Assembly: GCF_035920345.1 (NCBI RefSeq) | Contig: NZ_CP109149.1 | Span: 9,610,001 to 9,674,000 of the forward strand | From: Nocardia vinacea | Lineage (GTDB): Bacteria > Actinomycetota > Actinomycetes > Mycobacteriales > Mycobacteriaceae | Length of the DNA: 64,000 nt | Reading direction: 5' to 3' | In this document: positions 1-64,000 of the stretch, piece after piece | Layout: each line of letters starts with the position of its first letter | Numbering within the stretch: the stretch's first letter is position 1 | Made by a program: the position numbers and the translations under genes | Notes under the pieces: model-generated | Told to the model about the DNA's origin: nothing | The model's input: only the letters and a program-made list of their open reading frames with translations | Database searches by the model: none

Positions 1-120
1 CCGGACGAGGATCTGGCCAGCCTGAAGACGGTCGGCGACGCTGTCGCCTACATCCAGAAGCTCGAGGCCGAGAACGCTGACGCGGCCGCGGAGCTCAAGG
101 CCAAGTTCGACGCCGAGTAG
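1..120 (+). CDS. acpM: Meromycolate extension acyl carrier protein, C-terminal end (partial)
   Basis: The window opens inside this gene. The last 39 codons read in frame 1 to a TAG stop and encode the end of an acyl carrier protein (…[15 protein letters not shown]…) followed by a charged Glu/Ala/Lys tail. Such an extended tail is known for mycobacterial AcpM, the carrier of growing meromycolyl chains. The phosphopantetheine serine lies upstream of the window and cannot be checked. The gene sits 10 bp before kasA, the order known from mycobacteria, so co-transcription is likely. The identification rests on the tail and on the neighbour. Confidence 0.85.
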
Positions 121-130
121 GGCCGACACC

Positions 131-1381
131 GTGACCACTCCTTCCACCTTGAACGGGAATTTCCCCAATGTCGTCGTCACGAGTATGGCGGCGACCACGT
201 CGATCGCTGGTGATGTCGATGCGACGTGGAAGGGACTCCTCAACGGCGAGAGCGGTATCGACGTTCTCGACGACCCCTTCGTCGAGGAGTACGACCTTCC
301 GGTCCGCATCGGCGGTCACCTGAAGGTCCGGCCAGATACCCTGCTGAGCCGTGTCGAATGTCGGCGCATGGCCTACGTCGAGCAGCTCGCGACCGTACTC
401 GGTCGCGAGGTCTGGCAGAACGCAGGCAGCCCCGAGGTCGACCCGGAGCGTCTGGGTGTGGCGATCGGTACCGGGCTCGGCGGCGGTGACGCGCTCATCG
501 ACTCGGTCGACAAGCTGAAGAACGGTGGCTATCGCAAGATTTCGCCGCTGGCTGTTCAGATGGTCATGCCGAATGGTCCGTCGGCCGTCGTCGGTCTCGA
601 ATTGAAGGCCAGGGCAGGAGTGGTCACTCCGGTCTCGGCATGCTCATCGGGCTCCGAGGCCATCGCCAATGCGTGGCGAATGATCGTCATGGGTGACGCC
701 GATATAGTCGTCACCGGTGGCGTCGAGGGTTTCATCGACGCGGTGCCGATCGCGGCGTTCACCATGATGCGCGCGATGAGTACCCGCAATGACGACCCGA
801 AGGGCGCCTCGCGTCCCTTCGACAAGGATCGCGACGGTTTCGTCTTCGGCGAGGCCGGTGCGCTGATGGTCATCGAGACCGAGGAACACGCCAAGGCTCG
901 TGGCGCGACGATCCACGCGCGCCTGCTGGGCGCCGGTATCACCTCCGATGGCTTCCACCTGGTCGCACCCGATCCCACAGGTGACGGTGCCGCCCGGGCG
1001 ATGACCAGGGCGATGCAGACCGCGGGTCTGACGCCCAAGGACATCACCCACATCAACGCGCACGCGACCGCTACCCCGATCGGCGACACCGCCGAGGCGA
1101 ACGCGATCAACAAGGCCGTGGGCAACCACGCTTCGGTGTACGCGCCGAAGTCGGCACTCGGTCACTCGATCGGCGCCGTCGGTGCGCTCGAATCGGTGCT
1201 CACCGTGCTCAGCATCCGCGACGGTATCGTCCCGCCGACGCTGAACCTGGAGAACCAGGATCCGGAGATCGATCTGGATGTGGTGCACGGCGAGGCCCGC
1301 CGCCAGGAGATCGAGTACGCCATCAACAACTCGTTCGGTTTCGGTGGGCACAATGTCGCGCTCGCCTTCGGTCGGGCATAG
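131..1381 (+). CDS. kasA: Beta-ketoacyl-ACP synthase KasA (mycolate FAS-II)
   Basis: KasA condenses malonyl-AcpM with the growing acyl-AcpM chain in mycolic acid synthesis. The protein is 416 aa from a GTG start, the same length as M. tuberculosis KasA. All catalytic residues fall at the same numbers as in that enzyme: Cys171 in SACSSGS, His311 in NAHAT, Lys340 in PKSALGH and His345 in GHSIG. It starts 10 bp after acpM. In M. tuberculosis kasB and then accD6 follow; here accD6 follows directly after a 202-bp gap, so this is the only ketosynthase of the block. The function is well supported; KasA rather than KasB is chosen from length and position. Confidence 0.95.
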
Positions 1382-1398
1382 CCGCTCGGTAACCGATT

Positions 1399-1464
1399 CA
1401 GTCTGTGCGGAGCCCCTACATGGTTACGCAAGCCGCCGCCTCCGGGGCTTGACCGCACAGACTG
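1399..1464. repeat. Long imperfect hairpin between kasA and accD6
   Basis: The left arm (1399-1416) and right arm (1444-1464) pair perfectly over 12 outer and 6 inner base pairs, interrupted only by a 3-nt TGA bulge in the right arm. The 27-nt loop lies at 1417-1443. No T-run follows. It lies within the 202-bp kasA-accD6 gap, which holds no gene. It could be a processing or attenuation element or a factor-independent terminator without a U-tract; the sequence does not decide. Confidence 0.6.
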
Positions 1465-1583
1465 GCTGACTGCACAACGATCGCCGGTGCGGTCGACCGA
1501 CGCCAAAGTCGGTCGACCTCACCGGTGTTCGACATACGCAGCCGCGGGAGCGGCGCACTTCCTTGAGGTGAGGAGAAAACGCG

Positions 1584-3017
1584 ATGACAATTGTGGCTCC
1601 CGCGTTCCGACCAGAAACTGCCACCGATCCGCGTGATCCGCTCGGTCGGCTCCAACGCTTCTTCGACCCCGGAACCGTGCTACCGCTGCACCCGCGCGAC
1701 AAGTCCGGTGTGCTCGCCGCGATCGGCGAGGTGGATGGTGTCCGCACCGTCGCCTACTGCTCCGACGCCACCGTCATGGGCGGCGCGATGGGCGTGGAGG
1801 GCTGCAAGCACATCGTCGACGCGATCGACACCGCTATCGATTCCGCCATTCCGGTGGTCGGCATCTGGCATTCCGGCGGCGCTCGCCTGGCTGAGGGGGT
1901 CGAGGCGCTGCACGCGGTCGGCCTGGTCTTCGAGGCCATGGTTCGCGCGTCCGGCCTGGTGCCGCAGATTTCGGTGGTGCTCGGCTTCGCGGCCGGTGGC
2001 GCCGCCTACGGCCCGGCGCTGACCGACATCGTGATCATGGCGCCGGAGGGCCGGATCTTCGTGACCGGTCCCGATGTGGTGCGCAGTGTGACCGGTGAGC
2101 AGGTCGATATGGCCACCCTGGGTGGTCCGGAGACGCACGGTAAGAAGTCCGGTGTCACGCACATCGTCGCCAATGACGAGGCCGACGCGCTGCACCGTGG
2201 GCGGCGCCTTGTGTCGATGTTCGCCGAGCAGGGCGAATTCGATCTGGTCGCGGCCGCGCACGGTGATGTCGATCTGAAGGCGATGATGCCGGAATCGGCC
2301 AAACGTGCCTACGACGTGAAGCCGATCGTCCACGAACTGCTCGACAACGTCGACGGTGAGTCCTCGTTCGAGGAACTGCAGGGCGGTTACGCGCGCAGCA
2401 TCGTTACCGGTCTCGGGCGGCTCGGCGGGCGCACTGTGGGTGTGCTCGCCAATAACCCGATCCGCCTCGGGGGCTGCCTGAACTCCGAAAGTGCGGAGAA
2501 GGCAGCGCGTTTCGTGCGGTTGTGCGACGCGTTCGGCATTCCGCTGGTGGTGCTCACCGATGTGCCCGGGTACCTGCCCGGTGTCAGCATGGAGTGGGAA
2601 GGTGTGGTCCGGCGCGGTGCGAAGCTGCTGCACGCATTCGCCGAGGCCCGGGTGCCGCGGGTCACGCTGGTTACCCGCAAGATCTACGGTGGCGCCTACA
2701 TCGCGATGAACGCCCGTTCGCTCGGTGCGACCGCGGTGTACGCCTGGCCCGGTTCCGAGGTCGCCGTGATGGGCGCCAAGGCCGCCGTCGGCATCCTGCA
2801 CAAGAAGGCCCTCGCGGCCGCGCCGGAGGAAGAGCGTGAGGCGCTGCACGAGCGTCTGACGGTCGAGCACGAGCGCATCGCCGGTGGTGTCGAGCGGGCC
2901 ATCGCGATCGGTGTCGTGGACGACGTCATCGACCCGGCCAAGACCCGCAGCACCATTGCCGCGGCATTGGCGGCGGCACCGGTGCGCAAGAGTCACCACA
3001 AGAACATTCCGCTGTAA
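1584..3017 (+). CDS. accD6: Acyl-CoA carboxylase carboxyltransferase (beta) subunit AccD6
   Basis: AccD6 is the carboxyltransferase half of the acetyl-/propionyl-CoA carboxylase that supplies malonyl-CoA to FAS-II; a biotinylated alpha subunit, not in this window, is required. The 477-aa protein has the two crotonase-type halves of the family, with the Gly-rich oxyanion elements GFAAGGAAYGPALTD in the N half and YGGAYIAMN in the C half. The ATG is preceded by a good AGGAG eight bases upstream. Its position after kasA matches mycobacteria. A terminator hairpin follows within 15 bp of the stop, so it ends the FAS-II unit. Confidence 0.93.
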   Translation: MTIVAPAFRPETATDPRDPLGRLQRFFDPGTVLPLHPRDKSGVLAAIGEVDGVRTVAYCSDATVMGGAMGVEGCKHIVDAIDTAIDSAIPVVGIWHSGGARLAEGVEALHAVGLVFEAMVRASGLVPQISVVLGFAAGGAAYGPALTDIVIMAPEGRIFVTGPDVVRSVTGEQVDMATLGGPETHGKKSGVTHIVANDEADALHRGRRLVSMFAEQGEFDLVAAAHGDVDLKAMMPESAKRAYDVKPIVHELLDNVDGESSFEELQGGYARSIVTGLGRLGGRTVGVLANNPIRLGGCLNSESAEKAARFVRLCDAFGIPLVVLTDVPGYLPGVSMEWEGVVRRGAKLLHAFAEARVPRVTLVTRKIYGGAYIAMNARSLGATAVYAWPGSEVAVMGAKAAVGILHKKALAAAPEEEREALHERLTVEHERIAGGVERAIAIGVVDDVIDPAKTRSTIAAALAAAPVRKSHHKNIPL

Positions 3018-3028
3018 ATCCAGTGGTG

Positions 3029-3064
3029 AAAGCGGGCTTCGGGATTTCCGGGGCCCGCTTTTCG
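3029..3064 (+). terminator. Terminator after accD6
   Basis: A perfect 9-bp stem (AAAGCGGGC at 3029-3037, GCCCGCTTT at 3053-3061) is followed by further T residues, a classical intrinsic terminator closing the acpM-kasA-accD6 unit. Confidence 0.8.
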
Positions 3065-3163
3065 TTCGTATTGTTCTCGTTATCGGACCTGGGGTGACGG
3101 GCATATATCGATCGGGTTTCCGCGCGGCAATATAGTTGAAACTTCGGCGATACGAATAGCTCG

Positions 3164-3169
3164 TACGTT
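3164..3169 (+). promoter_or_regulatory. -10 box of a leaderless promoter for the dicarboxylate transporter
   Basis: TACGTT ends 6 nt before the ATG at 3176 and no Shine-Dalgarno sequence is present, the arrangement of an actinobacterial leaderless transcript. Confidence 0.5.
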
Positions 3170-3175
3170 GCGCGC

Positions 3176-4543
3176 ATGAGCGTGACGATCGAAACCACCA
3201 CAGCAACGGACCCGGTGCGCAAACCGCCCTGGTACCGCTCGCTATTCCTGCAACTGCTGGTGGCGATCGTGGCCGGAATTCTGGTCGGCAAGCTCTGGCC
3301 CGACTTCGGCGCGGATCTCAAACCGCTGGCCGACGGGTTCATCAAGCTGATCAAAATGGTGATCGCGCCGATCATCTTCTGCACGGTGGTGCTCGGCATC
3401 GCCCATGTCGGCGATATGAAATCGGTCGGCCGGATCGGTGTGAAGGCGCTGATCTACTTCGAGGTGATCACCACTTTCGCGCTGCTCTTCGGTTTGCTGG
3501 TCGGCAACCTGGTGAAGCCGGGTGCGGGCTTTCATATCGACGCGCAGACCCTGGCGACCGGTGCCGAGAAGATCGCCAAGACCACCAAGAACGGCGAGCT
3601 ACCGCATACCGTCGACTTTTTGCTGAATATCATTCCGGCATCGGTGATTTCGGCATTCGCGGAGAATGCGCTGCTGCAGGTGTTGTTCTTCGCGGTGCTG
3701 TTCGGCTTGGCGCTGGCGAAGTTCGGTGAGCACGGCCCGCCGGTGATTCTGGAGGCGGTCGATCACATCGGGAAGATCTTCTTCACGATCATCGGCTGGA
3801 TCATGAAATTGGCGCCGCTGGGTGCGTTCGGCGCGATGGCCTACATCGTTGGGCAGTACGGACTTTCCGCGCTCAGCAGCTATGGCAAGCTGATCGCCTG
3901 TTGTTATGGGGCGGCGGTGTTGTTCCTGCTGGTGCTCGCGGTGGTCGTGCGGGTCTTCGCCGGGGTGAGTCTGTGGAAGCTCGTCAAATACATCAAGGAT
4001 GAGCTGTTCCTCGCGCTCGGCACCGCGTCGACCGAGGTGGTGCTGCCGCGGATCATGATCAAGCTGACCGAAGCCGGTTGCTCACGAGCCACCACCGGGC
4101 TGGTGATACCGACCGGGTATTCGTTCAATCTCGACGGTGCGACGCTGTATCTGTCCATCTGCGTGCTGTTCTTGGCGCAGGCGCTCGGGGTGGATCTGAG
4201 TCTCGGCGAGCAGATCACGGCCGTCGGCGTGCTGATGTTGACCTCGAAAGGTATGGCGGGCGTACCGGGTTCGTCATTCCTCGCGCTGTCGGCGACGATC
4301 ACCGCGATCGGGCACGGATCGATTCCGGTGGCAGCGGTCGCGCTGTTGCTCGGGGCGGATCGGCTGATGGATTCGATGCGGGTCACGGTGAATCTACTCG
4401 GCAATTGCGTCGCGACCTTCGTGGTCGCGAGGTGGGAGGGGCAGTTGGATTCGGAGCGGATGCGCAAGGTGCTGGATGGGGAAGAGGTGCCGCCGTTGGA
4501 AGACAAGGACCCGATGGTCGCCTATACCGCTGAAGAAGCTTGA
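3176..4543 (+). CDS. dctA: C4-dicarboxylate / cation symporter (DctA-like)
   Basis: This is a membrane symporter of the dicarboxylate/amino acid:cation (DAACS) family, likely importing succinate, fumarate or malate. The 455-aa protein has many hydrophobic segments and the family signatures SFNLDGATLYL near residue 314, the reentrant-loop segment SSFLALSATITA, and GNCVATFVVARWEG near the end, which closely resembles DctA. The ATG follows a TACGTT box by 6 nt with no Shine-Dalgarno sequence, so the mRNA is probably leaderless. It stands alone between the accD6 terminator and an HxlR regulator. Glutamate as substrate is a less likely alternative. Confidence 0.88.
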   Translation: MSVTIETTTATDPVRKPPWYRSLFLQLLVAIVAGILVGKLWPDFGADLKPLADGFIKLIKMVIAPIIFCTVVLGIAHVGDMKSVGRIGVKALIYFEVITTFALLFGLLVGNLVKPGAGFHIDAQTLATGAEKIAKTTKNGELPHTVDFLLNIIPASVISAFAENALLQVLFFAVLFGLALAKFGEHGPPVILEAVDHIGKIFFTIIGWIMKLAPLGAFGAMAYIVGQYGLSALSSYGKLIACCYGAAVLFLLVLAVVVRVFAGVSLWKLVKYIKDELFLALGTASTEVVLPRIMIKLTEAGCSRATTGLVIPTGYSFNLDGATLYLSICVLFLAQALGVDLSLGEQITAVGVLMLTSKGMAGVPGSSFLALSATITAIGHGSIPVAAVALLLGADRLMDSMRVTVNLLGNCVATFVVARWEGQLDSERMRKVLDGEEVPPLEDKDPMVAYTAEEA

Positions 4544-4591
4544 CTGTTGGCGTCCGGCGGGTAAAGCCGCCGCCGGGCACCGCGGGCTCGG

Positions 4592-4597
4592 TAGCAT
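4592..4597 (+). promoter_or_regulatory. -10 box of a leaderless promoter for the HxlR gene
   Basis: TAGCAT ends 6 nt before the GTG at 4604; there is no Shine-Dalgarno sequence. Confidence 0.5.
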
Positions 4598-4603
4598 CGA
4601 CAG

Positions 4604-5074
4604 GTGCGCTACGAGGAACTTGCTGATGAGCCGTGTTCGATCACACGGCCGCTGGTGATCCTGGGCGACCGCTGGACCCTGGTGATCCTGAAATATTCGT
4701 TCGCGGGCGTGCGGCGGTTCAACGCATTCCAGAGCGCGCTCGGTATCTCCCGGAGCCGATTGCAGGATCGGCTCGATCGGCTGATCGAACACGGGATTCT
4801 GGTCAAACAGAAGGCTGCAGTCGGTGCGTACGAGGAGTACCGGCTGACGCCGAAGGGACACGATATCTATCCGATCCTGATGGCGATCCGGGATTGGGGC
4901 GATACATACATGGCACCCGAAGGTCCGCCGGTGCACTACCGCCATTCGGACTGCACCGGCGAAGGGCACATCAAACTCGAATGTGACTCGTGCGGAACCG
5001 AACTCACCGCACGCGATATCTCCGCCGAGCCGGGTCCTGGCTTCACCTCCGAAGATGGACGTCAGGTCGGCTAA
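4604..5074 (+). CDS. HxlR-family transcriptional regulator
   Basis: A 156-aa winged-helix DNA-binding protein. Residues about 12-75 hold the HxlR core (CSITRPLVILGDRWTLVIL, then a recognition helix around SRSRLQDRLDRL). The C-terminal 50 residues add a small Cys-containing segment (HSDC … CDSCGTEL) that could bind a metal; this is an inference. HxlR proteins commonly sense electrophiles or redox state and control nearby enzymes. No obvious target is adjacent on the same strand; the convergent lipoprotein is separated by a terminator. The GTG start is placed by the TAGCAT box 6 nt upstream. Confidence 0.85.
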   Translation: MRYEELADEPCSITRPLVILGDRWTLVILKYSFAGVRRFNAFQSALGISRSRLQDRLDRLIEHGILVKQKAAVGAYEEYRLTPKGHDIYPILMAIRDWGDTYMAPEGPPVHYRHSDCTGEGHIKLECDSCGTELTARDISAEPGPGFTSEDGRQVG

Positions 5075-5093
5075 CCGCCGGGTGTTCCCGTAT

Positions 5094-5139
5094 AACGAGT
5101 GAGTATCTCGCAAGCTATTGCCTGTGCGAGGCACTCGTT
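5094..5139. terminator. Bidirectional terminator between the HxlR gene and a lipoprotein gene
   Basis: Nested inverted arms (AACGAGTG 5094-5101 with CACTCGTT 5132-5139, and CTCGCA 5107-5112 with TGCGAG 5125-5130) form one long hairpin between convergent genes. It fits a shared terminator without a clear U-tract. Confidence 0.6.
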
Positions 5140-5157
5140 GGATATGCGGCAGCCCAA

Positions 5158-5625
5158 TTATGAACCGAGGCGGGCCTTTTCGGTGGGGTTGTCGCGGTTG
5201 ACGCACTCCTGGTACAGGTCCGGGGTGCCGATGTGTTCCTGGCAGTCCCAGGTGGTGGTGCCGACCGTGATGGGGATGACGAAGCCGACGTCCCACAGAT
5301 CCGATTGCACGGCATAGGCATTGGTGACTGCGAGGGCGGTGGGGCAGGCGGTGTCGCCCTTGGTGGTGACGGCCGAGACGGCCAGGCCGAAGGGGCCCGC
5401 GCCGCAGGAGATCGTGGTGGGCTCGGCGACCGCTGGGGTGGTCGGCGGCGGGGTGGTGACCGTGGTCGGGGTTGCCGCCGCATAGGTGGTGGTGGGGTGT
5501 GTGGTTGTCGCGTGCGCGGTGGTGCTTGTGGCTTTGGCGCTGTTGTCCTCCTTGTCGCAGGCCGCCAGGCCGAGCATGAGAACCGCGGCCGCCACGACTG
5601 TCGAGAGTGCACTGATGGAACGCAT
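5158..5625 (-). CDS. Secreted lipoprotein of unknown function
   Basis: A 155-aa protein with a lipoprotein signal peptide (MRSISALSTVV … LGLAAC), so it is probably lipidated at the Cys and anchored outside the membrane. A Thr/Pro-rich linker of about 45 residues follows, then a globular domain with three Cys (TISCG, TACPT, WDCQE) that may form disulfides. The start was chosen at 5625 because a full AGGAGGT Shine-Dalgarno sequence lies 8 nt upstream; a longer open frame is unsupported. No family was recognised. The gene is convergent with the HxlR gene. Confidence 0.75.
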   Translation of the reverse strand: MRSISALSTVVAAAVLMLGLAACDKEDNSAKATSTTAHATTTHPTTTYAAATPTTVTTPPPTTPAVAEPTTISCGAGPFGLAVSAVTTKGDTACPTALAVTNAYAVQSDLWDVGFVIPITVGTTTWDCQEHIGTPDLYQECVNRDNPTEKARLGS

Positions 5626-5859
5626 AAAAGCCGACCTCCTCGTTGTGCAATCAACGGCAGGGGTTGCCGAACCCACCCCCGATTCGTTCCGCCACCCTAG
5701 CGCGGTGGGCCAGCGTGCAGGCGATGTTCCGTCGGCGTGCCGATCGGGGTACAGCTCGGGCGGCGCAGTCCGGTCGGAGGGCTCCGATTGGCTGCCGATC
5801 GGTGGGTGCGCGGGTCTGCCTGGGATGCGCGGTGTCGGGGGTGGGGCAGGATCGCGGTG

Positions 5860-6555
5860 TCAGTCGCTGTGCCAGGTTGCGACCTGGTCCAGGTCTTCGC
5901 GGGCGGTGCGGAAGGTATTGACCGGGTGGTCCGGGTCCGGATAGCCGAAGGAGATCGCGGCGACGACTCGGCGGTTTTCGGGCAGGTCGAAGTAGGTGTG
6001 CAGGAAGGGTGAGTAGGAGGCGAGGGCGGCTTGGGGTGCGGCACCGAGTCCAAGGCTCTGGGCCGCGAGGAGGAAGGTGCCGATGTAGAGGCCGCAGTCG
6101 ATGGCGCCGTACACGCCGAGGTCGGCCTCGGTGGTGACGATCGCGACGTGCGGGGCGTCGAAGAGTTCGAAGTTGCGCATGGCTTGGCGCATGGTGCCTG
6201 CCTGATCGCCCTTCACGATGCCGACGCTGTCGTAGAGCTGCAGGCCGCATGCGCGTCGACGATCGCGGTAGGCGCCGGCGTACTGCGCGGGAAATGCGAA
6301 ATCCGGTTCCGGCTCGGCGATTGCGACGTGTTCGAGGAGTTCTTTGCGGAATCGGTCGGTGCCCGCGTCCTCGGTGAGGACGACCTGCCAGGGCTGGGTA
6401 TTGCACCAGGACGGGGTGCGCTGGGCCAGCCGCAGCAGGGCCTCGATGGTGTCGCGTGGGACCCGGTCGGATTTGAACTGACGGCAAGTCCATCTGTTGT
6501 CGAGGATGTGGCTCAGTGCCGTGAACTCGTCGGTCTGCAGGCTGGTCGGGCTCAT
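5860..6555 (-). CDS. Nitroreductase-family FMN oxidoreductase
   Basis: A 231-aa flavoprotein of the nitroreductase superfamily, which reduces nitro, quinone or enone substrates with NAD(P)H. The N-terminal FMN-phosphate segment RWTCRQFKSDRVPRD and the segment RTPSWCNTQPWQVV are typical, as is the C-terminal ISFGYPDPDHPVN. The start at 6555 was taken because AGAGGG lies just upstream and the flavin-binding region begins about 20 residues in; the open frame extends further without support. The substrate is unknown. It appears monocistronic. Confidence 0.88.
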   Translation of the reverse strand: MSPTSLQTDEFTALSHILDNRWTCRQFKSDRVPRDTIEALLRLAQRTPSWCNTQPWQVVLTEDAGTDRFRKELLEHVAIAEPEPDFAFPAQYAGAYRDRRRACGLQLYDSVGIVKGDQAGTMRQAMRNFELFDAPHVAIVTTEADLGVYGAIDCGLYIGTFLLAAQSLGLGAAPQAALASYSPFLHTYFDLPENRRVVAAISFGYPDPDHPVNTFRTAREDLDQVATWHSD

Positions 6556-6894
6556 GGGCACCCTCTTCGAGTTGGTCTTATTTCGAGACTGAACGCTAGC
6601 ATCTGTGGTCTCGTTTTGGAATCGGCGAGGTGGGATCATCGGGCGTATGGTGTTGCATGCCGAAGTTAATGTCGCGGTTACATTCGTGAAACCGGTTGGG
6701 GTGCATACGCATTGACCGGGCTTGATAGCGAAATTGCTTGGCCCACTTCGGGATACGCGGCGCCGCCCAGCGCCGGAAGTGAGGTTCGGGTGGTCGGAGT
6801 GATTCGGTGAAAGATGCCGTGCGGGTCCGAGTCGGCCCGTAGCCTCCCGGCTAGATTAAAAAGCAAATGCTCCTGATTTACTGGAACGGGGATC

Positions 6895-7230
6895 ATGTTG
6901 AAGGTTGGTCTTGCGACCGTGTTCGCTTGCGGTGCAGTGCTTCTCGGTGTCACCGGATGTAGTGAGGGGACCGAATCGCATGGCGATCACACCCCCACCA
7001 GCGTGCCGGTTGAGACCAGTGCACCGGCGCCGACCAGCGCCGCGGTCCAGTCGACCATCGCATCCGAAGCCCCGGCTCCACCCGCGCCGGAAGCGACATC
7101 GGTAGCGCCGCCGCCCGCCGCGGCACCGGAACCGCAAGCGCCACCGGCCGTGCAGGCGCCGCAGCCCGAACCCGCCAAACCCGCACCGACATTGACCGCC
7201 CCCGGATTCGAACCACGCGCGGGCTACTGA
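6895..7230 (+). CDS. Small proline/alanine-rich lipoprotein
   Basis: A 111-aa protein with a lipoprotein signal (MLKVGLATVF … GVTGC). The remainder is low-complexity Pro/Ala/Thr/Glu and probably disordered, as in cell-wall-spanning linkers of actinobacteria. No catalytic domain is visible. It lies 16 bp upstream of the SGNH hydrolase and may share its transcript, which makes an envelope role plausible (inference). The 255 bp before it (6640-6894) hold no gene and probably carry its promoter and that of the divergent nitroreductase. Confidence 0.7.
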   Translation: MLKVGLATVFACGAVLLGVTGCSEGTESHGDHTPTSVPVETSAPAPTSAAVQSTIASEAPAPPAPEATSVAPPPAAAPEPQAPPAVQAPQPEPAKPAPTLTAPGFEPRAGY

Positions 7231-7246
7231 CAGCGGAGGAAACACC

Positions 7247-8167
7247 GTGACCAGCAAGCTCTCTCGTCGTTGTGCCCGGTGGCTCGGGGTGGTGACGGCG
7301 ACCGTGGCGGCGGTTGCCGCAGTGCCCGCGGCGGAGGCGGCGCCGCCCGCCGCGCCGGGTAGTTCCTTGGTGGTGCTCGGAGATTCCTTCGCCGCCAATG
7401 GTTTTCGGTGGGAAGCCGATGCGAAGGAGTGTCTGCGCGGACCGACTTCGTGGCCGACACAGCTGAGCCGATTGATGGGTGTCGCGGGTGGCTCCGACTT
7501 CGTGGACGTGTCGTGCTCCGGCGCGGCGATCGAGACCGAGCGGGGTTATTCGCTGGTTCAGGAGGCGATCAACGCCGATAAGGCGGGGGCATTCGGGCCG
7601 CGAACCAAGTTGATCGCAGTGCAGTTCGGGCTCAACGACATCTGGGGAGCGAATCCGGCCACACTGTGGACCTCGCTGGTTCCGTGCGTCCTCAATGTCG
7701 CCGAGGGGTGTGGTTTGGAAGCCGCCGCACAGGGGCGGATCACCGACTATCGGGGCGTATCGGGTGCGCAGTATGCCGAACGCATCCGCGCGGTGATCGA
7801 ATATCTGCGGTACTACGCGCCGCAGGCGAAGGTAGTGCTGGTCGGCTATCCGGAATTGTTCCCGGCCGGGCAGAGTTTCACCTGTCTCAGCGTGCTCGGC
7901 GTCGGGCAGTACGTACAGCCGCGGGGTGCCGGGCTGGTCGAATATCTGGATCGCATCGATGCGGCGCAGCGGGACGCGGCGGCGCAGCTCGGAATCGAAT
8001 TCTTCGACTCCAGGGCGCTGACGGCCGGGCACGGGTTGTGTTCGGCGCAGCCGTGGTTGAACGGTGTGCTCGATCCGCGCGCGGATCCGGTCGGGATTCC
8101 GTTTCATCCATCGGCGCACGGGGATTCGGTGATCGCTGGAGCGCTGTACGAGCGGTACGGCAAGTGA
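7247..8167 (+). CDS. Secreted SGNH/GDSL-family hydrolase
   Basis: An exported esterase/lipase-like enzyme of 306 aa with a Sec signal peptide (about residues 1-31, ending AEA). SGNH blocks are visible: block I VVLGDSFAANG with the nucleophile Ser, block III FGLNDIW with the Asn, and block V HPSAHGD with the catalytic His. Cys residues (KECLRG, VSCSG, VPCVL, EGCGL, FTCLS, GLCSA) suggest disulfides. The stop overlaps the start of the following membrane acyltransferase (GTGA), so the two are translationally coupled. Joint action on acylated envelope glycans is an inference. A GTG start is used. Confidence 0.85.
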   Translation: MTSKLSRRCARWLGVVTATVAAVAAVPAAEAAPPAAPGSSLVVLGDSFAANGFRWEADAKECLRGPTSWPTQLSRLMGVAGGSDFVDVSCSGAAIETERGYSLVQEAINADKAGAFGPRTKLIAVQFGLNDIWGANPATLWTSLVPCVLNVAEGCGLEAAAQGRITDYRGVSGAQYAERIRAVIEYLRYYAPQAKVVLVGYPELFPAGQSFTCLSVLGVGQYVQPRGAGLVEYLDRIDAAQRDAAAQLGIEFFDSRALTAGHGLCSAQPWLNGVLDPRADPVGIPFHPSAHGDSVIAGALYERYGK

Positions 8168-9426
8168 CGACCGAGCCCACGGCGGATCCCGCCGAGGCGC
8201 GGCCCGCACTGCCTTCGCTGACCGGGGCGCGGTGGTGGGCCGCGTTCGCGGTATTCCTGTTGCACGCCTTGGTATTTCTGCCGGTCTATCCGTTTCAGAA
8301 GTCCGAGTTGTTCCGGCAGATCCACCAGGTGATGCCGATGCAGTTGGGCGCGGCCGGGGTCACATTCTTCTTCGTACTGTCCGGGTTCATCATCCATTGG
8401 TCGTTCCGGCCCGGAAATTCGGTGCCACGCTTCTATTGGCGGCGGGTGTTGAAGATCTATCCGACGCATCTGGTTGCGACGGTGGCCTTCGTCGTGGTCG
8501 CGAGTGTGCCACTGTCGCGGCTGGTGGTGTGGGCGCCGAATGTGCTGCTGATCCACACCTGGGTGCCGAAGTGGACGACGGTCGGCGGGCTCAATGTGCC
8601 GTCCTGGTCGCTGGGTGCGGAAATGCTGTTCTACCTGAGCTTTCCGCTTGCCTTGCCGCTGGTGCGGCGCATTCGCGGGGAGCAGGTGTGGTGGGTGATC
8701 GCAGGTCTGCTCGTGCTGATTCTCGCGCTGCATACGGCGTACTTCCTGTGGGTGCCCGGTCCGAAGGGCATCGCGAATGCCTTTGCGCCACGGCTCGTTC
8801 CGGGAAATGTGTCGCCGTACTTCGAGCTGCACGCGTCACCGGCCTGGTTCGCACAGCCGGATATCCCGGTGGCGCCGTCCTATTGGCTCAGCTATACGTT
8901 TCCGGCGTCGCGGCTGCCCGAGTTCTTCCTCGGGGTGCTCGCCGCGCGGCTGGTGCTGGAGGGGCGCTGGCGCAATACCCGGCTGGATCGGCCGCTGCTG
9001 GCCTTGGCCGTCGCCTTCGCGGCCACCTGGGTGGTGCCGGTGAACTACAAGATGTCGGCGCTGCTGCTCGCACCGATGACCGCGGTGGTCGCGACGCTCG
9101 CGGCGCGGGATCTGGCTGGTCTGCGCGGCCTGAACGCCTCGCCCAGGATGGTGTGGCTCGGCAATATTTCCTTCGCCTTCTATCTGATCCAGTTTCCGGT
9201 CATGGTGCTGATCACCCGGCTGTTCATCGGCGGTCGACAGTTCGGTCCACTCGGCTGGCTGGGGTTCGCCGGGCTGAGCCTGATCGTCGCGATAGCGGCG
9301 GCGGCCGCGATCTACCGCTGGGTGGACGAACCGCTGATGCGTCGCTTCGCCGGCCGCCGCGCCGTGCGTCCGCCCGCGACGACGCGAGCTCCGGTCGACC
9401 GCGTTACCGCCTCGGTTGCGCCGTGA
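8164..9426 (+). CDS. Membrane acyltransferase, acyltransferase-3 (OafA/YrhL) family
   Basis: A 420-aa polytopic protein that probably moves acyl groups onto exported sugars or lipids. It starts with a GTG overlapping the stop of the SGNH gene. The N-terminal segment TGARWWAAFAVFLLHALVF carries the family's His, and FFFVLSGFIIHWSF followed by FYWRRVLKIYPTHLVA is the characteristic second block. About ten hydrophobic segments follow. In OafA-type enzymes an SGNH domain can be fused to the acyltransferase-3 domain; here the two are separate, coupled genes. The true substrate is unknown. Confidence 0.87.
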   Translation: MTTEPTADPAEARPALPSLTGARWWAAFAVFLLHALVFLPVYPFQKSELFRQIHQVMPMQLGAAGVTFFFVLSGFIIHWSFRPGNSVPRFYWRRVLKIYPTHLVATVAFVVVASVPLSRLVVWAPNVLLIHTWVPKWTTVGGLNVPSWSLGAEMLFYLSFPLALPLVRRIRGEQVWWVIAGLLVLILALHTAYFLWVPGPKGIANAFAPRLVPGNVSPYFELHASPAWFAQPDIPVAPSYWLSYTFPASRLPEFFLGVLAARLVLEGRWRNTRLDRPLLALAVAFAATWVVPVNYKMSALLLAPMTAVVATLAARDLAGLRGLNASPRMVWLGNISFAFYLIQFPVMVLITRLFIGGRQFGPLGWLGFAGLSLIVAIAAAAAIYRWVDEPLMRRFAGRRAVRPPATTRAPVDRVTASVAP

Positions 9427-9444
9427 CGAGGCAGAATCCCAGGC

Positions 9445-11442
9445 ATGACTCCCGGCGAGCCGGCCGCGCGCGACCGTAAACGGCACGGTAGGCACTACAC
9501 GCCACCCGCCCTGGCGCGCTTTCTCGCGCAGCGGCTGCTCGAACATGCGCCGCTGCCAGCTGACGTCGGGTCGTCGGGAACCGGTCATGCTGTGGCGCCG
9601 GACGTGCGGTCGGCAGTGCGGGAACCTGGTCAGCAGGCGCGACGGGCCGCGACCGGGACTGGGACGCCTGATGGAGAGGTGCGGGACACGGCAGCCCTGG
9701 GCGCTGGAGTGCGGGTGCCGAGCGGAGGGGTGCTACGGGTGCTCGATCCGGCCTGTGGGGACGGTGAGCTGCTGCTCGCGCTGGATCAGGTTGCGGGGGA
9801 GTTGGTGCCAGGGGTGCGGGTGGAATTGGTGGGGTACGACCTGGATGCCGCCGGGGTTGCGGTGGCGCGAGAGCGGGCGGCGGCCGCGGGGGTCGCGATC
9901 GAGTGGCATATCGGGGATTTCCTGACCGAATCGGCGGGGATCGCGGCGGGTTCGTTCGATGCGATCATCACCAATCCGCCGTATGTGCGGACTCAGCAGT
10001 TGGGTGGGCCGACCGCGCAGTTGCTCAGCAAGCAGTTCGGGTTGCAGGGGCGGATCGATCTCACCCACCCATTCGTCGCGGTCGCGCCGCGGCTGCTGAG
10101 GTCGGGTGGGGTGCTCGGGTTGCTGTGTGCCAATCGGTTTCTCACCACCAAGGCCGGTGCGAATATTCGGAGCCTGCTGCGCACCGAGTTGGCTCCGGTC
10201 GAGCTGTACGACCTCGGTGATACGAAGTTGTTCGAGGCGGCGGTGCTGCCCGCGGTCACCATCGCCACCCGGACGGCAGCCCGCGCGGTCTGCCGCTATG
10301 TTTCGGCCTACGAGATCGATGCCGCCGAAATCGTCGGCGGGACGGATCTTTTCGAGGCGCTGGCGGCCGAACAGAGTCACTGTGTCGAGCACTGCGGGCG
10401 TACTTTCGCGGTCGAGGTCGGTACGTTGGCGACGGGCGATCAGGCAGTGATCCGTGGGGCATCCGGCGATCAGATGACGGGTGATCGAGCAAACCGCGGC
10501 GATCCGGTGGTATCGGGACCGGTAGTTGCCTGGCGGGTTGCCGCTTCCGATCGTGGTGACGCTGTGGACGCGCCGGAAACCGTTGCTAGTGACGCGGACG
10601 GGCACAGCGGCGCGTGGCGAATGTCCCGGCCGGAGATCGACAGGTGGTTGGCCGAGGTGGAGGCGGGGACCTGGCGGACATTCGGTGCCGTGGGGCGGAT
10701 TCGGGTGGGGATCAAGACAACTGCGGATCGGGTGTTCATTTCCGATCGGTGGGCGGAGCTGCGGCCGCGGCCGGAGGGGGAGTTGTTATTCGATTTGATC
10801 ACCCATCAGGATGTCGATCCGTGGCGGATTTCGCGTGAGCGCGACGTACAGGTGCTGTATCCGTACGACACGTCACAACCCGCGCGGATGCCGGTTGACC
10901 TGCGAGAATTTCCCGGGGCCGCGGCATATTTGGAGTCACATCGGGAGACGTTGGCAGGTCGGAAGTATCTGACCGACAGCGGCAGGGAGTGGTTCGAGAT
11001 CTGGGTGCCGCAGCGACCGCATCTGTGGCGGGTGCCCAAAGTGGTCTTTCCCGATATCAGCGAGCGGCCACGATTCGCCTTGGATCGGTCCGGGGCGGTG
11101 GTGAACGGGGATTGCTATTGGATGTCGCTGGCCGATCTCGGGGTGGACGGCGCCGCGGAGCGGTTGGCGTATTTGCTGATGGGCGTCGCGAATTCGGCGC
11201 TGGGCCTGCGGTTCTACGATGCGGTGTGCGGGAACCGGCTGTATTCGGGTAGGCGGCGGTGGATCACCCAGTATGTATCGCGGCTGCCGCTGCCGGATCC
11301 GACCACGATGCGGGCGGGTGGCGTCGTCGAACTGGTTCGGGAGTTCATCGACGACGGCAGGGAGCCCGACGCGAATTCGCTCCGCCTGCTCGATGAATGG
11401 GTGGCGGCCGCCTTCGGCACCCGGATGTTCGAAATGCGTTGA
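9445..11442 (+). CDS. N6-adenine DNA methyltransferase, Eco57I/TaqI-like
   Basis: A 665-aa protein predicted to methylate adenine in a specific DNA site. Motif I (VLDPACGDGELLLALD) binds SAM and motif IV (ITNPPYV) is catalytic. An N-terminal KRHGRHYTPPALARFL segment and a C-terminal RVGIKTTADRVFIS segment, which begins the recognition domain, complete the type II/IIG plan. Two Gly/Asp/Ala-rich stretches, about residues 35-92 and 330-385, look like disordered insertions. No nuclease motif or neighbouring restriction gene was found, so it appears to be an orphan methylase or a methylase whose partner lies elsewhere. A CAGAAT box 7 nt before the ATG may mark a leaderless start. Confidence 0.85.
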   Translation: MTPGEPAARDRKRHGRHYTPPALARFLAQRLLEHAPLPADVGSSGTGHAVAPDVRSAVREPGQQARRAATGTGTPDGEVRDTAALGAGVRVPSGGVLRVLDPACGDGELLLALDQVAGELVPGVRVELVGYDLDAAGVAVARERAAAAGVAIEWHIGDFLTESAGIAAGSFDAIITNPPYVRTQQLGGPTAQLLSKQFGLQGRIDLTHPFVAVAPRLLRSGGVLGLLCANRFLTTKAGANIRSLLRTELAPVELYDLGDTKLFEAAVLPAVTIATRTAARAVCRYVSAYEIDAAEIVGGTDLFEALAAEQSHCVEHCGRTFAVEVGTLATGDQAVIRGASGDQMTGDRANRGDPVVSGPVVAWRVAASDRGDAVDAPETVASDADGHSGAWRMSRPEIDRWLAEVEAGTWRTFGAVGRIRVGIKTTADRVFISDRWAELRPRPEGELLFDLITHQDVDPWRISRERDVQVLYPYDTSQPARMPVDLREFPGAAAYLESHRETLAGRKYLTDSGREWFEIWVPQRPHLWRVPKVVFPDISERPRFALDRSGAVVNGDCYWMSLADLGVDGAAERLAYLLMGVANSALGLRFYDAVCGNRLYSGRRRWITQYVSRLPLPDPTTMRAGGVVELVREFIDDGREPDANSLRLLDEWVAAAFGTRMFEMR

Positions 11443-11443
11443 G

Positions 11444-12064
11444 TTATGTGGTGGCCCGGACACCGACCATCGGCAGCAACGTGCGTCGCGCGAAATTCCG
11501 ACCCGCCGCCACATCATCGATCGGAATGAGCCCGTCGGGCGTCAATGCCAGCGACAGTGCCAGCCGCGCCATGATCTCGGCGACGAGTTCGAAGTCGAAG
11601 TCGTCATCCGCACCGCTGCGGAGTTCGCGCAGTTTCTCCGCCAGATAGGTGCGCCCGACCGCGATGATCGGTCCGGCCTCGGTAGTCAATCGGGGCAGGA
11701 TGAGATCGGGTTCGGTGCGCAGCAGCCGCCGCAACAGCTCGTTGCCCGCGATCGCGGTGATGACCGCGACGAAGATCTCGATCAGCTGTTCCTCGACGCC
11801 GTCGACCTTCTGCACCCGCTTATCGATCTCGGCGACGAAACGCTGCGCCTCGCGCACGCTGACCGCCTCGACCAGATCGTTCTTCGATTCGAAGCGGCGA
11901 TACAGGGTGGCCGGGCTGATTCCGGCGCGCCGGGCGATCTCGCCCATGCTGGTGCGTTTGATGCCGAAGTCCAGGAACGCCGACAGCGCGCTCTCCAGCA
12001 GGTTCTCACCGTCGCTGACGGGCTTTTCCAGGATGCGCTGGAGGATGGGCGGAACGGTCGGCAT
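11444..12064 (-). CDS. TetR-family transcriptional regulator
   Basis: A 206-aa repressor-type protein. Residues about 20-65 are the TetR helix-turn-helix, with MGEIARRAGISPATLYRRFESKNDL reading through the recognition helix; the remainder is a helical ligand-binding domain of unknown specificity. It ends 2 bp from the stop of the convergent methyltransferase gene. The start at 12064 has GGAG 5 nt upstream; an in-frame ATG at 12139 would add 25 residues but lacks a ribosome site. No target operator could be identified. Confidence 0.85.
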   Translation of the reverse strand: MPTVPPILQRILEKPVSDGENLLESALSAFLDFGIKRTSMGEIARRAGISPATLYRRFESKNDLVEAVSVREAQRFVAEIDKRVQKVDGVEEQLIEIFVAVITAIAGNELLRRLLRTEPDLILPRLTTEAGPIIAVGRTYLAEKLRELRSGADDDFDFELVAEIMARLALSLALTPDGLIPIDDVAAGRNFARRTLLPMVGVRATT

Positions 12065-12211
12065 CGAAGCTCCAGTCGAATCGGCTCGGGACGCCGATGG
12101 TGCCTGGGCGTCACGACGGTGCGGGTGCGTGCCGTTCATTATTTCACCGGGTCGCGGCGGTTCGACCGCGGATCGGCACCAGAGCTCGACCGACGACTGG
12201 CGGACGCGCGA

Positions 12212-12397
12212 CTATGTGCGCGGCAGATCCAGTTCCGCCATCTCCTTTTCGATCGCATTGGCGGCGAAATCCACTCCGCTGGAGCGCAATTCGTGCACTC
12301 GCCGCTGTAGCGCCTCGATCCCACCCGGCTGGGCCGCGATATCGGCCACGCTGATCCGCCCCGACGGCCGGTGCATACTCTGCTGCACGTACGCCAC
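12212..12397 (-). CDS. Small conserved-looking protein, unknown function
   Basis: A 61-aa ORF from a GTG at 12397, preceded by a full AGGAGG with a 7-nt spacer, one of the best ribosome sites in the window. The protein begins MAYVQQSMHRPSGRISV and is helical and charged after that (IEALQRRVHELRSSGVDF). No family was recognised. It lies upstream of the TetR gene on the same strand with a gap of about 150 bp. A longer open frame to 12508 has no ribosome site. The strong site and coding-like third positions support a real gene. Confidence 0.65.
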   Translation of the reverse strand: MAYVQQSMHRPSGRISVADIAAQPGGIEALQRRVHELRSSGVDFAANAIEKEMAELDLPRT

Positions 12398-12563
12398 CGT
12401 GTTACCTCCTGCCTGCACGCTCTGCGGCCACCATCCTGGTGGGCTCGTCCTCCGCGCTGCAGACCACTCGACAGCTGTGTCGGCGGGAGACCTCGGGATA
12501 CCGGGCACGCTGGCAGAATGCTATCAGCGATTTAGATTGGTCACTTGATCAGTGTGCTCTGTC

Positions 12564-13079
12564 TCACACCTGTTTCGCGTCTCGGTGATTGGCCATGTTG
12601 TGGAGGTACACAGCGCTATTCAGTCGGATGCCGTCCCGCTCTGCCTCGCTCAACTCGCGACGCACCTTGCCGGGCACCCCCGCGACCAGCGAGCCGGGCG
12701 GAATCTGCGCACCCTCCGGAATCAGCGCATTGGCGGCGATCAGACTGCCCGCACCGATGACCGCGCCATTGAGCACCGTGGCGCCCATGCCGACGAGCAC
12801 ATCGTCGCCGACGGTGCAGCCGTGCAGGATCGCATTGTGTCCCACCGAAACTCCGGTGCCGACGGTGAGCGGGAAGCCGGGGTCGGCGTGCAGTACGCAC
12901 CCGTCCTGGATGTTGGTGCGCGCGCCGACGCTGATCGCCTCGAGGTCACCGCGCAGTACGGCGCTGTACCAGATGCTCACATCGGCCGCGAGTTGCACAC
13001 GTCCGATTACGGTGGCGTTCGGTGCGATCCACGCGGTCTCGTCGATTTCGGGCGTATGTCCGCTTACCTCGATCCTCAT
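12564..13079 (-). CDS. Gamma-class carbonic anhydrase family protein
   Basis: A 171-aa left-handed beta-helix protein of hexapeptide repeats (for example IGRVQLAADVSIWYSAVLRGDL). Zn ligands of the gamma-carbonic anhydrase/YrdA family are visible as His in CVLHAD and in VGHNAILHG. The family interconverts CO2 and bicarbonate, though many members lack measured activity. The ATG at 13079 has TATGTT six nt upstream and no Shine-Dalgarno sequence, so it is probably leaderless. It is 64 bp downstream of the GlxA-type regulator on the same strand. Confidence 0.88.
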   Translation of the reverse strand: MRIEVSGHTPEIDETAWIAPNATVIGRVQLAADVSIWYSAVLRGDLEAISVGARTNIQDGCVLHADPGFPLTVGTGVSVGHNAILHGCTVGDDVLVGMGATVLNGAVIGAGSLIAANALIPEGAQIPPGSLVAGVPGKVRRELSEAERDGIRLNSAVYLHNMANHRDAKQV

Positions 13080-13085
13080 GCCGAA

Positions 13086-13091
13086 AACATA
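13086..13091 (-). promoter_or_regulatory. -10 box of a leaderless promoter for the gamma-carbonic anhydrase gene
   Basis: On the minus strand TATGTT lies 6 nt before the ATG at 13079. Confidence 0.45.
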
Positions 13092-13143
13092 AGGGGACCG
13101 AAAGCGGCGGAGCCGACGGGGTGGGCGAACGCAGCTGGAGCTG

Positions 13144-14103
13144 CTACTCCACCGGGACCGGTGTGCCCGAGAACAGCGCGCGGTGCGCGGCCGGGCTGGT
13201 CCCGAGGATGCGGTGGAAGTGGTGGCGCAGGCTGACCGCGGTGCCGAAGCCGGTCTCGGCGGCAATGCGATCCATGGTGTCGGTGGTGGATTCCAGCAGC
13301 AGCCGCGCGCGGTCGGCGCGTTGTTGCAGCAACCACTGCTGCGGACTGTTTCCGGTGCGTTCGCGGAAGCGGCGGGTGAAGGTGCGTCGCGACATGAGTG
13401 CGATGCGAGCCCAATTGTCCAGGTCGATCGGCTCGCCGAGATTCGTCCGCGCCCAGACCATTGCGCGTTCGACCGGATCGTCGTCGGCGGCTTCGGGTAC
13501 GGCGACCGGTATGTACTGGGCCTGGGAGCCGCTGCGGTGCGGGGCGGTCACGAGCGACCTGGCCAGTTCGGTGGCGGCCCGGCTGCCGAGGTCGTCGCGG
13601 ACCAGGTGCAGGCAGCAGTCGAGTGCGGCGGCGACGCCCGCGGAGGTGACGATATCGCCGAGGTCGGTCCAGAGGGTGTCGGCACGGACCCGGACCTTCG
13701 GATAGGTCGCGGCCAAATCGGCGGCCGCGGCCCAGTGGGTGGTGATTTCCCGACCGTCCGCCAGACCGCTCGCCGCCACCGCGAAGGAACCCAGGCACAG
13801 GCCGACGATCCTGGCACCCCTGGCGTGAGCTCGATGCAGTGCGTCGCGCAGTTCCGCCGAGATGCTCATATCGCGCCGCCAACTCGGGATCACCACCATG
13901 TCGGCGCGCTCGAAGGCGTCGAGTCCGGTCTTCACGACGATGTCGAAACCGGCCGGGGTCCGCAGGGTGCCGGGATTTTCAGCGCAGACCTCGACGCGAT
14001 AGTCGGGTGTGCCCTCGGTGCCAACCCGGCCGAAGACCAGCGTCGGTACCGACAGATGGAAGGGGATAACCCCGTCGAAGGCCAGAGCGGCGACGGAACG
14101 CAT
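13144..14103 (-). CDS. GlxA-family regulator (DJ-1/PfpI domain plus AraC DNA-binding domain)
   Basis: A 319-aa transcription factor. Residues about 1-180 form a DJ-1/PfpI-like domain with the nucleophile-elbow region VGLCLGSFAVA, which in these regulators senses ligand rather than catalyses. Residues about 215-310 are an AraC-type double helix-turn-helix (MSRRTFTRRFRERTGNSPQQW and the second helix pair around DRIAAETGFGTAVSLRHHF). It is divergent from the MBL-fold hydrolase gene 71 bp away, its most likely target. TAAGAT six nt before the ATG suggests a leaderless message. Confidence 0.9.
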   Translation of the reverse strand: MRSVAALAFDGVIPFHLSVPTLVFGRVGTEGTPDYRVEVCAENPGTLRTPAGFDIVVKTGLDAFERADMVVIPSWRRDMSISAELRDALHRAHARGARIVGLCLGSFAVAASGLADGREITTHWAAAADLAATYPKVRVRADTLWTDLGDIVTSAGVAAALDCCLHLVRDDLGSRAATELARSLVTAPHRSGSQAQYIPVAVPEAADDDPVERAMVWARTNLGEPIDLDNWARIALMSRRTFTRRFRERTGNSPQQWLLQQRADRARLLLESTTDTMDRIAAETGFGTAVSLRHHFHRILGTSPAAHRALFSGTPVPVE

Positions 14104-14109
14104 GGCCCG

Positions 14110-14115
14110 ATCTTA
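14110..14115 (-). promoter_or_regulatory. -10 box of a leaderless promoter for the GlxA-family regulator gene
   Basis: TAAGAT on the minus strand ends 6 nt before the ATG at 14103, inside the 71-bp divergent promoter region shared with the gene at 14175. Confidence 0.5.
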
Positions 14116-14174
14116 TCGCTAAGCGGCTCACGGGCCACTATTGATCGAATATAGGGGCGACAAGTATTGATCCC

Positions 14175-14942
14175 ATGACCGAGACGATTGCACGCACCAC
14201 CATCGAAGCCCTGCATATCGGCGGGCCTACTCTGCGCTTCCGGTACGGCACCCTGACTTGGCTGACCGATCCCACCTTCGACGCTCCGGGTGACTATCCC
14301 GGCCCGATCACGCTGCACAAGCTCACCGGCCCTGCCGTTTCGGTGGACCAGGTGGGACCGGTAGATGTCGTGCTGCTGTCGCACGACCAGCACGACGACA
14401 ATTTGGATCACTCCGGCCGTGAATTCCTCTCGACAGTGCCGACCGTCTTGTCGACGCCGGATGCCGGCGATCGCATCGAAGGTGTTCGGGGACTGGCGAA
14501 TTGGGAGACCGTCACGTTGGGTGACGTGCGCGTGACGGCTGTGCCCGCACTGCACGGGCCCGAGGGGTGCGAGTCGCAGACCGGCGTGGTCACCGGGTTC
14601 GTATTGCAGGCCGAGGGGCTGCCGACCGTGTATGTATCGGGTGACAATGCCTCGGTCGCGGTCGTCGAGCAGATCGTGGCGCGGATCGGCCGGATCGATA
14701 TCGCGATTCTGTTCGCCGGTGCCGCGAATGTCGGCCGGTTCGGCGATATCGATCTCACCCTGAACGCCCGTACCGCGGTGCAGGCCGCCGAGGCGTTGGG
14801 TGATGCGGTGATCGTGCCGGTGCATGCCGAGGGATGGGCGCATTTCAGTGAGACGCTCGAGCGCCTGGAGCGGAATTTCGGGTACGCCGGGCGGGGCGAG
14901 CAGCTGCGCATTCCGAAGCTGGGTGAGACGTTCGCGGTGTGA
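14175..14942 (+). CDS. MBL-fold metallohydrolase (UlaG-like)
   Basis: A 255-aa metallo-beta-lactamase-fold protein. The metal motif appears as LLSHDQHDDNLDHSG, a variant of HxHxDH with Gln in place of one residue, and further ligands are likely in PALHGPEG, YVSGDNAS and VPVHAEGWAHFS. This resembles UlaG-like hydrolases acting on lactones or phosphoesters; the substrate is unknown. It is divergent from the GlxA-family regulator, which probably controls it (inference). The ATG start has no strong ribosome site. Confidence 0.83.
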   Translation: MTETIARTTIEALHIGGPTLRFRYGTLTWLTDPTFDAPGDYPGPITLHKLTGPAVSVDQVGPVDVVLLSHDQHDDNLDHSGREFLSTVPTVLSTPDAGDRIEGVRGLANWETVTLGDVRVTAVPALHGPEGCESQTGVVTGFVLQAEGLPTVYVSGDNASVAVVEQIVARIGRIDIAILFAGAANVGRFGDIDLTLNARTAVQAAEALGDAVIVPVHAEGWAHFSETLERLERNFGYAGRGEQLRIPKLGETFAV

Positions 14943-15018
14943 GCGTCCTCGGAAAACCGGTGGTGCGCTCAGCGCGGCGTTCATGGCGCCGGGGCCATTG
15001 GTGGTCCACGATGGCGAT

Positions 15019-16134
15019 ATGAGGATCGCAGTTCCGCGGGAGGTCAAGGAGCAGGAGTTTCGAGTGGCGCTGACCCCGGCCGGTGCCAGGGAACTGGTGC
15101 GGCACGGGCACGAAGTGCTGATCCAGGCCGGTGCGGGGGTGGGGTCCGGATTTTCGGATGCGGATTATGTCGCCGCCGGTGCGCGGATGGTGCCCACCGT
15201 CGAACAGGTGTGGTGGGAGGGTGAGCTGGTACTGAAGGTCAAGGAGCCGATCGCCCAGGAGTATCCGCGGCTGCGCCGGGAGCAGGTGCTGTTCACCTAT
15301 CTGCATCTGGCCGCGTCGCGCGAGTGCACCGATGCGATTCTGCGCTCCGGAATCACCGCGATCGCCTATGAGACGGTGCGGGCGGCGGATGGGTCGCTAC
15401 CGCTGCTCGCACCGATGAGCGAGGTCGCGGGCAAGCTCGGCCCACAGGTCGGCGCATATCACCTGATGGCGCCGCTCGGCGGTGCCGGGCTATTGCTCGG
15501 CGGGGTACCGGGGGTGCTTCCGGCCGATGTGGTGGTGCTCGGCGGTGGTGTCGCGGGGACGAACGCGGCCACGGTCGCGGCCGGGATGGGCGCGAAAGTC
15601 ACTGTGCTGGATACGAATTTGACGCGACTGCGCGAGCTCGACGCGCGGTTCGAAGGGCGTATCTCGACGGTGGCCTCGAATGCGGTCGAGGTTGAACGGG
15701 CTGTACTGTCCGCGGATCTCGTCATCGGTTCGGTGCTGGTGCCTGGCGCGCGGGCGCCGAAGCTCGTGTCCGAGGAACTGGTTCGCGGTATGCGGCCAGG
15801 ATCGGTGCTGGTGGATATCGCCATCGATCAGGGCGGGTGCTTCGCCGGTTCACATCCGACGACGCACGCGAATCCCACATTCCGCGTGGCTGATTCGCTG
15901 TACTACTGTGTGGCGAATATGCCGGGTGCGGTGCCGCACACCGCGACCGTGGCGCTCACCAATGCCACTCTCCCGTATGTGCGGGCGATCGCCGACCATG
16001 GGTGGCGGGAGGCGTGCACGGTGCATCCCGATCTCGCGCACGGGGTCACCGCGGATAAAGGGCGGTTGCTGTCGGCAGAGGTTGCGGCGGCGCACGGATA
16101 TTCGATACCCGAACCGGTTGGGTTGGCGGGCTGA
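15019..16134 (+). CDS. ald: Alanine dehydrogenase
   Basis: Ald interconverts alanine and pyruvate plus ammonia with NAD(H). The protein is 371 aa, the same length as the M. tuberculosis enzyme, when started at the ATG at 15019 (MRIAVPREVKEQEFRVALTP). The pyruvate-binding Arg/Lys region KVKEPI, catalytic His in TYLHLAAS, the NAD-binding Rossmann motif LGGGVAGTNAATVAAGMGA and ASP-containing VLVDIAIDQGG are present. The open frame continues upstream of 15019, but that extension has no support. The next gene begins about 50 bp downstream. Confidence 0.93.
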   Translation: MRIAVPREVKEQEFRVALTPAGARELVRHGHEVLIQAGAGVGSGFSDADYVAAGARMVPTVEQVWWEGELVLKVKEPIAQEYPRLRREQVLFTYLHLAASRECTDAILRSGITAIAYETVRAADGSLPLLAPMSEVAGKLGPQVGAYHLMAPLGGAGLLLGGVPGVLPADVVVLGGGVAGTNAATVAAGMGAKVTVLDTNLTRLRELDARFEGRISTVASNAVEVERAVLSADLVIGSVLVPGARAPKLVSEELVRGMRPGSVLVDIAIDQGGCFAGSHPTTHANPTFRVADSLYYCVANMPGAVPHTATVALTNATLPYVRAIADHGWREACTVHPDLAHGVTADKGRLLSAEVAAAHGYSIPEPVGLAG

Positions 16135-16183
16135 CGTGGTGCGATGGTGGATCCGCGGACGCGCAACGAGAAGGGCGAAAGCG

Positions 16184-17695
16184 GTGGTTGCGGAATACCT
16201 CCGGCGGGTAATGATGATCGCATTACTGCTGGTGCTGTTGCCGTCGGCTGGCACCGCGGTTGCGGCACCGGCGGCGGAGGGCGTCGATCCGGCGGCGGTG
16301 GGTCGGTATATGTCCGAATACCTTTCCCGGACACGGCTGCCGGGGGCTTCGATCGCCATTACCCATGGGGATCGGGTTGTGTATGTCGCGGGGTACGGTC
16401 ACGATTCGAGCGGTGCGGCGATCAGCGCGACGTCGCGCATGCCGATCGCTTCGGTGAGCAAGTCCATGACAGCGTTGGCCGTGATGCAGTTGGTCGATGC
16501 GGGGAAGGTGCGGCTCGACGCGCCGGTGCGTGAGTACCTCACCGACTTTCGGTTGGCCGATTCGCGCGGTGATCGGATCACCGTGCGGGAGTTGTTGAAT
16601 CAGACGTCCGGAATGTCGGATACCGCTTTTCCCGATCTGCGGCGGCCACAGGCGGATTCGCCGGCCGGGGCGGTCGCCCGACTACATGCGGCGAAACTTG
16701 CCGCCGATCCGGGGACGGAATTCCACTATCACAACCCGAACTACCAGGTGGCCGCTCGGCTGGTAGAGGTGGTCAGCGGGGAACCGTTCGCGGACTATAT
16801 GCGGCGAAATGTATTCGGGCCCATCGGTATGCGCGACAGCACCACGGTGAATACGCCGCGCGACGCCGAGGATGTGACGCACGGATACATTCGGGCATAC
16901 GGCCTCGCGATACCGGTTGCCGAGCCCGATTGGTTCGTCGGCGGTAGCCACGGTGTGATCACCACGGCCGCCGATCTGGCCGCGTGGCTGATCACCCAGA
17001 ACAGCGGTGGCGTGGCACCGGACGGGCGCCGGGTGGTGTCCGCTGCGGCGGTGACCGAGATGCACACACCATCCGGAGTCGGTGACGACGATTACGGAAT
17101 GGGTTGGCAGCGCGAACAATCCGATCAGATCGTGCACTACGGTGACTGGTTCACCTACACCGCCGCGCAGGTCCTGGTGCCCGACACCGGATACGGGATC
17201 GCTGTCATAGCCGATACCGGCTTGGCGCTCGAGGACGATCCCAGAATCATCGCGCAAGGCTTGGTAGAGCTGACCCGGGGCGAGTCACCGGATGTGCACC
17301 GCCCGTGGGGCATCTACGCCGACTGGGGCATGGCACTGCTGACGCTCGCGACTCTCGCTCTCGGTGTGCTCTGCCTGGTGCGATCGCGCCGCTGGGCCGA
17401 TCGGCAGACCACCCGTTCCAGCTGGCTGATCGCCCTGCGCCAATTGCCTTATCTCGCCCCGATCCCGATCCTCATCGCGCTACCACAGCTCGCAGGTCTG
17501 GTCTTCCGCGGCCGGGCCCCGACTTTCCTCCAGGTGACCTACGTTTGGCCTGGTCTCGTGGTATTTCTCGGTGTTGCCGCGTTGGCGGGCGGGTGTGTTC
17601 TTCTCGCTCGCGGTGTCTGGCTCATCATGTTGCGGCGCAATCGATCCGGGACCGATGTCGAGCGAGAAGCGCCCGTGGCCCAGGCGCCCGCCTAG
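16184..17695 (+). CDS. Exported serine hydrolase of the beta-lactamase/CubicO family with C-terminal membrane domain
   Basis: A 503-aa protein with an N-terminal signal/anchor (LRRVMMIALLLVLLPSAG), a penicillin-binding-fold domain to about residue 365 and roughly four C-terminal transmembrane helices. The nucleophile motif SxxK reads SVSK, the YxN-like motif is in HYHNPNY, and a third block is near GDWFTYTAAQ. Such proteins act as esterases, D-aminopeptidases or carboxypeptidases; the substrate is unknown. The GTG at 16184 was preferred because AAGGG lies 8 nt upstream and it supplies the RR signal region; GTG 16136 and ATG 16211 are alternatives. Confidence 0.8.
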   Translation: MVAEYLRRVMMIALLLVLLPSAGTAVAAPAAEGVDPAAVGRYMSEYLSRTRLPGASIAITHGDRVVYVAGYGHDSSGAAISATSRMPIASVSKSMTALAVMQLVDAGKVRLDAPVREYLTDFRLADSRGDRITVRELLNQTSGMSDTAFPDLRRPQADSPAGAVARLHAAKLAADPGTEFHYHNPNYQVAARLVEVVSGEPFADYMRRNVFGPIGMRDSTTVNTPRDAEDVTHGYIRAYGLAIPVAEPDWFVGGSHGVITTAADLAAWLITQNSGGVAPDGRRVVSAAAVTEMHTPSGVGDDDYGMGWQREQSDQIVHYGDWFTYTAAQVLVPDTGYGIAVIADTGLALEDDPRIIAQGLVELTRGESPDVHRPWGIYADWGMALLTLATLALGVLCLVRSRRWADRQTTRSSWLIALRQLPYLAPIPILIALPQLAGLVFRGRAPTFLQVTYVWPGLVVFLGVAALAGGCVLLARGVWLIMLRRNRSGTDVEREAPVAQAPA

Positions 17696-17701
17696 CCGAC
17701 A

Positions 17702-17731
17702 GCGGCCCGCACATCGAAATGTGCGGGCCGC
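17702..17731. terminator. Bidirectional terminator: 13-bp perfect stem with CGAA tetraloop
   Basis: GCGGCCCGCACAT (17702-17714) pairs fully with 17719-17731 across a CGAA loop, between the convergent hydrolase and sigma-factor genes. Confidence 0.85.
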
Positions 17732-17736
17732 GTGGG

Positions 17737-18684
17737 TTATTCGGCGTCCGGGCCGAGGTACCAGTCGGGGGCGCCTTCGGTGGGGAGGTCGTGCAACTTG
17801 TCCGGGTTGCGGACGACGTTGATGGCGACGATGCGGCCGTTGTCGATGGTGAAGGAGAAGACGCCGGTGTGGGTGCCGTCGAAGACGACCAGACCGGGCG
17901 CGCCGTTGACCAGGACCGCACGGCCCCATGCGCCCGCCGCGGACGGCGCGTGGTACCAGCCGAGCAGCATCTTCGCGATGAGTTCGGCGCCGCGCACGGG
18001 CTGGCGGATGGCGGGCACCTTGCCGCCGCCGTCGGCGGTCAGGCTGACATTGGCATCGAGCACGCCGAGCAGCGCGCTCAGATCACCCGAGCGCCAGGCG
18101 ACCGCGAAGGCCGAGACGACCTTCTCCTGTTCGTCGGGCGAGGCGGGGAAGCGGGGCGTGCCGTCCTCCACGTGCTTGCGTGCACGCGAGGCGAGCTGCC
18201 GCACGGCCGCCGGCGTGCGCCCGACGACCTCGGCGACCTCGGGACCGCTCATACCGAACACATCCTGCAGCACGAATGCGGTGCGCTCGGCGGGCGAGAG
18301 GGATTCCAGTACGACCAGCAGCGCCGTCGTGACGCGCTCGTCCTGCGTGATCCGGTCGGCCGGATCGTCCCAGGTGGTGACCTCGGGTTCCGGCAGCCAT
18401 TCACCGACATACTGCTCGCGCCGGGCGCGGGCCGAACCGAGCTGATCGAGGGCCAGCCGCCCGGTGACCGTGGAGAGCCAGGCCCGCAGATTCTCGATCT
18501 CGCCTGCGGTCCCGGCCTCGAACTGGCGCTGCAGCCGCAGCCACGCCTCCTGCACCACGTCGTCGGCATCGGTGAGACTGCCGAGTGTGCTGTAGGCGAG
18601 CCTGCGCAGATACGGCCGGTGCTCCTCGAAACGCCGAGCCAACTCGGCCTGGTCGATGGGTTCGGAGGAGTGGTCTGCAGTCAC
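17737..18684 (-). CDS. ECF41-type RNA polymerase sigma factor (SigJ-like)
   Basis: A 315-aa sigma factor. Sigma2 (about residues 15-85, SLTDADDVVQEAWLRL) and sigma4 (about 115-180, LSPAERTAFVLQDVFGMS) are followed by a SnoaL-like domain. ECF41 hallmarks are all present: WLPEP between the sigma domains, DGGGK in the extension and NPDKL near the C-terminus. In this family the C-terminal domain tunes the factor in place of an anti-sigma protein. A carboxymuconolactone decarboxylase, oxidoreductase or epimerase gene usually sits beside ECF41 genes, but none is here. A GTG start at 18684 is used. It is divergent from cobD. Confidence 0.9.
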   Translation of the reverse strand: MTADHSSEPIDQAELARRFEEHRPYLRRLAYSTLGSLTDADDVVQEAWLRLQRQFEAGTAGEIENLRAWLSTVTGRLALDQLGSARARREQYVGEWLPEPEVTTWDDPADRITQDERVTTALLVVLESLSPAERTAFVLQDVFGMSGPEVAEVVGRTPAAVRQLASRARKHVEDGTPRFPASPDEQEKVVSAFAVAWRSGDLSALLGVLDANVSLTADGGGKVPAIRQPVRGAELIAKMLLGWYHAPSAAGAWGRAVLVNGAPGLVVFDGTHTGVFSFTIDNGRIVAINVVRNPDKLHDLPTEGAPDWYLGPDAE

Positions 18685-18872
18685 TGGTCTCGCCGTTCGG
18701 TCGTACGGCCCCGTCAGGGGCGAGCTTATGCGTCGTCACCCTGATGACGACGCAGGGCTAGCGAGTGTGACATTTCGTCGCTCGAGGCGCGCTGGCGGGT
18801 TGCGGGTGCGAACACGCCTGGGACGGGACCTCGTGCGCTGGGCGCGGGCATTCCCGGGCCGTGGCGACGGGC

Positions 18873-18878
18873 TACCCT
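18873..18878 (+). promoter_or_regulatory. -10 box of a leaderless promoter for cobD
   Basis: TACCCT ends 6 nt before the GTG at 18885 and there is no ribosome site, which decides this start over the GTG at 18861. Confidence 0.5.
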
Positions 18879-18884
18879 CGCCGG

Positions 18885-19802
18885 GTGCAAACGGGGACTT
18901 CTACGGCGGCCGGGCTGTTGCTCGGGTTCGCCCTCGACCGTGTATTCGGTGATCCACGCCGGTGGCATCCGGTGGCCGGATTCGGTACGGCGGCAAGTGC
19001 GCTGGAGCGGGTTACCTATGCCGATCGACGTTCGGCGGGGGTCGTGCACGAACTGGTTTTGGTGGGTGCGACAACGGCGTTCGGGTTCGGGCTACGGCGC
19101 GGTGGGGTAGTGGTGACCACGCTGGCGACGTGGACTGTGCTCGGCGGGCGCAGCCTCGTGCGCGCCGGACGGGAGATGGCCGACCGGCTCGAATCCGGTG
19201 ATGTCGCGGGTGCGCGGGCACTGCTGCCTTCGCTGTGCGGACGGGATCCGGAAGTGCTCGATGCGGACGGATTGGCCCGTGCCGCATTGGAATCCATTGC
19301 CGAGAACACCTCTGACGCGACGGTCGCGCCCCTGCTGTGGGGTGCGATCGCCGGGACGCCGGGGTTGCTCGGATATCGCGCGATCAACACCTTGGACGCG
19401 ATGATCGGCTACCGCAACGAGCGATACCTCCGCTTCGGCTGGGCCGCCGCTCGCGTCGACGATCTGGCGAATCTGTTGCCCGCCCGCGTCACCGGCATGC
19501 TCACCGCCGTCCTGGCCCCTGCTGTGGGCGGTCATCCGGCCGACGCGCTGCATGCGTGGCGACGAGACGCGTCCAAACACCCCAGCCCCAATGCCGGGGT
19601 CGTCGAGGCCGCGATGGCAGGTGCGCTCGGTGTCCGCCTCGGCGGGCGGACTCGATACCGACATGGCACCGAACTGCGTCCCAGCCTCGGCGACGGCTCT
19701 GCGCCTCGAGTCGCGGATCTCCGTCGCGCTGTACGCATGTCGGAGGCTATCCAGGTCGGCGCGGTCCTGACCGCAGCGCTTTGGTCGGTTCTACGTCGCT
19801 GA
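18885..19802 (+). CDS. cobD: Adenosylcobinamide-phosphate synthase CobD/CbiB
   Basis: CobD attaches the aminopropanol arm (or its phosphate) to adenosylcobyric acid in B12 synthesis; it is an integral membrane enzyme. The 305-aa protein has family signatures FALDRVFGDPRRWHPVAGFG, ALESIAENTSDATVAPLLWG and ASKHPSPNAGVVEAAMAGAL. It corresponds in sequence and context to M. tuberculosis Rv2236c, next to SURF1 and ptpA. The GTG at 18885 is 24 bp inside a longer frame and is favoured by the TACCCT box. No cobalamin riboswitch was recognised upstream. Confidence 0.92.
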   Translation: MQTGTSTAAGLLLGFALDRVFGDPRRWHPVAGFGTAASALERVTYADRRSAGVVHELVLVGATTAFGFGLRRGGVVVTTLATWTVLGGRSLVRAGREMADRLESGDVAGARALLPSLCGRDPEVLDADGLARAALESIAENTSDATVAPLLWGAIAGTPGLLGYRAINTLDAMIGYRNERYLRFGWAAARVDDLANLLPARVTGMLTAVLAPAVGGHPADALHAWRRDASKHPSPNAGVVEAAMAGALGVRLGGRTRYRHGTELRPSLGDGSAPRVADLRRAVRMSEAIQVGAVLTAALWSVLRR

Positions 19803-19957
19803 CTTGGCTCGATCCGGGGCTGGGCGTCTCTTTTCGCATCCACGTCGATGTTCACGCTGCCGTGGCCAGGCCAATTCGTTCGTTGCAGTCCGAGTCCTGC
19901 GTCCAGCAGTCCCGGGATCCCCTCGCGGGACCTCGTTTCAGCCGTGAGCGCCGGTAA

Positions 19958-20818
19958 TCAGCGAGTACCGCCGTAGCGGTCGGCCAGGCGCTGCTGGTTG
20001 GTGGATGCCGGTGCGGGGGTGGAGGTTTCGGCCGGGGCTGGTTCCTGGGTGGCCTTGGCCTTTTCCTTGCGGCGCTCGCGGATCTCGGCGTAGATGAAGT
20101 AGCCGAGGCCGAGGGGAGCCATGATGCCGAAGGCCAGCCATTGCAGGCCGTAGGAGAGGTAGGGGCCCGCGTCGAGTTGCGGGAGGGGGGTGGAGGTGAA
20201 AGCGCCGGGCTGGTTTTCGCTGAGCTGCAGGTAGCCGCCGCGTTCGCCGGTGGGAATGGCGGTTAGGGGCTCCTGCAGGACGGTCATCTCCTGTGTGGTG
20301 TCCACCGAATACACCTGGCGGTAGCCGTCCTGGACCATCGGGTCCTTACCGGGGGTGACGCCCTCGGACATCCGGATTCGCGCCTCGATCTTCTGTGGCC
20401 CGGCGGGCGGGTCCGGAATCTGCGGTGGGCGGGAACCGTCTACGGCCGCGACGAGACCGCGATCGATGAGCAGGATGCGGCCGTTGTCGAGTTTGAAGGT
20501 GGCCAGCACCGAGTAGCCGGGCGCGCCGTCGAGGTGGCGCAGACGAACCAGCACGGTCGAGTTCGGCGTATAGCTGCCGGTCGCCGTGACACGTCGCCAT
20601 TCGGCGGGCGAATCGGTGCTCTGGTCGTCCAGGACGGTGGCGATATCGATCGGGGCGGCGTCCACCGAATCGGCGATCAGCTGGTTGCGGTGCGAGGTGG
20701 TGGTGTTCTTGCCGAGCTGCCACGGTGCGAGCACGGTGAAGCAGAGGTAGGCGAAGGCCGCCACGAGTACGGCCAGGATCAGCCAGCTCGGGCGCAGCAG
20801 GAAGGTCAGTCGGCGCAT
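19958..20818 (-). CDS. SURF1-family membrane protein
   Basis: A 286-aa homologue of SURF1/Shy1, which assists cytochrome c oxidase assembly. It has the expected two transmembrane helices, one near the N-terminus (residues about 10-32, followed by PWQLGK) and one near 225-245, bracketing an extracytoplasmic domain. The Ala/Pro/Glu-rich C-terminal tail is probably disordered. The ATG overlaps the stop of the upstream phosphatase gene (TGATG), so the two are coupled; a GTG one codon earlier is possible. The order matches M. tuberculosis Rv2235 next to ptpA. Confidence 0.9.
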   Translation of the reverse strand: MRRLTFLLRPSWLILAVLVAAFAYLCFTVLAPWQLGKNTTTSHRNQLIADSVDAAPIDIATVLDDQSTDSPAEWRRVTATGSYTPNSTVLVRLRHLDGAPGYSVLATFKLDNGRILLIDRGLVAAVDGSRPPQIPDPPAGPQKIEARIRMSEGVTPGKDPMVQDGYRQVYSVDTTQEMTVLQEPLTAIPTGERGGYLQLSENQPGAFTSTPLPQLDAGPYLSYGLQWLAFGIMAPLGLGYFIYAEIRERRKEKAKATQEPAPAETSTPAPASTNQQRLADRYGGTR

Positions 20819-21495
20819 CACGGGCGTCCGTCGGGGACGGGTTCGTAAGAGACCGATTGGTCCGATTTGCGTCCGGGCTCTTCGACAGCGAGGAAGCTGT
20901 CCGTGGATGCGACGACGTCTCGGGATGCGTCGATTGTCAGGCCGCGGGCGGATGCGTCAGTGTGGGCCGAGCGGATGGCATCGCCCGGGTCCGCGGCTTG
21001 GCCCGTGTCGCCGGTGCGCGCGGCGAGGGTGGTACGAACCCAGTCCAACAGCCCAGGGATGGCGGCCGCGATCTGGTCGTGGACCAGGTCGAAGTCGGCG
21101 GTGTCGCCGTAGTACGGGTCGGGGACGTCGAGGGCGTCGGCAGCGGGGTCGAAGCTGCGGAGTAGGCGGCGGCGATCCGATGAGATGCCGAGGGTGGCGA
21201 GGCGGCGTTCGTGGCCGGAGTCGAGGGCGACCAGCAGGTCGGCGTCGCGGTGTTGGCTGCCGAATTTCGCGGCGACGTGGCCGGTCGGATAGCCGTGGCG
21301 GCGCAGGGTGGCATTGGTGCGGCCGTCTGCATCCTGTCCGGCATGCCAGCCGTCGGTGCCCGCGCTGCTGACCCGCACGCGGTCGGCGAGCCCCTCGCGG
21401 TACAGGTGTACCGCGAACATCTTCTCCGCCATCGGCGATCGACAGATGTTGCCGGTACAGACGAACGAGACGTGCAACTCTCCCACGACAGCCAT
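20818..21495 (-). CDS. ptpA: Low-molecular-weight protein tyrosine phosphatase (PtpA-like)
   Basis: Hydrolyses phosphotyrosine, and in mycobacteria the secreted PtpA acts on host proteins. The P-loop C(X)5R is FVCTGNICRSPMAEKMF with nucleophile Cys13 and Arg19; the general acid lies in DVPDPYYGD. The protein is 225 aa, against about 160 for the family, because of a C-terminal extension of about 60 residues rich in Ala, Asp and Ser with no recognised domain. The start at 21495 fits the family N-terminus; a much longer open frame upstream is Arg-rich and unsupported. It overlaps the SURF1 gene by one base. Confidence 0.9.
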   Translation of the reverse strand: MAVVGELHVSFVCTGNICRSPMAEKMFAVHLYREGLADRVRVSSAGTDGWHAGQDADGRTNATLRRHGYPTGHVAAKFGSQHRDADLLVALDSGHERRLATLGISSDRRRLLRSFDPAADALDVPDPYYGDTADFDLVHDQIAAAIPGLLDWVRTTLAARTGDTGQAADPGDAIRSAHTDASARGLTIDASRDVVASTDSFLAVEEPGRKSDQSVSYEPVPDGRP

Positions 21496-21525
21496 TCTGG
21501 CCGGTCGGCCCGATGGACCGCCACG

Positions 21526-21531
21526 TAGGGT
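21526..21531 (+). promoter_or_regulatory. -10 box of a leaderless promoter for the cobC-like aminotransferase gene
   Basis: TAGGGT lies 8 nt before the GTG at 21540; the divergent ptpA starts at 21495. Confidence 0.45.
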
Positions 21532-21539
21532 GTTTTCTC

Positions 21540-22577
21540 GTGTCAGCGGACAGTGTCGACCACGCGAAATTGCGTCATCACGGTGACGTCGATGCGCGCC
21601 CCGGCATGCTCGATTTCGCGGTGAATGTGCAGGGCGGTGCGCCGCCGGGCTGGTTGCGAAACCGACTGGCCGCGCGACTCGACGACCTCGGCAGATATCC
21701 GAGCGTGGCCGACGAACTCGCCGCACGCGCCGCGGTGGCGGCCCGCCACGGCCGCAGCGCCGACGAAGTGTTGCTGCTGGCGGGCGCGGCCGAGGGTTTC
21801 GCGATGCTGCCCCGACTCGCACCGCGACTGGCCGCGGTGCTGCACCCCTCGTTCACCGAGCCCGAACTGGCGCTGCGCGCGGCCGATATCCCGGTGACCC
21901 GCGTCGTACTCGAGCCGCCGTACACCCTCGATCCGGCGCTCGTCCCCACCACGGCCGACCTGGTAGTGCTCGGCAACCCGACCAATCCCACCTCGGTCCT
22001 GCATCCCGCCGACACCATTCGTGCGCTGTGCCGACCGGGTCGCATCATCGTCGTCGACGAGGCCTTCGCCGATGCGATTCCCGGCGAACCACAGTCGCTG
22101 GCCGCTGCGGCCGGAGCGGACATCCTCGTCTTGCGCAGCCTCACCAAAACCTGGGCCCTGGCAGGTCTGCGCTGCGGCTACTTCCTCGGCGCCCCCCAAC
22201 TGCTGGCCCGCCTGAATCACGGCCGCGCACACTGGCCGCTCGGCACACTGCAACTGGAAGCGATCATCGCGACCGCCGAGCCGGATGCGGTCGCCGCGAC
22301 ACAGCAGCGCGCGCACACGATCGCCGCCGAACGCGACTCGATGATCGAACGACTGACCGCTGTCGGCATAGACGTCCACACCCCGGCCGCCGGGCCATTC
22401 CTTCTGCTGCGCGTGCCGGACGGTGAACTCCTGCGAAAGCACCTGGCAGACCAGGGAATTGCGGTCCGCCGCGCGGACACCTTCCCGGGCCTCGGAGCGG
22501 ATTACCTGCGCGTCGCGGTCCGCGGTCCCGCCGAGGTCGATCGGTTGGTAGCCGGAATCCGTGCGGCAGGAGTTTGA
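21540..22577 (+). CDS. cobC: PLP-dependent class I/II aminotransferase, CobC-like
   Basis: A 345-aa fold-type I PLP enzyme similar to threonine-phosphate decarboxylase CobC and histidinol-phosphate aminotransferase. The PLP lysine is in LRSLTKTWALAGLRCGYF, the Asp that contacts the pyridine nitrogen is in IIVVDEAFAD, and NPTNPTS is the substrate/PLP loop. By position it equals M. tuberculosis Rv2231c (named cobC). If CobC, it makes the aminopropanol phosphate used with cobD; HisC-like transamination cannot be excluded. The start at GTG 21540 is supported by the TAGGGT box. Confidence 0.82.
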   Translation: MSADSVDHAKLRHHGDVDARPGMLDFAVNVQGGAPPGWLRNRLAARLDDLGRYPSVADELAARAAVAARHGRSADEVLLLAGAAEGFAMLPRLAPRLAAVLHPSFTEPELALRAADIPVTRVVLEPPYTLDPALVPTTADLVVLGNPTNPTSVLHPADTIRALCRPGRIIVVDEAFADAIPGEPQSLAAAAGADILVLRSLTKTWALAGLRCGYFLGAPQLLARLNHGRAHWPLGTLQLEAIIATAEPDAVAATQQRAHTIAAERDSMIERLTAVGIDVHTPAAGPFLLLRVPDGELLRKHLADQGIAVRRADTFPGLGADYLRVAVRGPAEVDRLVAGIRAAGV

Positions 22578-22721
22578 TGTCGGCCCAGACGGGTTGTCCT
22601 TCGGTATGTCCGCCCCGTGTGGGCGCGGTGCGAGCGAACCGGATCGGGTGCTGGTCCCGGGCCGTCAGATGTTGGCAGGTGATCTTGGTGCGGGCGGAAA
22701 TCGGGATATGGAGGTAGGCGG

Positions 22722-23843
22722 ATGGTGACGACGCTGGCGGATCTCATCGGGGTGCTCGATGCGGCATATCCGCCGAAGTTGGCGGAATCGTGGGATTCGG
22801 TGGGGTTGGTGTGCGGTGACCCGGGTGATGAGGTGACTCGGGTGCTGTTCGCGGTGGATGCTACTGCCGCCGTGGTGGATGAGGCGATCGATTGGCGGGC
22901 GCAGGCTTTGGTGGTGCACCATCCGCTGCTGTTGCGCGGCGTCGACACTGTCGCGGCCGATACGCCCAAAGGTGCTCTGCTACATCGGCTCATCCGGTCC
23001 GGGTGTGCGTTGTTCGCGGCGCATACAAATGCGGACTCCGCTGATCCGGGAGTTTCCGATGCGCTGGCCGATGCGCTCGGACTCACCGTCACCGGACCTT
23101 TGGATTCGAAACCGCGAGCCGCCGTGGACAATTGGGTGGTCCAGGTGCCGCGTTCGCATGCGGATGAAGTGCTGGCGGCGCTGTTCGCGGCCGGTGCCGG
23201 TGGCAGCGGAACCTATCGTGACTGCGCTTTGCGGGTGCCGGGAGTCGGGCAGTTTCGTCCGGTGGCCGGGGCCGATCCGGCGATCGGCGCGATCGGGGAG
23301 TTGCAGCAGGTCGACGAGGACCGCCTCGAAGTGATCGCCCCGCCCGCGGCGCGTACGGCCGTGCTGGCGGCGCTGCGGTCGGCCCATCCCTACGAGGATC
23401 CCGCCTATCACGTCAGCGAGCGTGCGGCGTTGCCATCCGGGCTCGGCATCGGTCGAGTCGGCACTCTGCCCGAACCGGAGTCCTTGCGCGAGTTCACCTC
23501 TCGGGTTGCCGCCGCGTTGCCCGCGACCACCTGGGGCGTTCGTGCGGCCGGTGACCCGGACCGTATGATCCAGACCGTCGCGGTATGCGGCGGCGCGGGC
23601 GACTCCTATCTGAATACGGTTGCCCGCCTCGGTGTCGACGCCTACGTCACCTCCGACCTGCGTCACCATCCGGTCGACGAACACCTGCGCAGCGGCGGCC
23701 CCGCCGTGATCGATGCCGCGCACTGGGCCACCGAGTTCCCTTGGTGCGCACAGGCGCAGACAGCAGTCCGAACCGTCCTGCCCGACCTCGAAACCCGCGT
23801 CTCCACCCTGCGCACCGACCCCTGGACGATCGCCACCCCGTAA
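22722..23843 (+). CDS. Nif3-like dinuclear metal-centre protein
   Basis: A 373-aa member of the Nif3/GTP cyclohydrolase I type 2-like family, which forms hexamers with a two-metal site. Metal ligands are in [20 protein letters not shown] and the C-terminal [14 protein letters not shown] middle domain of about 110 residues separates the two halves, as in the long form of the family. The function in actinobacteria is unknown. A good GGAGG precedes the ATG. It matches Rv2230c, and the preceding 144 bp hold no gene. Confidence 0.88.
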
Positions 23844-23947
23844 TCCGATACCGAACCAGCCAGTGCGACGGCGTGTTCGGGGCGTGTTGCCGGACTTGGT
23901 ATGTGGTTCAGGTGAGTTGACGCGCCCGCTCGGGGTACAACTACCGC

Positions 23948-24592
23948 ATGAACTACCCGGTGGACTTCGGGATCGTGCAGATCGGTCTGATGCTGATCAT
24001 CCTGGTCGCGGTCGCGTTGCTGATATCGGCGCTCGTCATGGTGCGCAAGGTCGGATTGCGGGTTTTGCTCGGGCGCGGCGCGGGCGGACTGGCGCTGCTG
24101 GTTGTCGCGGTACTGCTGCTGTGGGTGATCACGCTCGTGCAGACATTCCTCGGACTGAGCGGGGAGGTCAAGGCCGCGCACGTGGTGGTGAATCAGGTTG
24201 CGGGCCAAGACCACCGGCTCGAGGTCGACCTCACCCTCTACGGCGACGAGCACCATCCCGACAAGCACGAGAAATATCAGGTCGAGGGAGACCTGTGGGT
24301 GCTGCAGGCCAATATCGTCGAATTGGAGCCCTGGGTGAACGCCCTCGGCTTCCACTCCGGCTACAAGGTCACCCGTCTGTACGGCCAACGTCTCGACGGC
24401 GTCGCCACCACCCAGAACCAGATCTTCGTCAACGGCGACGACCAGGACTTCTTCAACGATATGCGCAACCACAAATGGTGGACCGACCCCTTCGTGCGCT
24501 CCGCCTACGGCAACGCCGTAATCGCGACCCCCGGCACCTACGACGTCTTCATCTCCCGCGACGCCATCAAAACCCGCGCCCCCGGCAGCTGA
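23948..24592 (+). CDS. Two-helix membrane protein of unknown function
   Basis: A 214-aa protein with two N-terminal transmembrane helices (about residues 11-33 and 46-68) and a hydrophilic domain of about 140 residues, predicted outside the membrane (VNQVAGQDHRLEVDLTLYGDE onward, with conserved-looking GFHSGYKVTRLYGQRLDG). Several short bacterial proteins with this plan carry weak transport names, but no transporter signature is seen here. It stands alone between the Nif3 gene and a degraded region. Confidence 0.65.
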   Translation: MNYPVDFGIVQIGLMLIILVAVALLISALVMVRKVGLRVLLGRGAGGLALLVVAVLLLWVITLVQTFLGLSGEVKAAHVVVNQVAGQDHRLEVDLTLYGDEHHPDKHEKYQVEGDLWVLQANIVELEPWVNALGFHSGYKVTRLYGQRLDGVATTQNQIFVNGDDQDFFNDMRNHKWWTDPFVRSAYGNAVIATPGTYDVFISRDAIKTRAPGS

Positions 24593-24765
24593 CCGTTAGA
24601 TTGCAGCTGCCGCCTCCGCCGGCATTCCTGGGCCCGTGCCGGCCATTCTTCGATGTCGGGGACGGCGGGCTCGTCCTTGGAGCCGGGTTGACGGGCTCCG
24701 GCAGGATCGGGGTGCGCTGGTCGACCGCGGTCACACCCGGCTGGTAGATCTCGGTCATCCGCCAT
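24538..24765 (-). pseudogene. Frameshifted small coding remnant
   Basis: On the minus strand an ATG at 24758 opens MTEIYQPGVTAVDQRTPILP with strongly G/C third positions. The coding signal then moves, near 24685-24690, into the frame that reads SKDEPAVPDIEEWPARAQEC. A GGGGAG site lies upstream of the ATG at 24765. One indel therefore seems to have split a short gene. The product is not recognised. Sequencing error is the alternative. Confidence 0.35.
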
Positions 24766-24809
24766 AGCGTTCTCCCCTCACGCGGATCTGTGTGTCCACC
24801 GGAAGCCGT

Positions 24810-25060
24810 TCACTTCGGGAGGAACGGCTCGAGTTTGTCGGCGTGGTCAACGGCCGTGTCGCACAGATTCGGATTTTGGTCGACGAACCGAGCCAGGCCT
24901 CGAGCATGCCCTGCTCAGCGGGCATGCTCGCATAGTTGTCGCCGGTCGGCGAATAGGCGTCGGAATCCTCCCCGCCGCTCCTGTATGACGCTCCGATCCC
25001 TGCCTCGGTTCTACGCACTTCCTCGCTACCAGCCGTGGCCCGGACCGGATCACCCACCAT
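24810..25060 (-). pseudogene. Second frameshifted coding remnant
   Basis: From the ATG at 25060 one frame reads DAYSPTGDNYASMPAEQGML with coding-like third positions. Near 24890 the signal shifts to another frame ending FVDQNPNLCDTAVDHADKLE and stopping at 24810-24812. It lies directly upstream of the remnant at 24538-24765 on the same strand. Together they account for most of the 24593-25136 gap, which has no intact gene. No family was recognised. Confidence 0.3.
24901..24930. repeat. 11-bp perfect inverted repeat
   Basis: CGAGCATGCCC (24901-24911) pairs with 24920-24930 across an 8-nt loop. It lies within the degraded region and has no following T-run. Confidence 0.5.
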
Positions 25061-25136
25061 CCGGGGTACGGTTGAAGACTGGCATCGTCACCTCGCGTGC
25101 CCCCATCCGTCCACAGCGTCCAGGAGTTTGTCCGCG

Positions 25137-25874
25137 TTGAATGTCGAACCACCTGTCCAGGCCAAGCTGCTCCAGCTCGCCGCCGTCGACGCCGAACTGA
25201 CGCGGATCGCGCATCGGCGCACCGTGCTGCCCGAGCAGCAGGAGATGGCGCGGCTCGAGGGCGAGCGGAATGCGCACAAGGATGCGGCGGTGGCGGTCGA
25301 GATCATGCTCGACGATCTCGACCGCGATATCCGCAAGCTGGAGGGCGAGGTCGACGCGGTGCGCAAACGCGAGGAGCGCGACCGCGGCATGTTGACCGCT
25401 GGTTCGGTGGGCGCCAAACAGCTTTCGGAAATTCAGCACGAACTGGGCAGCCTGGAGCGACGCCGTTCGGTGCTGGAAGACGAGCTGCTCGAGGTGATGG
25501 AGCGTCGCGAGGCGTCGGCATCCGATCATGATCACGCGGGTGCCCGGCTCAGCAAGACCGAGCAGGAGCTGGCCGATGCGCAGCGCCTGCGCGACGAGGC
25601 GCTGGCGGATCTCGATGTGGCACAGGGCCGTTGCGATTCCGATCGCAAGGATCTGGTCGCGCTGTTCCCGGACGAACTGCTGAGCATCTATGACCGGCAG
25701 CGCACCCAGCACGGCGTCGGCGCCGCGCTGCTGCAGGCCCGCCGGTGCGGCGCGTGCCGGATCGAACTGGACCGCGGTGAGATCGCGCGGATCGCCAAGA
25801 CCGCGCCGGATGTGATCATGCGGTGTCCGGAGTGTGGTGCGATCCTGGTGCGCACCAAAGAGTCGGGTTTGTGA
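25137..25874 (+). CDS. Coiled-coil zinc-ribbon protein (DUF164/CT398-like, Rv2229c homologue)
   Basis: A 245-aa protein with a long antiparallel coiled coil (about residues 5-175) and a C-terminal C4 zinc ribbon (CGAC … CPEC). Related chlamydial and actinobacterial proteins bind partners such as sigma-54 or Nif3-type proteins, but the role here is unknown. A TTG at 25137 was taken as start: GGAG lies 11 nt upstream and MNVEPPVQAKLLQLAAVDAE fits the family N-terminus, while the upstream frame reads poorly. It sits 82 bp before the RNase H/phosphatase gene, as in M. tuberculosis. Confidence 0.85.
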   Translation: MNVEPPVQAKLLQLAAVDAELTRIAHRRTVLPEQQEMARLEGERNAHKDAAVAVEIMLDDLDRDIRKLEGEVDAVRKREERDRGMLTAGSVGAKQLSEIQHELGSLERRRSVLEDELLEVMERREASASDHDHAGARLSKTEQELADAQRLRDEALADLDVAQGRCDSDRKDLVALFPDELLSIYDRQRTQHGVGAALLQARRCGACRIELDRGEIARIAKTAPDVIMRCPECGAILVRTKESGL

Positions 25875-25956
25875 GGTTTCCGGTGCGGGTATCAGTACTC
25901 GCGTCGGTCCGCTCTCAGCGACGGATGGTCGGCTGTCGAAGAGGACGAGGGGAACA

Positions 25957-27246
25957 ATGACCGAGCGCGAGGTGATCGTCGAGGCCGACGGCGGTTCCCG
26001 GGGCAATCCGGGCCCGGCTGGCTACGGCGCGGTCGTCTTCGGTGCCGATCACATCCGAATTCTCGCCGAGCGCAGGGAATACATCGGTATCACCACCAAT
26101 AATGTCGCTGAATACCGCGGGCTCATCGCGGGTTTGGAGGCGGCGGCGGAGCTGGGTGCGCGCGTGGTGTCGGTGCGCATGGATTCCAAGCTCGTGGTCG
26201 AGCAGATGTCCGGCCGCTGGAAGGTCAAGCACGCGTCCATGATTCCGCTGGCCGACCGGGCACGCAGGCTTGTCGCCGGCTTCGACAGCGTGACGTTCAC
26301 CTGGATTCCGCGCGCCGAGAACTCACATGCCGACCGGCTGGCGAACGAGGCGATGGATGACGCCACACTGATCGGCGAGGTGCACGCCGCCGAGCGGCAG
26401 TTGCTCGATGCGGGCGCAGCGGCCGCCACTCTGGCCGAAGAGGTGCGCGAGGCCGAAGAACAGCTGCTCGGCTTGACCGATGAACCGCAGACTTCTGCGC
26501 GCGGCGTCGAAGAGCACCTGCCGAGTTGGATCGACGAGATCCGTGATGCGCAGTCGACCGCATCGAATACCGAAGCCGCCGAACGCAAGCCGCCGACCGC
26601 CGCCGAAAATGCACCCGCCTGGACCGGTGCGACCGGCCGTCCGACTCGCTTCCTCCTGCTGCGCCACGGCCAAACCGCCCTCTCGATAGATCGCCGCTAC
26701 TCCGGCCGCGGCAACCCACCCCTCACCGACCTCGGCCGTGAACAGGCCGCCCGCGCCGCGAAAATGCTCGCCGCGAAGGGTGGCATCGCCGCGGTTATCA
26801 CCTCCCCGCTCGGCCGCGCCCGTGAGACCGCCGAAGCCGCCGCGACCGCACTCGATGTTCCGGTGCGCGTCCTCGACGGCCTCACCGAAACCGACTTCGG
26901 CGAATGGGAGGGTCTCACCTTTCAGGAAGCGGCACAACGAGATCCGCAACTACATGCCCGCTGGCTGGGCGATCCCTCGACTCCCGCGCCGAACGGCGAG
27001 AGTTTCGACCAGGTGCGCGAACGAGTCGAGGCGGCGCGGCGTGATCTGCTCGCCCTGTATCCCGGCCAGAACATCGTGGTGGTCAGCCATGTGACCCCCA
27101 TCAAGACCCTGCTGCAGTTGGCACTCGGTGTCGGTCCGTCGCTGCTGTACCGCCTGCACTTGGACCTGGCGTCGCTATCGATCGCGGAGTTCTATCCGGA
27201 CGGCGGTTCGTCGGTTCGGTTGGTCAACGACACGTCCTACCTCTGA
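25957..27246 (+). CDS. Bifunctional RNase HI / acid phosphatase (Rv2228c-type)
   Basis: A 429-aa fusion. Residues about 1-140 are RNase HI, cleaving RNA in RNA:DNA hybrids; acidic residues are visible in EADGGSRGNPGPAGYG, NNVAEYRGL, RMDSKLV and ENSHADRLANEAMD. A charged linker of about 80 residues follows. Residues about 225-429 are a histidine phosphatase of the CobC/phosphoglycerate mutase fold (LLLRHGQTALS, GEWEGL, VVSHVTP). In mycobacteria the second half has alpha-ribazole phosphatase-like activity, which would link it to B12. The ATG has GAGGGG upstream. Confidence 0.93.
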   Translation: MTEREVIVEADGGSRGNPGPAGYGAVVFGADHIRILAERREYIGITTNNVAEYRGLIAGLEAAAELGARVVSVRMDSKLVVEQMSGRWKVKHASMIPLADRARRLVAGFDSVTFTWIPRAENSHADRLANEAMDDATLIGEVHAAERQLLDAGAAAATLAEEVREAEEQLLGLTDEPQTSARGVEEHLPSWIDEIRDAQSTASNTEAAERKPPTAAENAPAWTGATGRPTRFLLLRHGQTALSIDRRYSGRGNPPLTDLGREQAARAAKMLAAKGGIAAVITSPLGRARETAEAAATALDVPVRVLDGLTETDFGEWEGLTFQEAAQRDPQLHARWLGDPSTPAPNGESFDQVRERVEAARRDLLALYPGQNIVVVSHVTPIKTLLQLALGVGPSLLYRLHLDLASLSIAEFYPDGGSSVRLVNDTSYL

Positions 27247-27563
27247 GGAAGTTGGGCATCGGACCAAACCCGAATCTTTTCGCGAACCGTGAATTATGGC
27301 GCATCACAATGGATTCGGCCTGTCGAAACGACCCCTTTGGGTGGAATCTCACACGGTAACGTTTCAGACACGGTTATAGCGGTAGGCTTCGGGTCGGTCA
27401 GGCACAGGCATCCCGCCCCGCCTGTCTGGTCGGGGATAACGAAGGTCTTCGAACAGTGCTGCTCGGGGGGATGACAGCTGACGAGCAGCGTTGCTCGGTG
27501 GTCGCTTCGAACGATGAAGTAGTCCTGTGCGGTCGAGTGATTTCGATGGAAGCGCAGGTTCGA
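27247..27563. other. Gene-free upstream region of the NRPS locus
   Basis: About 317 bp without a convincing gene before the monooxygenase-condensation gene. It contains a TAGGCT box at 27383-27388, a candidate -10, and two partly similar segments, CACGGTAACG near 27353 and CACGGTTATAG near 27369. Alternative starts of the next gene (27456, 27471, 27546) fall inside it. Confidence 0.4.
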
Positions 27564-30038
27564 ATGAGTAGTCCGATCAAGGTTATCGTGCTCGGTGCGG
27601 GGATCGGAGGGCTCACCACCGCCGCCGCATTGCGACAGGCGGGCTTCGCGGTCGAACTCTATGAGGCCGCTCCCGAACTGCGTGGCCAGGGATTCGGACT
27701 TTCGGTGCAGGCCAATGGGATCAAGGCGCTGCGTGCGATCGGCCTCGGCATCGAGGAGGAACTGTTCGAGCGCGGTGGCAAGGTCGAGACCTTCAGGTTC
27801 AACAACCCGGACGGCACACCCATCCGAGTGCTTCCGGTGCACCGCCAGGACGACCGGCTCGGCGCATCGAGCGTCGCCCTGCACCGCAAGGATCTGCACG
27901 CGATCCTGCTGCGCGCGATCGGTGACACCCCGACTCATGTTGGCGCACAAGCGACTCGGTTCGTCGACGACGGTGAGCACGTGCGCGTCGAATTCGCCGA
28001 CGGCCGCATCGCCGAGGGCGATCTGCTGATCGGCGCCGACGGCATCCACTCGGTGGTGCGCGCCCAATTGCACGGCCGCGCCGAACCGCGCCCCGGCAAT
28101 TTCGTCGCCTGGTTGGCTTGCATCCCGTTCGAACATCCCGCCGTGCCGCGCGGCTACTCGGCCCACTATTGGGGCACCGGAATGCGTTTCGGCATCCACG
28201 ACATCGGCCACGGCCGGGTGTACTGGTGGGGCACGATGACCATGCCGGGCGACGAGGCCGCCGATTGGCAGGGCACCAAGGAAGATCTGCGGCGGCTCTA
28301 TGCCGACTGGGCGCCGGAGGTGCGCGCCTGCATCGATCAGACCGAATGGGCCGATGTGCTCGCCGTGCCCTGCCAGGACCGTCCGCCGCTGGACGGCTGG
28401 GGCCGCGGCCGGGTCACCCTGCTCGGCGATGCCGCCCATCCCATGCTGCCCAGCCTGGGCCAGGGCGCCAACTCTGCCATCGAGGACGCGGTCGTGCTCG
28501 CCCACACACTGAAGACTTCGCTGGATCCTGTTGCGGGCCTGCGTCGTTACGAGGAGGCGCGCGCCGAGCGCACCGCCATGTTCGTGAACGGCTCGTGGTC
28601 GCTCGGCAAGATCGAGCAAACGACCGATCCCAAGCTGGTGAAGGTGCGTGACACCTACTTCCGGCACGTACCCACTGAATTCTTCCTGCGCGAATTGGGC
28701 AAGCCGATGTCGTTCCCACCGCTGGAGGGACCGACCGCGCGGCTGCCGCGCCAACTGTCTCCGGTGGAGCGCTGGCATTGGATCGCGGATCAGCTTGCGC
28801 CGCTGCATATTCTGGCCCGGGTGCGGGTGCACGGCTCGATTACCGCGGAGCAGGTGCGTACCGGCTTGGACGAAGTGCAGCACCGACATCCGCTGCTCGG
28901 TGTCGCGGTGGCAGCCGAACCCGACGGCACCGCACCGCGTTTCGTGCCGGTGCCCACGCCGATTCCGCTGCGGGTGGTCGAATCCGCCGATCCGGATGCC
29001 TGGTTGACCGAGGTCGACGAGGTCGAATTGCGCGAACCCTTCGACTGGCACTCCGGTCCGCTCGCGCGCGCCGTGCTCATCACGGATGCGACCGGTGAGA
29101 CCAGCGATCTGATCGTCACCCTGCACTATGCGATCGCCGACGGCGAGAGCGCGATGTCGGTGGCCAAGCAGGTGCTGCAGGTCGCCGCGGGCGAGGGTAA
29201 TGATCTCGAGCCAGCACCGGTCCGGCCGGGTCCGGAGGAACTGTTCCCGGCAAAGTTCCAGGGCGCCAAGGGCTTCGGCCGCACGGTGGGATCGCTGCTG
29301 CGCGACCAGAAGTCGCAGCTGAAGCGGCCGCGCCGACTCGAACCGACCGAACTCGCAGCGCCGTCGCGACGCCGCAGCCGGGTCGTGCACCGCAGCCTGG
29401 ATGCCGATCAACTCGACGCATTGACCGCAGGCTGTGAGCGCAAGGGCGTCGGCCTGCAGGCCGCGCTCTCGGCGGCGCTGCTCATCGCGGCGGCCCGCGA
29501 GTCGGGCACCTACACCGAATCCTGGTACACCGTCGGCAGTTCGGTGAACTTCCGCGGCCACCTCGACGGCGCGGTCGGCGATGCCGAGGTCGGGACCTAC
29601 CAGGGCATGATCGCGACCCCGGCGAAGTACGCACCATGGTCCTCGCTGTGGCAGCTCGCGGGCGAAATCGAGCGCGAGTACGGCGCGAGAATGGACCGGC
29701 GCGACCATCTCGCGGCCATGAGCCTGCTGAAGGTGGCCGCCCCGAAATCGGTGGCCGCCAGTGCATCCACGGTCAAGCTGATGGACACCCGCGGTCCAGG
29801 TCACCTGTGTATGACATATCTGGGGCGCTATGCGTTCCCGGACAAGATCGGCGCGTGGCAGCTCGCGGGCGCGCAATTCGTCTCGGGCATGTCGGTGAGC
29901 GGCTTCATCATGGCCACCGCCAATGCCACGCATGGCGAATTGTCGTTCAACATCGGCTATGTCGAGCCCGCGGTGTCGCGTGCGCGTGCCGAACGTCTTG
30001 CCGACGAGAGTGTGCGCGCACTGCTGTCGGTGATCTGA
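27564..30038 (+). CDS. FAD-dependent monooxygenase fused to a condensation/PapA-like domain
   Basis: An 824-aa two-domain protein. Residues 1-375 are a class A flavin monooxygenase: the FAD-binding GAGIGG at 11-16, LLIGADGIHSVVR, and VTLLGDAAHPMLPSLGQGAN with Asp289. From about residue 400 a condensation or acyltransferase-like domain begins (RQLSPVERWHWIADQLAPLH). Its core motif reads LHYAIADG, so the second, catalytic His of HHxxxDG is Tyr522. The later NFRGHLDG region is kept. Probably hydroxylates a substrate bound or presented by the partner NRPS, which begins about 180 bp downstream (inference). The start at 27564 gives the usual N-terminus; 27456, 27471 and 27546 are alternatives. Confidence 0.82.
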   Translation: MSSPIKVIVLGAGIGGLTTAAALRQAGFAVELYEAAPELRGQGFGLSVQANGIKALRAIGLGIEEELFERGGKVETFRFNNPDGTPIRVLPVHRQDDRLGASSVALHRKDLHAILLRAIGDTPTHVGAQATRFVDDGEHVRVEFADGRIAEGDLLIGADGIHSVVRAQLHGRAEPRPGNFVAWLACIPFEHPAVPRGYSAHYWGTGMRFGIHDIGHGRVYWWGTMTMPGDEAADWQGTKEDLRRLYADWAPEVRACIDQTEWADVLAVPCQDRPPLDGWGRGRVTLLGDAAHPMLPSLGQGANSAIEDAVVLAHTLKTSLDPVAGLRRYEEARAERTAMFVNGSWSLGKIEQTTDPKLVKVRDTYFRHVPTEFFLRELGKPMSFPPLEGPTARLPRQLSPVERWHWIADQLAPLHILARVRVHGSITAEQVRTGLDEVQHRHPLLGVAVAAEPDGTAPRFVPVPTPIPLRVVESADPDAWLTEVDEVELREPFDWHSGPLARAVLITDATGETSDLIVTLHYAIADGESAMSVAKQVLQVAAGEGNDLEPAPVRPGPEELFPAKFQGAKGFGRTVGSLLRDQKSQLKRPRRLEPTELAAPSRRRSRVVHRSLDADQLDALTAGCERKGVGLQAALSAALLIAAARESGTYTESWYTVGSSVNFRGHLDGAVGDAEVGTYQGMIATPAKYAPWSSLWQLAGEIEREYGARMDRRDHLAAMSLLKVAAPKSVAASASTVKLMDTRGPGHLCMTYLGRYAFPDKIGAWQLAGAQFVSGMSVSGFIMATANATHGELSFNIGYVEPAVSRARAERLADESVRALLSVI

Positions 30039-30072
30039 CGGGGGTTCTCACACCCGTAAACGAGGGCGAATC

Positions 30073-30094
30073 CCGGCATCGAGGTCGATGCCGG
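30073..30094. repeat. 9-bp hairpin upstream of the NRPS gene
   Basis: CCGGCATCG (30073-30081) pairs with 30086-30094 across an AGGT loop, 35 bp after the monooxygenase-condensation stop. There is no T-run. Confidence 0.5.
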
Positions 30095-30136
30095 TAATTC
30101 GCGCTATCTGAAAACTGGATACAAGTGGTAACAGCT

Positions 30137-30208
30137 ATGCGTTTCGGCGTCGTCAGGGGTGGGTCCTGGACAGTTCGCGCACGGTCTGTGCCGCGACTGT
30201 CGCGATAG
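30137..30208 (+). other. Possible 23-codon upstream ORF before the NRPS gene
   Basis: ATG at 30137 opens 23 codons (MRFGVVRGGSWTVRARSVPR…) closing at TAG 30206-30208. The stop lies against the GGAG that serves the NRPS start, an arrangement that could couple translation. Its own ribosome site is weak. Confidence 0.25.
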
Positions 30209-30216
30209 GAGTGACT

Positions 30217-33200
30217 GTGACGTCGGAAACCAGCACAAATCCCGAAAGACCAATCGAAGCATGGCCGGTCAGCGCATATCAGCGCGATGTGCTCGGCCTG
30301 GCATTCCGGCTGGCACCGGAACCCGTTGCGCAGCAGACCTATAGCCTGCGCATGGATGAGCCGCTGGATATCGAGCGGCTGCAGGCGTGCTGGCAGCGCG
30401 CCCTGATGAGCGATGAGGCATTGCGACTGCGCTTCGCCTTCGAGAACGGCGAATTCCGCCAATGGATTTCGAATGAGATTCCGCCGGTCGAGGTCGTCGA
30501 CCTGACCGGAGCACCGGACCCCGAGGCCGCGACCCAGGAGTGGCTGTGGCGCGAGGTCGGCGCGCCGGAGCGACCGGATCGGCCCGCGCGGCTGGCCGCG
30601 GTGGTGGACAGGCCGGACCGGTTCTTCCTGTTCATGTCGTTCCATCACGCGCTGGCCGACGGCTACGGCATGAATCCGGTCATCGCCACGCTCGATACCA
30701 GCTACAAGATGAAAGACGTTCCGCTCGAACAGCTTGCGGTGCCCGAGCCTGCCAACGAGCACACGGACCGTTCCGTGGCAACCTATCGGCGGATCATCGA
30801 GGACGACGAGGCGTACCGGACCTCCGAGCAGTACACGGCGGACCGCGACGGTCTGCTCGCCGCGCTCGACGGTGTCGAACCCGCCCTGTTCCCCCATCGG
30901 ACCAGCTCGCCGAGAATCGCCCGCGGACACTACAACACGATGATCTCGGGGAAGCACCTCGACCGCGTCCGCGCCACCGGTGTCACCGTCTTCGCGTATC
31001 TGACCGCCGCGGTGGCAACGTATCTCGCGTCGATCCACCGCACCGATCAGGTGGTGATCGGCGTTCCGATGCTGAACCGGCACTCGGCGGAGACCTATCG
31101 CACGCAGGGCCATCGCGCCAATGCCGTTCCGCTGCCGGTGCGTGTCGATCGCGACGTGCCGCTAGCGCGTATCGCGGAGCAGGTGACCCAGCAGATTCGA
31201 AAGCTCAAGAAGCATCAGCGCTTCCCCTACGGCGAGCTGACCCGCGCGCTGAATCCGGATCCGGCCGCGCCGCCGCTGTACGACGTCGCCTTCTCCCACA
31301 CGAAGCTGCCGGATGCCGATTACGTCCACGAGCTGATCTCGAAATGGACGGTGCACAATCCGGGTTCGGTGACCAACGCGCTCACTATCGTCACTGCGGA
31401 AAATGGCCGCGACGGGTCGTTCAGCCTCCAGTTGTTCTACGACACAGACATTTTCGACGCGAGCTTCCCGATCGAATCGGCGCTGCGCAGCGTCGGCGAA
31501 ATGGTCACCGCGTCGCTGGACAATCCGGAGACCCCGGTGGGTGCGCTGCCGCTGCTTTCGGCACAGGCGAGTGCCGAAGTCGAGGCCTTCGAGGCTGGTC
31601 CGCGTATCGAATTCCCCTACACCACCATTGATCGGCTCTTCACCGAAAAGGCCGCCGACCATCCGGACCGGGTGGCGGTCGTATCCGCCGACTCCCGCGA
31701 ACTGACCTACGCCCGATTGTCCGGTCTGGTCGACGGTTTCGCAGCCCGCCTGCATGAGCTCGGTGCCGCCGGCAACGAGTGCATTCCGGTGGTTCTGCCC
31801 CGTTCGACCGACATGCTCATCGCGGTGCTCGGCATCCTGCGTGCCGGATGCGCTTACGTGCCGCTCGATCCGGACTACCCGGCGGCGCGTGTCGAAACGG
31901 TTCTCGCGGACTGCGAAGCACGGTTCGTGGTCGCTGGAAGCGAGCATGCGCAGGTCTACCGAGACCTCGGCATCACCCGTATCTCGGTGGCCGACACTGT
32001 GCCCGGCACCGTCGAAAATGTTTCGCACCCACACGATTTGAGCTATCTCATCTACACCTCGGGCTCCACCGGTGTGCCCAAGGGTGTGATGGTCGAGCAC
32101 CGCTCGGTGGTCAACCGGCTGACCTGGATGCAGCGCCGCTACCCGCTGTTCGCCGATGACGTGATCCTGCAGAAGACGCCCGTCACCTTCGACGTTTCGG
32201 TGTGGGAGTTGTTCTGGTGGGCCATCACCGGTGCCAAGGTCGCGCTGCTCGAGGTCGGTGGTGAGCGCGATCCGCGCCGCATTGCCGAGGCCATCGAGGC
32301 GAATGCGGTGACCGTCGTGCACTTCGTGCCGTCCATGCTGGCGGCCTTCGTCGACGAACTGGAGGCCGATCGTACGATCGTGCCGCGCATCGCGGGCCTG
32401 CGCCGGGTGTTCTGCAGTGGTGAGGCGCTGCCGCCCGCGCTGGTCCGCCGCTTCCATGCCGCGTTCGCCACAGTCGCTCTGCGGCCGCCCCAGTTGGTGA
32501 ATCTCTACGGTCCCACCGAGGCCACCGTGGATGTCTCGTATTTCGAGTGCCCGCAAGGGGATTTGCTGGATCTGGTGCCCATCGGCCGTCCGATCGACAA
32601 TATCGACTTGCTGGTGCTCGACGAATCCGGTCGCCGCATGCCCATCGGCGTTCCCGGCGAGCTCAATATCGCCGGAGTCGGCCTCGCGCGCGGCTACCGT
32701 GGCCGCCCCGACCTGACCGCGGCCGCATTCGTCGACGATCTGACCGTGCCCGGCCGTCGCCGCTACCGCACCGGTGACCTGGCGCGCTGGCTGGCCGATG
32801 GCACCCTGGAGTATCTGGGCCGTTTCGATGATCAGGTCAAGATCCGCGGTAACCGGATCACCCTCGGCGAGGTGCAGAATGCCATCCTGGGCTGTGGGGG
32901 TGTGCGCGCGGCGGTTGTCGTCGACGAGCAGTCCGAAACGCATGGGCTGCATCTGGTCGGATATTTCGTCGGCGATGCCGTGACCGGTGACGAGATCGCC
33001 GAACAGATCGCGCTTCGCCTGCCCCGCTACATGATTCCGACCCGGCTGCTGCGCGTCGACCGGATTCCGTTGACCCCCAACGGTAAGACCGATCGCAAGG
33101 CGCTGGTCCGGGCCGCGGCGGTTTCGGAGCATCCGGACTTCGTCGGCGTGCCGATCGAACCGCGGACACCGGTCGAGGCCGAGCTGGCACAGGTCTGGCG

Positions 33201-36200
33201 GACCGTGCTCGGTATCGACTCCATTGGTGTACACGACAACTTCTTTACCCACGGCGGTGACTCCATACTCGCGCTATCGGTACGCACCGCAGCCGAACGC
33301 GGCGGACTGTTCTTCGATGTGGATGCCTTCTATGAGCATCCGACCATTGCCGAATTAGCCCAGATTGTCTCGGATGGCCCGGACGGCAACCGGATTCGCA
33401 TCGCCGATCCATTGGCGACCGTGCCGCTGATCGACCGCGCCGCACTGCATCAGGTCGAGGATGCCTTTCCGGCCAGCGCGCTGCAGCTCGGCATGCTCTT
33501 CCACAGCATCGAGCGCACGGATTCGGTGACCTACAAGGACGTATTCCGCTATCGGTTCGAAATGCCCTGGGATGCTGCGCAATTCCGCGCCGCATTCGAC
33601 CGGCTGGTACGCCGTCAGCCCGCACTGCGCTCCTCGTTCGAGCTGAGCAAGTATTCGGTCCCGCTGCAGGTCGTGCATACCGCGATCGAGTACGAGATGG
33701 ACATCGTCGATGTCTCCGATCTCGATCCGGTGCTGGCCGATCAGGATGTCGAGGACTACACGCAGGAACGCAGGCACGCCCAGTATGACCTCGCGCGTGC
33801 CCCGCTCCATGCCGTCCGGGTATTCCTGCAGCCGTCCGAGGGCACCCTCCAGACCGTCGATCTGGTGCTCAGCTTCCACCACGCCATCCTCGACGGGTGG
33901 AGTGTCGCGACCTCGGTGCTCGAGCTGCTGGTCGACTACCTGAACAAGCTGGGACTGATCGAAACCGATATCGATGGCACGCCGCATGCGGCCACCGTCC
34001 TCGCCGAGTACGCCCGGTCCGAAATTGCCGCGGTGCACGATGATTCGGCCCGCGAGTTCTGGCGCGAGGCGCTGGCCGGTGCCGAGCCGACCGCGTTGAC
34101 TGCCCTCGGTGTCCACGAGGGTGCGGATGCGCAGGACCCACGGGCCGCCGCCCTGGTGCCGCGTCGGCTCGCCGAGCGGGTCACCGCCTTCGCGGCTCGG
34201 CATCAGGTGCCCGAGAAGGCGGTCTACCTGGCGGCGCACTGCCTGACCCTGCGCACGGTGACCGGCCGCGCCGATATCACCACCGGCGTGGTCAGCCACG
34301 GCCGACCGGATCGGGCGGGCGCGGAAAGTATCGCGGGCCTGTTCCTGAACACGCTGCCGATGCGGCTGGACGATACCGCCACCACCTGGCGCGCGGCCGT
34401 AGAGCAGATAGCCCGCCGGGATCGCGACGCCTACCCGCACCGACGCTATCCACTGCGGTCGATCCTGGCCGATGGTGGGCCCGTGTTCGAGACGGCATTC
34501 AACTTCATCAACTACCACGTCTTCGCACCGATTCTCGGTACGGACCGAGTCACCCTGCGCGACTTCGACGTTCGCGAGGACACCAATTTCCAGCTGCTGG
34601 TGACGGTGGCCCATGATCCGCGCGACGGCCGAATGTGGGTACGGGTCAACGGTGATCACACGCTGACCAAGGACCAATGCGAGACCGTCGCGGTGACTCA
34701 GCTGCGCATGTTGGCGGCGATCGTCGCGGATCCGGATGCGGCGATCGATCGCGGTACCGGTCCGGCGACCGCGCGCGATGTCGGCACACTTGTCGCCGAC
34801 GCGGCCGCGCTCAATCCGCACACCATCGCTGTTCAGGGTGACGAATCCAGCCTCACCTACGACGAACTGATCGAGCGCAGCGAGCGACTCGCCCGGTGGC
34901 TCAACGGTTTGGGGGTCGGGCCCGGCGACCGGATCGGCATCCTGATGAGCCGTCGCCCGGAGTTGGTGCTGCTGGTGCTGGCTCTCATGCGAATGGGCGC
35001 GGCCTGCGTGCCGCTCGATGTCAGCTACCCGCGGGCCCGGCTGAATCTCATGATCGACCGCGCCCGTCCGCACCGGGTGATCGCCGACGCCGCCTATGCC
35101 GAGATCGTCGACAGTGCTCGACTGGTGCTGGACACGGCGGAGGTGTTCGATCCGACGGCTGAGAGTGATATAGATTTCGCTGTCCCGGACTACATTTCGC
35201 CCGACGCACTCGCCTACGTGTTGTTCACCTCCGGCTCCACCGGCGAGCCCAAGGGCGTCGCCATGTCGCACCGCGGCCTGAGCACGCTGGTGGACTGGCA
35301 GAACCGCAGCCCATCGGGCATGAATCTGGCCAGCACATTGCAGTTGGCGCCGTTGAGCTTCGACGTGTCGTTTCAGGAGATCTTCACGACCCTGGCGGCG
35401 GGGTCCACACTGCGGGTGAGTTCGGCGGACTTGCGCGCCGATGTCGAGGAATTGCTCAATACCGTTGTCGACGAAGGCATAGAGCGGCTGTTCCTGCCCT
35501 ATGTCGCACTGCAGGCCTTCGCGGAGGCCGTGGTCGCCCGGCGAAAGTTCCCGATCGACCTCAAAGTGCTCGCGTCCTCCGGTGAGCAATTGCGCATCAC
35601 CGACGAGATCCGTGCGCTATGCAAAGTGGTGCCGGGGCTATTGCTGGAAAACCAATACGGCCCAACGGAATCCCACGTCGCGACGGTATTCACCCTCGCG
35701 GGTTCACCCGACGACTATCCGGCGCTGCCACCGATCGGACGCCCGGTCGACGGCGATACCGTCGAATTGCTCGACAGCGCACTGCGCCCGGTGACCGACG
35801 GTGTGATCGGTGAGATCTATCTCGGCGGCCGTTCCCTCGCCCGCGGTTACCAGGGCCGGGCGGCACTGACCGCACAGCGGTTCGTGGCCACCCACGGGGG
35901 CGGAGTTCTCTATCGCACGGGCGATCTCGGCGTGCGGCTGGCCTCCGGCGATCTCGTCTGCCTCGGCCGCAGCGACAGTCAGGTGAAGATCCGCGGTTTC
36001 CGGGTGGAGCCCGCCGAGGTGGAGCTGTGCATTCTCGGACTGGTCGAGAAGTATCCGACCATCACCGAGGCGGCGGTGGTGGCACGGGGATTCGGCGGCA
36101 TCGACGGTGCGCTGATCGCCTTCCTCGTCGGTGCCGCCGAGCAGACCGATCTGACCGCGTTGCGCCACGATCTGCGCGGCGTACTGCCCGCGCATATGGT

Positions 36201-37443
36201 GCCCTCGCGATTCGTCTTCCTCGACGAACTGCCCCGCACCCCCAGCGGTAAGCGCGACGACGGCGCTTTGCGTTCGATCGTCGAATCCGCACCGGAATCG
36301 GTTACCGCACAACGGGAACCGGCCGACGAATACGAGCACTCCGCAGTCGAGCTACTTGCCGAATACGCGGGGCTACGTTCCATCGGCCTCGACGACGATT
36401 TCTTCGCCGCGGGCGGCACCTCCATCGGCGCGATGCGCGTGGTGATGGGGTTGTCCCGGCGCTTCGGCGCCGAAATACCGCTGGATTTGTTCATCGGCGC
36501 GCCGACGGCCGCCCAACTCGCGGCGCTGATCCGGTCCGGAAATACTCGGCGCACCTTCGACCCGCTGGTGCCGATCACCGTCGGCGGGCATAAGCCGCCG
36601 TTGTTCCTGGTGCATCCGATCGGCGGAAATGTGCTGTGCTACTTGACGCTTGCCCGCTACCTCGATCCGGATCGCGCGATCTACGGCCTGCAGGCCGCGG
36701 GCGCGGATGCGGGCAGCACACCGGAGAAGACGATCGTCGGGATGGCCGAGTCCTATCTGGCGGCGGTGCGTCGCGTGCATCCGGAGGGGCCCTACCACCT
36801 GGCCGGCTGGTCTTTCGGTGGCAATGTCGCGCTCGAGATGGCGCGGCAACTGCCCGAGCGGGAGGTGGCCAGCGTGACGCTGCTGGACACCATGGCATTG
36901 CGTCAGCAGGCTCGCGAACCCATTGCCGAGGAACAGCTCATTCGCTGGTTCTTCCTCGAATTGCTCTGGTACGCACGCAGAAATAAGGCCGCGCTCGTCG
37001 ATTTCGAACCCGACGTGCACGGATCCGAGGCGCTCTTCGACGCGATGCTCGCCGAGGCGATCAGGTCGGGAATTCTGCCCGCCGACAGTTCACCGCAGGC
37101 GATCCGGCGGCTATACGAGGTGTTCTACGCCAACTACACGGCGTTGCTCGAGTACCAGCTCGAACCCTACGACCGCGATATCACCCTGCTGCGCGCCGAG
37201 GAGGGCCTGCCACCCGGTGTGGATCTCGCGCACCAGGCCGTCGGCAGCATGTTCGACAGCGCGAACAACGGGTGGCAGCAGTATGCGGCCAGGCGCTTCA
37301 CGCTGGTTCCCGTACCCGGCGACCACCTGCACATGATGACCGAACCGCACGTTCGCGAGGTCGCGGTGCAGTTGGACTCGGCGCTCGGGGCGGCCGATCC
37401 GGATCCGGACCGGGAGCTCGGCGCCGAAATGCTCGACGCCTGA
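30217..37443 (+). CDS. Dimodular non-ribosomal peptide synthetase, C-A(Ser)-T-C-A-T-TE
   Basis: A 2408-aa synthetase. Domains: C1 about 10-430 (HHALADG, catalytic His144); A1 about 470-960 (YTSGSTGVPKG near 613, NLYGPTEATVDV, YRTGDLA, NGKTDRK); T1 Ser1016 in GGDSI; C2 about 1085-1510 (HHAILDG, His1222); A2 about 1535-2030 (FTSGSTGEPKG, NQYGPTES, SGKRDD); T2 Ser2069 in GGTSI; thioesterase about 2125-2400 (GWSFGG Ser2199, Asp2224, His2370). The A1 code reads DVWHFSLVDK, the known serine code. A2 reads DVQFASQVAK, not recognised. An N-terminal C domain implies an acyl starter or an upstream donor. GTG 30217 has GGAG 5 nt before it; GTG 30211 is an alternative. Confidence 0.93.
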   Translation: MTSETSTNPERPIEAWPVSAYQRDVLGLAFRLAPEPVAQQTYSLRMDEPLDIERLQACWQRALMSDEALRLRFAFENGEFRQWISNEIPPVEVVDLTGAPDPEAATQEWLWREVGAPERPDRPARLAAVVDRPDRFFLFMSFHHALADGYGMNPVIATLDTSYKMKDVPLEQLAVPEPANEHTDRSVATYRRIIEDDEAYRTSEQYTADRDGLLAALDGVEPALFPHRTSSPRIARGHYNTMISGKHLDRVRATGVTVFAYLTAAVATYLASIHRTDQVVIGVPMLNRHSAETYRTQGHRANAVPLPVRVDRDVPLARIAEQVTQQIRKLKKHQRFPYGELTRALNPDPAAPPLYDVAFSHTKLPDADYVHELISKWTVHNPGSVTNALTIVTAENGRDGSFSLQLFYDTDIFDASFPIESALRSVGEMVTASLDNPETPVGALPLLSAQASAEVEAFEAGPRIEFPYTTIDRLFTEKAADHPDRVAVVSADSRELTYARLSGLVDGFAARLHELGAAGNECIPVVLPRSTDMLIAVLGILRAGCAYVPLDPDYPAARVETVLADCEARFVVAGSEHAQVYRDLGITRISVADTVPGTVENVSHPHDLSYLIYTSGSTGVPKGVMVEHRSVVNRLTWMQRRYPLFADDVILQKTPVTFDVSVWELFWWAITGAKVALLEVGGERDPRRIAEAIEANAVTVVHFVPSMLAAFVDELEADRTIVPRIAGLRRVFCSGEALPPALVRRFHAAFATVALRPPQLVNLYGPTEATVDVSYFECPQGDLLDLVPIGRPIDNIDLLVLDESGRRMPIGVPGELNIAGVGLARGYRGRPDLTAAAFVDDLTVPGRRRYRTGDLARWLADGTLEYLGRFDDQVKIRGNRITLGEVQNAILGCGGVRAAVVVDEQSETHGLHLVGYFVGDAVTGDEIAEQIALRLPRYMIPTRLLRVDRIPLTPNGKTDRKALVRAAAVSEHPDFVGVPIEPRTPVEAELAQVWRTVLGIDSIGVHDNFFTHGGDSILALSVRTAAERGGLFFDVDAFYEHPTIAELAQIVSDGPDGNRIRIADPLATVPLIDRAALHQVEDAFPASALQLGMLFHSIERTDSVTYKDVFRYRFEMPWDAAQFRAAFDRLVRRQPALRSSFELSKYSVPLQVVHTAIEYEMDIVDVSDLDPVLADQDVEDYTQERRHAQYDLARAPLHAVRVFLQPSEGTLQTVDLVLSFHHAILDGWSVATSVLELLVDYLNKLGLIETDIDGTPHAATVLAEYARSEIAAVHDDSAREFWREALAGAEPTALTALGVHEGADAQDPRAAALVPRRLAERVTAFAARHQVPEKAVYLAAHCLTLRTVTGRADITTGVVSHGRPDRAGAESIAGLFLNTLPMRLDDTATTWRAAVEQIARRDRDAYPHRRYPLRSILADGGPVFETAFNFINYHVFAPILGTDRVTLRDFDVREDTNFQLLVTVAHDPRDGRMWVRVNGDHTLTKDQCETVAVTQLRMLAAIVADPDAAIDRGTGPATARDVGTLVADAAALNPHTIAVQGDESSLTYDELIERSERLARWLNGLGVGPGDRIGILMSRRPELVLLVLALMRMGAACVPLDVSYPRARLNLMIDRARPHRVIADAAYAEIVDSARLVLDTAEVFDPTAESDIDFAVPDYISPDALAYVLFTSGSTGEPKGVAMSHRGLSTLVDWQNRSPSGMNLASTLQLAPLSFDVSFQEIFTTLAAGSTLRVSSADLRADVEELLNTVVDEGIERLFLPYVALQAFAEAVVARRKFPIDLKVLASSGEQLRITDEIRALCKVVPGLLLENQYGPTESHVATVFTLAGSPDDYPALPPIGRPVDGDTVELLDSALRPVTDGVIGEIYLGGRSLARGYQGRAALTAQRFVATHGGGVLYRTGDLGVRLASGDLVCLGRSDSQVKIRGFRVEPAEVELCILGLVEKYPTITEAAVVARGFGGIDGALIAFLVGAAEQTDLTALRHDLRGVLPAHMVPSRFVFLDELPRTPSGKRDDGALRSIVESAPESVTAQREPADEYEHSAVELLAEYAGLRSIGLDDDFFAAGGTSIGAMRVVMGLSRRFGAEIPLDLFIGAPTAAQLAALIRSGNTRRTFDPLVPITVGGHKPPLFLVHPIGGNVLCYLTLARYLDPDRAIYGLQAAGADAGSTPEKTIVGMAESYLAAVRRVHPEGPYHLAGWSFGGNVALEMARQLPEREVASVTLLDTMALRQQAREPIAEEQLIRWFFLELLWYARRNKAALVDFEPDVHGSEALFDAMLAEAIRSGILPADSSPQAIRRLYEVFYANYTALLEYQLEPYDRDITLLRAEEGLPPGVDLAHQAVGSMFDSANNGWQQYAARRFTLVPVPGDHLHMMTEPHVREVAVQLDSALGAADPDPDRELGAEMLDA

Positions 37444-37595
37444 GCGGTGTGGCCCAACCCTGCACACGACGCGTCAACTAGAGTTCCGGGGTGGCCGCAG
37501 CTGTCGGGGGCGGCTCTCCATCGTGTGTGCGGTTGGCCAAAGCCTGAGTCGATTCCAATGTCGGCCAGCGCTTTTCGAGAAGGAGAGTAGTTGCC

Positions 37596-38285
37596 GTGAA
37601 GTTCGGAATGATCGCGTTGTGCTCGGCGGCCGTCGGACTCGTGGGGGCCGGTACTGCCCACGCGACCGGAGATGCCGTGATCGGCGGCAGTTCCGGCCTG
37701 GTCTTCAATAACAACGCCGTGTGCTCGCTGACCACGATCGGCTACGACAGCGACGGGCGCCTCGTCGGGCTGACCGCGGGGCACTGCGCCCCGACCGGCG
37801 CGCGATTCGGCGCCGAGCGTTTCCTGGATGCCGGTGTGATCGGCACGGTCGCATACTCCGATGAGGGCGAAGGCCTCGATTTCGCTGTGCTGCAATTCGA
37901 TCCGGCCAAGGTCACGCCCGTGCGCAATGTCGGGCCGACCATCATCGCCGGATTCGGTGCGGCGCCCGCGGCCGGCGGACCGGTGTGCACGAGCGGGCGC
38001 AGCAGCGGATTCGACTGCGGTGTGGTCTGGGGTTCGCTGGAGGGCACCACCATCAACCAATCCTGTTCCAAGCCGGGCGATTCCGGTGGTCCGGTCACCG
38101 TCGGTGATCGGCTGGTCGGCATGAATCAGGGGCGGCTGACCGGAATCGGTGGCGTCGGATTCAATATTCCATGCATCTTCCCCGCGAATCCCATTCACTC
38201 ACCGGCATTCTTCGCGCCGATCGATCAGATACTTCAGGCCGTCGACGCCACCGGCGGAGTCGGCAGCGGATTCCAGCCCATCTGA
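37596..38285 (+). CDS. Secreted trypsin-like serine protease (S1 family)
   Basis: A 229-aa exported protease. A signal peptide (about residues 1-23, ending AHA) is followed by a chymotrypsin-fold domain with His in LTAGHCAP, Asp in LDFAVLQF and Ser in KPGDSGGPV. Paired Cys residues (VCSLT with GHC, VCTSG with DCGVV) suggest disulfides. It resembles small actinobacterial proteases with a modest activity record. GTG start with AAGGAG upstream. Its last 52 bp overlap the end of the convergent XRE regulator gene. It begins 152 bp after the NRPS gene but shows no evident link to it. Confidence 0.88.
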   Translation: MKFGMIALCSAAVGLVGAGTAHATGDAVIGGSSGLVFNNNAVCSLTTIGYDSDGRLVGLTAGHCAPTGARFGAERFLDAGVIGTVAYSDEGEGLDFAVLQFDPAKVTPVRNVGPTIIAGFGAAPAAGGPVCTSGRSSGFDCGVVWGSLEGTTINQSCSKPGDSGGPVTVGDRLVGMNQGRLTGIGGVGFNIPCIFPANPIHSPAFFAPIDQILQAVDATGGVGSGFQPI

Positions 38286-39109
38286 TCCGTCGACAAGTTG
38301 TGCGCCGCCGCGAGCCCGCGCAGGGCTGCGGTGGTGAATTCGTCGAGCGGGTAGAACAACTCGATCGCGAGTTCGGACAGCGTGACGTCGGCGGGTGCGC
38401 CGAAGGTGGCCATGGTGCTGAACATGCGTAGTTCGCCGAACGGAGTTCGGATGCGCAGCGGCACCTCGAACGGATTGGGTTGTGCCGCATCGTCCTCGGG
38501 TTCAACGATGAAATCCGGTGGTAAGGGATAGGCGGCGACCTCGTCGTAGAGTGTTCGGAGCTCGGCGTCGCCGGTGGCATTGACCTGGCGGGACAGTCGC
38601 TCCAGGAACAACTCTCGCACCTGGGTCAGGTTGACGAGGCGGGCCGCGAGGCCGTCGGGATGCAGCACCAGCCGGTAGACATTCGGTTGCGGCAGCATCA
38701 GCGCTTCGGGGATATCGGCCATGAACAGGCCCATGGCGTTATTGCCGGTGACCACATTCCACAGGCGGTCCACCACCACCGCCGGATAGGGCTCGTGCGC
38801 GGTCAGCATGATGTCCAGTGCGGAGCGGACTGAGGCCAGGCGCGCATCGTCGAGGCTGCTCTCCCGGTAGGCCGGTGCGTAGTCGGCGGCCAGCAGCAGG
38901 GTGTTGCGCTCGCGCAGCGGCACCTCCAGCGCATCGCAGAGCCGCAGAATCATGGCTCGGCTGGGTTTGGCCCGTCCGGTCTCCATATAGGAGATGTGGC
39001 GCGAGGAACTGTCCGCGGCCAGCGCCAGGTCGAGCTGGCTGAGCCTGCGCCGCTGCCGCCAGTCGCGCAGCAGGGTGCCGACCCGCGATTCCGTCTGATT
39101 TACCGCCAC
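38234..39109 (-). CDS. XRE-family regulator with MmyB-like ligand-binding domain
   Basis: A 291-aa regulator. Residues about 8-66 are a helix-turn-helix (LSQLDLALAADSSSRHISYM, ETGRAKPS) and the rest is the MmyB-like, PAS-related domain of this family, often binding fatty-acyl ligands. The neighbouring divergent gene, a small membrane protein 127 bp away, is the probable target, since such regulators usually control an adjacent divergent gene. The GTG start has TAACCT six nt upstream and no ribosome site. Its 3' end overlaps the convergent protease gene by 52 bp. Confidence 0.9.
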   Translation of the reverse strand: MAVNQTESRVGTLLRDWRQRRRLSQLDLALAADSSSRHISYMETGRAKPSRAMILRLCDALEVPLRERNTLLLAADYAPAYRESSLDDARLASVRSALDIMLTAHEPYPAVVVDRLWNVVTGNNAMGLFMADIPEALMLPQPNVYRLVLHPDGLAARLVNLTQVRELFLERLSRQVNATGDAELRTLYDEVAAYPLPPDFIVEPEDDAAQPNPFEVPLRIRTPFGELRMFSTMATFGAPADVTLSELAIELFYPLDEFTTAALRGLAAAHNLSTDQMGWNPLPTPPVASTA

Positions 39110-39115
39110 CTGGGC

Positions 39116-39121
39116 AGGTTA
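39116..39121 (-). promoter_or_regulatory. -10 box of a leaderless promoter for the XRE-family regulator gene
   Basis: TAACCT on the minus strand ends 6 nt before the GTG at 39109. Confidence 0.5.
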
Positions 39122-39236
39122 ATCAGCGCCGCGTGCGCTCGGCCATGACCTCAGAGGTTATTGAGACCTTCACCTCAGGCCCGGCATGGTCGGTTTCGGG
39201 AGCCGATCGGCTGCCGGATCGACAGAGGAGAAGAAG

Positions 39237-39632
39237 ATGAGCACACTCGTCGCGCGCACCGATTACCTGCGTACCGTGCTGCGCTTGGATGGCTGGGGCA
39301 CCGGGGTGTTCGGCGTCGTCATGCTGGCCGGAGCGGCTGCGCTGAGTGGGCCGTTGGGGCTGCCGACCGCCTGGTCCATTCCTTTCGGCGTCGCGATGGT
39401 CGGCGGCGGACTGGCGCTGCTGCTCATTGCCGGATACCCGGACCTTGTGCCGAGCCATGCGGTCGCTGTTATCGGGGTCAATATGGTCTCGGCGCTGGCA
39501 CTGGTGGTGCTGCCGTTCTCGGGTCTGTTCGACTTGACCGGGCTCGGGGTCGCGTTCCTGCTGATCGGCGCGGTGTGGGTTGCGGTGTTCGCGGCGCTGG
39601 AGGTGAGTGGGGTGCGGCGGGCCGGGTTGTGA
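39237..39632 (+). CDS. Small four-helix membrane protein
   Basis: A 131-aa protein with four predicted transmembrane helices (for example FGVVMLAGAAALSGPLGL and VAVIGVNMVSALALVVL). No enzymatic motif is visible. It is preceded by GGAG 6 nt before the ATG. Divergent from the MmyB-type regulator, it is the likely regulated gene; MmyB-family partners are more often short-chain dehydrogenases, so this pairing is unusual. No family was named. Confidence 0.75.
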   Translation: MSTLVARTDYLRTVLRLDGWGTGVFGVVMLAGAAALSGPLGLPTAWSIPFGVAMVGGGLALLLIAGYPDLVPSHAVAVIGVNMVSALALVVLPFSGLFDLTGLGVAFLLIGAVWVAVFAALEVSGVRRAGL

Positions 39633-39700
39633 ACCTCGGTGCCGTCGGATCTCATGACGGACGCGCCCGTCGAGATGTCATCCGGGATGGCGAGCCGGTC

Positions 39701-40207
39701 CTACCCGGACGTCACCGCAATGAACATCTCGTTCTCCAGCCGCGGATCATCCTCTGCGCACCGCTGTTGACCTCCGGTGAAGGCGAAACCTGTTCGCAGG
39801 TACAAGGACTCGGCGTGATGATTGCCTTCGACAACCCAGAGTCGAAGTTCGCCGTGTCCATGTGCCCTGGTCCAGTCGATAGTGGTGGCCAGCAGAAGGT
39901 CCGAGGCTCCGGTGCCGCGTGCGCTCGGATTCACCCAGACCGACACCACGGTCGGCGGACTGTCATCGGTCTTGGTGACGATGCCCGCCGAGCCGACGAC
40001 TCCGCCGTCGCGTTCGGCGACGAACAGCAGCCGTGTACCCATCCACTGCCGCCATTGCGGTTCATCCCACTGCGATGCGACCTCGAATGTCGAAGCGAAC
40101 GTCCCCGGTGGGGATCCCGCTAGTGCGTCGAGCCGAATCTCTCGGGCGACTGTCCATTCGTCCCCGCCCAACTGCCGCACCCTCATCCGGCGATCGTGCA
40201 CCGACAC
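39701..40207 (-). CDS. GNAT-family N-acetyltransferase
   Basis: A 168-aa acetyl-CoA-dependent acyltransferase. The GNAT core is seen in VVSVWVNPSARGTGASDLLLATTIDW (the R/QxxGxG/A loop) and the later ELRLWVVEGNHHAESLYLRTGF. The substrate is unknown. The GTG at 40207 lies 3 bp after the stop of the preceding small gene, so it is part of that transcript; ATG 40186 is an alternative. Confidence 0.87.
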   Translation of the reverse strand: MSVHDRRMRVRQLGGDEWTVAREIRLDALAGSPPGTFASTFEVASQWDEPQWRQWMGTRLLFVAERDGGVVGSAGIVTKTDDSPPTVVSVWVNPSARGTGASDLLLATTIDWTRAHGHGELRLWVVEGNHHAESLYLRTGFAFTGGQQRCAEDDPRLENEMFIAVTSG

Positions 40208-40210
40208 CGC

Positions 40211-40618
40211 TCAGCGCAGTCGGCCGCGACGATTCGTCAGTCGCCCGTCGTGTATGGCCTGGTTGCGCAGCGATTCGATCGTCTCGGTATCCCGTTCGTG
40301 GGCGAGATCCAGCATGGCGAGTCCGGTTTCGCGGATCAGCCCATCCAGGTCGTCGAGCATCGCGGCGATCGCATCGCCGGCCGTCCGCAATTCGGCGGCG
40401 CTCGGATCCGGCCGATCGAAGACCATGCGGAGTTTGTGCAGCCGCAGCCCGGTGTCGAAGAGGCGGCGCACCAGCCGATCGCTGGTATCGGCGAACGCGG
40501 TGGCGGTTCCGGATAGCTCCTTGGTGGGGCCGAATGATCGTCGCGGCCTACGCCACGTGCCTCGGCTGTTGCCCACGCGGGCGCCGGTCCGGGAGCTCGA
40601 CCGCACATCGTCGGGCAT
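40211..40618 (-). CDS. Small helical protein resembling the dimerisation helix of DevS-type kinases
   Basis: A 135-aa protein with an excellent AGGAGG ribosome site. The N-terminal 35 residues are basic and probably disordered. Residues about 40-100 resemble the HisKA_3 dimerisation region of NarL-system kinases (DTSDRLVRRLFDTGLRLHK compared with the usual RDLHDxVIQRLF), but the phosphoacceptor His is replaced by Ser and no ATPase domain follows. It is divergent from the pyridoxamine-oxidase-fold gene and leads a two-gene operon with the acetyltransferase. The kinase relationship is an inference from pattern alone. Confidence 0.6.
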   Translation of the reverse strand: MPDDVRSSSRTGARVGNSRGTWRRPRRSFGPTKELSGTATAFADTSDRLVRRLFDTGLRLHKLRMVFDRPDPSAAELRTAGDAIAAMLDDLDGLIRETGLAMLDLAHERDTETIESLRNQAIHDGRLTNRRGRLR

Positions 40619-40853
40619 CGAAATCCTCCTGAGTCGTTTGATTTGTATTCGGTGGCCACGTTTCGGGACCCCGGAGACGTGGCCGTTCTACTGCGCCCGA
40701 TTTCGGCGGCGACGAACGGCTCCTTCGGAAAACCGATACCTGTTTATCCTTCGTACCGTGTAATTGCTTGGTAGGCAACATGATCACTGCCTGTCCGAAG
40801 CGAGATGATCGATTGGGGGATGCTTCGCGTGACGAACTGGTGGATAATGGGGT

Positions 40854-41273
40854 ATGGCAGTAGACGGTGTCCGGGAGTCACGCGAACTGTCGGTCGATAC
40901 CGCACTGCACCTGCTGGGCACGATCGGGTTCGGGCGTGTCGCGTTCTCGCGCTACGCCTTACCCGCGATTCGCCCGGTCAGCCATGCGTTGGTCGAGGAC
41001 CATCTGGTCATCTACGCCGACGCCGCGACGACCGGTGCGCTCGATCGTCAGGTCGTGGCCTATGAGGTGGACGCGATCGACCACCGGACCTCGCTCGGCT
41101 GGTGCGTGATCGTGACCGGCATCGCCGACACCGTGCGTGACCAACACGAAATCGTGCACTACCAACAGTTCTTGCCCGCTCGCACGGTCGGTTCTGGTGA
41201 TCGAGTGACCAGAATCCTGCCCGACATTGTCACCGGAGTCGAGTACGTAGGGCTGGTAGACGCCGATCGGTAG
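40854..41273 (+). CDS. Pyridoxamine 5'-phosphate oxidase-fold flavoprotein
   Basis: A 139-aa split-barrel protein likely to bind FMN or F420. The N-terminal signature GTIGFGRVAFSRYALPAIRPVSH and later GWCVIVTGIADTV match small family members, several of which are in the dormancy (DosR) regulon of mycobacteria. The exact reaction is unknown. The 235-bp divergent region (40619-40853) shared with the His-less kinase-like gene has no gene. It is convergent with the NUDIX gene, 4 bp apart. Confidence 0.82.
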   Translation: MAVDGVRESRELSVDTALHLLGTIGFGRVAFSRYALPAIRPVSHALVEDHLVIYADAATTGALDRQVVAYEVDAIDHRTSLGWCVIVTGIADTVRDQHEIVHYQQFLPARTVGSGDRVTRILPDIVTGVEYVGLVDADR

Positions 41274-41277
41274 TCGT

Positions 41278-41856
41278 TCAATGGTTCGGAATCCTTTCGG
41301 GGAGTAGCGGTTCGAGTTTCGTGAGGAAGCGCGCGAAATGTGGATCGGCGTCGGTGTGGTCGAAGGTGTCGATATCCCACCAGCGTGCTTCCGCGAATTC
41401 GCCCGGGTCCAAGGTGTATTCGCGGGTGCGGTCGCCGCGGATGACGTACCAGAGGCTGACATCCTGGTGTCCGCTGTGCGTGCCGACCGTCGTCGTGACA
41501 GTGAGGAACAGCGGTTCGGTCCCGATGACGGTGAATTCGGGATCGATGCCCAACTCCTCGGCGGCCTCGCGTCCGGCGGCGGTCAGCGGATGTTCTCCCG
41601 GCGAGATGTGGCCGCCGGTCGGCAGCCACAGACCGGCGAGGAGATGTCGGCCGAGCAGCACGCTGCGGGCTCGCGGGTCGACGAGCACCACATACGAGAC
41701 CAGATGCCGTGGGGGAGTATCGGGTTTGACGCGACGGAACACATCGTCGGTCGAGGCCAGCCAGGCCCTGGTGTCCTCGATATGCTGCCGCTCGAGCGCA
41801 TCGAGTGGCGTGATCGCGTCGACGATATCGGCGACGGTCGCGGTCGCGAGGTTCAT
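41278..41856 (-). CDS. NUDIX hydrolase
   Basis: A 192-aa hydrolase of nucleoside-diphosphate-linked compounds. The Nudix box is complete: GGHISPGEHPLTAAGREAAE followed by ELG. An N-terminal helical region of about 45 residues precedes the fold (RQHIEDTRAWLASTDDVFRR), seen in actinobacterial members. The substrate is unknown. TACAGT eight nt before the ATG suggests a leaderless transcript. Confidence 0.88.
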   Translation of the reverse strand: MNLATATVADIVDAITPLDALERQHIEDTRAWLASTDDVFRRVKPDTPPRHLVSYVVLVDPRARSVLLGRHLLAGLWLPTGGHISPGEHPLTAAGREAAEELGIDPEFTVIGTEPLFLTVTTTVGTHSGHQDVSLWYVIRGDRTREYTLDPGEFAEARWWDIDTFDHTDADPHFARFLTKLEPLLPERIPNH

Positions 41857-41864
41857 GGCAGGTG

Positions 41865-41870
41865 ACTGTA
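41865..41870 (-). promoter_or_regulatory. -10 box of a leaderless promoter for the NUDIX gene
   Basis: TACAGT on the minus strand ends 8 nt before the ATG at 41856. Confidence 0.4.
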
Positions 41871-41892
41871 GCCGCAGGCACCGACAGGTTTA

Positions 41893-42177
41893 CTACTCGA
41901 GGACGACCGGACGCAGCCGGGTGGTGTACACCCCGGCGCGATCGAGCGCATCTGCGGCGGCATCGAGTTCGATCGTGGTCTCCTCGAAGACTTCTCGTGC
42001 CCCGGCAATGCAGTAGGCCGGGGTGGTGAGCGCCCCGATCCCGTCGGTATCGACCAACATTCCCGAGACCTGCAACGAACCGTAGTCGGCATCGAGCTCG
42101 GCCAGCTCCCCGCGCAGTTCCCGCAGCCGATGAAACAGCTGTTGCCGCCGAATCTCCAGTGCCAATGGATCGGTCAT
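41893..42177 (-). CDS. Hypothetical 94-aa protein
   Basis: A 94-aa protein beginning with a charged helix (LEIRRQQLFHRLRELRGEL) and ending in a mixed region (REVFEETTIELDAAADALDR). No family, signal peptide or membrane segment was recognised. The ATG at 42177 has GGGAG just upstream; the frame stays open to 42213. It lies 36 bp upstream of the NUDIX gene on the same strand. The third-codon-position bias looks coding. Confidence 0.5.
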   Translation of the reverse strand: MTDPLALEIRRQQLFHRLRELRGELAELDADYGSLQVSGMLVDTDGIGALTTPAYCIAGAREVFEETTIELDAAADALDRAGVYTTRLRPVVLE

Positions 42178-42270
42178 CGCACGCTCCCACTTCCGACGTG
42201 AATTCCACCGCAATGTACCGCGACCTACGTCGACGGCTCGAACTCCAGCAGTGGTTTCAGGCTGGTGAAC

Positions 42271-42789
42271 TCAGCACAGCCCCGCGAGTTTGTAGAGCAC
42301 CAGCGATCCGGCGACGGCCACATTGAGACTGTGTCCGGTGCCGACCATCGGGATCTCGACGGCCAGATCCAGTAGTTCGAGCCCTTCCGGCGGGATGCCG
42401 GTGGACTCGTGGCCGAGCACGATGACGGTGCGTTTGCGGGCGACGGGTAGATCGGCGAGCCGAATGGATTCGTCGGTGAGTTCTACGCCAACGATCGCCG
42501 CACCCCCGTCCCGCTGACGCTGCAGCCATCGATCGACCCGTCCGTCGATCCAATGCACGCACTGGCGGTGGCGCAGCGTATTGCCGTGGTTGAGCGCATC
42601 GGGCACCCAGGGCCGTCGCGGCACCGCCATGCACGCACCGACCGCATCACATGTGCGAAGCAGCGTGCCGAGATTGACACCGTGCTTGGGCCAAAGCGGC
42701 GCCGCGAGTAGATGATTCCAACAGCCATGCGAACGCGGACGGCGTTGGCGGCGGATTTCGGGTCGGGTGCGCACCCGCGCGGCCGTCAC
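42271..42789 (-). CDS. TrmH/SpoU-family RNA methyltransferase
   Basis: A 172-aa SPOUT methyltransferase, probably 2'-O-methylating tRNA. The conserved blocks are AAPLWPKHGVNLGTLLRTCD (start of the fold), VIVLGHESTGIPPEGLEL (motif 2) and EIPMVGTGHSLNVAVAGSL (motif 3, the trefoil knot). The GTG at 42789 was chosen from the family N-terminus; an Arg-rich longer frame is unsupported. The exact site of modification is unknown. Confidence 0.85.
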   Translation of the reverse strand: MTAARVRTRPEIRRQRRPRSHGCWNHLLAAPLWPKHGVNLGTLLRTCDAVGACMAVPRRPWVPDALNHGNTLRHRQCVHWIDGRVDRWLQRQRDGGAAIVGVELTDESIRLADLPVARKRTVIVLGHESTGIPPEGLELLDLAVEIPMVGTGHSLNVAVAGSLVLYKLAGLC

Positions 42790-42951
42790 CGGCGCGCGGG
42801 AATACCCTTCCCGAGGGAGCGGAAGTCTTGGCAGACAATGAATTCCATCACAATGATGCTTCGCGGCGCATCTAGGCCATCGACGTGGCCGGTCATCCTG
42901 ACGACCGGCCATATCGTCCAAGCATACCGTCGACGCGACGGAGCGCGGGAT

Positions 42952-43839
42952 TCAGGGACGCAGCACCGACACCAGGAACTCGGTCTGGTCGTATACCGTC
43001 TGCTCGAAGACATCGTCGAAGTAGACATCGAAATGCCCTACTGGATAACGCTTTACGATCGCGTGCTTGGTGCGTTCGGCCGCGCGCAGTGTCGGCTTCG
43101 GCGGTGCGATGGTGTCGTTGTCGGCGACTGCGTAGAAGACCGGCATCTTCAATGCCTTGGCCCGGCGGCCGGGTGAATCGAACAGTGTCGAGAATGCCAC
43201 GCGGGCAGCGACTTTCGGTTCGTAGGTCTCGCTCTCGTCGGCTAGCCTGCCGTAACCCTCCGGCGCATCCGGCGCGCTCATCAGCGCCGCCGAACGCTTG
43301 CGGCCGGCCAACCGGACGCGAACGGGCTTGCGCCGGATCGAACCTACGAGCAGATCAGTAGCCGCGATGGTGGCCACCTTGGTCAGGCTGGTCGGCCCCT
43401 TCGCCAGTGCCGAGGCCCAGCCGCTGGTGAACGGTACCTGGGCGACGACGGCCGCGATGTAGTCGTCGTCCGGCGCGACCGACAGCACATGGCCGCCGCC
43501 GAAAGAGGTGCCCCACAGCGCGATTCGGGTCGCATCGAAGCCACGCAGCGTGCGCGCGTAGGCGATGGCCGAGCGCCAGTCCTCGCGTTGCCGAGCGATA
43601 TGTAGGAGCTGACGCGGCGCACCCTGACTGGCCCCGAAATGCCGGTAATCGAATACCAGCACACCCATCCCGGCAGCGGCGAAACGCCGTGCGTACCTAT
43701 CCAGACCCATCTCCCGGTTGGCGCCGAGTCCGTGCCCCATCACAACAAGTGGGCGGGGCTTGGGGATGCCAGCGGGGGGATACAGCCAGGCAGCGCACTG
43801 CTCGCTACCCGAGGGAAAACTGACCTCGACACGTTCCAT
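42952..43839 (-). CDS. Alpha/beta hydrolase
   Basis: A 295-aa cytoplasmic hydrolase, related to the serine-hydrolase/dienelactone-like group. The nucleophile is Ser112 in WGTSFGGGH, the acid is probably in AVADNDTIAP and the His in PVGHFDVYF; the oxyanion region is VVMGHGLGANR. It looks monocistronic. TACGGT eight nt before the ATG overlaps GAGGTG, so either a leaderless start or a weak ribosome site may serve. Substrate unknown. It is divergent from rnpB, about 100 bp apart. Confidence 0.87.
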   Translation of the reverse strand: MERVEVSFPSGSEQCAAWLYPPAGIPKPRPLVVMGHGLGANREMGLDRYARRFAAAGMGVLVFDYRHFGASQGAPRQLLHIARQREDWRSAIAYARTLRGFDATRIALWGTSFGGGHVLSVAPDDDYIAAVVAQVPFTSGWASALAKGPTSLTKVATIAATDLLVGSIRRKPVRVRLAGRKRSAALMSAPDAPEGYGRLADESETYEPKVAARVAFSTLFDSPGRRAKALKMPVFYAVADNDTIAPPKPTLRAAERTKHAIVKRYPVGHFDVYFDDVFEQTVYDQTEFLVSVLRP

Positions 43840-43902
43840 GGCACCTCACCGTACTGTTTCGGTCCGAACTACTACCCCCCGACCGGTCACAGGTCAGGCC
43901 AG

Positions 43903-43924
43903 TGATCAAGGTACCCCTTGATCA
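43903..43924. repeat. Perfect 9-bp inverted repeat in front of rnpB
   Basis: TGATCAAGG (43903-43911) pairs with CCTTGATCA (43916-43924) across TACC. It spans the expected -35 region of the rnpB promoter and lies between divergent genes, so it may be a protein-binding site; it is not followed by T residues. Confidence 0.55.
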
Positions 43925-43927
43925 AAG

Positions 43928-43933
43928 TAGGCT
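43928..43933 (+). promoter_or_regulatory. -10 box of the rnpB promoter
   Basis: TAGGCT lies 8 nt before the first base of the P1 helix at 43942. Confidence 0.55.
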
Positions 43934-43941
43934 GAACGCTG

Positions 43942-44363
<422 letters not shown>

Positions 44364-44452
44364 CCTGCAATCCGGTGCTCGCCGGTGCATGATGGAAGTG
44401 GACCGCTGAGCCGGAATTCGGTGCGGTCAAGCACTTCGCACGGGGTGTACCC

Positions 44453-45346
44453 ATGGATATTCTTGCCGTTATCGGGGCGATTTTCGGGGTGGGGGCGATC
44501 GCGGGCGGGATAGTCACCGCGATGAGCGCGCGCATTGTCACCCAATACGAGAAGGGGCTGGTGTTCCGGTTCGGCCGGGTGGTCGGAACCCGAGATCCCG
44601 GACTGCGCATGCTGATTCCATTCGTCGACCGGATGCGCAAGGTCTCCACGCAGATCGTCACCATGCCGGTGCCCGCGCAGGACGGCATCACCCGTGACAA
44701 CGTGACCGTGCGCGTCGACGCCGTGGTCTATTTCCGGGTGATCGATCCGGTCTGCGCGGTGGTGGAGGTACAGAACTATCTTTTCGCGGTAGGGCAGGTG
44801 GCGCAGACATCCTTGCGTTCGATTATCGGAAAGAGTGACCTGGATAGCCTGTTGTCCAATCGTGAGGAGCTGAACAAGGGGCTGGAGATCATGATCGATA
44901 GCCCGGCACTCGGCTGGGGAATCCATATCGATCGGGTGGAGATCAAGGATGTATCGATACCGGATGCACTGAAGCGCTCGATGTCGCGGCAGGCCGAGGC
45001 GGAGCGGGAACGGCGGGCGCGGGTGATTTCCGCCGAGGGCGAATTACAGGCGTCGAAGAAGTTGGCCCAGGCGGGTGCGCAAATGTCGGAATCGCCGGCG
45101 GCACTGCAACTACGATTGCTGGAGACCGTGGTTCAGGTTGCGGCGGAAAAGAATTCGACATTGGTGCTGCCGTTTCCGGTGGAGTTACTGCGGTTCCTGG
45201 AACGCGGTACGCCGTCCGGAGCGAGCACCGCCGAACCCACCCCGACCGCACCCGAGCCCACACCGGAGATCACCCCGCCGGAGCCGAAACCGGTACTCGG
45301 TCAGGGCAACACGCCAGCGGCCGAACAAGATGGAATGCGCTCGTAA
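44453..45346 (+). CDS. Slipin / stomatin-like SPFH-domain protein
   Basis: A 297-aa membrane scaffold of the SPFH (band 7) superfamily. A transmembrane helix (about residues 4-24) is followed by the SPFH domain with family segments YEKGLVFRFGRVVGTRDPGL, AVVYFRVIDP and IHIDRVEIKDVSIPDAL, then a helical region (RQAEAERERRARVISAEGEL) and a Pro/Thr/Glu-rich tail of about 50 residues. Such proteins form oligomers in ordered membrane domains. No NfeD-type partner is next to it. A 32-codon ORF for a single-helix peptide follows 119 bp downstream. Confidence 0.9.
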   Translation: MDILAVIGAIFGVGAIAGGIVTAMSARIVTQYEKGLVFRFGRVVGTRDPGLRMLIPFVDRMRKVSTQIVTMPVPAQDGITRDNVTVRVDAVVYFRVIDPVCAVVEVQNYLFAVGQVAQTSLRSIIGKSDLDSLLSNREELNKGLEIMIDSPALGWGIHIDRVEIKDVSIPDALKRSMSRQAEAERERRARVISAEGELQASKKLAQAGAQMSESPAALQLRLLETVVQVAAEKNSTLVLPFPVELLRFLERGTPSGASTAEPTPTAPEPTPEITPPEPKPVLGQGNTPAAEQDGMRS

Positions 45347-45465
45347 CACAACGGGCGTATACCGATACGGGTACGGCTGACCGTTTCGAGCGACCCGCAA
45401 ACAGTCGCTACGGCCGATTGCGCCGTACGACCGCATCGGTAGCACAACGTAAGGAAACCGGGCCG

Positions 45466-45564
45466 ATGTCCATACTGATTCCCGTGATCGCGATCATCAT
45501 CATGATTACCGTGGGGTATGTGTTGAAATACCTGCCCAATTACTTGCCGTGGCTGAAGGATTGA
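45466..45564 (+). CDS. 32-aa single-helix membrane microprotein
   Basis: A short ORF from ATG 45466, with AGGA about 10 nt upstream, encoding MSILIPVIAIIIMITVGYVL then KYLPNYLPWLKD: one hydrophobic helix of about 19 residues and a short amphipathic tail. Its size is far below usual gene-calling limits. It follows the slipin gene on the same strand and could act with it at the membrane (inference). No known family was recognised. Confidence 0.5.
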   Translation: MSILIPVIAIIIMITVGYVLKYLPNYLPWLKD

Positions 45565-45574
45565 CGATTTCAGC

Positions 45575-45955
45575 TCAGCAGAGCATCTTCGCCATCTGAT
45601 AGATGGCCTGGGCCTCTTCCTTGGAGGCCTGGGAGGCGCCCTTCGTGCGCTTGATGACGTTCTGGACGACGTCGTCCTCGTTTTTGCCGCCCTTGATGTC
45701 CTTGCAGGTCTCGACCAGGATGTCGCGGATTTTGACGTCGTCTGCGCCCTCGGCGAGCTTGGGGAAAGCGCTGCGGTAGCTGACAACGAACGTCCCCGCC
45801 TTGACGTTGTCCAATGTTTCGCCGCCCGCGGCCTTGGCCGCCGAAGTCGTCGCGGAAGCGGGAGCGGCGGAAGAGCCGTTGTCATCATTGCAACCGGCAA
45901 GGAGCAGGGCGAAGACGGTGGAGCTGGCCGCGATTGCGGCGGTAGTTCTGGTCAC
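45575..45955 (-). CDS. DUF732-like secreted lipoprotein
   Basis: A 126-aa protein with a lipoprotein signal (VFALLLAGC, lipidated Cys22), a Ser/Ala-rich linker and a helical domain closing with two Cys (VETCKDIKGG … MAKMLC). This resembles the DUF732 proteins common in mycobacteria and nocardiae, whose function is unknown. The GTG at 45955 is favoured because TAGCAT lies 8 nt upstream. The longer open frame beyond 45955 is unsupported. It is convergent with the 32-aa ORF. Confidence 0.75.
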   Translation of the reverse strand: MTRTTAAIAASSTVFALLLAGCNDDNGSSAAPASATTSAAKAAGGETLDNVKAGTFVVSYRSAFPKLAEGADDVKIRDILVETCKDIKGGKNEDDVVQNVIKRTKGASQASKEEAQAIYQMAKMLC

Positions 45956-45963
45956 GCAGCGGG

Positions 45964-45969
45964 ATGCTA
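45964..45969 (-). promoter_or_regulatory. -10 box of a leaderless promoter for the DUF732-like lipoprotein gene
   Basis: TAGCAT on the minus strand ends 8 nt before the GTG at 45955. Confidence 0.45.
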
Positions 45970-45984
45970 GCGGCACTTGGGAAA

Positions 45985-46017
45985 CGTCGCCTCCCGTGTG
46001 GTTAACGGAAGGCGACG
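45985..46017 (-). terminator. Terminator of the 30-aa microprotein gene
   Basis: CGTCGCCT (45985-45992) pairs with 46010-46017. On the minus strand the stem is followed by TTT, placing an intrinsic-type terminator 25 bp after the stop of the ORF at 46042-46134. Confidence 0.5.
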
Positions 46018-46041
46018 AAAACCGCATCGTTGACGGTGAGG

Positions 46042-46134
46042 TCAGAGCGGGTTGACCATGAACACCTGAGCCCAATACGCCGCCTGCTCGGGACCGAGCA
46101 GAGGCATCAGGTAATCGAAAAGAATCGTTGACAT
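46042..46134 (-). CDS. 30-aa microprotein of unknown function
   Basis: A minus-strand ORF from ATG 46134 encoding MSTILFDYLMPLLGPEQAAY then WAQVFMVNPL. GGGAG precedes the ATG by 9 nt and a hairpin with a T-run follows, which together look like an independent transcription unit. The peptide is hydrophobic and amphipathic rather than a full membrane helix. No family was recognised and the sequence is too short for homology by eye. The plus-strand reading of the region is not coding. Confidence 0.45.
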   Translation of the reverse strand: MSTILFDYLMPLLGPEQAAYWAQVFMVNPL

Positions 46135-46384
46135 CAGTGGATAACTCCCAATTGTCGACGTACGGGTCACTTGCGAATGTGCGGGAAAAGCTCGATCCCG
46201 CCACGCCGGGGAACCCTAGCAGTCGGGGTGTGACCTCGCCGGGCTCGGCGTGTCCGGCATGGCGATTCAGTTGGAGCTGGCCTAGAACGTGAGCGACGTC
46301 ATAGAGTAGGCGCCGTTGGTAAGACCCGTTGCCGGTCCGCCACGAAACTCACATTCTTCGATCACGGAAGCAGGTCACAACTCT

Positions 46385-46717
46385 ATGCGGATTGTTCGTT
46401 CACTGGTCGCCGGTGCGCTGATCGCCGGGGCCGCATCGGTATTCGCCATGCTGGGCACCGGATCCGCCTCGGCGGTCGCGGTCACCCCGCTGGCGGGTGG
46501 GGTCCAGGTCGACCTCAACCCGGGCGACACCGCCTGGGTGCACCAGAACCACATCGGGCAGGCCATCGCCGGTCTGCCGCATCCGTCGGCGGCGTCGTTC
46601 GGCCAGGCGCTGGACGCCGCGGCGGACGTTTCCACCAGCGTCCCGGGTGGACGGGTGACTTTTACCGTATACGGTCCGCTCAATGAATTGAACGGCACCA
46701 TGTTGGCACTGCAGTAG
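46385..46717 (+). CDS. Small secreted protein, unknown function
   Basis: A 110-aa protein with a Sec signal peptide (MRIVRSLVAGALIAGAASVF … SASA, about residues 1-32). The mature 78 residues have no Cys and no recognised motif (VQVDLNPGDTAWVHQNHIGQ). Such small exported proteins are common in nocardiae. It ends 17 bp before the ribonuclease gene on the same strand. The 250 bp upstream (46135-46384) hold no gene. Confidence 0.7.
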   Translation: MRIVRSLVAGALIAGAASVFAMLGTGSASAVAVTPLAGGVQVDLNPGDTAWVHQNHIGQAIAGLPHPSAASFGQALDAAADVSTSVPGGRVTFTVYGPLNELNGTMLALQ

Positions 46718-46734
46718 AGACCGACTGCGACAGC

Positions 46735-48456
46735 GTGGAACTCCACCAGCGGATCGTGTCGGCGCCGGTCGATTTCGGCGCCATTCGATCCGAATTCGGA
46801 TTGACCTCGGCGTATCCCGCCGAGGCCACCGCGGCGGCCCGCGACGCGATCGACGCGTTCGCGGGCACTCGCGCCGATCGCACAGATATTCCATTCGTCA
46901 CGATCGACCCGCCCGGCGCCATGGATCTGGACCAGGCGGTGCATATCGAACGCACCTCTTCCGGTTTCACCGTCCATTACGCGATCGCCGATGTCGGCGC
47001 CGTAGTAGACCCCGCCGGCCCGCTGGCCCAGGAAGCGGGCGTGCGCGGCCAGACCTTCTATCTCCCCGACAGCACCGTGCCGCTGCACCCGCCGATCCTG
47101 TCGGAGAATTCCGCAAGTCTGCTGCCAGACCAGACCAGGCCGGCCGCCCTCTGGACCATCGAATGCGATGAGAACGCGGAACCGCAGCGATTCTCGGTGA
47201 TCCGGGCCACCGTGCGCTCGCGCGCCCGACTCGACTACGCGAGCGTCCAAGCCGACGCCGACGCGAACCGCCTGCATCCCTCGATCGCAGCCCTGCCGGA
47301 ATTCGGCACGCGGCGCATCGAGGCCGGGCTGGCACGCGGCGCGATCGGGCTGCGTCTGCCCGCCCAGAGCGTCATCCGTGACGACAAGGCCGACGGCCAC
47401 TGGCGTCTGGTGGTGGACCCGCGCACCGCCGCCGACGACTGGAACGAACAGATTTCCCTGCTGACCGGGATGTGTGCGGCACGAATCATGTTGAACGGCA
47501 GTGGATCCGATGGTGCGCCCAGTGTCGGCGAGCGCATTGCATTGCTGCGGACGATGCCGCCGCCCATTGATTCGGCGATCGATTCGATGCGCAGGACCGC
47601 TGCGGCGTTGGGTGTCGACTGGCCTGCGGATCAGTCCGTTGGGAGGATGCTTGCCGGGCTCGATCCGAATGCGCCTGCGACGTTGGTGCTGATGTCCGAG
47701 GCCACCGGGCTGCTGCGTGGTGCGGGATACACGGTGCTCGATGGGGTGGCTGCCGCGGGTGTGGATGGTTCTGAGGCGGCGGGTTCTCGGTCGGCGGGCC
47801 GTGTCATATCTGCGGGTGGTGCGCAGTCGGCGCACGGTGTGCCATCGACTCGCGGTGCGCGGTTGGCGGGTGGTGCGAAGCTGGATGCCGATTCGCGGTC
47901 GGCAGGTGACGCCGAGGCGCCGGGTAGGGCGGGTTCGCCAGGCATCACCGGTGCGGTCGGCGGTAAGGGCGCGCCGGGTGGTCGGCCGACCGGTGCCAAG
48001 CCTGCGAGCACCGCTGGGAGCGCGAACAACCTGCAGCACAGCGCAATCGGCGCACCCTATGCGCACGTCACCGCACCTCTGCGCCGCCTGGCCGATCGTT
48101 TCGCCACCGAGATCTGCCTCGCTCGTTGCTCCGGAACCGAAGTGCCGCAATGGGTCCGCGATGGCCTGGTCCCCACCGCCGAATCGATGAAGCGCAGCGA
48201 CAGCCTCGCGGGCAAGGTGGAACGCGCCTGCATCGACCTCACCGAAGCCACCCTGCTCGCCGAACGCAGCGGCGCAATCTTCGAAGCCGTAGTAGTACGC
48301 GAAGCCAACGGCACCCGCCCCGCCGAGGTCTTCATCGCCGACCCACCGGTAGTCGGCCCCTGCATCGGCGCACCCCCGGAAGGCGCTCAGGTCCGGGTAC
48401 ATCTGGTCGCCGCCGACCCCGCGGCCCGCAAGATCAGCTTCGGCTATCCGGTCTGA
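46735..48456 (+). CDS. RNB-domain exoribonuclease (RNase II/R-like)
   Basis: A 573-aa 3'-5' exoribonuclease of the RNB family. The catalytic acidic block is VTIDPPGAMDLDQAVHIE and the other signatures are HYAIADVGAVVD, RGQTFYLPD, ENSASLLPDQ and HSAIGAPYAHVTAPLRRLAD. It lacks separate cold-shock and S1 domains, as in the short actinobacterial form. Unusually, residues about 338-434 are a low-complexity Gly/Ala/Ser stretch inserted inside the RNB domain, where relatives have only a few residues. The GTG start is 17 bp after the secreted-protein gene. Confidence 0.88.
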   Translation: MELHQRIVSAPVDFGAIRSEFGLTSAYPAEATAAARDAIDAFAGTRADRTDIPFVTIDPPGAMDLDQAVHIERTSSGFTVHYAIADVGAVVDPAGPLAQEAGVRGQTFYLPDSTVPLHPPILSENSASLLPDQTRPAALWTIECDENAEPQRFSVIRATVRSRARLDYASVQADADANRLHPSIAALPEFGTRRIEAGLARGAIGLRLPAQSVIRDDKADGHWRLVVDPRTAADDWNEQISLLTGMCAARIMLNGSGSDGAPSVGERIALLRTMPPPIDSAIDSMRRTAAALGVDWPADQSVGRMLAGLDPNAPATLVLMSEATGLLRGAGYTVLDGVAAAGVDGSEAAGSRSAGRVISAGGAQSAHGVPSTRGARLAGGAKLDADSRSAGDAEAPGRAGSPGITGAVGGKGAPGGRPTGAKPASTAGSANNLQHSAIGAPYAHVTAPLRRLADRFATEICLARCSGTEVPQWVRDGLVPTAESMKRSDSLAGKVERACIDLTEATLLAERSGAIFEAVVVREANGTRPAEVFIADPPVVGPCIGAPPEGAQVRVHLVAADPAARKISFGYPV

Positions 48457-48648
48457 CCCCCGACACCGGGCAACCACCGTTCACACAGAACGGCTCGCTC
48501 ACCGTTCCATCGTCGAAAACAGCTGCCCACGAACCGTCGTCGTATTGCAACCAGCCTGTTGGCCGCTCCGCACCGAGGATGGACAGGGGATCGTCAGCAT
48601 TCATCGGACCCGCCCCGAATCGGGCACCAACCGCTTGGAACTACTACG

Positions 48649-49090
48649 GTGCGTCTGCTCCAAGGTGATCCGTACCCGGATCTGCTCCGAGCTTGCCAGC
48701 GCGAAGCGTTCCATCTCGAGGTCAGAGACTTCTACGGCGTGGCGGTCGAGTCCGAACCGCTGCGGAGGTTCCTCGCTGGGGAGTCTGCCACTGACTACGA
48801 ATGGTTCCGGCCGTGGCGGTCGCTCGTCGAGGCGGCGACAAGTCGAGGCGTAGCGGTTCGCCGGGGCCGGGTTGGTCACCGAACCCCACACCGACTACCA
48901 CCGCTGGTTGCTGACGTTGACACCGCAGAATATCGAGGCGGGGGAAGACATCCGGTACCTGCCACGGTACCTTGCAGGGGAGGTTCAAGCCGAGGACTAC
49001 TGGTTGCTGGATGATGAAAGAGTCGCGTTCCACGCCCGCGATGACGAGGGGCGAGGACTCGGCGTAGAACCGGCGTGCCGGAAAGCCTAG
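48649..49090 (+). pseudogene. DUF6879-family gene broken by a frameshift
   Basis: The first part (MRLLQGDPYPDLLRACQREA … RPWRSLVEAATSRGVAVRR) is in one frame and the continuation (LVTEPHTDYHRWLLTLTPQN … AGEDIRYLPRYLAG … DYWLLDDERVAFHARDDEGR) is in the next. Both halves together match the DUF6879 plan, usually encoded beside small helix-turn-helix regulators of the WhiJ type. One extra G in the GGGG run at 48863-48866 would explain the break. No regulator partner is adjacent. It may be a true pseudogene or a base-call error. Confidence 0.65.
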
Positions 49091-49096
49091 GGGACT

Positions 49097-50023
49097 CTAC
49101 CCAGAAACGAAGGCGGCCGCGGCCGGATACCTGGCCAAAGCTTCGCCCGCGGCGATTTCCTCGGCGTCGGCCAGCAATTCATAGATCGTCGCGTTGACGC
49201 CGGTTGCGTGGGTTTCGGCGGCGCGGGCCAGGATGGCTTCGCGGGATTCGACGGCGTCGCGGTGGTCGCCGAGTACGGTTTGCAGGCGTTTCGCTTCGGT
49301 GCCGAGATCCTTTGCGGCACTGCCGAGTACGTCGGTCGTGCCCTCGCACGAGTAGCGCAGGCGCTTGGCGCCCTTGCGGATATCGTGCAGCAGTTCGACG
49401 CGTTCGGTGGGGGAGACGGCGGGTTCGGCGTAGACCAGCCGCTGTACGCGTTTGCGGTCCTTGCGCAGGATGCGTTCGAAGACCTCGGCGGCGGGCTGTT
49501 TCGACTTGTCGGCATCGAGGGGCGGGTCGGTGCGCCAGGCCGAAAGGCGGTGGCGCAGTGCGTGATAGCGATGGTGATCGAGGGCGTCGAGGATCTCGGC
49601 ATGCGCGGTCCGGTATCGGTCTCGCTCCGCGTCGACCAGTTCGGTGCGCACGTACTCGGTGGTGCCGGGTACATAGCCGCTGCCCGCCGCCTTTGGCGCA
49701 GCTGATTCCGTTGCGAGCCGGGCGAATTCATCCTGCGGTGCGTGTGTGGCCAGCAGTGCCGCGAACCGTTCGGCCCGCACCTCGGCATCGCGCGCCACAC
49801 CGAGCAGGTCGGCCAGCCATTTCAGTTCGTGTTGCATCTCGGCGATCGGCGTGGCCTCGAAGAGCGTGCGGTAGGAGCGCAGCACACTGCGCAGCCTGCG
49901 CGTCGCGACCCGCATCTGGTGTACCGAATCCCAGGCGTCGGCGCGGACATCCGGTTCGGCGGCCAGCAGCCGGTCGACGTCGTCGCGCAGCGCCGCGACG
50001 ATGGCGGTTCCGGCCGTGACCAT
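49097..50023 (-). CDS. CHAD-domain protein
   Basis: A 308-aa all-helical CHAD protein, a family associated with polyphosphate binding. Conserved His/Arg pairs are in SVHQMRVATRRLRSVLRSYR and LLHDIRKGAKRLRYSCE, the two symmetric halves. In M. tuberculosis Rv2226, near panB, the CHAD domain is fused to a CYTH domain; here the CYTH half is missing. The ATG at 50023 lies 2 bp after the stop of the proline iminopeptidase gene, so it is the third gene of that operon. Polyphosphate granule targeting is an inference. Confidence 0.9.
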   Translation of the reverse strand: MVTAGTAIVAALRDDVDRLLAAEPDVRADAWDSVHQMRVATRRLRSVLRSYRTLFEATPIAEMQHELKWLADLLGVARDAEVRAERFAALLATHAPQDEFARLATESAAPKAAGSGYVPGTTEYVRTELVDAERDRYRTAHAEILDALDHHRYHALRHRLSAWRTDPPLDADKSKQPAAEVFERILRKDRKRVQRLVYAEPAVSPTERVELLHDIRKGAKRLRYSCEGTTDVLGSAAKDLGTEAKRLQTVLGDHRDAVESREAILARAAETHATGVNATIYELLADAEEIAAGEALARYPAAAAFVSG

Positions 50024-50025
50024 GA

Positions 50026-50988
50026 TCAGCTCACTTTCGCGAATCCGTCGGTCGCCTCGACGAGATGGTGGGTTATTCCGGGTTCGGCGGCGGCGTGACC
50101 GGCATCGTCCACGATGTGCAGTACCGATCCGGGCCAGGCGCGATGCAGCTCCCAAGCGCTGGTCGCCGGGCAGACGACGTCGTGGCGACCCTGCACGATG
50201 ACGGCCGGGATGTGCGCGATCTTGTCGATATCGCGCAGCAGCTGTCCCTCGTCGAGGAATCCGCCATTGACGAAGTAGTGGTTCTCGATCCTGGCGAAGG
50301 CCAGCGCGAACCGCGGCTGAGCACTCTCCTGCACCCGATCCGGGTGCGGCAGTAGCGAACTCGTCGCGCCCTCCCAGGTGGACCAGGCGATGGCGGCCGC
50401 TTCGGCGACCTGCTCGTCGGGGGAGTGCAGCAGCCGGTGGTACACCTGCACCAGATCGCTGTCGCGCTCGTCCTCCGGAACCGGGGCCAGGAACTTCTCC
50501 CACTCGTCGGGGTAGATGTTGCCCGCGGCGCCGTTGTAGTACCAGTCGATTTCCTTGCGCCGCAACAGGAATATCCCGCGCAGCACCAGTTCGGTGACCC
50601 GATCGGGATGCTGTTGCGCGTAGGCGAGTGCGAGCGTGGATCCCCAGGAGCCGCCGAATACCTGCCAGCGGTCGATGCCGAGACGAATACGCAGAATTTC
50701 GATATCGGCGATCAGATGTGCGGTGGTATTGGTCTCCAGACTCGCCCCGTCCGCGATATGCGGGGTGGACCGTCCGCAGCCGCGCTGATCCAACAGCACG
50801 ATCTTGTAGGCGGCCGGATCGAAGAACTGCCGGTGGAACGGATCGGTACCGCCACCGGGTCCGCCGTGCAGGAACACCACGGGCTTACCGTCCGGATTGC
50901 CGCTGACCTCCCAGTACACGGCTTGGCCCGCGCCGACATCGAGCATGCCGGTTTCGTACGGCTCGATCTCGGGGTACAGGGTTCGCAT
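50026..50988 (-). CDS. pip: Proline iminopeptidase
   Basis: Releases N-terminal proline from peptides. The 320-aa protein has the S33 features: oxyanion loop VFLHGGPGGGTDP, nucleophile in VFGGSWGSTLALAYAQQHPD, acid region around VQGRHDVVCP and His in VDDAGHAAAEPG. The DQRGCGRSTPH block is also typical. Its start overlaps the stop of the upstream lipoprotein gene (TGATG) and the CHAD gene follows 2 bp later, giving a lipoprotein-pip-CHAD operon. Confidence 0.93.
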   Translation of the reverse strand: MRTLYPEIEPYETGMLDVGAGQAVYWEVSGNPDGKPVVFLHGGPGGGTDPFHRQFFDPAAYKIVLLDQRGCGRSTPHIADGASLETNTTAHLIADIEILRIRLGIDRWQVFGGSWGSTLALAYAQQHPDRVTELVLRGIFLLRRKEIDWYYNGAAGNIYPDEWEKFLAPVPEDERDSDLVQVYHRLLHSPDEQVAEAAAIAWSTWEGATSSLLPHPDRVQESAQPRFALAFARIENHYFVNGGFLDEGQLLRDIDKIAHIPAVIVQGRHDVVCPATSAWELHRAWPGSVLHIVDDAGHAAAEPGITHHLVEATDGFAKVS

Positions 50989-51437
50989 CAGAAGGCGATT
51001 CCCGAAGCCAGATCGGGCAGTTCCAGCGCCTCGATCGCCTGCTGGTGCACATCGGCGCAGCTCTTGGTGGTGATCCGGTCGATCATCGCCTTATCGGCGA
51101 GCACATGTCCGTTGATGCCGCCATTGCGCAGCGCCCATTCGTGGACCAGCGCATTGAGCCCGATCTTGCCCAGCGTCGGACCCTGCACCCGCCAATTCGA
51201 CAGCTCCGGGCGAATCATGTCGCACAGCTGGGTGGCCGACGCATCGGAGATCTCCAGGGTCGTCGTCGGTGCGCTGGTGGTCTTGCCCGCGCTGGTGGCC
51301 GTCGCCGATCCGGTGGTGGAGCTCGAGCTGCCGGTGGGCGCCGGGCTCGAGTCGCTCCCGCAGGCGGTGAGTGCCGCGGCGGCGAATAGCCCCGCCACCA
51401 CTAGCGTGCTGCGTGAAATCCAACGGGGTTGCGGCAT
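50988..51437 (-). CDS. Lipoprotein of unknown function
   Basis: A 149-aa lipoprotein (signal ending ALTAC) with a Ser/Thr-rich linker and a helical domain of about 100 residues containing two Cys (TQLCDMIRPEL and TKSCADVHQQAIEAL). The domain pattern is seen in nocardial cell-envelope proteins, but no family was recognised. The start at 51437 has AGAGG 5 nt upstream; in-frame ATGs at 51461 and 51482 are alternatives. It overlaps the pip start by one base. Confidence 0.75.
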   Translation of the reverse strand: MPQPRWISRSTLVVAGLFAAAALTACGSDSSPAPTGSSSSTTGSATATSAGKTTSAPTTTLEISDASATQLCDMIRPELSNWRVQGPTLGKIGLNALVHEWALRNGGINGHVLADKAMIDRITTKSCADVHQQAIEALELPDLASGIAF

Positions 51438-51526
51438 CGGTACCTCTGCTCGTGTCGGCATTGTCGGCTTCGAGTCTGCCATTATTTGCCGCGCCTGGCC
51501 CGCGCGAGTTTGCTGAGCGCCGCCGA

Positions 51527-52381
51527 TCAAACCGGGCCGAAGCCCGCGCGCAGATCGTCGAGCAAGCCCTGCAGGAAGCGCGCGAACCGCGGTGGCGACG
51601 CGTCGATGGTGCGCCACGGATGCAGGGCGACCAGTGGTGCCAGCCGGTCGACGAGGACGATTTCGGCATCGGTAACGGCGCACGACTGCCGCCACCGGTC
51701 CAGGTAGTCCGAGCGGTGCGGACCGCGCAGCACGCGCCAGGACAGCAGCGGATGCGTGATTACCGCATCGCCCCAGTCGAACAGCATGTCCGAATCGGTG
51801 AACACGTTTCCCGGATGCAGATCATTGTGTTCGATACTCAGCCTGCCGAATTCGGCAAGCGCCGCGCCGGCTTCGGTGATCGCCGCACCGAGGCCGGGAA
51901 CGCGTGGCTCGAAGTGTCGGTACACCGTGATCAGTTGGGACGGCGGCAGATACGGCGTGCCGGTGGCGCGCAGCTCATCGATGTGATCGCCCATCGCCAA
52001 CTGGAGGTCGGCGTAACGGCGGACCAATTCGGTCCACACGGCTGCGGAATCCCGCGCGGTGGCACCACCATCGGGACTGAGCAACCAGCCATGATCCGGT
52101 TGCACCGCAAGCGGTTCGAGCACACTGCCGGGCCACAACCGGGCCAATTCCTGTAGCAGCGGACCCTCGTGCGCACCGGCGCGAGCGTTGGCCTTCAACC
52201 ACATCGGACCCGCATCGGTCGGGATGCGCACGATCAACGACCATGCCCGCCGTCGCGTTTCCTCCGGCGGCCCAACGATTTTCACGTCGCGAGCGGTGAG
52301 AACGCCCGTGGCCCAATCGAGCATCGGTTGCACGGGTTGGCCGAGCAGTGCCGCTGGTGCGTGCACTGCTCGGCCGGTCAT
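51527..52381 (-). CDS. Aminoglycoside phosphotransferase-like (APH) kinase
   Basis: A 284-aa protein with the APH/choline-kinase fold. The catalytic loop reads EHNDLHPGNVF and the metal-binding segment LFDWGDAVITHP; the N-lobe has WSLIVRIPTDAGPMWLKANA for the ATP-contacting Lys. The substrate is unknown and resistance cannot be inferred. It starts 7 bp after the panB stop on the same strand, so it is co-transcribed. The start at 52381 is used; the frame runs on upstream inside panB. Confidence 0.82.
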   Translation of the reverse strand: MTGRAVHAPAALLGQPVQPMLDWATGVLTARDVKIVGPPEETRRRAWSLIVRIPTDAGPMWLKANARAGAHEGPLLQELARLWPGSVLEPLAVQPDHGWLLSPDGGATARDSAAVWTELVRRYADLQLAMGDHIDELRATGTPYLPPSQLITVYRHFEPRVPGLGAAITEAGAALAEFGRLSIEHNDLHPGNVFTDSDMLFDWGDAVITHPLLSWRVLRGPHRSDYLDRWRQSCAVTDAEIVLVDRLAPLVALHPWRTIDASPPRFARFLQGLLDDLRAGFGPV

Positions 52382-52388
52382 CGTGAAC

Positions 52389-53249
52389 TCAGAAGCTGTG
52401 CTCGGGGCCGGGGAAGGTCCCTCGGCGCACCTCGTCGGCGTAAGCGGCTGCGGCGGAACGCAATTCATCGCCGATCCGGCCGAACCGCTTGACGAACTTG
52501 GCGGTCTTGCCGCTGGTGAAGCCCGCCATATCCTGCCAGACCAGCACCTGCGCATCGCATTCCACGCCGGCGCCGATGCCGACGGTCGGGATGGTCAGCT
52601 TGCGGGTCACCTGGCCGGCCAGTTCGGCGGGCACCATCTCCATCACCACGGAGAACGCACCGGCCTCCTGAACCGCGATGGCATCGGCGATGAGCTGCTC
52701 GGCGCCGTCGCCGCGGCCCTGCACCCGGAAACCACCGAGGGTATTGACGCTCTGCGGGGTGAAGCCGATATGCGCCATCACCGGAATACCGGCCGAGGTG
52801 ATCAGCGCGATCTGCTCGGCGACCCGCTCACCGCCCTCCAGCTTGACCGCGTGCGCACCGCCCTCCTTCATGAACCGGGTCGCGGTGGCCAGTGCCTGCT
52901 GCGGCGAGGTTTCGTAGGTGCCGAACGGCAGATCGGCCACCACCAGCGCATGCGGTGCACCACGTACCACGCCGCGCACCAGCGGGATGAGCTCGTCGAT
53001 GGTGATCGGCACGGTGGTGTCGTAGCCGTAGACGACGTTGGCCGCGGAATCACCCACCAGTAGGACCGGAATCCCGGCTTCTTCGAAGATGCGAGCGGAG
53101 GAATAGTCGTAGGCGGTCAACATCGACCACTTCTCGCCATCGGCCTTCATCTGCTGCAGATGAGGTACCCGCGTCTTGCGCTTGGCCGGCTTCGCAGTGG
53201 CCGGGGTAGCGCCGTAGGCAGGGGTCTCCGATTCGGATACGGACATCAT
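52389..53249 (-). CDS. panB: 3-methyl-2-oxobutanoate hydroxymethyltransferase
   Basis: PanB transfers a hydroxymethyl group from methylene-THF to alpha-ketoisovalerate, the first pantothenate step. The 286-aa protein has the family blocks [45 protein letters not shown] and [17 protein letters not shown] with the metal ligands of a decamer-forming TIM barrel. An N-terminal tail of about 28 residues is basic. Two adjacent ATGs (53249 and 53246) with AGGGA just upstream are possible. It matches Rv2225 in context and is divergent from the Hip1-like peptidase. Confidence 0.94.
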
Positions 53250-53520
53250 CGTCCCTTTCGTGGTTGTCGCCTCGAGGCCCGTTCGGGTCCCCGGGTTTGT
53301 GTGACGAATCCAGTGTGCACCCTCTGCACGGCCCGCTTAAGGCCATGAGCGGTGCAATTGGTCACATCACAATCCCCAGCGCAACGACGGATTTCGCACG
53401 AACATGGGTAACTCGTCGGGTACGCCCAGAACTCGACCGGGCACCAAGCCGCCGGTCCGCGACGGAAGTCGGTACCTACCTACGACCGGCAAAAGAGGCG
53501 GGCATGCCAGGATCTTCCCC

Positions 53521-55059
53521 ATGTCTGTGGTGCGGAGTGGGTCGCGTGGTGTGCTGGTCGCGGTGACATTGGTGGTGGTGGCGGCCGGATGCAGCGCATC
53601 CAAGGACGAGCCGGGCAATGCGTTACCCACTCCGCCTCAGGGGCTCGACAAGTTCTACAGCCAGACCGCGAACTGGGGTTCCTGCGACGATTTCGGCTCT
53701 CCGGACGACCGCCCCGCACCGAATACCGAATGCACTCGCGTCACCGTGCCCGTCGACTACACCAAGCCCGACGGCGCGACCGCGCAGATCGCGCTGGCCC
53801 GAATTCCGGCCAGCGGCAAGCGGATCGGCTCACTGCTGCTCAATCCGGGTGGGCCGGGCGTATCGGGTCTGTCGATGGCGGGTATCGCGGGCAAGACGCC
53901 GCTGGCCGAGCGCTTCGACCGGGTCGGCTTCGATCCGCGCGGTGTCGGCTCCTCGATCCCGACCATCGCCTGTCTGACCCCGCAGCAGAACGACGCCGAA
54001 CGCGCCGAACCGCCGACCGACAACACCCCGGACGGCATCGCAAAGGCCGAGGACGAGAACCGTCAGTTCGTCGGCCACTGCGTCGAGCGCACCGGCACCG
54101 ACTTCCTGGCCCGCGTCGGCACCCGCGAGGTGGTGCAGGACATGGATGTGATCCGCGCCGTCCTCGGCGATCCGAAACTCAGCTACCTCGGGTACTCCTA
54201 CGGCACCAAGCTCGGCTCGGCCTACGCCGAGAAGTTCCCGGACAATGTGCGCGCGCTGGTGCTCGACGGTGCGGTGGACTCCTCGCAGGATCCGGTGCAG
54301 GAATCGCTGCGGCAGGCGGCGGGCTTCCAGCAGGCATTCGACGCCTATGCCGCGGAATGCGCGAAGCAGGCGGACTGCCCGGTCGGTACCGATCCGGCCC
54401 AGGCGGTCGCGAAGTTCCGCGCGCTGGTGAATCCGCTGGAGACCAAACCGGCCGCGACCACCGATCCACGCGGACTCAGCTACGGCGACGCCATAACCGG
54501 CGTGCAGCAGGCGCTCTACTCCGATGATTTCTGGAAGATACTCACCCTCGGCCTGTCCGAACTGCGCGACGGGCGTGGCGACACGCTGCTGAAGCTCGCC
54601 GATCTCTACGACGGCCGCCGCGACGACGGCAGCTACGACAACACGCAGGAGGCCTTCAACGCCATCCGCTGCGTCGACGATCCGCCGATCAACGATCGTG
54701 CGGTGACGGGCCGACAGGACACCGAATACCGCAAGGCGGCGCCGTTCCTGGACGACGGCCGCGGCACCGGGACCGCACCGCTGGAACTGTGCGCCGTCTG
54801 GCCGGTACCGAACACCAGCACACCGCACAAGGTTTCGGCACCGGGTCTGCCGAAGACGGTGGTGGTGTCGACCACCGAGGATCCCGCGACGCCGTATCAG
54901 GCCGGTGTCGATCTGGCCAACCAGCTGGGCGCCGCACTGATCACCTACAAGGGCACCCGACACACCGCGGCACTGGTCGCCGGCGATCAGTGCCTCGACG
55001 ACGCGGTGATCTCCTACCTCACCGATCTGAATGTCCCGGGGGCCGGTCTGACCTGCTGA
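53521..55059 (+). CDS. Lipoprotein alpha/beta-hydrolase, Hip1/CaeA-like peptidase
   Basis: A 512-aa cell-envelope protein with a lipoprotein signal ending VVVAAGC. It has the tripeptidyl-aminopeptidase type alpha/beta hydrolase fold: LLLNPGGPGVSGL oxyanion block, nucleophile in LGYSYGTKLGSAYA, Asp in STTEDPATPYQ and His in KGTRHTAAL. The corresponding M. tuberculosis protein Rv2224c (Hip1/CaeA) is a serine protease that processes GroEL2 and affects the envelope. It is divergent from panB. The ATG was chosen for the signal peptide; CAGGAT 7 nt before it may be a -10 box. Confidence 0.9.
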   Translation: MSVVRSGSRGVLVAVTLVVVAAGCSASKDEPGNALPTPPQGLDKFYSQTANWGSCDDFGSPDDRPAPNTECTRVTVPVDYTKPDGATAQIALARIPASGKRIGSLLLNPGGPGVSGLSMAGIAGKTPLAERFDRVGFDPRGVGSSIPTIACLTPQQNDAERAEPPTDNTPDGIAKAEDENRQFVGHCVERTGTDFLARVGTREVVQDMDVIRAVLGDPKLSYLGYSYGTKLGSAYAEKFPDNVRALVLDGAVDSSQDPVQESLRQAAGFQQAFDAYAAECAKQADCPVGTDPAQAVAKFRALVNPLETKPAATTDPRGLSYGDAITGVQQALYSDDFWKILTLGLSELRDGRGDTLLKLADLYDGRRDDGSYDNTQEAFNAIRCVDDPPINDRAVTGRQDTEYRKAAPFLDDGRGTGTAPLELCAVWPVPNTSTPHKVSAPGLPKTVVVSTTEDPATPYQAGVDLANQLGAALITYKGTRHTAALVAGDQCLDDAVISYLTDLNVPGAGLTC

Positions 55060-55110
55060 TCCGCAGCTCACAAGGCGATCTTGCACGCGGTGCGATTCAT
55101 TCCGAATGAT

Positions 55111-55124
55111 GGGATTGCAATCCC
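55111..55124. repeat. 14-bp perfect palindrome upstream of glnA2
   Basis: GGGATTG/CAATCCC has no loop and lies 50 bp upstream of the glnA2 start, a position typical of a regulator-binding site. Confidence 0.45.
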
Positions 55125-55135
55125 TAAGCGTGTAT

Positions 55136-55151
55136 GTAACACGGATTTAAC
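55136..55151 (+). promoter_or_regulatory. Candidate GlnR half-site in the glnA2 promoter
   Basis: GTAAC-n6-TTAAC resembles the known actinobacterial GlnR half-site GTnAC-n6-GnAAC with one mismatch. It ends 23 bp before the glnA2 start and overlaps the -35 region. Confidence 0.35.
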
Positions 55152-55161
55152 GCCGGATGCT

Positions 55162-55167
55162 TACGCT
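55162..55167 (+). promoter_or_regulatory. -10 box of a leaderless promoter for glnA2
   Basis: TACGCT ends 7 nt before the ATG at 55175, which decides this start over the in-frame ATG at 55157. Confidence 0.5.
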
Positions 55168-55174
55168 CGGCGAC

Positions 55175-56515
55175 ATGGATCGCCAGAAGGAATTCGTGCT
55201 GCGGACGCTCGAAGAGCGGGATATCCGCTTCGTGCGTCTCTGGTTCACCGATGTGTTGGGCTATCTGAAGTCCGTTGCCATCGCTCCGGCGGAGCTAGAG
55301 GGTGCCTTCGAAGAGGGCATCGGCTTCGACGGCTCGGCCATCGAGGGCTTCGCCCGGGTGTCCGAGGCCGATATGGTGGCGCGGCCGGATCCCTCGACCT
55401 TCCAGGTGCTGCCGTGGTCGACCAGTAAGGGCCACCAGCACTCCGCGCGCATGTTCTGCGATATCACCATGCCCGACGGTTCGCCGTCCTGGGCCGACCC
55501 GCGCCATGTGCTGCGGCGTCAGCTCAACAAGGCCGGTGACGTCGGGTTCAGCTGCTACGTCCATCCGGAGATCGAGTTCTTCCTGCTGGAGAACGGTCCC
55601 CAGGACGGCCGCCAGCCCATCCCGGCCGACAGCGGCGGGTTCTTCGACCAGGCCGTGCACGACTCCGCGCCCAACTTCCGCCGCCACGCCATCGACGCGC
55701 TGGAGTCGATGGGCATCTCGGTGGAGTTCAGCCACCACGAGGGCGCGCCGGGGCAGCAGGAGATCGACCTGCGCTACGCCGACGCGCTGTCCATGGCCGA
55801 CAACGTGATGACGTTCCGCTACCTGATCAAGGAAGTGGCCATCGACGAGGGCGTGCGCGCGACCTTCATGCCCAAGCCGTTCGCCCAGTACCCGGGCTCG
55901 GCCATGCACACCCATATGAGCCTGTTCGAGGGTGAGGCCAACGCCTTCCACGATCCGGACGATCCGATCAACCTGTCGGCGACCGCACGCGCCTTCATCG
56001 CGGGCATCTTGGAACACGCCCCGGAGATCAGCGCGATCACCAATCAGTGGGTGAACTCCTACAAGCGACTCATCCACGGCGGCGAGGCGCCGACGGCGGC
56101 CTCGTGGGGCCGGTCCAACCGCTCCGCGCTGGTGCGGGTGCCGATGTACACCCCGAACAAGTCCTCCTCGCGCCGCGTCGAGATCCGCAGCCCAGATTCG
56201 GCCTGTAACCCCTACTTGACCTTCGCCGTACTGCTGGCGGCCGGTCTGCGTGGCATCGAGAAGGGCTACACGCTGCCGCCGGAGGCCGAAGACGACGTGT
56301 GGTCGCTGACCGTCGCCGAGCGGCGCGCCATGGGCTTCCGTGAGCTGCCCGGCACGCTGGACGAGGCGCTGCAGGCGATGGAGCGCTCGGAGCTGGTCGC
56401 CGAGACACTCGGTGAGCACGTTTTCGACTTCTTCCTGCGCAATAAGCGCCGGGAATGGGCGGACTACCGCAGCCAGGTGACGCCGTACGAGCTGAAGGAG
56501 TACCTCGGACTCTAG
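55175..56515 (+). CDS. glnA2: Type I glutamine synthetase GlnA2
   Basis: Makes glutamine from glutamate, ammonia and ATP. At 446 aa from this ATG it equals the length of M. tuberculosis GlnA2. Family blocks are GIGFDGSAIEGF (the start loop), HPEIEFFLLE and HHEGAPGQQEIDLRYADALS for metal ligands, PGSAMHTHMSLF, and NRSALVRVP plus RRVEIRSPDSACNPYL in the active site. A Tyr lies two residues before LPPE, as at the adenylylation site (GYTLPPE). It lies 89 bp before glnE, the adenylyltransferase for glutamine synthetase. Confidence 0.95.
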   Translation: MDRQKEFVLRTLEERDIRFVRLWFTDVLGYLKSVAIAPAELEGAFEEGIGFDGSAIEGFARVSEADMVARPDPSTFQVLPWSTSKGHQHSARMFCDITMPDGSPSWADPRHVLRRQLNKAGDVGFSCYVHPEIEFFLLENGPQDGRQPIPADSGGFFDQAVHDSAPNFRRHAIDALESMGISVEFSHHEGAPGQQEIDLRYADALSMADNVMTFRYLIKEVAIDEGVRATFMPKPFAQYPGSAMHTHMSLFEGEANAFHDPDDPINLSATARAFIAGILEHAPEISAITNQWVNSYKRLIHGGEAPTAASWGRSNRSALVRVPMYTPNKSSSRRVEIRSPDSACNPYLTFAVLLAAGLRGIEKGYTLPPEAEDDVWSLTVAERRAMGFRELPGTLDEALQAMERSELVAETLGEHVFDFFLRNKRREWADYRSQVTPYELKEYLGL

Positions 56516-56592
56516 CCGGTTAAACCAGGCGCAATCGGCTACGTTTGCGACTCTTTCCAACCCGGCCGGGTGGAAAGAGATGATCGGCCATC

Positions 56593-56598
56593 TAAGTT
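56593..56598 (+). promoter_or_regulatory. -10 box of a leaderless promoter for glnE
   Basis: TAAGTT ends 6 nt before the ATG at 56605; no ribosome site is present. Confidence 0.45.
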
Positions 56599-56604
56599 GG
56601 ACTT

Positions 56605-59600
56605 ATGGTCCGGCCGCCGTCTGCTCGTTCAGCTGTCCCTGGTGTCGGTCGGCTCGGCTTGCTCGAGCCGACCGCCGCCGCCTCGCTACGAGAGTTGGCT
56701 TGGGACAATATCGACAGCATTCCGGTGCTGTGGGCGCTGTCTCGCGCGCCCGATGCCGATCTCGCACTGCTGACGCTGACGCGGTTGCAGGCCGCGCTCG
56801 GCGAGGACTGGTCCGAGCTCGATTCGACACTGCGGATCGATACCGCCTTGCGCGGCAGGCTTTTCGCGCTCATCGGATCGTCGAGCGCATTCGCTGATCA
56901 TCTGGTCGCCGACCCTCCCGCATGGCGAATTCTGCTGCGCGACAAGCTACCCGCGCGCGAGGAGCTTGTCGCTGATCTGTTGGCTGCCGTGCAAGCGGTA
57001 CCGGCCGAGAGTCCGCACGCGGATGCCGTGCTGTACCGGGCTGAGCTGTCTGGTCCCGAGGCAGTTCCGCTGCTGCGCAAGCGATATCGCGATCAGCTCA
57101 TGCTCCTGGCCGCGCTCGATCTGGCTGCCACCGTGGAGAACGAGCCGGTGCTGCCATATCAGGTGGTCGGTCGCCATCTCACCGATCTCGCCGATGCCGC
57201 GTTGACCGCCGCACTGGCGGTAGCGGTGGCCCGGGTCTGCAAGGACGTGCCGGTACCGGTGCGGCTGGCCGTGGTCGCCATGGGTAAGTGCGGTGCGTGC
57301 GAACTCAACTATGTCAGCGATGTCGATGTCGTCTTCGTGGCCGAACCGGCGGATGCCACCGCTACGCGGTTGGCCGCCGAGATGATGAGCGTGGGCAGCG
57401 CGGCCTTCTTCGAGGTCGATGCGGCACTGCGGCCCGAGGGCAAGGCGGGTGCGCTGGTGCGCACCTTGGACTCGCATATCGCCTACTACAAGCGCTGGGC
57501 CAGGACCTGGGAGTTCCAGGCACTGCTCAAGGCGCGGCCGATGACCGGCGATCTGGCGCTGGGGGATCAGTACCGCGACGCGCTGATGCCGATGGTGTGG
57601 ACCGCCTCCGAGCGCCCCGACTTCGTCGCCGATGTGCAGGCGATGCGGCGCCGGGTGGAGGATCTGGTGCCCGCCGATCTGCGCGAGCGCGAACTCAAAC
57701 TCGGCCACGGCAGCCTGCGCGATGTCGAATTCGCCGTCCAGCTATTGCAATTGGTGCACGGCCGGGTGGATGAGACCCTGCATGTACAGGGCACTGTGGA
57801 AGCGCTGACTGCGTTGGCCGCGGGCGGGTACGTCGGTCGCGACGACGCCGCGAACCTCACTGCCTCTTATGAATTCCTGCGCCTGCTCGAACACCGGCTG
57901 CAGTTGCAGCGGCTCAAGCGCACCCACACTTTGCCCGCAGCCGATGACGAGGAGGGGATGCGCTGGCTGGCCCGCTCAGCCCATATCCGCCCGGACGGAC
58001 GGCAGGACGCGGTCGGCGTGCTGAGCAATGAGATTCGCCGAAATGCGGTGCGGGTGCGGCGATTACACGCCAAACTCTTCTATCGGCCACTGCTCGAATC
58101 GGTGGTCAAGATGGATCCCGACGCGCTGCGGCTGAGCCCGGACGCGGCGATCCGCCAGTTGGCGGCACTCGGCTATGCAGCACCGGAAAACGCACTGGGA
58201 CATCTGAAAGCGCTCACCGGCGGGGTATCGCGCAAGGGCCGGATTCAGGCGCTGCTGTTGCCGACGCTACTCGAATGGCTCGGGGACACACCGAATCCCG
58301 ATGCCGGACTGCTCGCCTACCGGCGGGTCTCGGAAGGCCTGGACGATCAGATCTGGTTCCTGCGCGAATTGCGCGATGAGGGCGCGATCGCACAGCGGTT
58401 GATGATCGTGCTCGGCTCCTCGGAATATCTGCCGGATCTGCTGATCAACGCACCGGATACGATCCGGATGTATGCCGACGGTCCGGGCGGTCCGCTGTTG
58501 CTCAGCCCGCAGCCGGAAGACGTTGCGCGCGGGATCCTTACCGCGGCGGCGCGCTACGACGATCCGAAACGTGCTGTGGCCGCGGCCCGTTCACTGCGCC
58601 GACACGAATTGGCGCGGGTGGCTTCGGCCGATCTACTCGGCATGCTCGACGTGCCGCAGGTGTGCCGAGCGCTGTCCTCGGTCTGGGTCGCGGTGCTGGA
58701 AGCCGCACTGCGCGCGGTGATTCGAGCCAGCGAGGCCGAACTCGGGGCGCCGGCACCGGCCGATTTCGCGGTGATCGGCATGGGGCGACTGGGCGGTTTG
58801 GAACTCGGTTACGGCTCTGATGCCGATGTGCTCTTCGTCTGCGACCCGCGTCCCGGCGAGGACGAGACCAAGGCCGTGAAATGGGCGATCGGCATCGCGG
58901 AGAAGGTGCAGCGGTTGCTCGGTGCGCCGAGTACCGATCCGCCGCTGCAGGTCGACGCCGGACTGCGCCCGGAGGGTCGCAATGGCGCGCTGGTGCGCAC
59001 GCTGGCCGCCTATGCCGCCTACTACGAGCAGTGGGCGCAGCCGTGGGAGGTGCAGGCCCTGCTGCGCGCACATCAGGTGGCCGGGGACCAGGATCTCGGT
59101 GTCCGGTTCCTGCGCACCATCGATAAAGTTCGCTATCCCGAGGGCGGTGTATCGGCGGAGGCAGTGCGCGAGATCCGCCGGATCAAGGCCAGGGTGGATG
59201 CCGAACGCCTGCCGCGCGGTGCGAATCCGGCGACCCACACCAAACTCGGGCGCGGTGGTCTCGCCGATATCGAATGGACCGTACAGTTGATGCAGCTGCG
59301 CTACGCCGACGATGTGCGCGCACTGCACAACACCTCGACGCTGGAATCCCTCGATGTCATCGAGCAGACCAAATTGCTTGCGATCGAAGATGTTTCGCTG
59401 CTGCGCGAAGCCTGGATCACAGCGACCAGGGCGCGCAACGCACTGGTGCTCGTGCGCGGCAAGGCGGCCGATCAGCTACCCGGCCCAGGCCGTCTACTAT
59501 CGGCCGTCGCCCGGGTCGCGGGCTGGCCGAACGACGACGGCAGCGAGTTCCTCGACAACTACATGCGCATCACCCGCCGCGCAAAAGCGGTGGTGGAGCG

Positions 59601-59616
59601 CGTCTTCGGCGGCTGA
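56605..59616 (+). CDS. glnE: Bifunctional glutamine-synthetase adenylyltransferase/deadenylase
   Basis: GlnE adds or removes AMP on glutamine synthetase according to nitrogen status. The 1003-aa protein has two nucleotidyltransferase domains, each with the conserved G-x-L/C-G-x-x-EL-x-x-x-SD-x-D pattern: [19 protein letters not shown] near residues 226-244 and [19 protein letters not shown] near 727-745, each followed by a helical domain ([16 protein letters not shown] and [16 protein letters not shown]). The first catalytic site removes and the second adds AMP in known enzymes. It follows glnA2 in the order known from mycobacteria. Confidence 0.96.
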
Positions 59617-59620
59617 CACG

Positions 59621-59685
59621 CGCCGACGGTAGTCGAAAGGTGGTTCTCAGCGGGCATGGCGGCCGCCATTCGACTACCGTCGGCG
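59621..59685. repeat. 17-bp perfect inverted repeat between glnE and an HxlR gene
   Basis: The left arm 59621-59637 (CGCCGACGGTAGTCGAA) and right arm 59669-59685 pair at every position across a 31-nt spacer. It separates convergent genes, so it may act as a shared terminator, but the long spacer and lack of a T-run are unusual. Confidence 0.65.
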
Positions 59686-59692
59686 AGTTCGC

Positions 59693-60025
59693 TCAGGGCA
59701 GGGGGATACCGGCGCGGTCGGCGCGTTTTTGGCCCCATTCGTAGAGGGCTGTCAGGACCGGGACCAGGCTCCAGCCCTCCTCGGTCAGGTCGTATTCGAC
59801 CTGGGGTGGCACGGTATCGAACGTGGTGCGGCGGATCAGGCCGTCGGACTCCAGATCGCGCAGTTGCTGGACGAGCATTTTCTCGCTGGTGCTCGGCATC
59901 AGGCGCCGCAATTCGCCGTAGCGGCGCACGCCCTCCTTGAGGTGGGCCAGGATGACCGGCTTCCATTTGCCGTCGATGAGATCGACGGTCACCTCCACGG
60001 CACAGTAATAGCGCTTCTCCGGCAT
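59693..60025 (-). CDS. HxlR-family transcriptional regulator
   Basis: A 110-aa winged-helix regulator containing nearly only the HxlR domain: YYCAVEVTVDLIDGKWKPVI, LKEGVRRYGELRRLMPSTSE and DLESDGLIRRTTFDTVPPQV. The conserved early Cys (YCAVE), used for redox or electrophile sensing in some relatives, is present. GGGAGG precedes the ATG at 60025. It is divergent from an isomerase-like/isochorismatase-like operon 121 bp away, which it probably controls. GTAACACTGTAA at 60063-60074 in that gap could be part of an operator. Confidence 0.88.
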   Translation of the reverse strand: MPEKRYYCAVEVTVDLIDGKWKPVILAHLKEGVRRYGELRRLMPSTSEKMLVQQLRDLESDGLIRRTTFDTVPPQVEYDLTEEGWSLVPVLTALYEWGQKRADRAGIPLP

Positions 60026-60146
60026 CGCTCGCCTCCCGGTACTCACCAAAAAGTGCGTTCTTGTAACACTGTAATCATCGGACTTACATGGAACTCGCAC
60101 TGCGGCGCGGCCGCACCACATTCTGCAGACATGGAGTTCGATTCCC

Positions 60147-60485
60147 GTGAAAGTCATCGTTTTCGACAGCTTCAAGCCCGGCGTGACGATGGAGACCATC
60201 ACCCCTTATCTCCCCGAAGAGGTCGCCAATGTGTGGCGGCTGTGGAAGGCGGGCATCGTGCGCGAGAACTATGCGCGCGCCGATGAGCCCGGCGTGGTGA
60301 TCGTATTCGAGGTCGACAGCGTCGAAGAGGCCAAGCGTTACGTTGCCGATTTCCCGCTGACCAAGGCCGGTCACCTGGAATGGACCTACGTTCCGGTGCA
60401 GGCGCCGTTGCCACTGGAGGCGCTGATGGATCCGTCCGTCGACGTCGCCGAGCCCTACGACCGGACGAAGGTGGGGTCGGCCTGA
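60147..60485 (+). CDS. Muconolactone isomerase-like small protein
   Basis: A 112-aa dimeric alpha/beta-barrel-like protein resembling muconolactone delta-isomerase and related small proteins of uncertain role (KVIVFDSFKPGVTMETITPY, VANVWRLWKAGIVRENYARA, GVVIVFEVDSVEEAKRYVAD). No conserved catalytic residue can be assigned safely. GTG start. Its stop overlaps the next start (TGATG). Divergent from an HxlR regulator. Confidence 0.7.
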   Translation: MKVIVFDSFKPGVTMETITPYLPEEVANVWRLWKAGIVRENYARADEPGVVIVFEVDSVEEAKRYVADFPLTKAGHLEWTYVPVQAPLPLEALMDPSVDVAEPYDRTKVGSA

Positions 60486-61126
60486 TGCAATACGCCTACG
60501 GTCTGAGCATTCCGCAGACCCTCGCGGATGCCTGCGATCCGACCAGGATGGCGCTGATCATCTACGACATGCAGGTCGGCATCGTGCGGCAGCTGTCGGA
60601 CGGCGACAAGATCGTCCAGACTTGTGTGCAGCTACGGGATGCCGCGCGGGAGAACGGTTTTCGCGTCTTCTACACGCGGCATATGTCACTGCCGCCCGCT
60701 GCGGCCGGTGTCGCGCAACTGCGCACGGCCATGGAGTGGCAGCGGGTCGACAACCCCAACGAAGTGAATTCCAGCTTCCCGCAGGGGTCGCCCCAGTATC
60801 AGCTCGTCCCCGAGCTGACTCCCGGTCCGAACGAGGTGGTCATCGATAAGATCACCATGTCCGCCTTCGCGGCGACACCGCTCGATATCGCCTTGCGCGA
60901 CTTGGGCATCGACACTTACGCCATTGCGGGCATCGCTCTGGAGGTCGGTATCGAACCCACCGTCCGGCACAGCCTGGACCTGGGCTATCTCCCGATTCTG
61001 GTGAGCGATGCCTGCGGTGCGGGCCATTCGACCGCGGCCGAACGTTCCATGGCCACACTGGCTTTCGCCGGTGGTTCGCTCACCACGGACGCCGCCGTGC
61101 TCGTCGAGCGCATGCAACGCCACTGA
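60485..61126 (+). CDS. Isochorismatase-fold hydrolase without the catalytic Cys
   Basis: A 213-aa protein of the isochorismatase-like superfamily. The catalytic Asp is in LIIYDMQVG and the Lys in EVVIDKITMSAF, but the nucleophile segment reads GIALEVGIEPTVR, with Gly where nicotinamidase-type members have Cys. True isochorismatases such as EntB and PhzD also lack this Cys, so a vinyl-ether or similar reaction is possible. Coupled by TGATG overlap to the isomerase-like gene and probably controlled by the HxlR regulator. Its 3' end overlaps the convergent HPr-like gene by 47 bp. Confidence 0.82.
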   Translation: MQYAYGLSIPQTLADACDPTRMALIIYDMQVGIVRQLSDGDKIVQTCVQLRDAARENGFRVFYTRHMSLPPAAAGVAQLRTAMEWQRVDNPNEVNSSFPQGSPQYQLVPELTPGPNEVVIDKITMSAFAATPLDIALRDLGIDTYAIAGIALEVGIEPTVRHSLDLGYLPILVSDACGAGHSTAAERSMATLAFAGGSLTTDAAVLVERMQRH

Positions 61127-61421
61127 GCGAAAGCCGCGCCGGGCCTACCGCGGTCAGCACCTGGAAGCGGCGCACGAATTCCCGCAGCGCAATGCGGTCC
61201 TCATCGTCGGGCGGGCGGTACCCCCGCTCGGCGGTGACCGATACCGTGCTTCCCGCGCGCACCCGCAACTCGTCCCAACACGACGGCAGCACCGGTGTCA
61301 GCACCGTGCGCCCATTGCAGGTCACCGTGATCCGCGAGGTGAACCGGCCCGCGGTGTGGGCAAGATCTTCGGCCGCGTCCGCGGTGAGCCCACCCGTCGC
61401 CGTGAACTCCTCGACATACAT
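61080..61421 (-). CDS. HPr-like small protein lacking the phosphorylatable His
   Basis: A 113-aa protein whose residues 6-75 follow the HPr phosphocarrier pattern (GLTADAAEDLAHTAGRFTSR, ITVTCNGRTV, LRVRAGSTVSVTAE). HPr carries GxHARPA with the active His; here the same position is Thr13 in GGLTADAA, so ordinary phosphotransfer is unlikely. A basic tail ends the protein. GAGGT lies 6 nt before the ATG. The 3' end overlaps the convergent isochorismatase-like gene by 47 bp. The family match is by pattern and needs a structure-based check. Confidence 0.6.
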   Translation of the reverse strand: MYVEEFTATGGLTADAAEDLAHTAGRFTSRITVTCNGRTVLTPVLPSCWDELRVRAGSTVSVTAERGYRPPDDEDRIALREFVRRFQVLTAVGPARLSLSGVACARRARRRPW

Positions 61422-61570
61422 CGCGTCACCTCGACTCCCTGCGCCGACACCCTTGCCTGACAGTGTAGGAGGGTACGTTCTGGCGGACCGGGTGGCGACG
61501 AACGATTTCGGTGGTCTGCGCCTACACGGGATCTCCACAATCGCCGCACCTGGTCTCCATCGGCGCCCGT

Positions 61571-61576
61571 TAGGGT
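61571..61576 (+). promoter_or_regulatory. -10 box of a leaderless promoter for the phosphodiesterase-fold gene
   Basis: TAGGGT ends 6 nt before the ATG at 61583 and no ribosome site is visible. Confidence 0.5.
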
Positions 61577-61582
61577 CGGGGC

Positions 61583-62527
61583 ATGCGTAAATGGGTGGAC
61601 CGGGTGGTGCTCGGGCTGGGGTGGTGCGCCTTGGCGGCGGGAGTTCTGGGGATCGTGCTGCATTTCGGGACGTGGCGGCGGCAGGCTTTGGTGCTGTTGG
61701 CGTCGGGTGCGTCGTATTTGATGCTCGGGGCGGTGTTTGGGCTGGTGTTGTTCCTGATCGCGCGGGGGTGGAAGAGTGCGGCGGCGGCCGGGGTAATCGT
61801 CGCGTCGGTGTTATGGATGCAGGTGCCGATGTTCGTTCCGGAGGGTCGGGCGGCGAGTGGGCCGGAGGTTTCGGTCATGCAGTCGAATCTGTTGTTCGGG
61901 GAGGCGGATGCGGCGGCGGTGGTTCGAGCAGTGCGGGAGAACCAGGTCGAGGTGCTCACCGTCGACGAGCTGACACCGGAGGTGGCGCAGCGACTCGCGG
62001 CGGCCGGAATCGAGGAGTTGCTGCCGCATCAGTTCCTACAGGCCACCGGCGGCGGTGGCGGTACCGGGATCTACAGCCGATATCCGTTGCGGGACACCAA
62101 GAAATATGACGGCTTCTGGCTGAACAATCTGACCGCCACGATGGAGCATCCACAGCGCGGCCCGGTCGCGGTGTTCGCATTTCATCCGGTGCCGCCGTCG
62201 GTCGATTTCCCCGCGTGGAGTTCGGAGCTGGACAGGATTCGCGAAATACTGGACGCGCAACAGGGTCCCGCGATCGTCGGCGCGGATTTCAATGCCACCC
62301 GCGATCATTCGGCATTCCGTGATCTGCTGCGCGGCAGGTTCGTCGCGGCGGCCGATCAGGCAGGGGCCGGGCCGCTGCTCACCTATCCCGCAGACCGCCG
62401 TTGGGGTCCGGTGATCGGCATCGACCACATTCTGGTCGCCGATGGCACGGCCGCCGATATGCGTTCGCTGACCATCCCCGGCTCGGATCACCGCGCGGTG
62501 CTCGCGCGAGTGCAGTTGAACGCCTGA
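61583..62527 (+). CDS. Membrane-anchored endonuclease/exonuclease/phosphatase-family protein
   Basis: A 314-aa protein with about three N-terminal transmembrane helices (to residue 85) and an outward-facing EEP metal-phosphoesterase domain. Catalytic blocks are visible: VMQSNLLFGEAD, VLTVDELTPE, AIVGADFNATRDH, GIDHILVADG and IPGSDHRAV. This plan is common in actinobacteria; substrates may be extracellular phosphodiesters or lipids. The leaderless TAGGGT box precedes the ATG. Confidence 0.88.
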   Translation: MRKWVDRVVLGLGWCALAAGVLGIVLHFGTWRRQALVLLASGASYLMLGAVFGLVLFLIARGWKSAAAAGVIVASVLWMQVPMFVPEGRAASGPEVSVMQSNLLFGEADAAAVVRAVRENQVEVLTVDELTPEVAQRLAAAGIEELLPHQFLQATGGGGGTGIYSRYPLRDTKKYDGFWLNNLTATMEHPQRGPVAVFAFHPVPPSVDFPAWSSELDRIREILDAQQGPAIVGADFNATRDHSAFRDLLRGRFVAAADQAGAGPLLTYPADRRWGPVIGIDHILVADGTAADMRSLTIPGSDHRAVLARVQLNA

Positions 62528-62570
62528 GGTATTGGACGCAGCGCCATTCCGTGGTTATGCGTGCGGGATC

Positions 62571-62597
62571 GCGCACATTTCGGCCGTGAATGTGCGC
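62571..62597. terminator. Hairpin after the phosphodiesterase-fold gene
   Basis: GCGCACATT (62571-62579) pairs perfectly with 62589-62597 across a 9-nt loop, 44 bp after the stop; no strong T-run. Confidence 0.5.
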
Positions 62598-62770
62598 TGA
62601 GGCCATAGTCAGCCGACCCGTGTCAACCGTGTCCGCCCGCTCGGATGTATACGCGCGCCGGACTTTCAGCGATTACCATGTGATCGCTCGATGGGGTGGG
62701 CGCACAGGCACCCATCGGGTCAGGGTTCGCCGAGGACGGACCCACCGTGAGTTCGGGGAGGAAAGACCTG

Positions 62771-64000
62771 ATGAGGACTAGACGGCTGCGGTTCGGGGTG
62801 GTCGCGGTATTGATGTTGGTCGGGGCGGCGCTGGTCGGCTGCGACAGCAAGGCGGGCCAGCAGGAGGCGAGCGCGGTGACCGCGGACAATCCATGGAATC
62901 TGACGGGCGCGGTCTCCAACACTGGGCCGAGCGGCCCACGCAAGGGTGTGCCGGACGCACCGCTCACCGCGGAAAACGGCGACGGCGGCGCGGTCGACAA
63001 ACTCGCCCTCAACACCGTCGCCGATCTGGAAGATTTCTGGAAGACCGAGTACGGCAAGAACTTTCCCGGCACCTTCAAGCCGGTGAGCCGCTACATCTCC
63101 TGGGACGCCAAGGCGTCCAAGGAGCAAGCGGTCAAATTCTGCAAGTCCAGCGCCTATCACCTGGTCAACGCCGCCTACTGCAGCGTGGACCACACCATCG
63201 GCTGGGACCGCGGTGTGCTGCTGCCGCTGCTGCAGGAGAAGTACAGCGATATGGCGATCGTGATGGTGCTCGCGCACGAATACGGTCATTCCATCCAGGG
63301 CCAGGCCAAGATCGCCGGATTCTTCACGGGGACGCTGGTGAAGGAGCAGCAGGCCGACTGTCTGGCCGGTGTCTTCCTGCGCCATGTGGCGGAAGGGAAT
63401 TCGGCGCATTTCACGCTGAATATGACCGACGGGCTCAATGCGGTCCTCGGTGCCACCATCGCCGTGCGCGATACCGATCCGGATAACCCGAAGAATGTGC
63501 ACGGCTCCGCCTTCGAGCGGGTGTCCGCGGTGCAGATCGGTTACACCGATGGCGCACAGGGCTGCAAGAAGATCAACAAGAAGGAGATCGAGCAGCGCAG
63601 GGGCACCCTGCCGACGACATATGAGGACGGCGAGCAGGACGCCCAGCTTCCGGTCGACGTGGCAGCGTTGACCAGCCTGAGCCAGGCACTGGCGAAGATC
63701 TTCCCGCTGCAGCAGGCGCCGCAGTACGACTACAGCGGGATCATCAAGAACTGCTCGAAGGTGACCGCCACCGAACCGGTCTCGTACTGCCCGAGTTCGA
63801 ACAAGATCGGCACCGATGTGCCCGAACTCGCCGAACGCGGCGGGGCGATGAAGGGTGACGACGAACCGCTCTCGGCGGTAGTGGACGGTGATTACAACGC
63901 CTTCGCGGTCTTCATCTCCCGCTATGTCCTTGCGGTGCAACAGGAACGCAAGCTCTCGATCTCCGGAGCGGAGACCGCCGGACTGCGCACCGCATGCCTC
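62771..64000 (+). CDS. Neutral zinc metallopeptidase lipoprotein (YpfJ-like), truncated by the window end
   Basis: A secreted or lipid-anchored metallopeptidase of which the first 410 residues are present; the gene continues past 64000. A lipoprotein signal (VVAVLMLVGAALVGC) is followed by a short linker. The zinc motif is HEYGH at residues 169-173, with a downstream Glu in KEQQADCLAG as probable third ligand. GRGVLLPLL-type segment WDRGVLLPLLQEKYSD and ALAHEYGHSIQ-like surroundings are typical of this family. GGAGG lies about 10 nt before the ATG. Peptide substrates are unknown. Confidence 0.88.
   Translation, partial: MRTRRLRFGVVAVLMLVGAALVGCDSKAGQQEASAVTADNPWNLTGAVSNTGPSGPRKGVPDAPLTAENGDGGAVDKLALNTVADLEDFWKTEYGKNFPGTFKPVSRYISWDAKASKEQAVKFCKSSAYHLVNAAYCSVDHTIGWDRGVLLPLLQEKYSDMAIVMVLAHEYGHSIQGQAKIAGFFTGTLVKEQQADCLAGVFLRHVAEGNSAHFTLNMTDGLNAVLGATIAVRDTDPDNPKNVHGSAFERVSAVQIGYTDGAQGCKKINKKEIEQRRGTLPTTYEDGEQDAQLPVDVAALTSLSQALAKIFPLQQAPQYDYSGIIKNCSKVTATEPVSYCPSSNKIGTDVPELAERGGAMKGDDEPLSAVVDGDYNAFAVFISRYVLAVQQERKLSISGAETAGLRTACL

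Follow-up and report, generated by a model that had tools for sequence, protein, structure and literature searches.

The window analysed here is a stretch of 64,000 nucleotides from Nocardia vinacea (contig NZ_CP109149.1, positions 9,610,001 to 9,674,000) and lies in the 9.61-9.67 Mb part of a 10.36 Mb single-contig genome. It carries two large adjacent genes (Table 1). The N-terminal part of the first gene product matches FAD_binding_3 (PF01494, residues 6-339), and its C-terminal part matches PapA_C (PF16911, residues 605-724) above the cut-off and Condensation (PF00668) below it. The second gene encodes a bimodular nonribosomal peptide synthetase (NRPS) with the domain order C-A-T-C-A-T-TE, which is the order found in the NRPS-Baeyer-Villiger monooxygenase (BVMO) pathways for pyrrolizidines, azabicyclenes and lipocyclocarbamates. 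The initial annotation had described the first gene as a fusion of a class A flavin monooxygenase with a C/PapA-like domain and had given this domain order for the second, and both descriptions were confirmed by the open reading frames (824 and 2410 residues) and the Pfam search. For the synthetase, a GTG start at 30217, located 5 bases after AGGAG, seems likelier than the start of the open reading frame at 30211. Promoter and terminator scans at the locus performed no better than on shuffled sequences, and an Rfam scan of window positions 20000-46000 returned nothing but RNase P RNA (class A, complete match at 43946-44361). Three MbtH and three PPTase matches are found elsewhere in the genome. 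The closest fusion among the named loci fetched is from Nocardia vinacea (98% identity).

Table 1. Features of the two-gene locus and its borders (window positions).
Feature	Position	Strand	Basis
Fusion gene (flavin monooxygenase + AzeD-like)	27564-30038	+	ORF, 824 aa
LgnC/BraC/PxaB/AzeC-type flavin (Baeyer-Villiger) monooxygenase domain, residues 1-392	27564-28739	+	Pfam, LgnC residues
AzeD-like (PapA/condensation-fold) domain, residues 393-824	28740-30035	+	Pfam, AzeD match, residue alignment
Dimodular NRPS, C1-A1-T1-C2-A2-T2-TE, azeB/braB/pxaA-like	30211-37443	+	ORF, 2410 aa, Pfam
C1 domain of the NRPS	30253-31605	+	putative acyl-loading domain
A1 domain, code DVWHFSLVD	31642-33111	+	specificity code
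A2 domain, code DVQFASQVA	34783-36270	+	specificity code, GrsB/TycB core match
Thioesterase domain with GWSFGG, proposed cyclising release	36568-37425	+	Pfam, motif
RNase H/histidine phosphatase gene, insertion border, outside the pathway	25834-27246	+	comparison with other Nocardia
MmyB/XRE-type regulator, downstream	38234-39109	-	domain match

The pair sits in a variable slot (window 27247-42951) bordered by the RNase H/phosphatase gene on one side and by the gene at 42952-43839 on the other. It had been called an insertion relative to the core gene order of M. tuberculosis. The insertion is borne out with 15 pair-less Nocardia genomes, and not M. tuberculosis, as the reference. In nine of these the slot is empty, with the RNase H/phosphatase gene only 23-98 bases from the homologue of 42952-43839. 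The gap is 585 bases in one genome, and five hold a trypsin-like gene inside the slot, one of them together with an XRE regulator. No fusion or synthetase match was observed in the slot of any of the 15. Among the 35 genomes in which the fusion lies upstream of the NRPS (type i), the RNase H/phosphatase match precedes the fusion by about 247-356 bases in 33 (match ends subtracted). The border gene is also upstream in G062 (L097), though under the match threshold used for counting, and in G028 the fusion is located elsewhere. The initial annotation saw no regulator nearby, but the MmyB/XRE-type regulator gene follows the synthetase within the slot. Such a regulator is present in 23 of 30 related loci, and several of the other seven stretches end soon after the synthetase. 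Because a regulator also occupies the slot of one pair-less genome, it is not tied to the pathway.

The distribution of the pair was determined in 150 Nocardia genomes, the window's own included. The fused protein has a match at E <= 1e-60 in 70 genomes, and a full-length fusion is present in 46. The type i arrangement shows a fusion identity of 64-100%, and the reverse arrangement, with the NRPS upstream of the fusion (type ii, 11 genomes), shows 47-50%. An NRPS adjoins the fusion in 45 of the 46 genomes, so the suggestion that the two genes might usually be unlinked fails. A contig end falls within the NRPS at L038, L042 and L053, the NRPS frame of G057 (L087) is without C1 and part of A1, and that of G137 (L064/L086) has an extra T-C stretch. 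The single exception is Nocardia sp. NBC_01730 (G115), in which the intact fusion has no adjoining NRPS and the second NRPS module has no match in the genome at E <= 1e-200. At this locus (L099, G115:C1:8215000-8234900) the fusion frame (9254-11743) has Cys at the Tyr522 position and is directly followed by an MmyB/XRE-like regulator gene. It appears to be an orphan that has lost its synthetase.

Unfused relatives of the flavin domain were found at 20 loci in 19 Nocardia genomes, counted at E <= 1e-89 with 19 weaker monooxygenase or PapA matches excluded. A related NRPS stands beside the unfused monooxygenase at all 20 loci, and an AzeD/PapA-like gene is present at 16. The NRPS is split across two frames at L071, L072 and L080, and at L073 it is cut at the stretch end and has extra C-T units. 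Two monooxygenase copies of the LgnC-type family lie near one NRPS at L070, L073 and L083; at L070 and L083 no AzeD-like gene is present within the stretch fetched. Three genomes carry both the fused and the unfused kind, and some form occurs in 62 of the 150 genomes. Carriers of the fusion include N. cyriacigeorgica and N. abscessus, both of which cause disease.

The flavin domain was assigned to the LgnC/BraC/PxaB/AzeC type by published residues and motifs, not by direct sequence comparison with those proteins. According to the accessible part of PMC11457151, the H200A and W221A mutations abolished the activity of LgnC, Y219F lost 95% of it and R207 was partially important, and H200, Y219 and W221 are conserved in LgnC homologues and missing from other Baeyer-Villiger enzymes. 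LgnC H200, R207, Y219 and W221 align with H201, R208, Y220 and W222 of the window. In the locus alignment, whose rows come from two collections and include some duplicates, all 47 fused copies have the Tyr and the Trp, and 41 have the His, with Gln at the His position in six. The 23 unfused copies have Trp in 23, Tyr in 21 and His in 22. All three residues are present in 108 of the 120 fused database proteins listed (of the remaining 12, eight have Gln, three have Leu and one has a W-to-C change) and in 109 of 120 stand-alone proteins (best 120 of 3315); the small counts at the His position are soft, as one N. transvalensis protein reads Leu or His there in two alignments. As a negative control, the three residues never occurred together in the 11 further class A monooxygenases fetched from this genome, which align at only 20-29% identity, or in ten relatives of 38-40% identity from another family. 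The monooxygenases of L131-L140, from another actinobacterial family (38-40% identity), keep the Tyr and the first Trp, carry E, N or G in place of the His and F or Y in place of the second Trp, and may form a neighbouring enzyme family.

The motifs YWWxTKN and GDAAH are given for LgnC-like enzymes in the part of PMC7820566 that was available. GDAAH is present in the window, and YWWxTKN reads YWWGTMT, with KN replaced by MT. The full YWWxTKN was observed in 16 of the 120 fused proteins listed and in 56 of 120 stand-alone proteins (best 120 of 3315). The best named profile for the flavin domain is urate hydroxylase, below the cut-off, and the closest solved structures are HpxO and similar hydroxylases, which have the fold in common.

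In the synthetase, A1 has the code DVWHFSLVD, which we take to be the serine code of EntF, and is predicted to activate serine. The A2 code DVQFASQVA starts with DVQ as in proline domains and departs from the canonical proline code at several other pocket positions. The GrsB and TycB chains, presumably proline modules, are the best matches to the A2 core, and the A2 code varies little among 64 A2 rows. The substrate of A2 may be proline or proline-like. In two species groups (within L041-L062), C1 is 44-53% identical to that of the window, while A1 is 72-79% and the other domains are 63-85% identical. In a quick C1 tree, L096/L097 grouped with the window C1, and their flavin domains fell outside. 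This pattern hints at exchange of C1 between species without proving it, and the division of C1 into three sublineages points to differing acyl chains.

For the second domain, the nearest solved relative is AzeD (8s6l), found by both sequence and fold; the tie to solved structures is one alignment row, and the dehydratase label comes from the PDB title. The HHxxxDG motif reads HYAIADG in the window, placing Tyr522 at the catalytic-His position, and the site residues considered are His405, Tyr522, Ser660 and Gln680. AzeD has Tyr at the His405 place and His at the Tyr522 place. Among the 120 fused proteins listed of 131 (E <= 1e-100), 66 have His at position 522 and 51 have Tyr, with Phe, Cys and Gln occurring once each, and all 37 listed stand-alone relatives have His there. 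In every one of the 51 proteins with Tyr522, residue 405 is His and residue 680 is Gln, whereas Tyr405 is found in 61 of the 66 His522 fused proteins and in 31 of the 37 stand-alone proteins. Five fused proteins (four from Nocardia and that of Nakamurella) have His at both 405 and 522; together with Phe, Cys and Gln at 522, they count against a simple His/Tyr exchange. Within the Nocardia/mycobacterial fusion group, just 22 of 42 non-redundant proteins retain the DG glycine. When the window is compared with nine Nocardia relatives, the dN/dS of the second domain is 0.11-0.25 (flavin domain 0.10-0.22), and it is 0.09-0.15 in three closer pairs (flavin domain 0.07-0.08). The second domain thus resembles the flavin domain in dN/dS, and therefore the altered domain is maintained under purifying selection.

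With a probability of about two in three, we consider the locus to be a pathway of the azeB-azeC-azeD / pxaA-pxaB / braB-braC type in fused form, leading to a bicyclic alkaloid via flavin and AzeD-like steps. The domain order, the conserved LgnC residues, the serine code, the AzeD fold and the linkage are observed; the substrate, the proline, dehydration by C2, the product class and the AzeD step are inferred. There is a good likelihood that it belongs to the known NRPS + Baeyer-Villiger family, nearest to aze. In such a pathway, C1 would load an acyl chain onto the T1-held serine, and C2 would probably dehydrate the acyl-serine and couple it to the proline-like residue; C2 of the legonmycin synthetase dehydrates the T1-bound residue, as stated in the accessible part of PMC8748450. 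The TE domain would then release a bicyclic indolizinone, into which the flavin domain would insert oxygen by a Baeyer-Villiger reaction, giving a seven-membered oxazepine-dione. This intermediate would open, lose CO2 and reclose to a pyrrolizidine, or form a bicyclic carbamate by rearrangement. Within the same polypeptide, the AzeD-like domain would act on the flavin product, most likely at the dehydration or ring-closing step. The deviating pocket positions of A2, the missing catalytic-position His and YWWGTMT in place of YWWxTKN count against this explanation, and the last steps of the pyrrolizixenamide route are described as non-enzymatic in the available part of PMC11177316, so an enzyme is not required there.

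For the same pathway, the AzeD-like domain of the Nocardia/mycobacterial fusions may no longer be an enzyme; it is possible, if unlikely, that it serves for docking, substrate holding or solubility and retains the monooxygenase at the synthetase, much as X domains hold P450s. Of the 120 fused proteins listed, 54 have lost the His at the catalytic position, Phe, Cys and Gln at 522 show that no one residue is essential there, and the DG glycine is poorly kept, while fold and purifying selection persist. A solubilising role would also fit LgnC, which became insoluble after its trigger-factor tag was cut off (accessible part of PMC11457151). However, the strict pairing of His405 and Gln680 with Tyr522 makes the site look re-tuned and not abandoned, and the Streptomyces-type fusions retain His. 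More tentatively, the fusion might be a bifunctional alkaloid synthase coupling oxygen insertion with dehydration/ring closure, in which the Nocardia/mycobacterial AzeD site exchanged Y405/H522 for H405/Y522 (with Ser660 and Gln680) and a re-wired condensation-fold dehydratase steers the unstable carbamate to one product. We regard this specific proposal as rather doubtful.

It is improbable that the locus makes another product class, namely a different acyl dipeptide hydroxylated by the flavin domain without a Baeyer-Villiger step. The urate hydroxylase profile, the change of K-N to M-T and the non-canonical A2 code would fit such a product, but the GrsB/TycB-like A2 core speaks against it, as does the presence of the three LgnC-required residues in most fused and unfused loci and their joint absence from the unrelated monooxygenases tested. 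A true PapA-type acyltransferase adding an acyl chain to the product is very improbable and ranks last because of Tyr522 and the match to AzeD, a titled dehydratase, despite the PapA_C match and the condensation fold, and acylation is already supplied by C1.

In a tree of the AzeD-like domain (97 rows, quick method, SH-aLRT only), a Nocardia and mycobacterial fused clade holds nearly all Tyr522 proteins, a Streptomyces and Kitasatospora fused clade with His only is nested among stand-alone proteins, and Nakamurella locus L063 stands separate on a long branch. The flavin-domain tree (87 rows) gives the same picture and places a single unfused locus, L080, within the Tyr clade. The fusion therefore arose at least twice. 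On the Streptomyces plasmid pSSP121038, the NRPS and the fusion overlap by 4 bases, with A1 code DVWHFSLID, A2 code DVQFISQVA, His522 and YWWGTKN. In genome sets from the family (301), the phylum (396) and the class (394), which contain some Nocardia themselves, no other genus yielded a full-length fusion, and the fusion is therefore rare elsewhere; the Streptomyces, Kitasatospora and mycobacterial fusions came from searches other than this genome sampling. On two Streptomyces plasmids (L158 and L159), a condensation-domain gene at ~11950-13320 encodes a stand-alone AzeD/PapA-like protein (~40% identity). It is surrounded by genes for a type III PKS, a phenylalanine aminomutase and aromatic precursors, and the stretch has no annotated NRPS; the AzeD fold thus seems to be used in other pathways too.

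These results propose a likely product class for a locus present in 46 of 150 sampled Nocardia genomes; no link of the Nocardia locus to any product was found in the literature searched. That a monooxygenase and an AzeD-like protein have fused in nature at least twice suggests that they act in sequence, and the fusion allows this to be tested on a single protein. Through the His/Tyr pattern, it can also be cleanly tested whether the AzeD fold is an enzyme or a holder here.

ClpP-based self-resistance, as for azetidomonamide or clipibicyclene, was considered and rejected, as neither the window nor any of 68 related loci gave a ClpP match. Four ClpP matches are found in 133 of the 150 Nocardia genomes, and a fifth in 8 of the 62 genomes that carry either form of the locus versus 4 of the 88 that carry neither, numbers too small to decide. 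Two ClpP gene pairs are located at G000:C1:8684915-8686053 and 9019171-9020414.

The pathway family itself is known, although the initial annotation recognised no characterised pathway with this pair. An NRPS plus an LgnC-type monooxygenase is already published as the two-enzyme route to bacterial pyrrolizidines and lipocyclocarbamates (available parts of PMC11457151, PMC11177316 and, for azeB-azeC-azeD, PMC9040856). New are the fusion and the altered AzeD site, for which no report was found in the literature searched. In the titles and abstract openings searched, no report named the fusion. The main texts of two genus surveys (PMC7413640, PMC12153302) do not contain 'pyrrolizi', 'brabantamide' or 'legonmycin'; the name AzeD is absent from PMC11794875 and PMC13386464, and PMC10880069 has only the spelling 'azedomonamide'.

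Compared with known systems, the closest is aze of Pseudomonas aeruginosa (azetidomonamide, PA3327-PA3329), in which azeB, azeC and azeD encode the NRPS, the monooxygenase and AzeD (PMC9040856, in part; 8s6l, title). There azeC and azeD are separate genes and azeA/clpP2 adjoins them, whereas in the window the two are fused, no clpP is present and His405/Tyr522 replace the Tyr/His of AzeD. Like the window, pxaA-pxaB (Xenorhabdus, pyrrolizixenamide) and braB-braC (Pseudomonas, brabantamide) combine a bimodular NRPS for Ser and Pro with one Baeyer-Villiger enzyme, but neither an AzeD-like part nor a fusion is mentioned in the available parts of PMC11177316 and PMC11794875; the former treats the pyrrolizidine-versus-carbamate outcome in this family as a current question. 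PapA-type acyltransferases (PF16911) share the Pfam match and the fold type with the second domain, but carry HHxxxDG where it reads HYAIADG. LgnC of Streptomyces shares H200, R207, Y219 and W221 with the flavin domain. In the accessible accounts, the legonmycin pathway uses Thr and a split LgnB/LgnD with LgnA, whereas the window has a single NRPS with a Ser-type A1 code.
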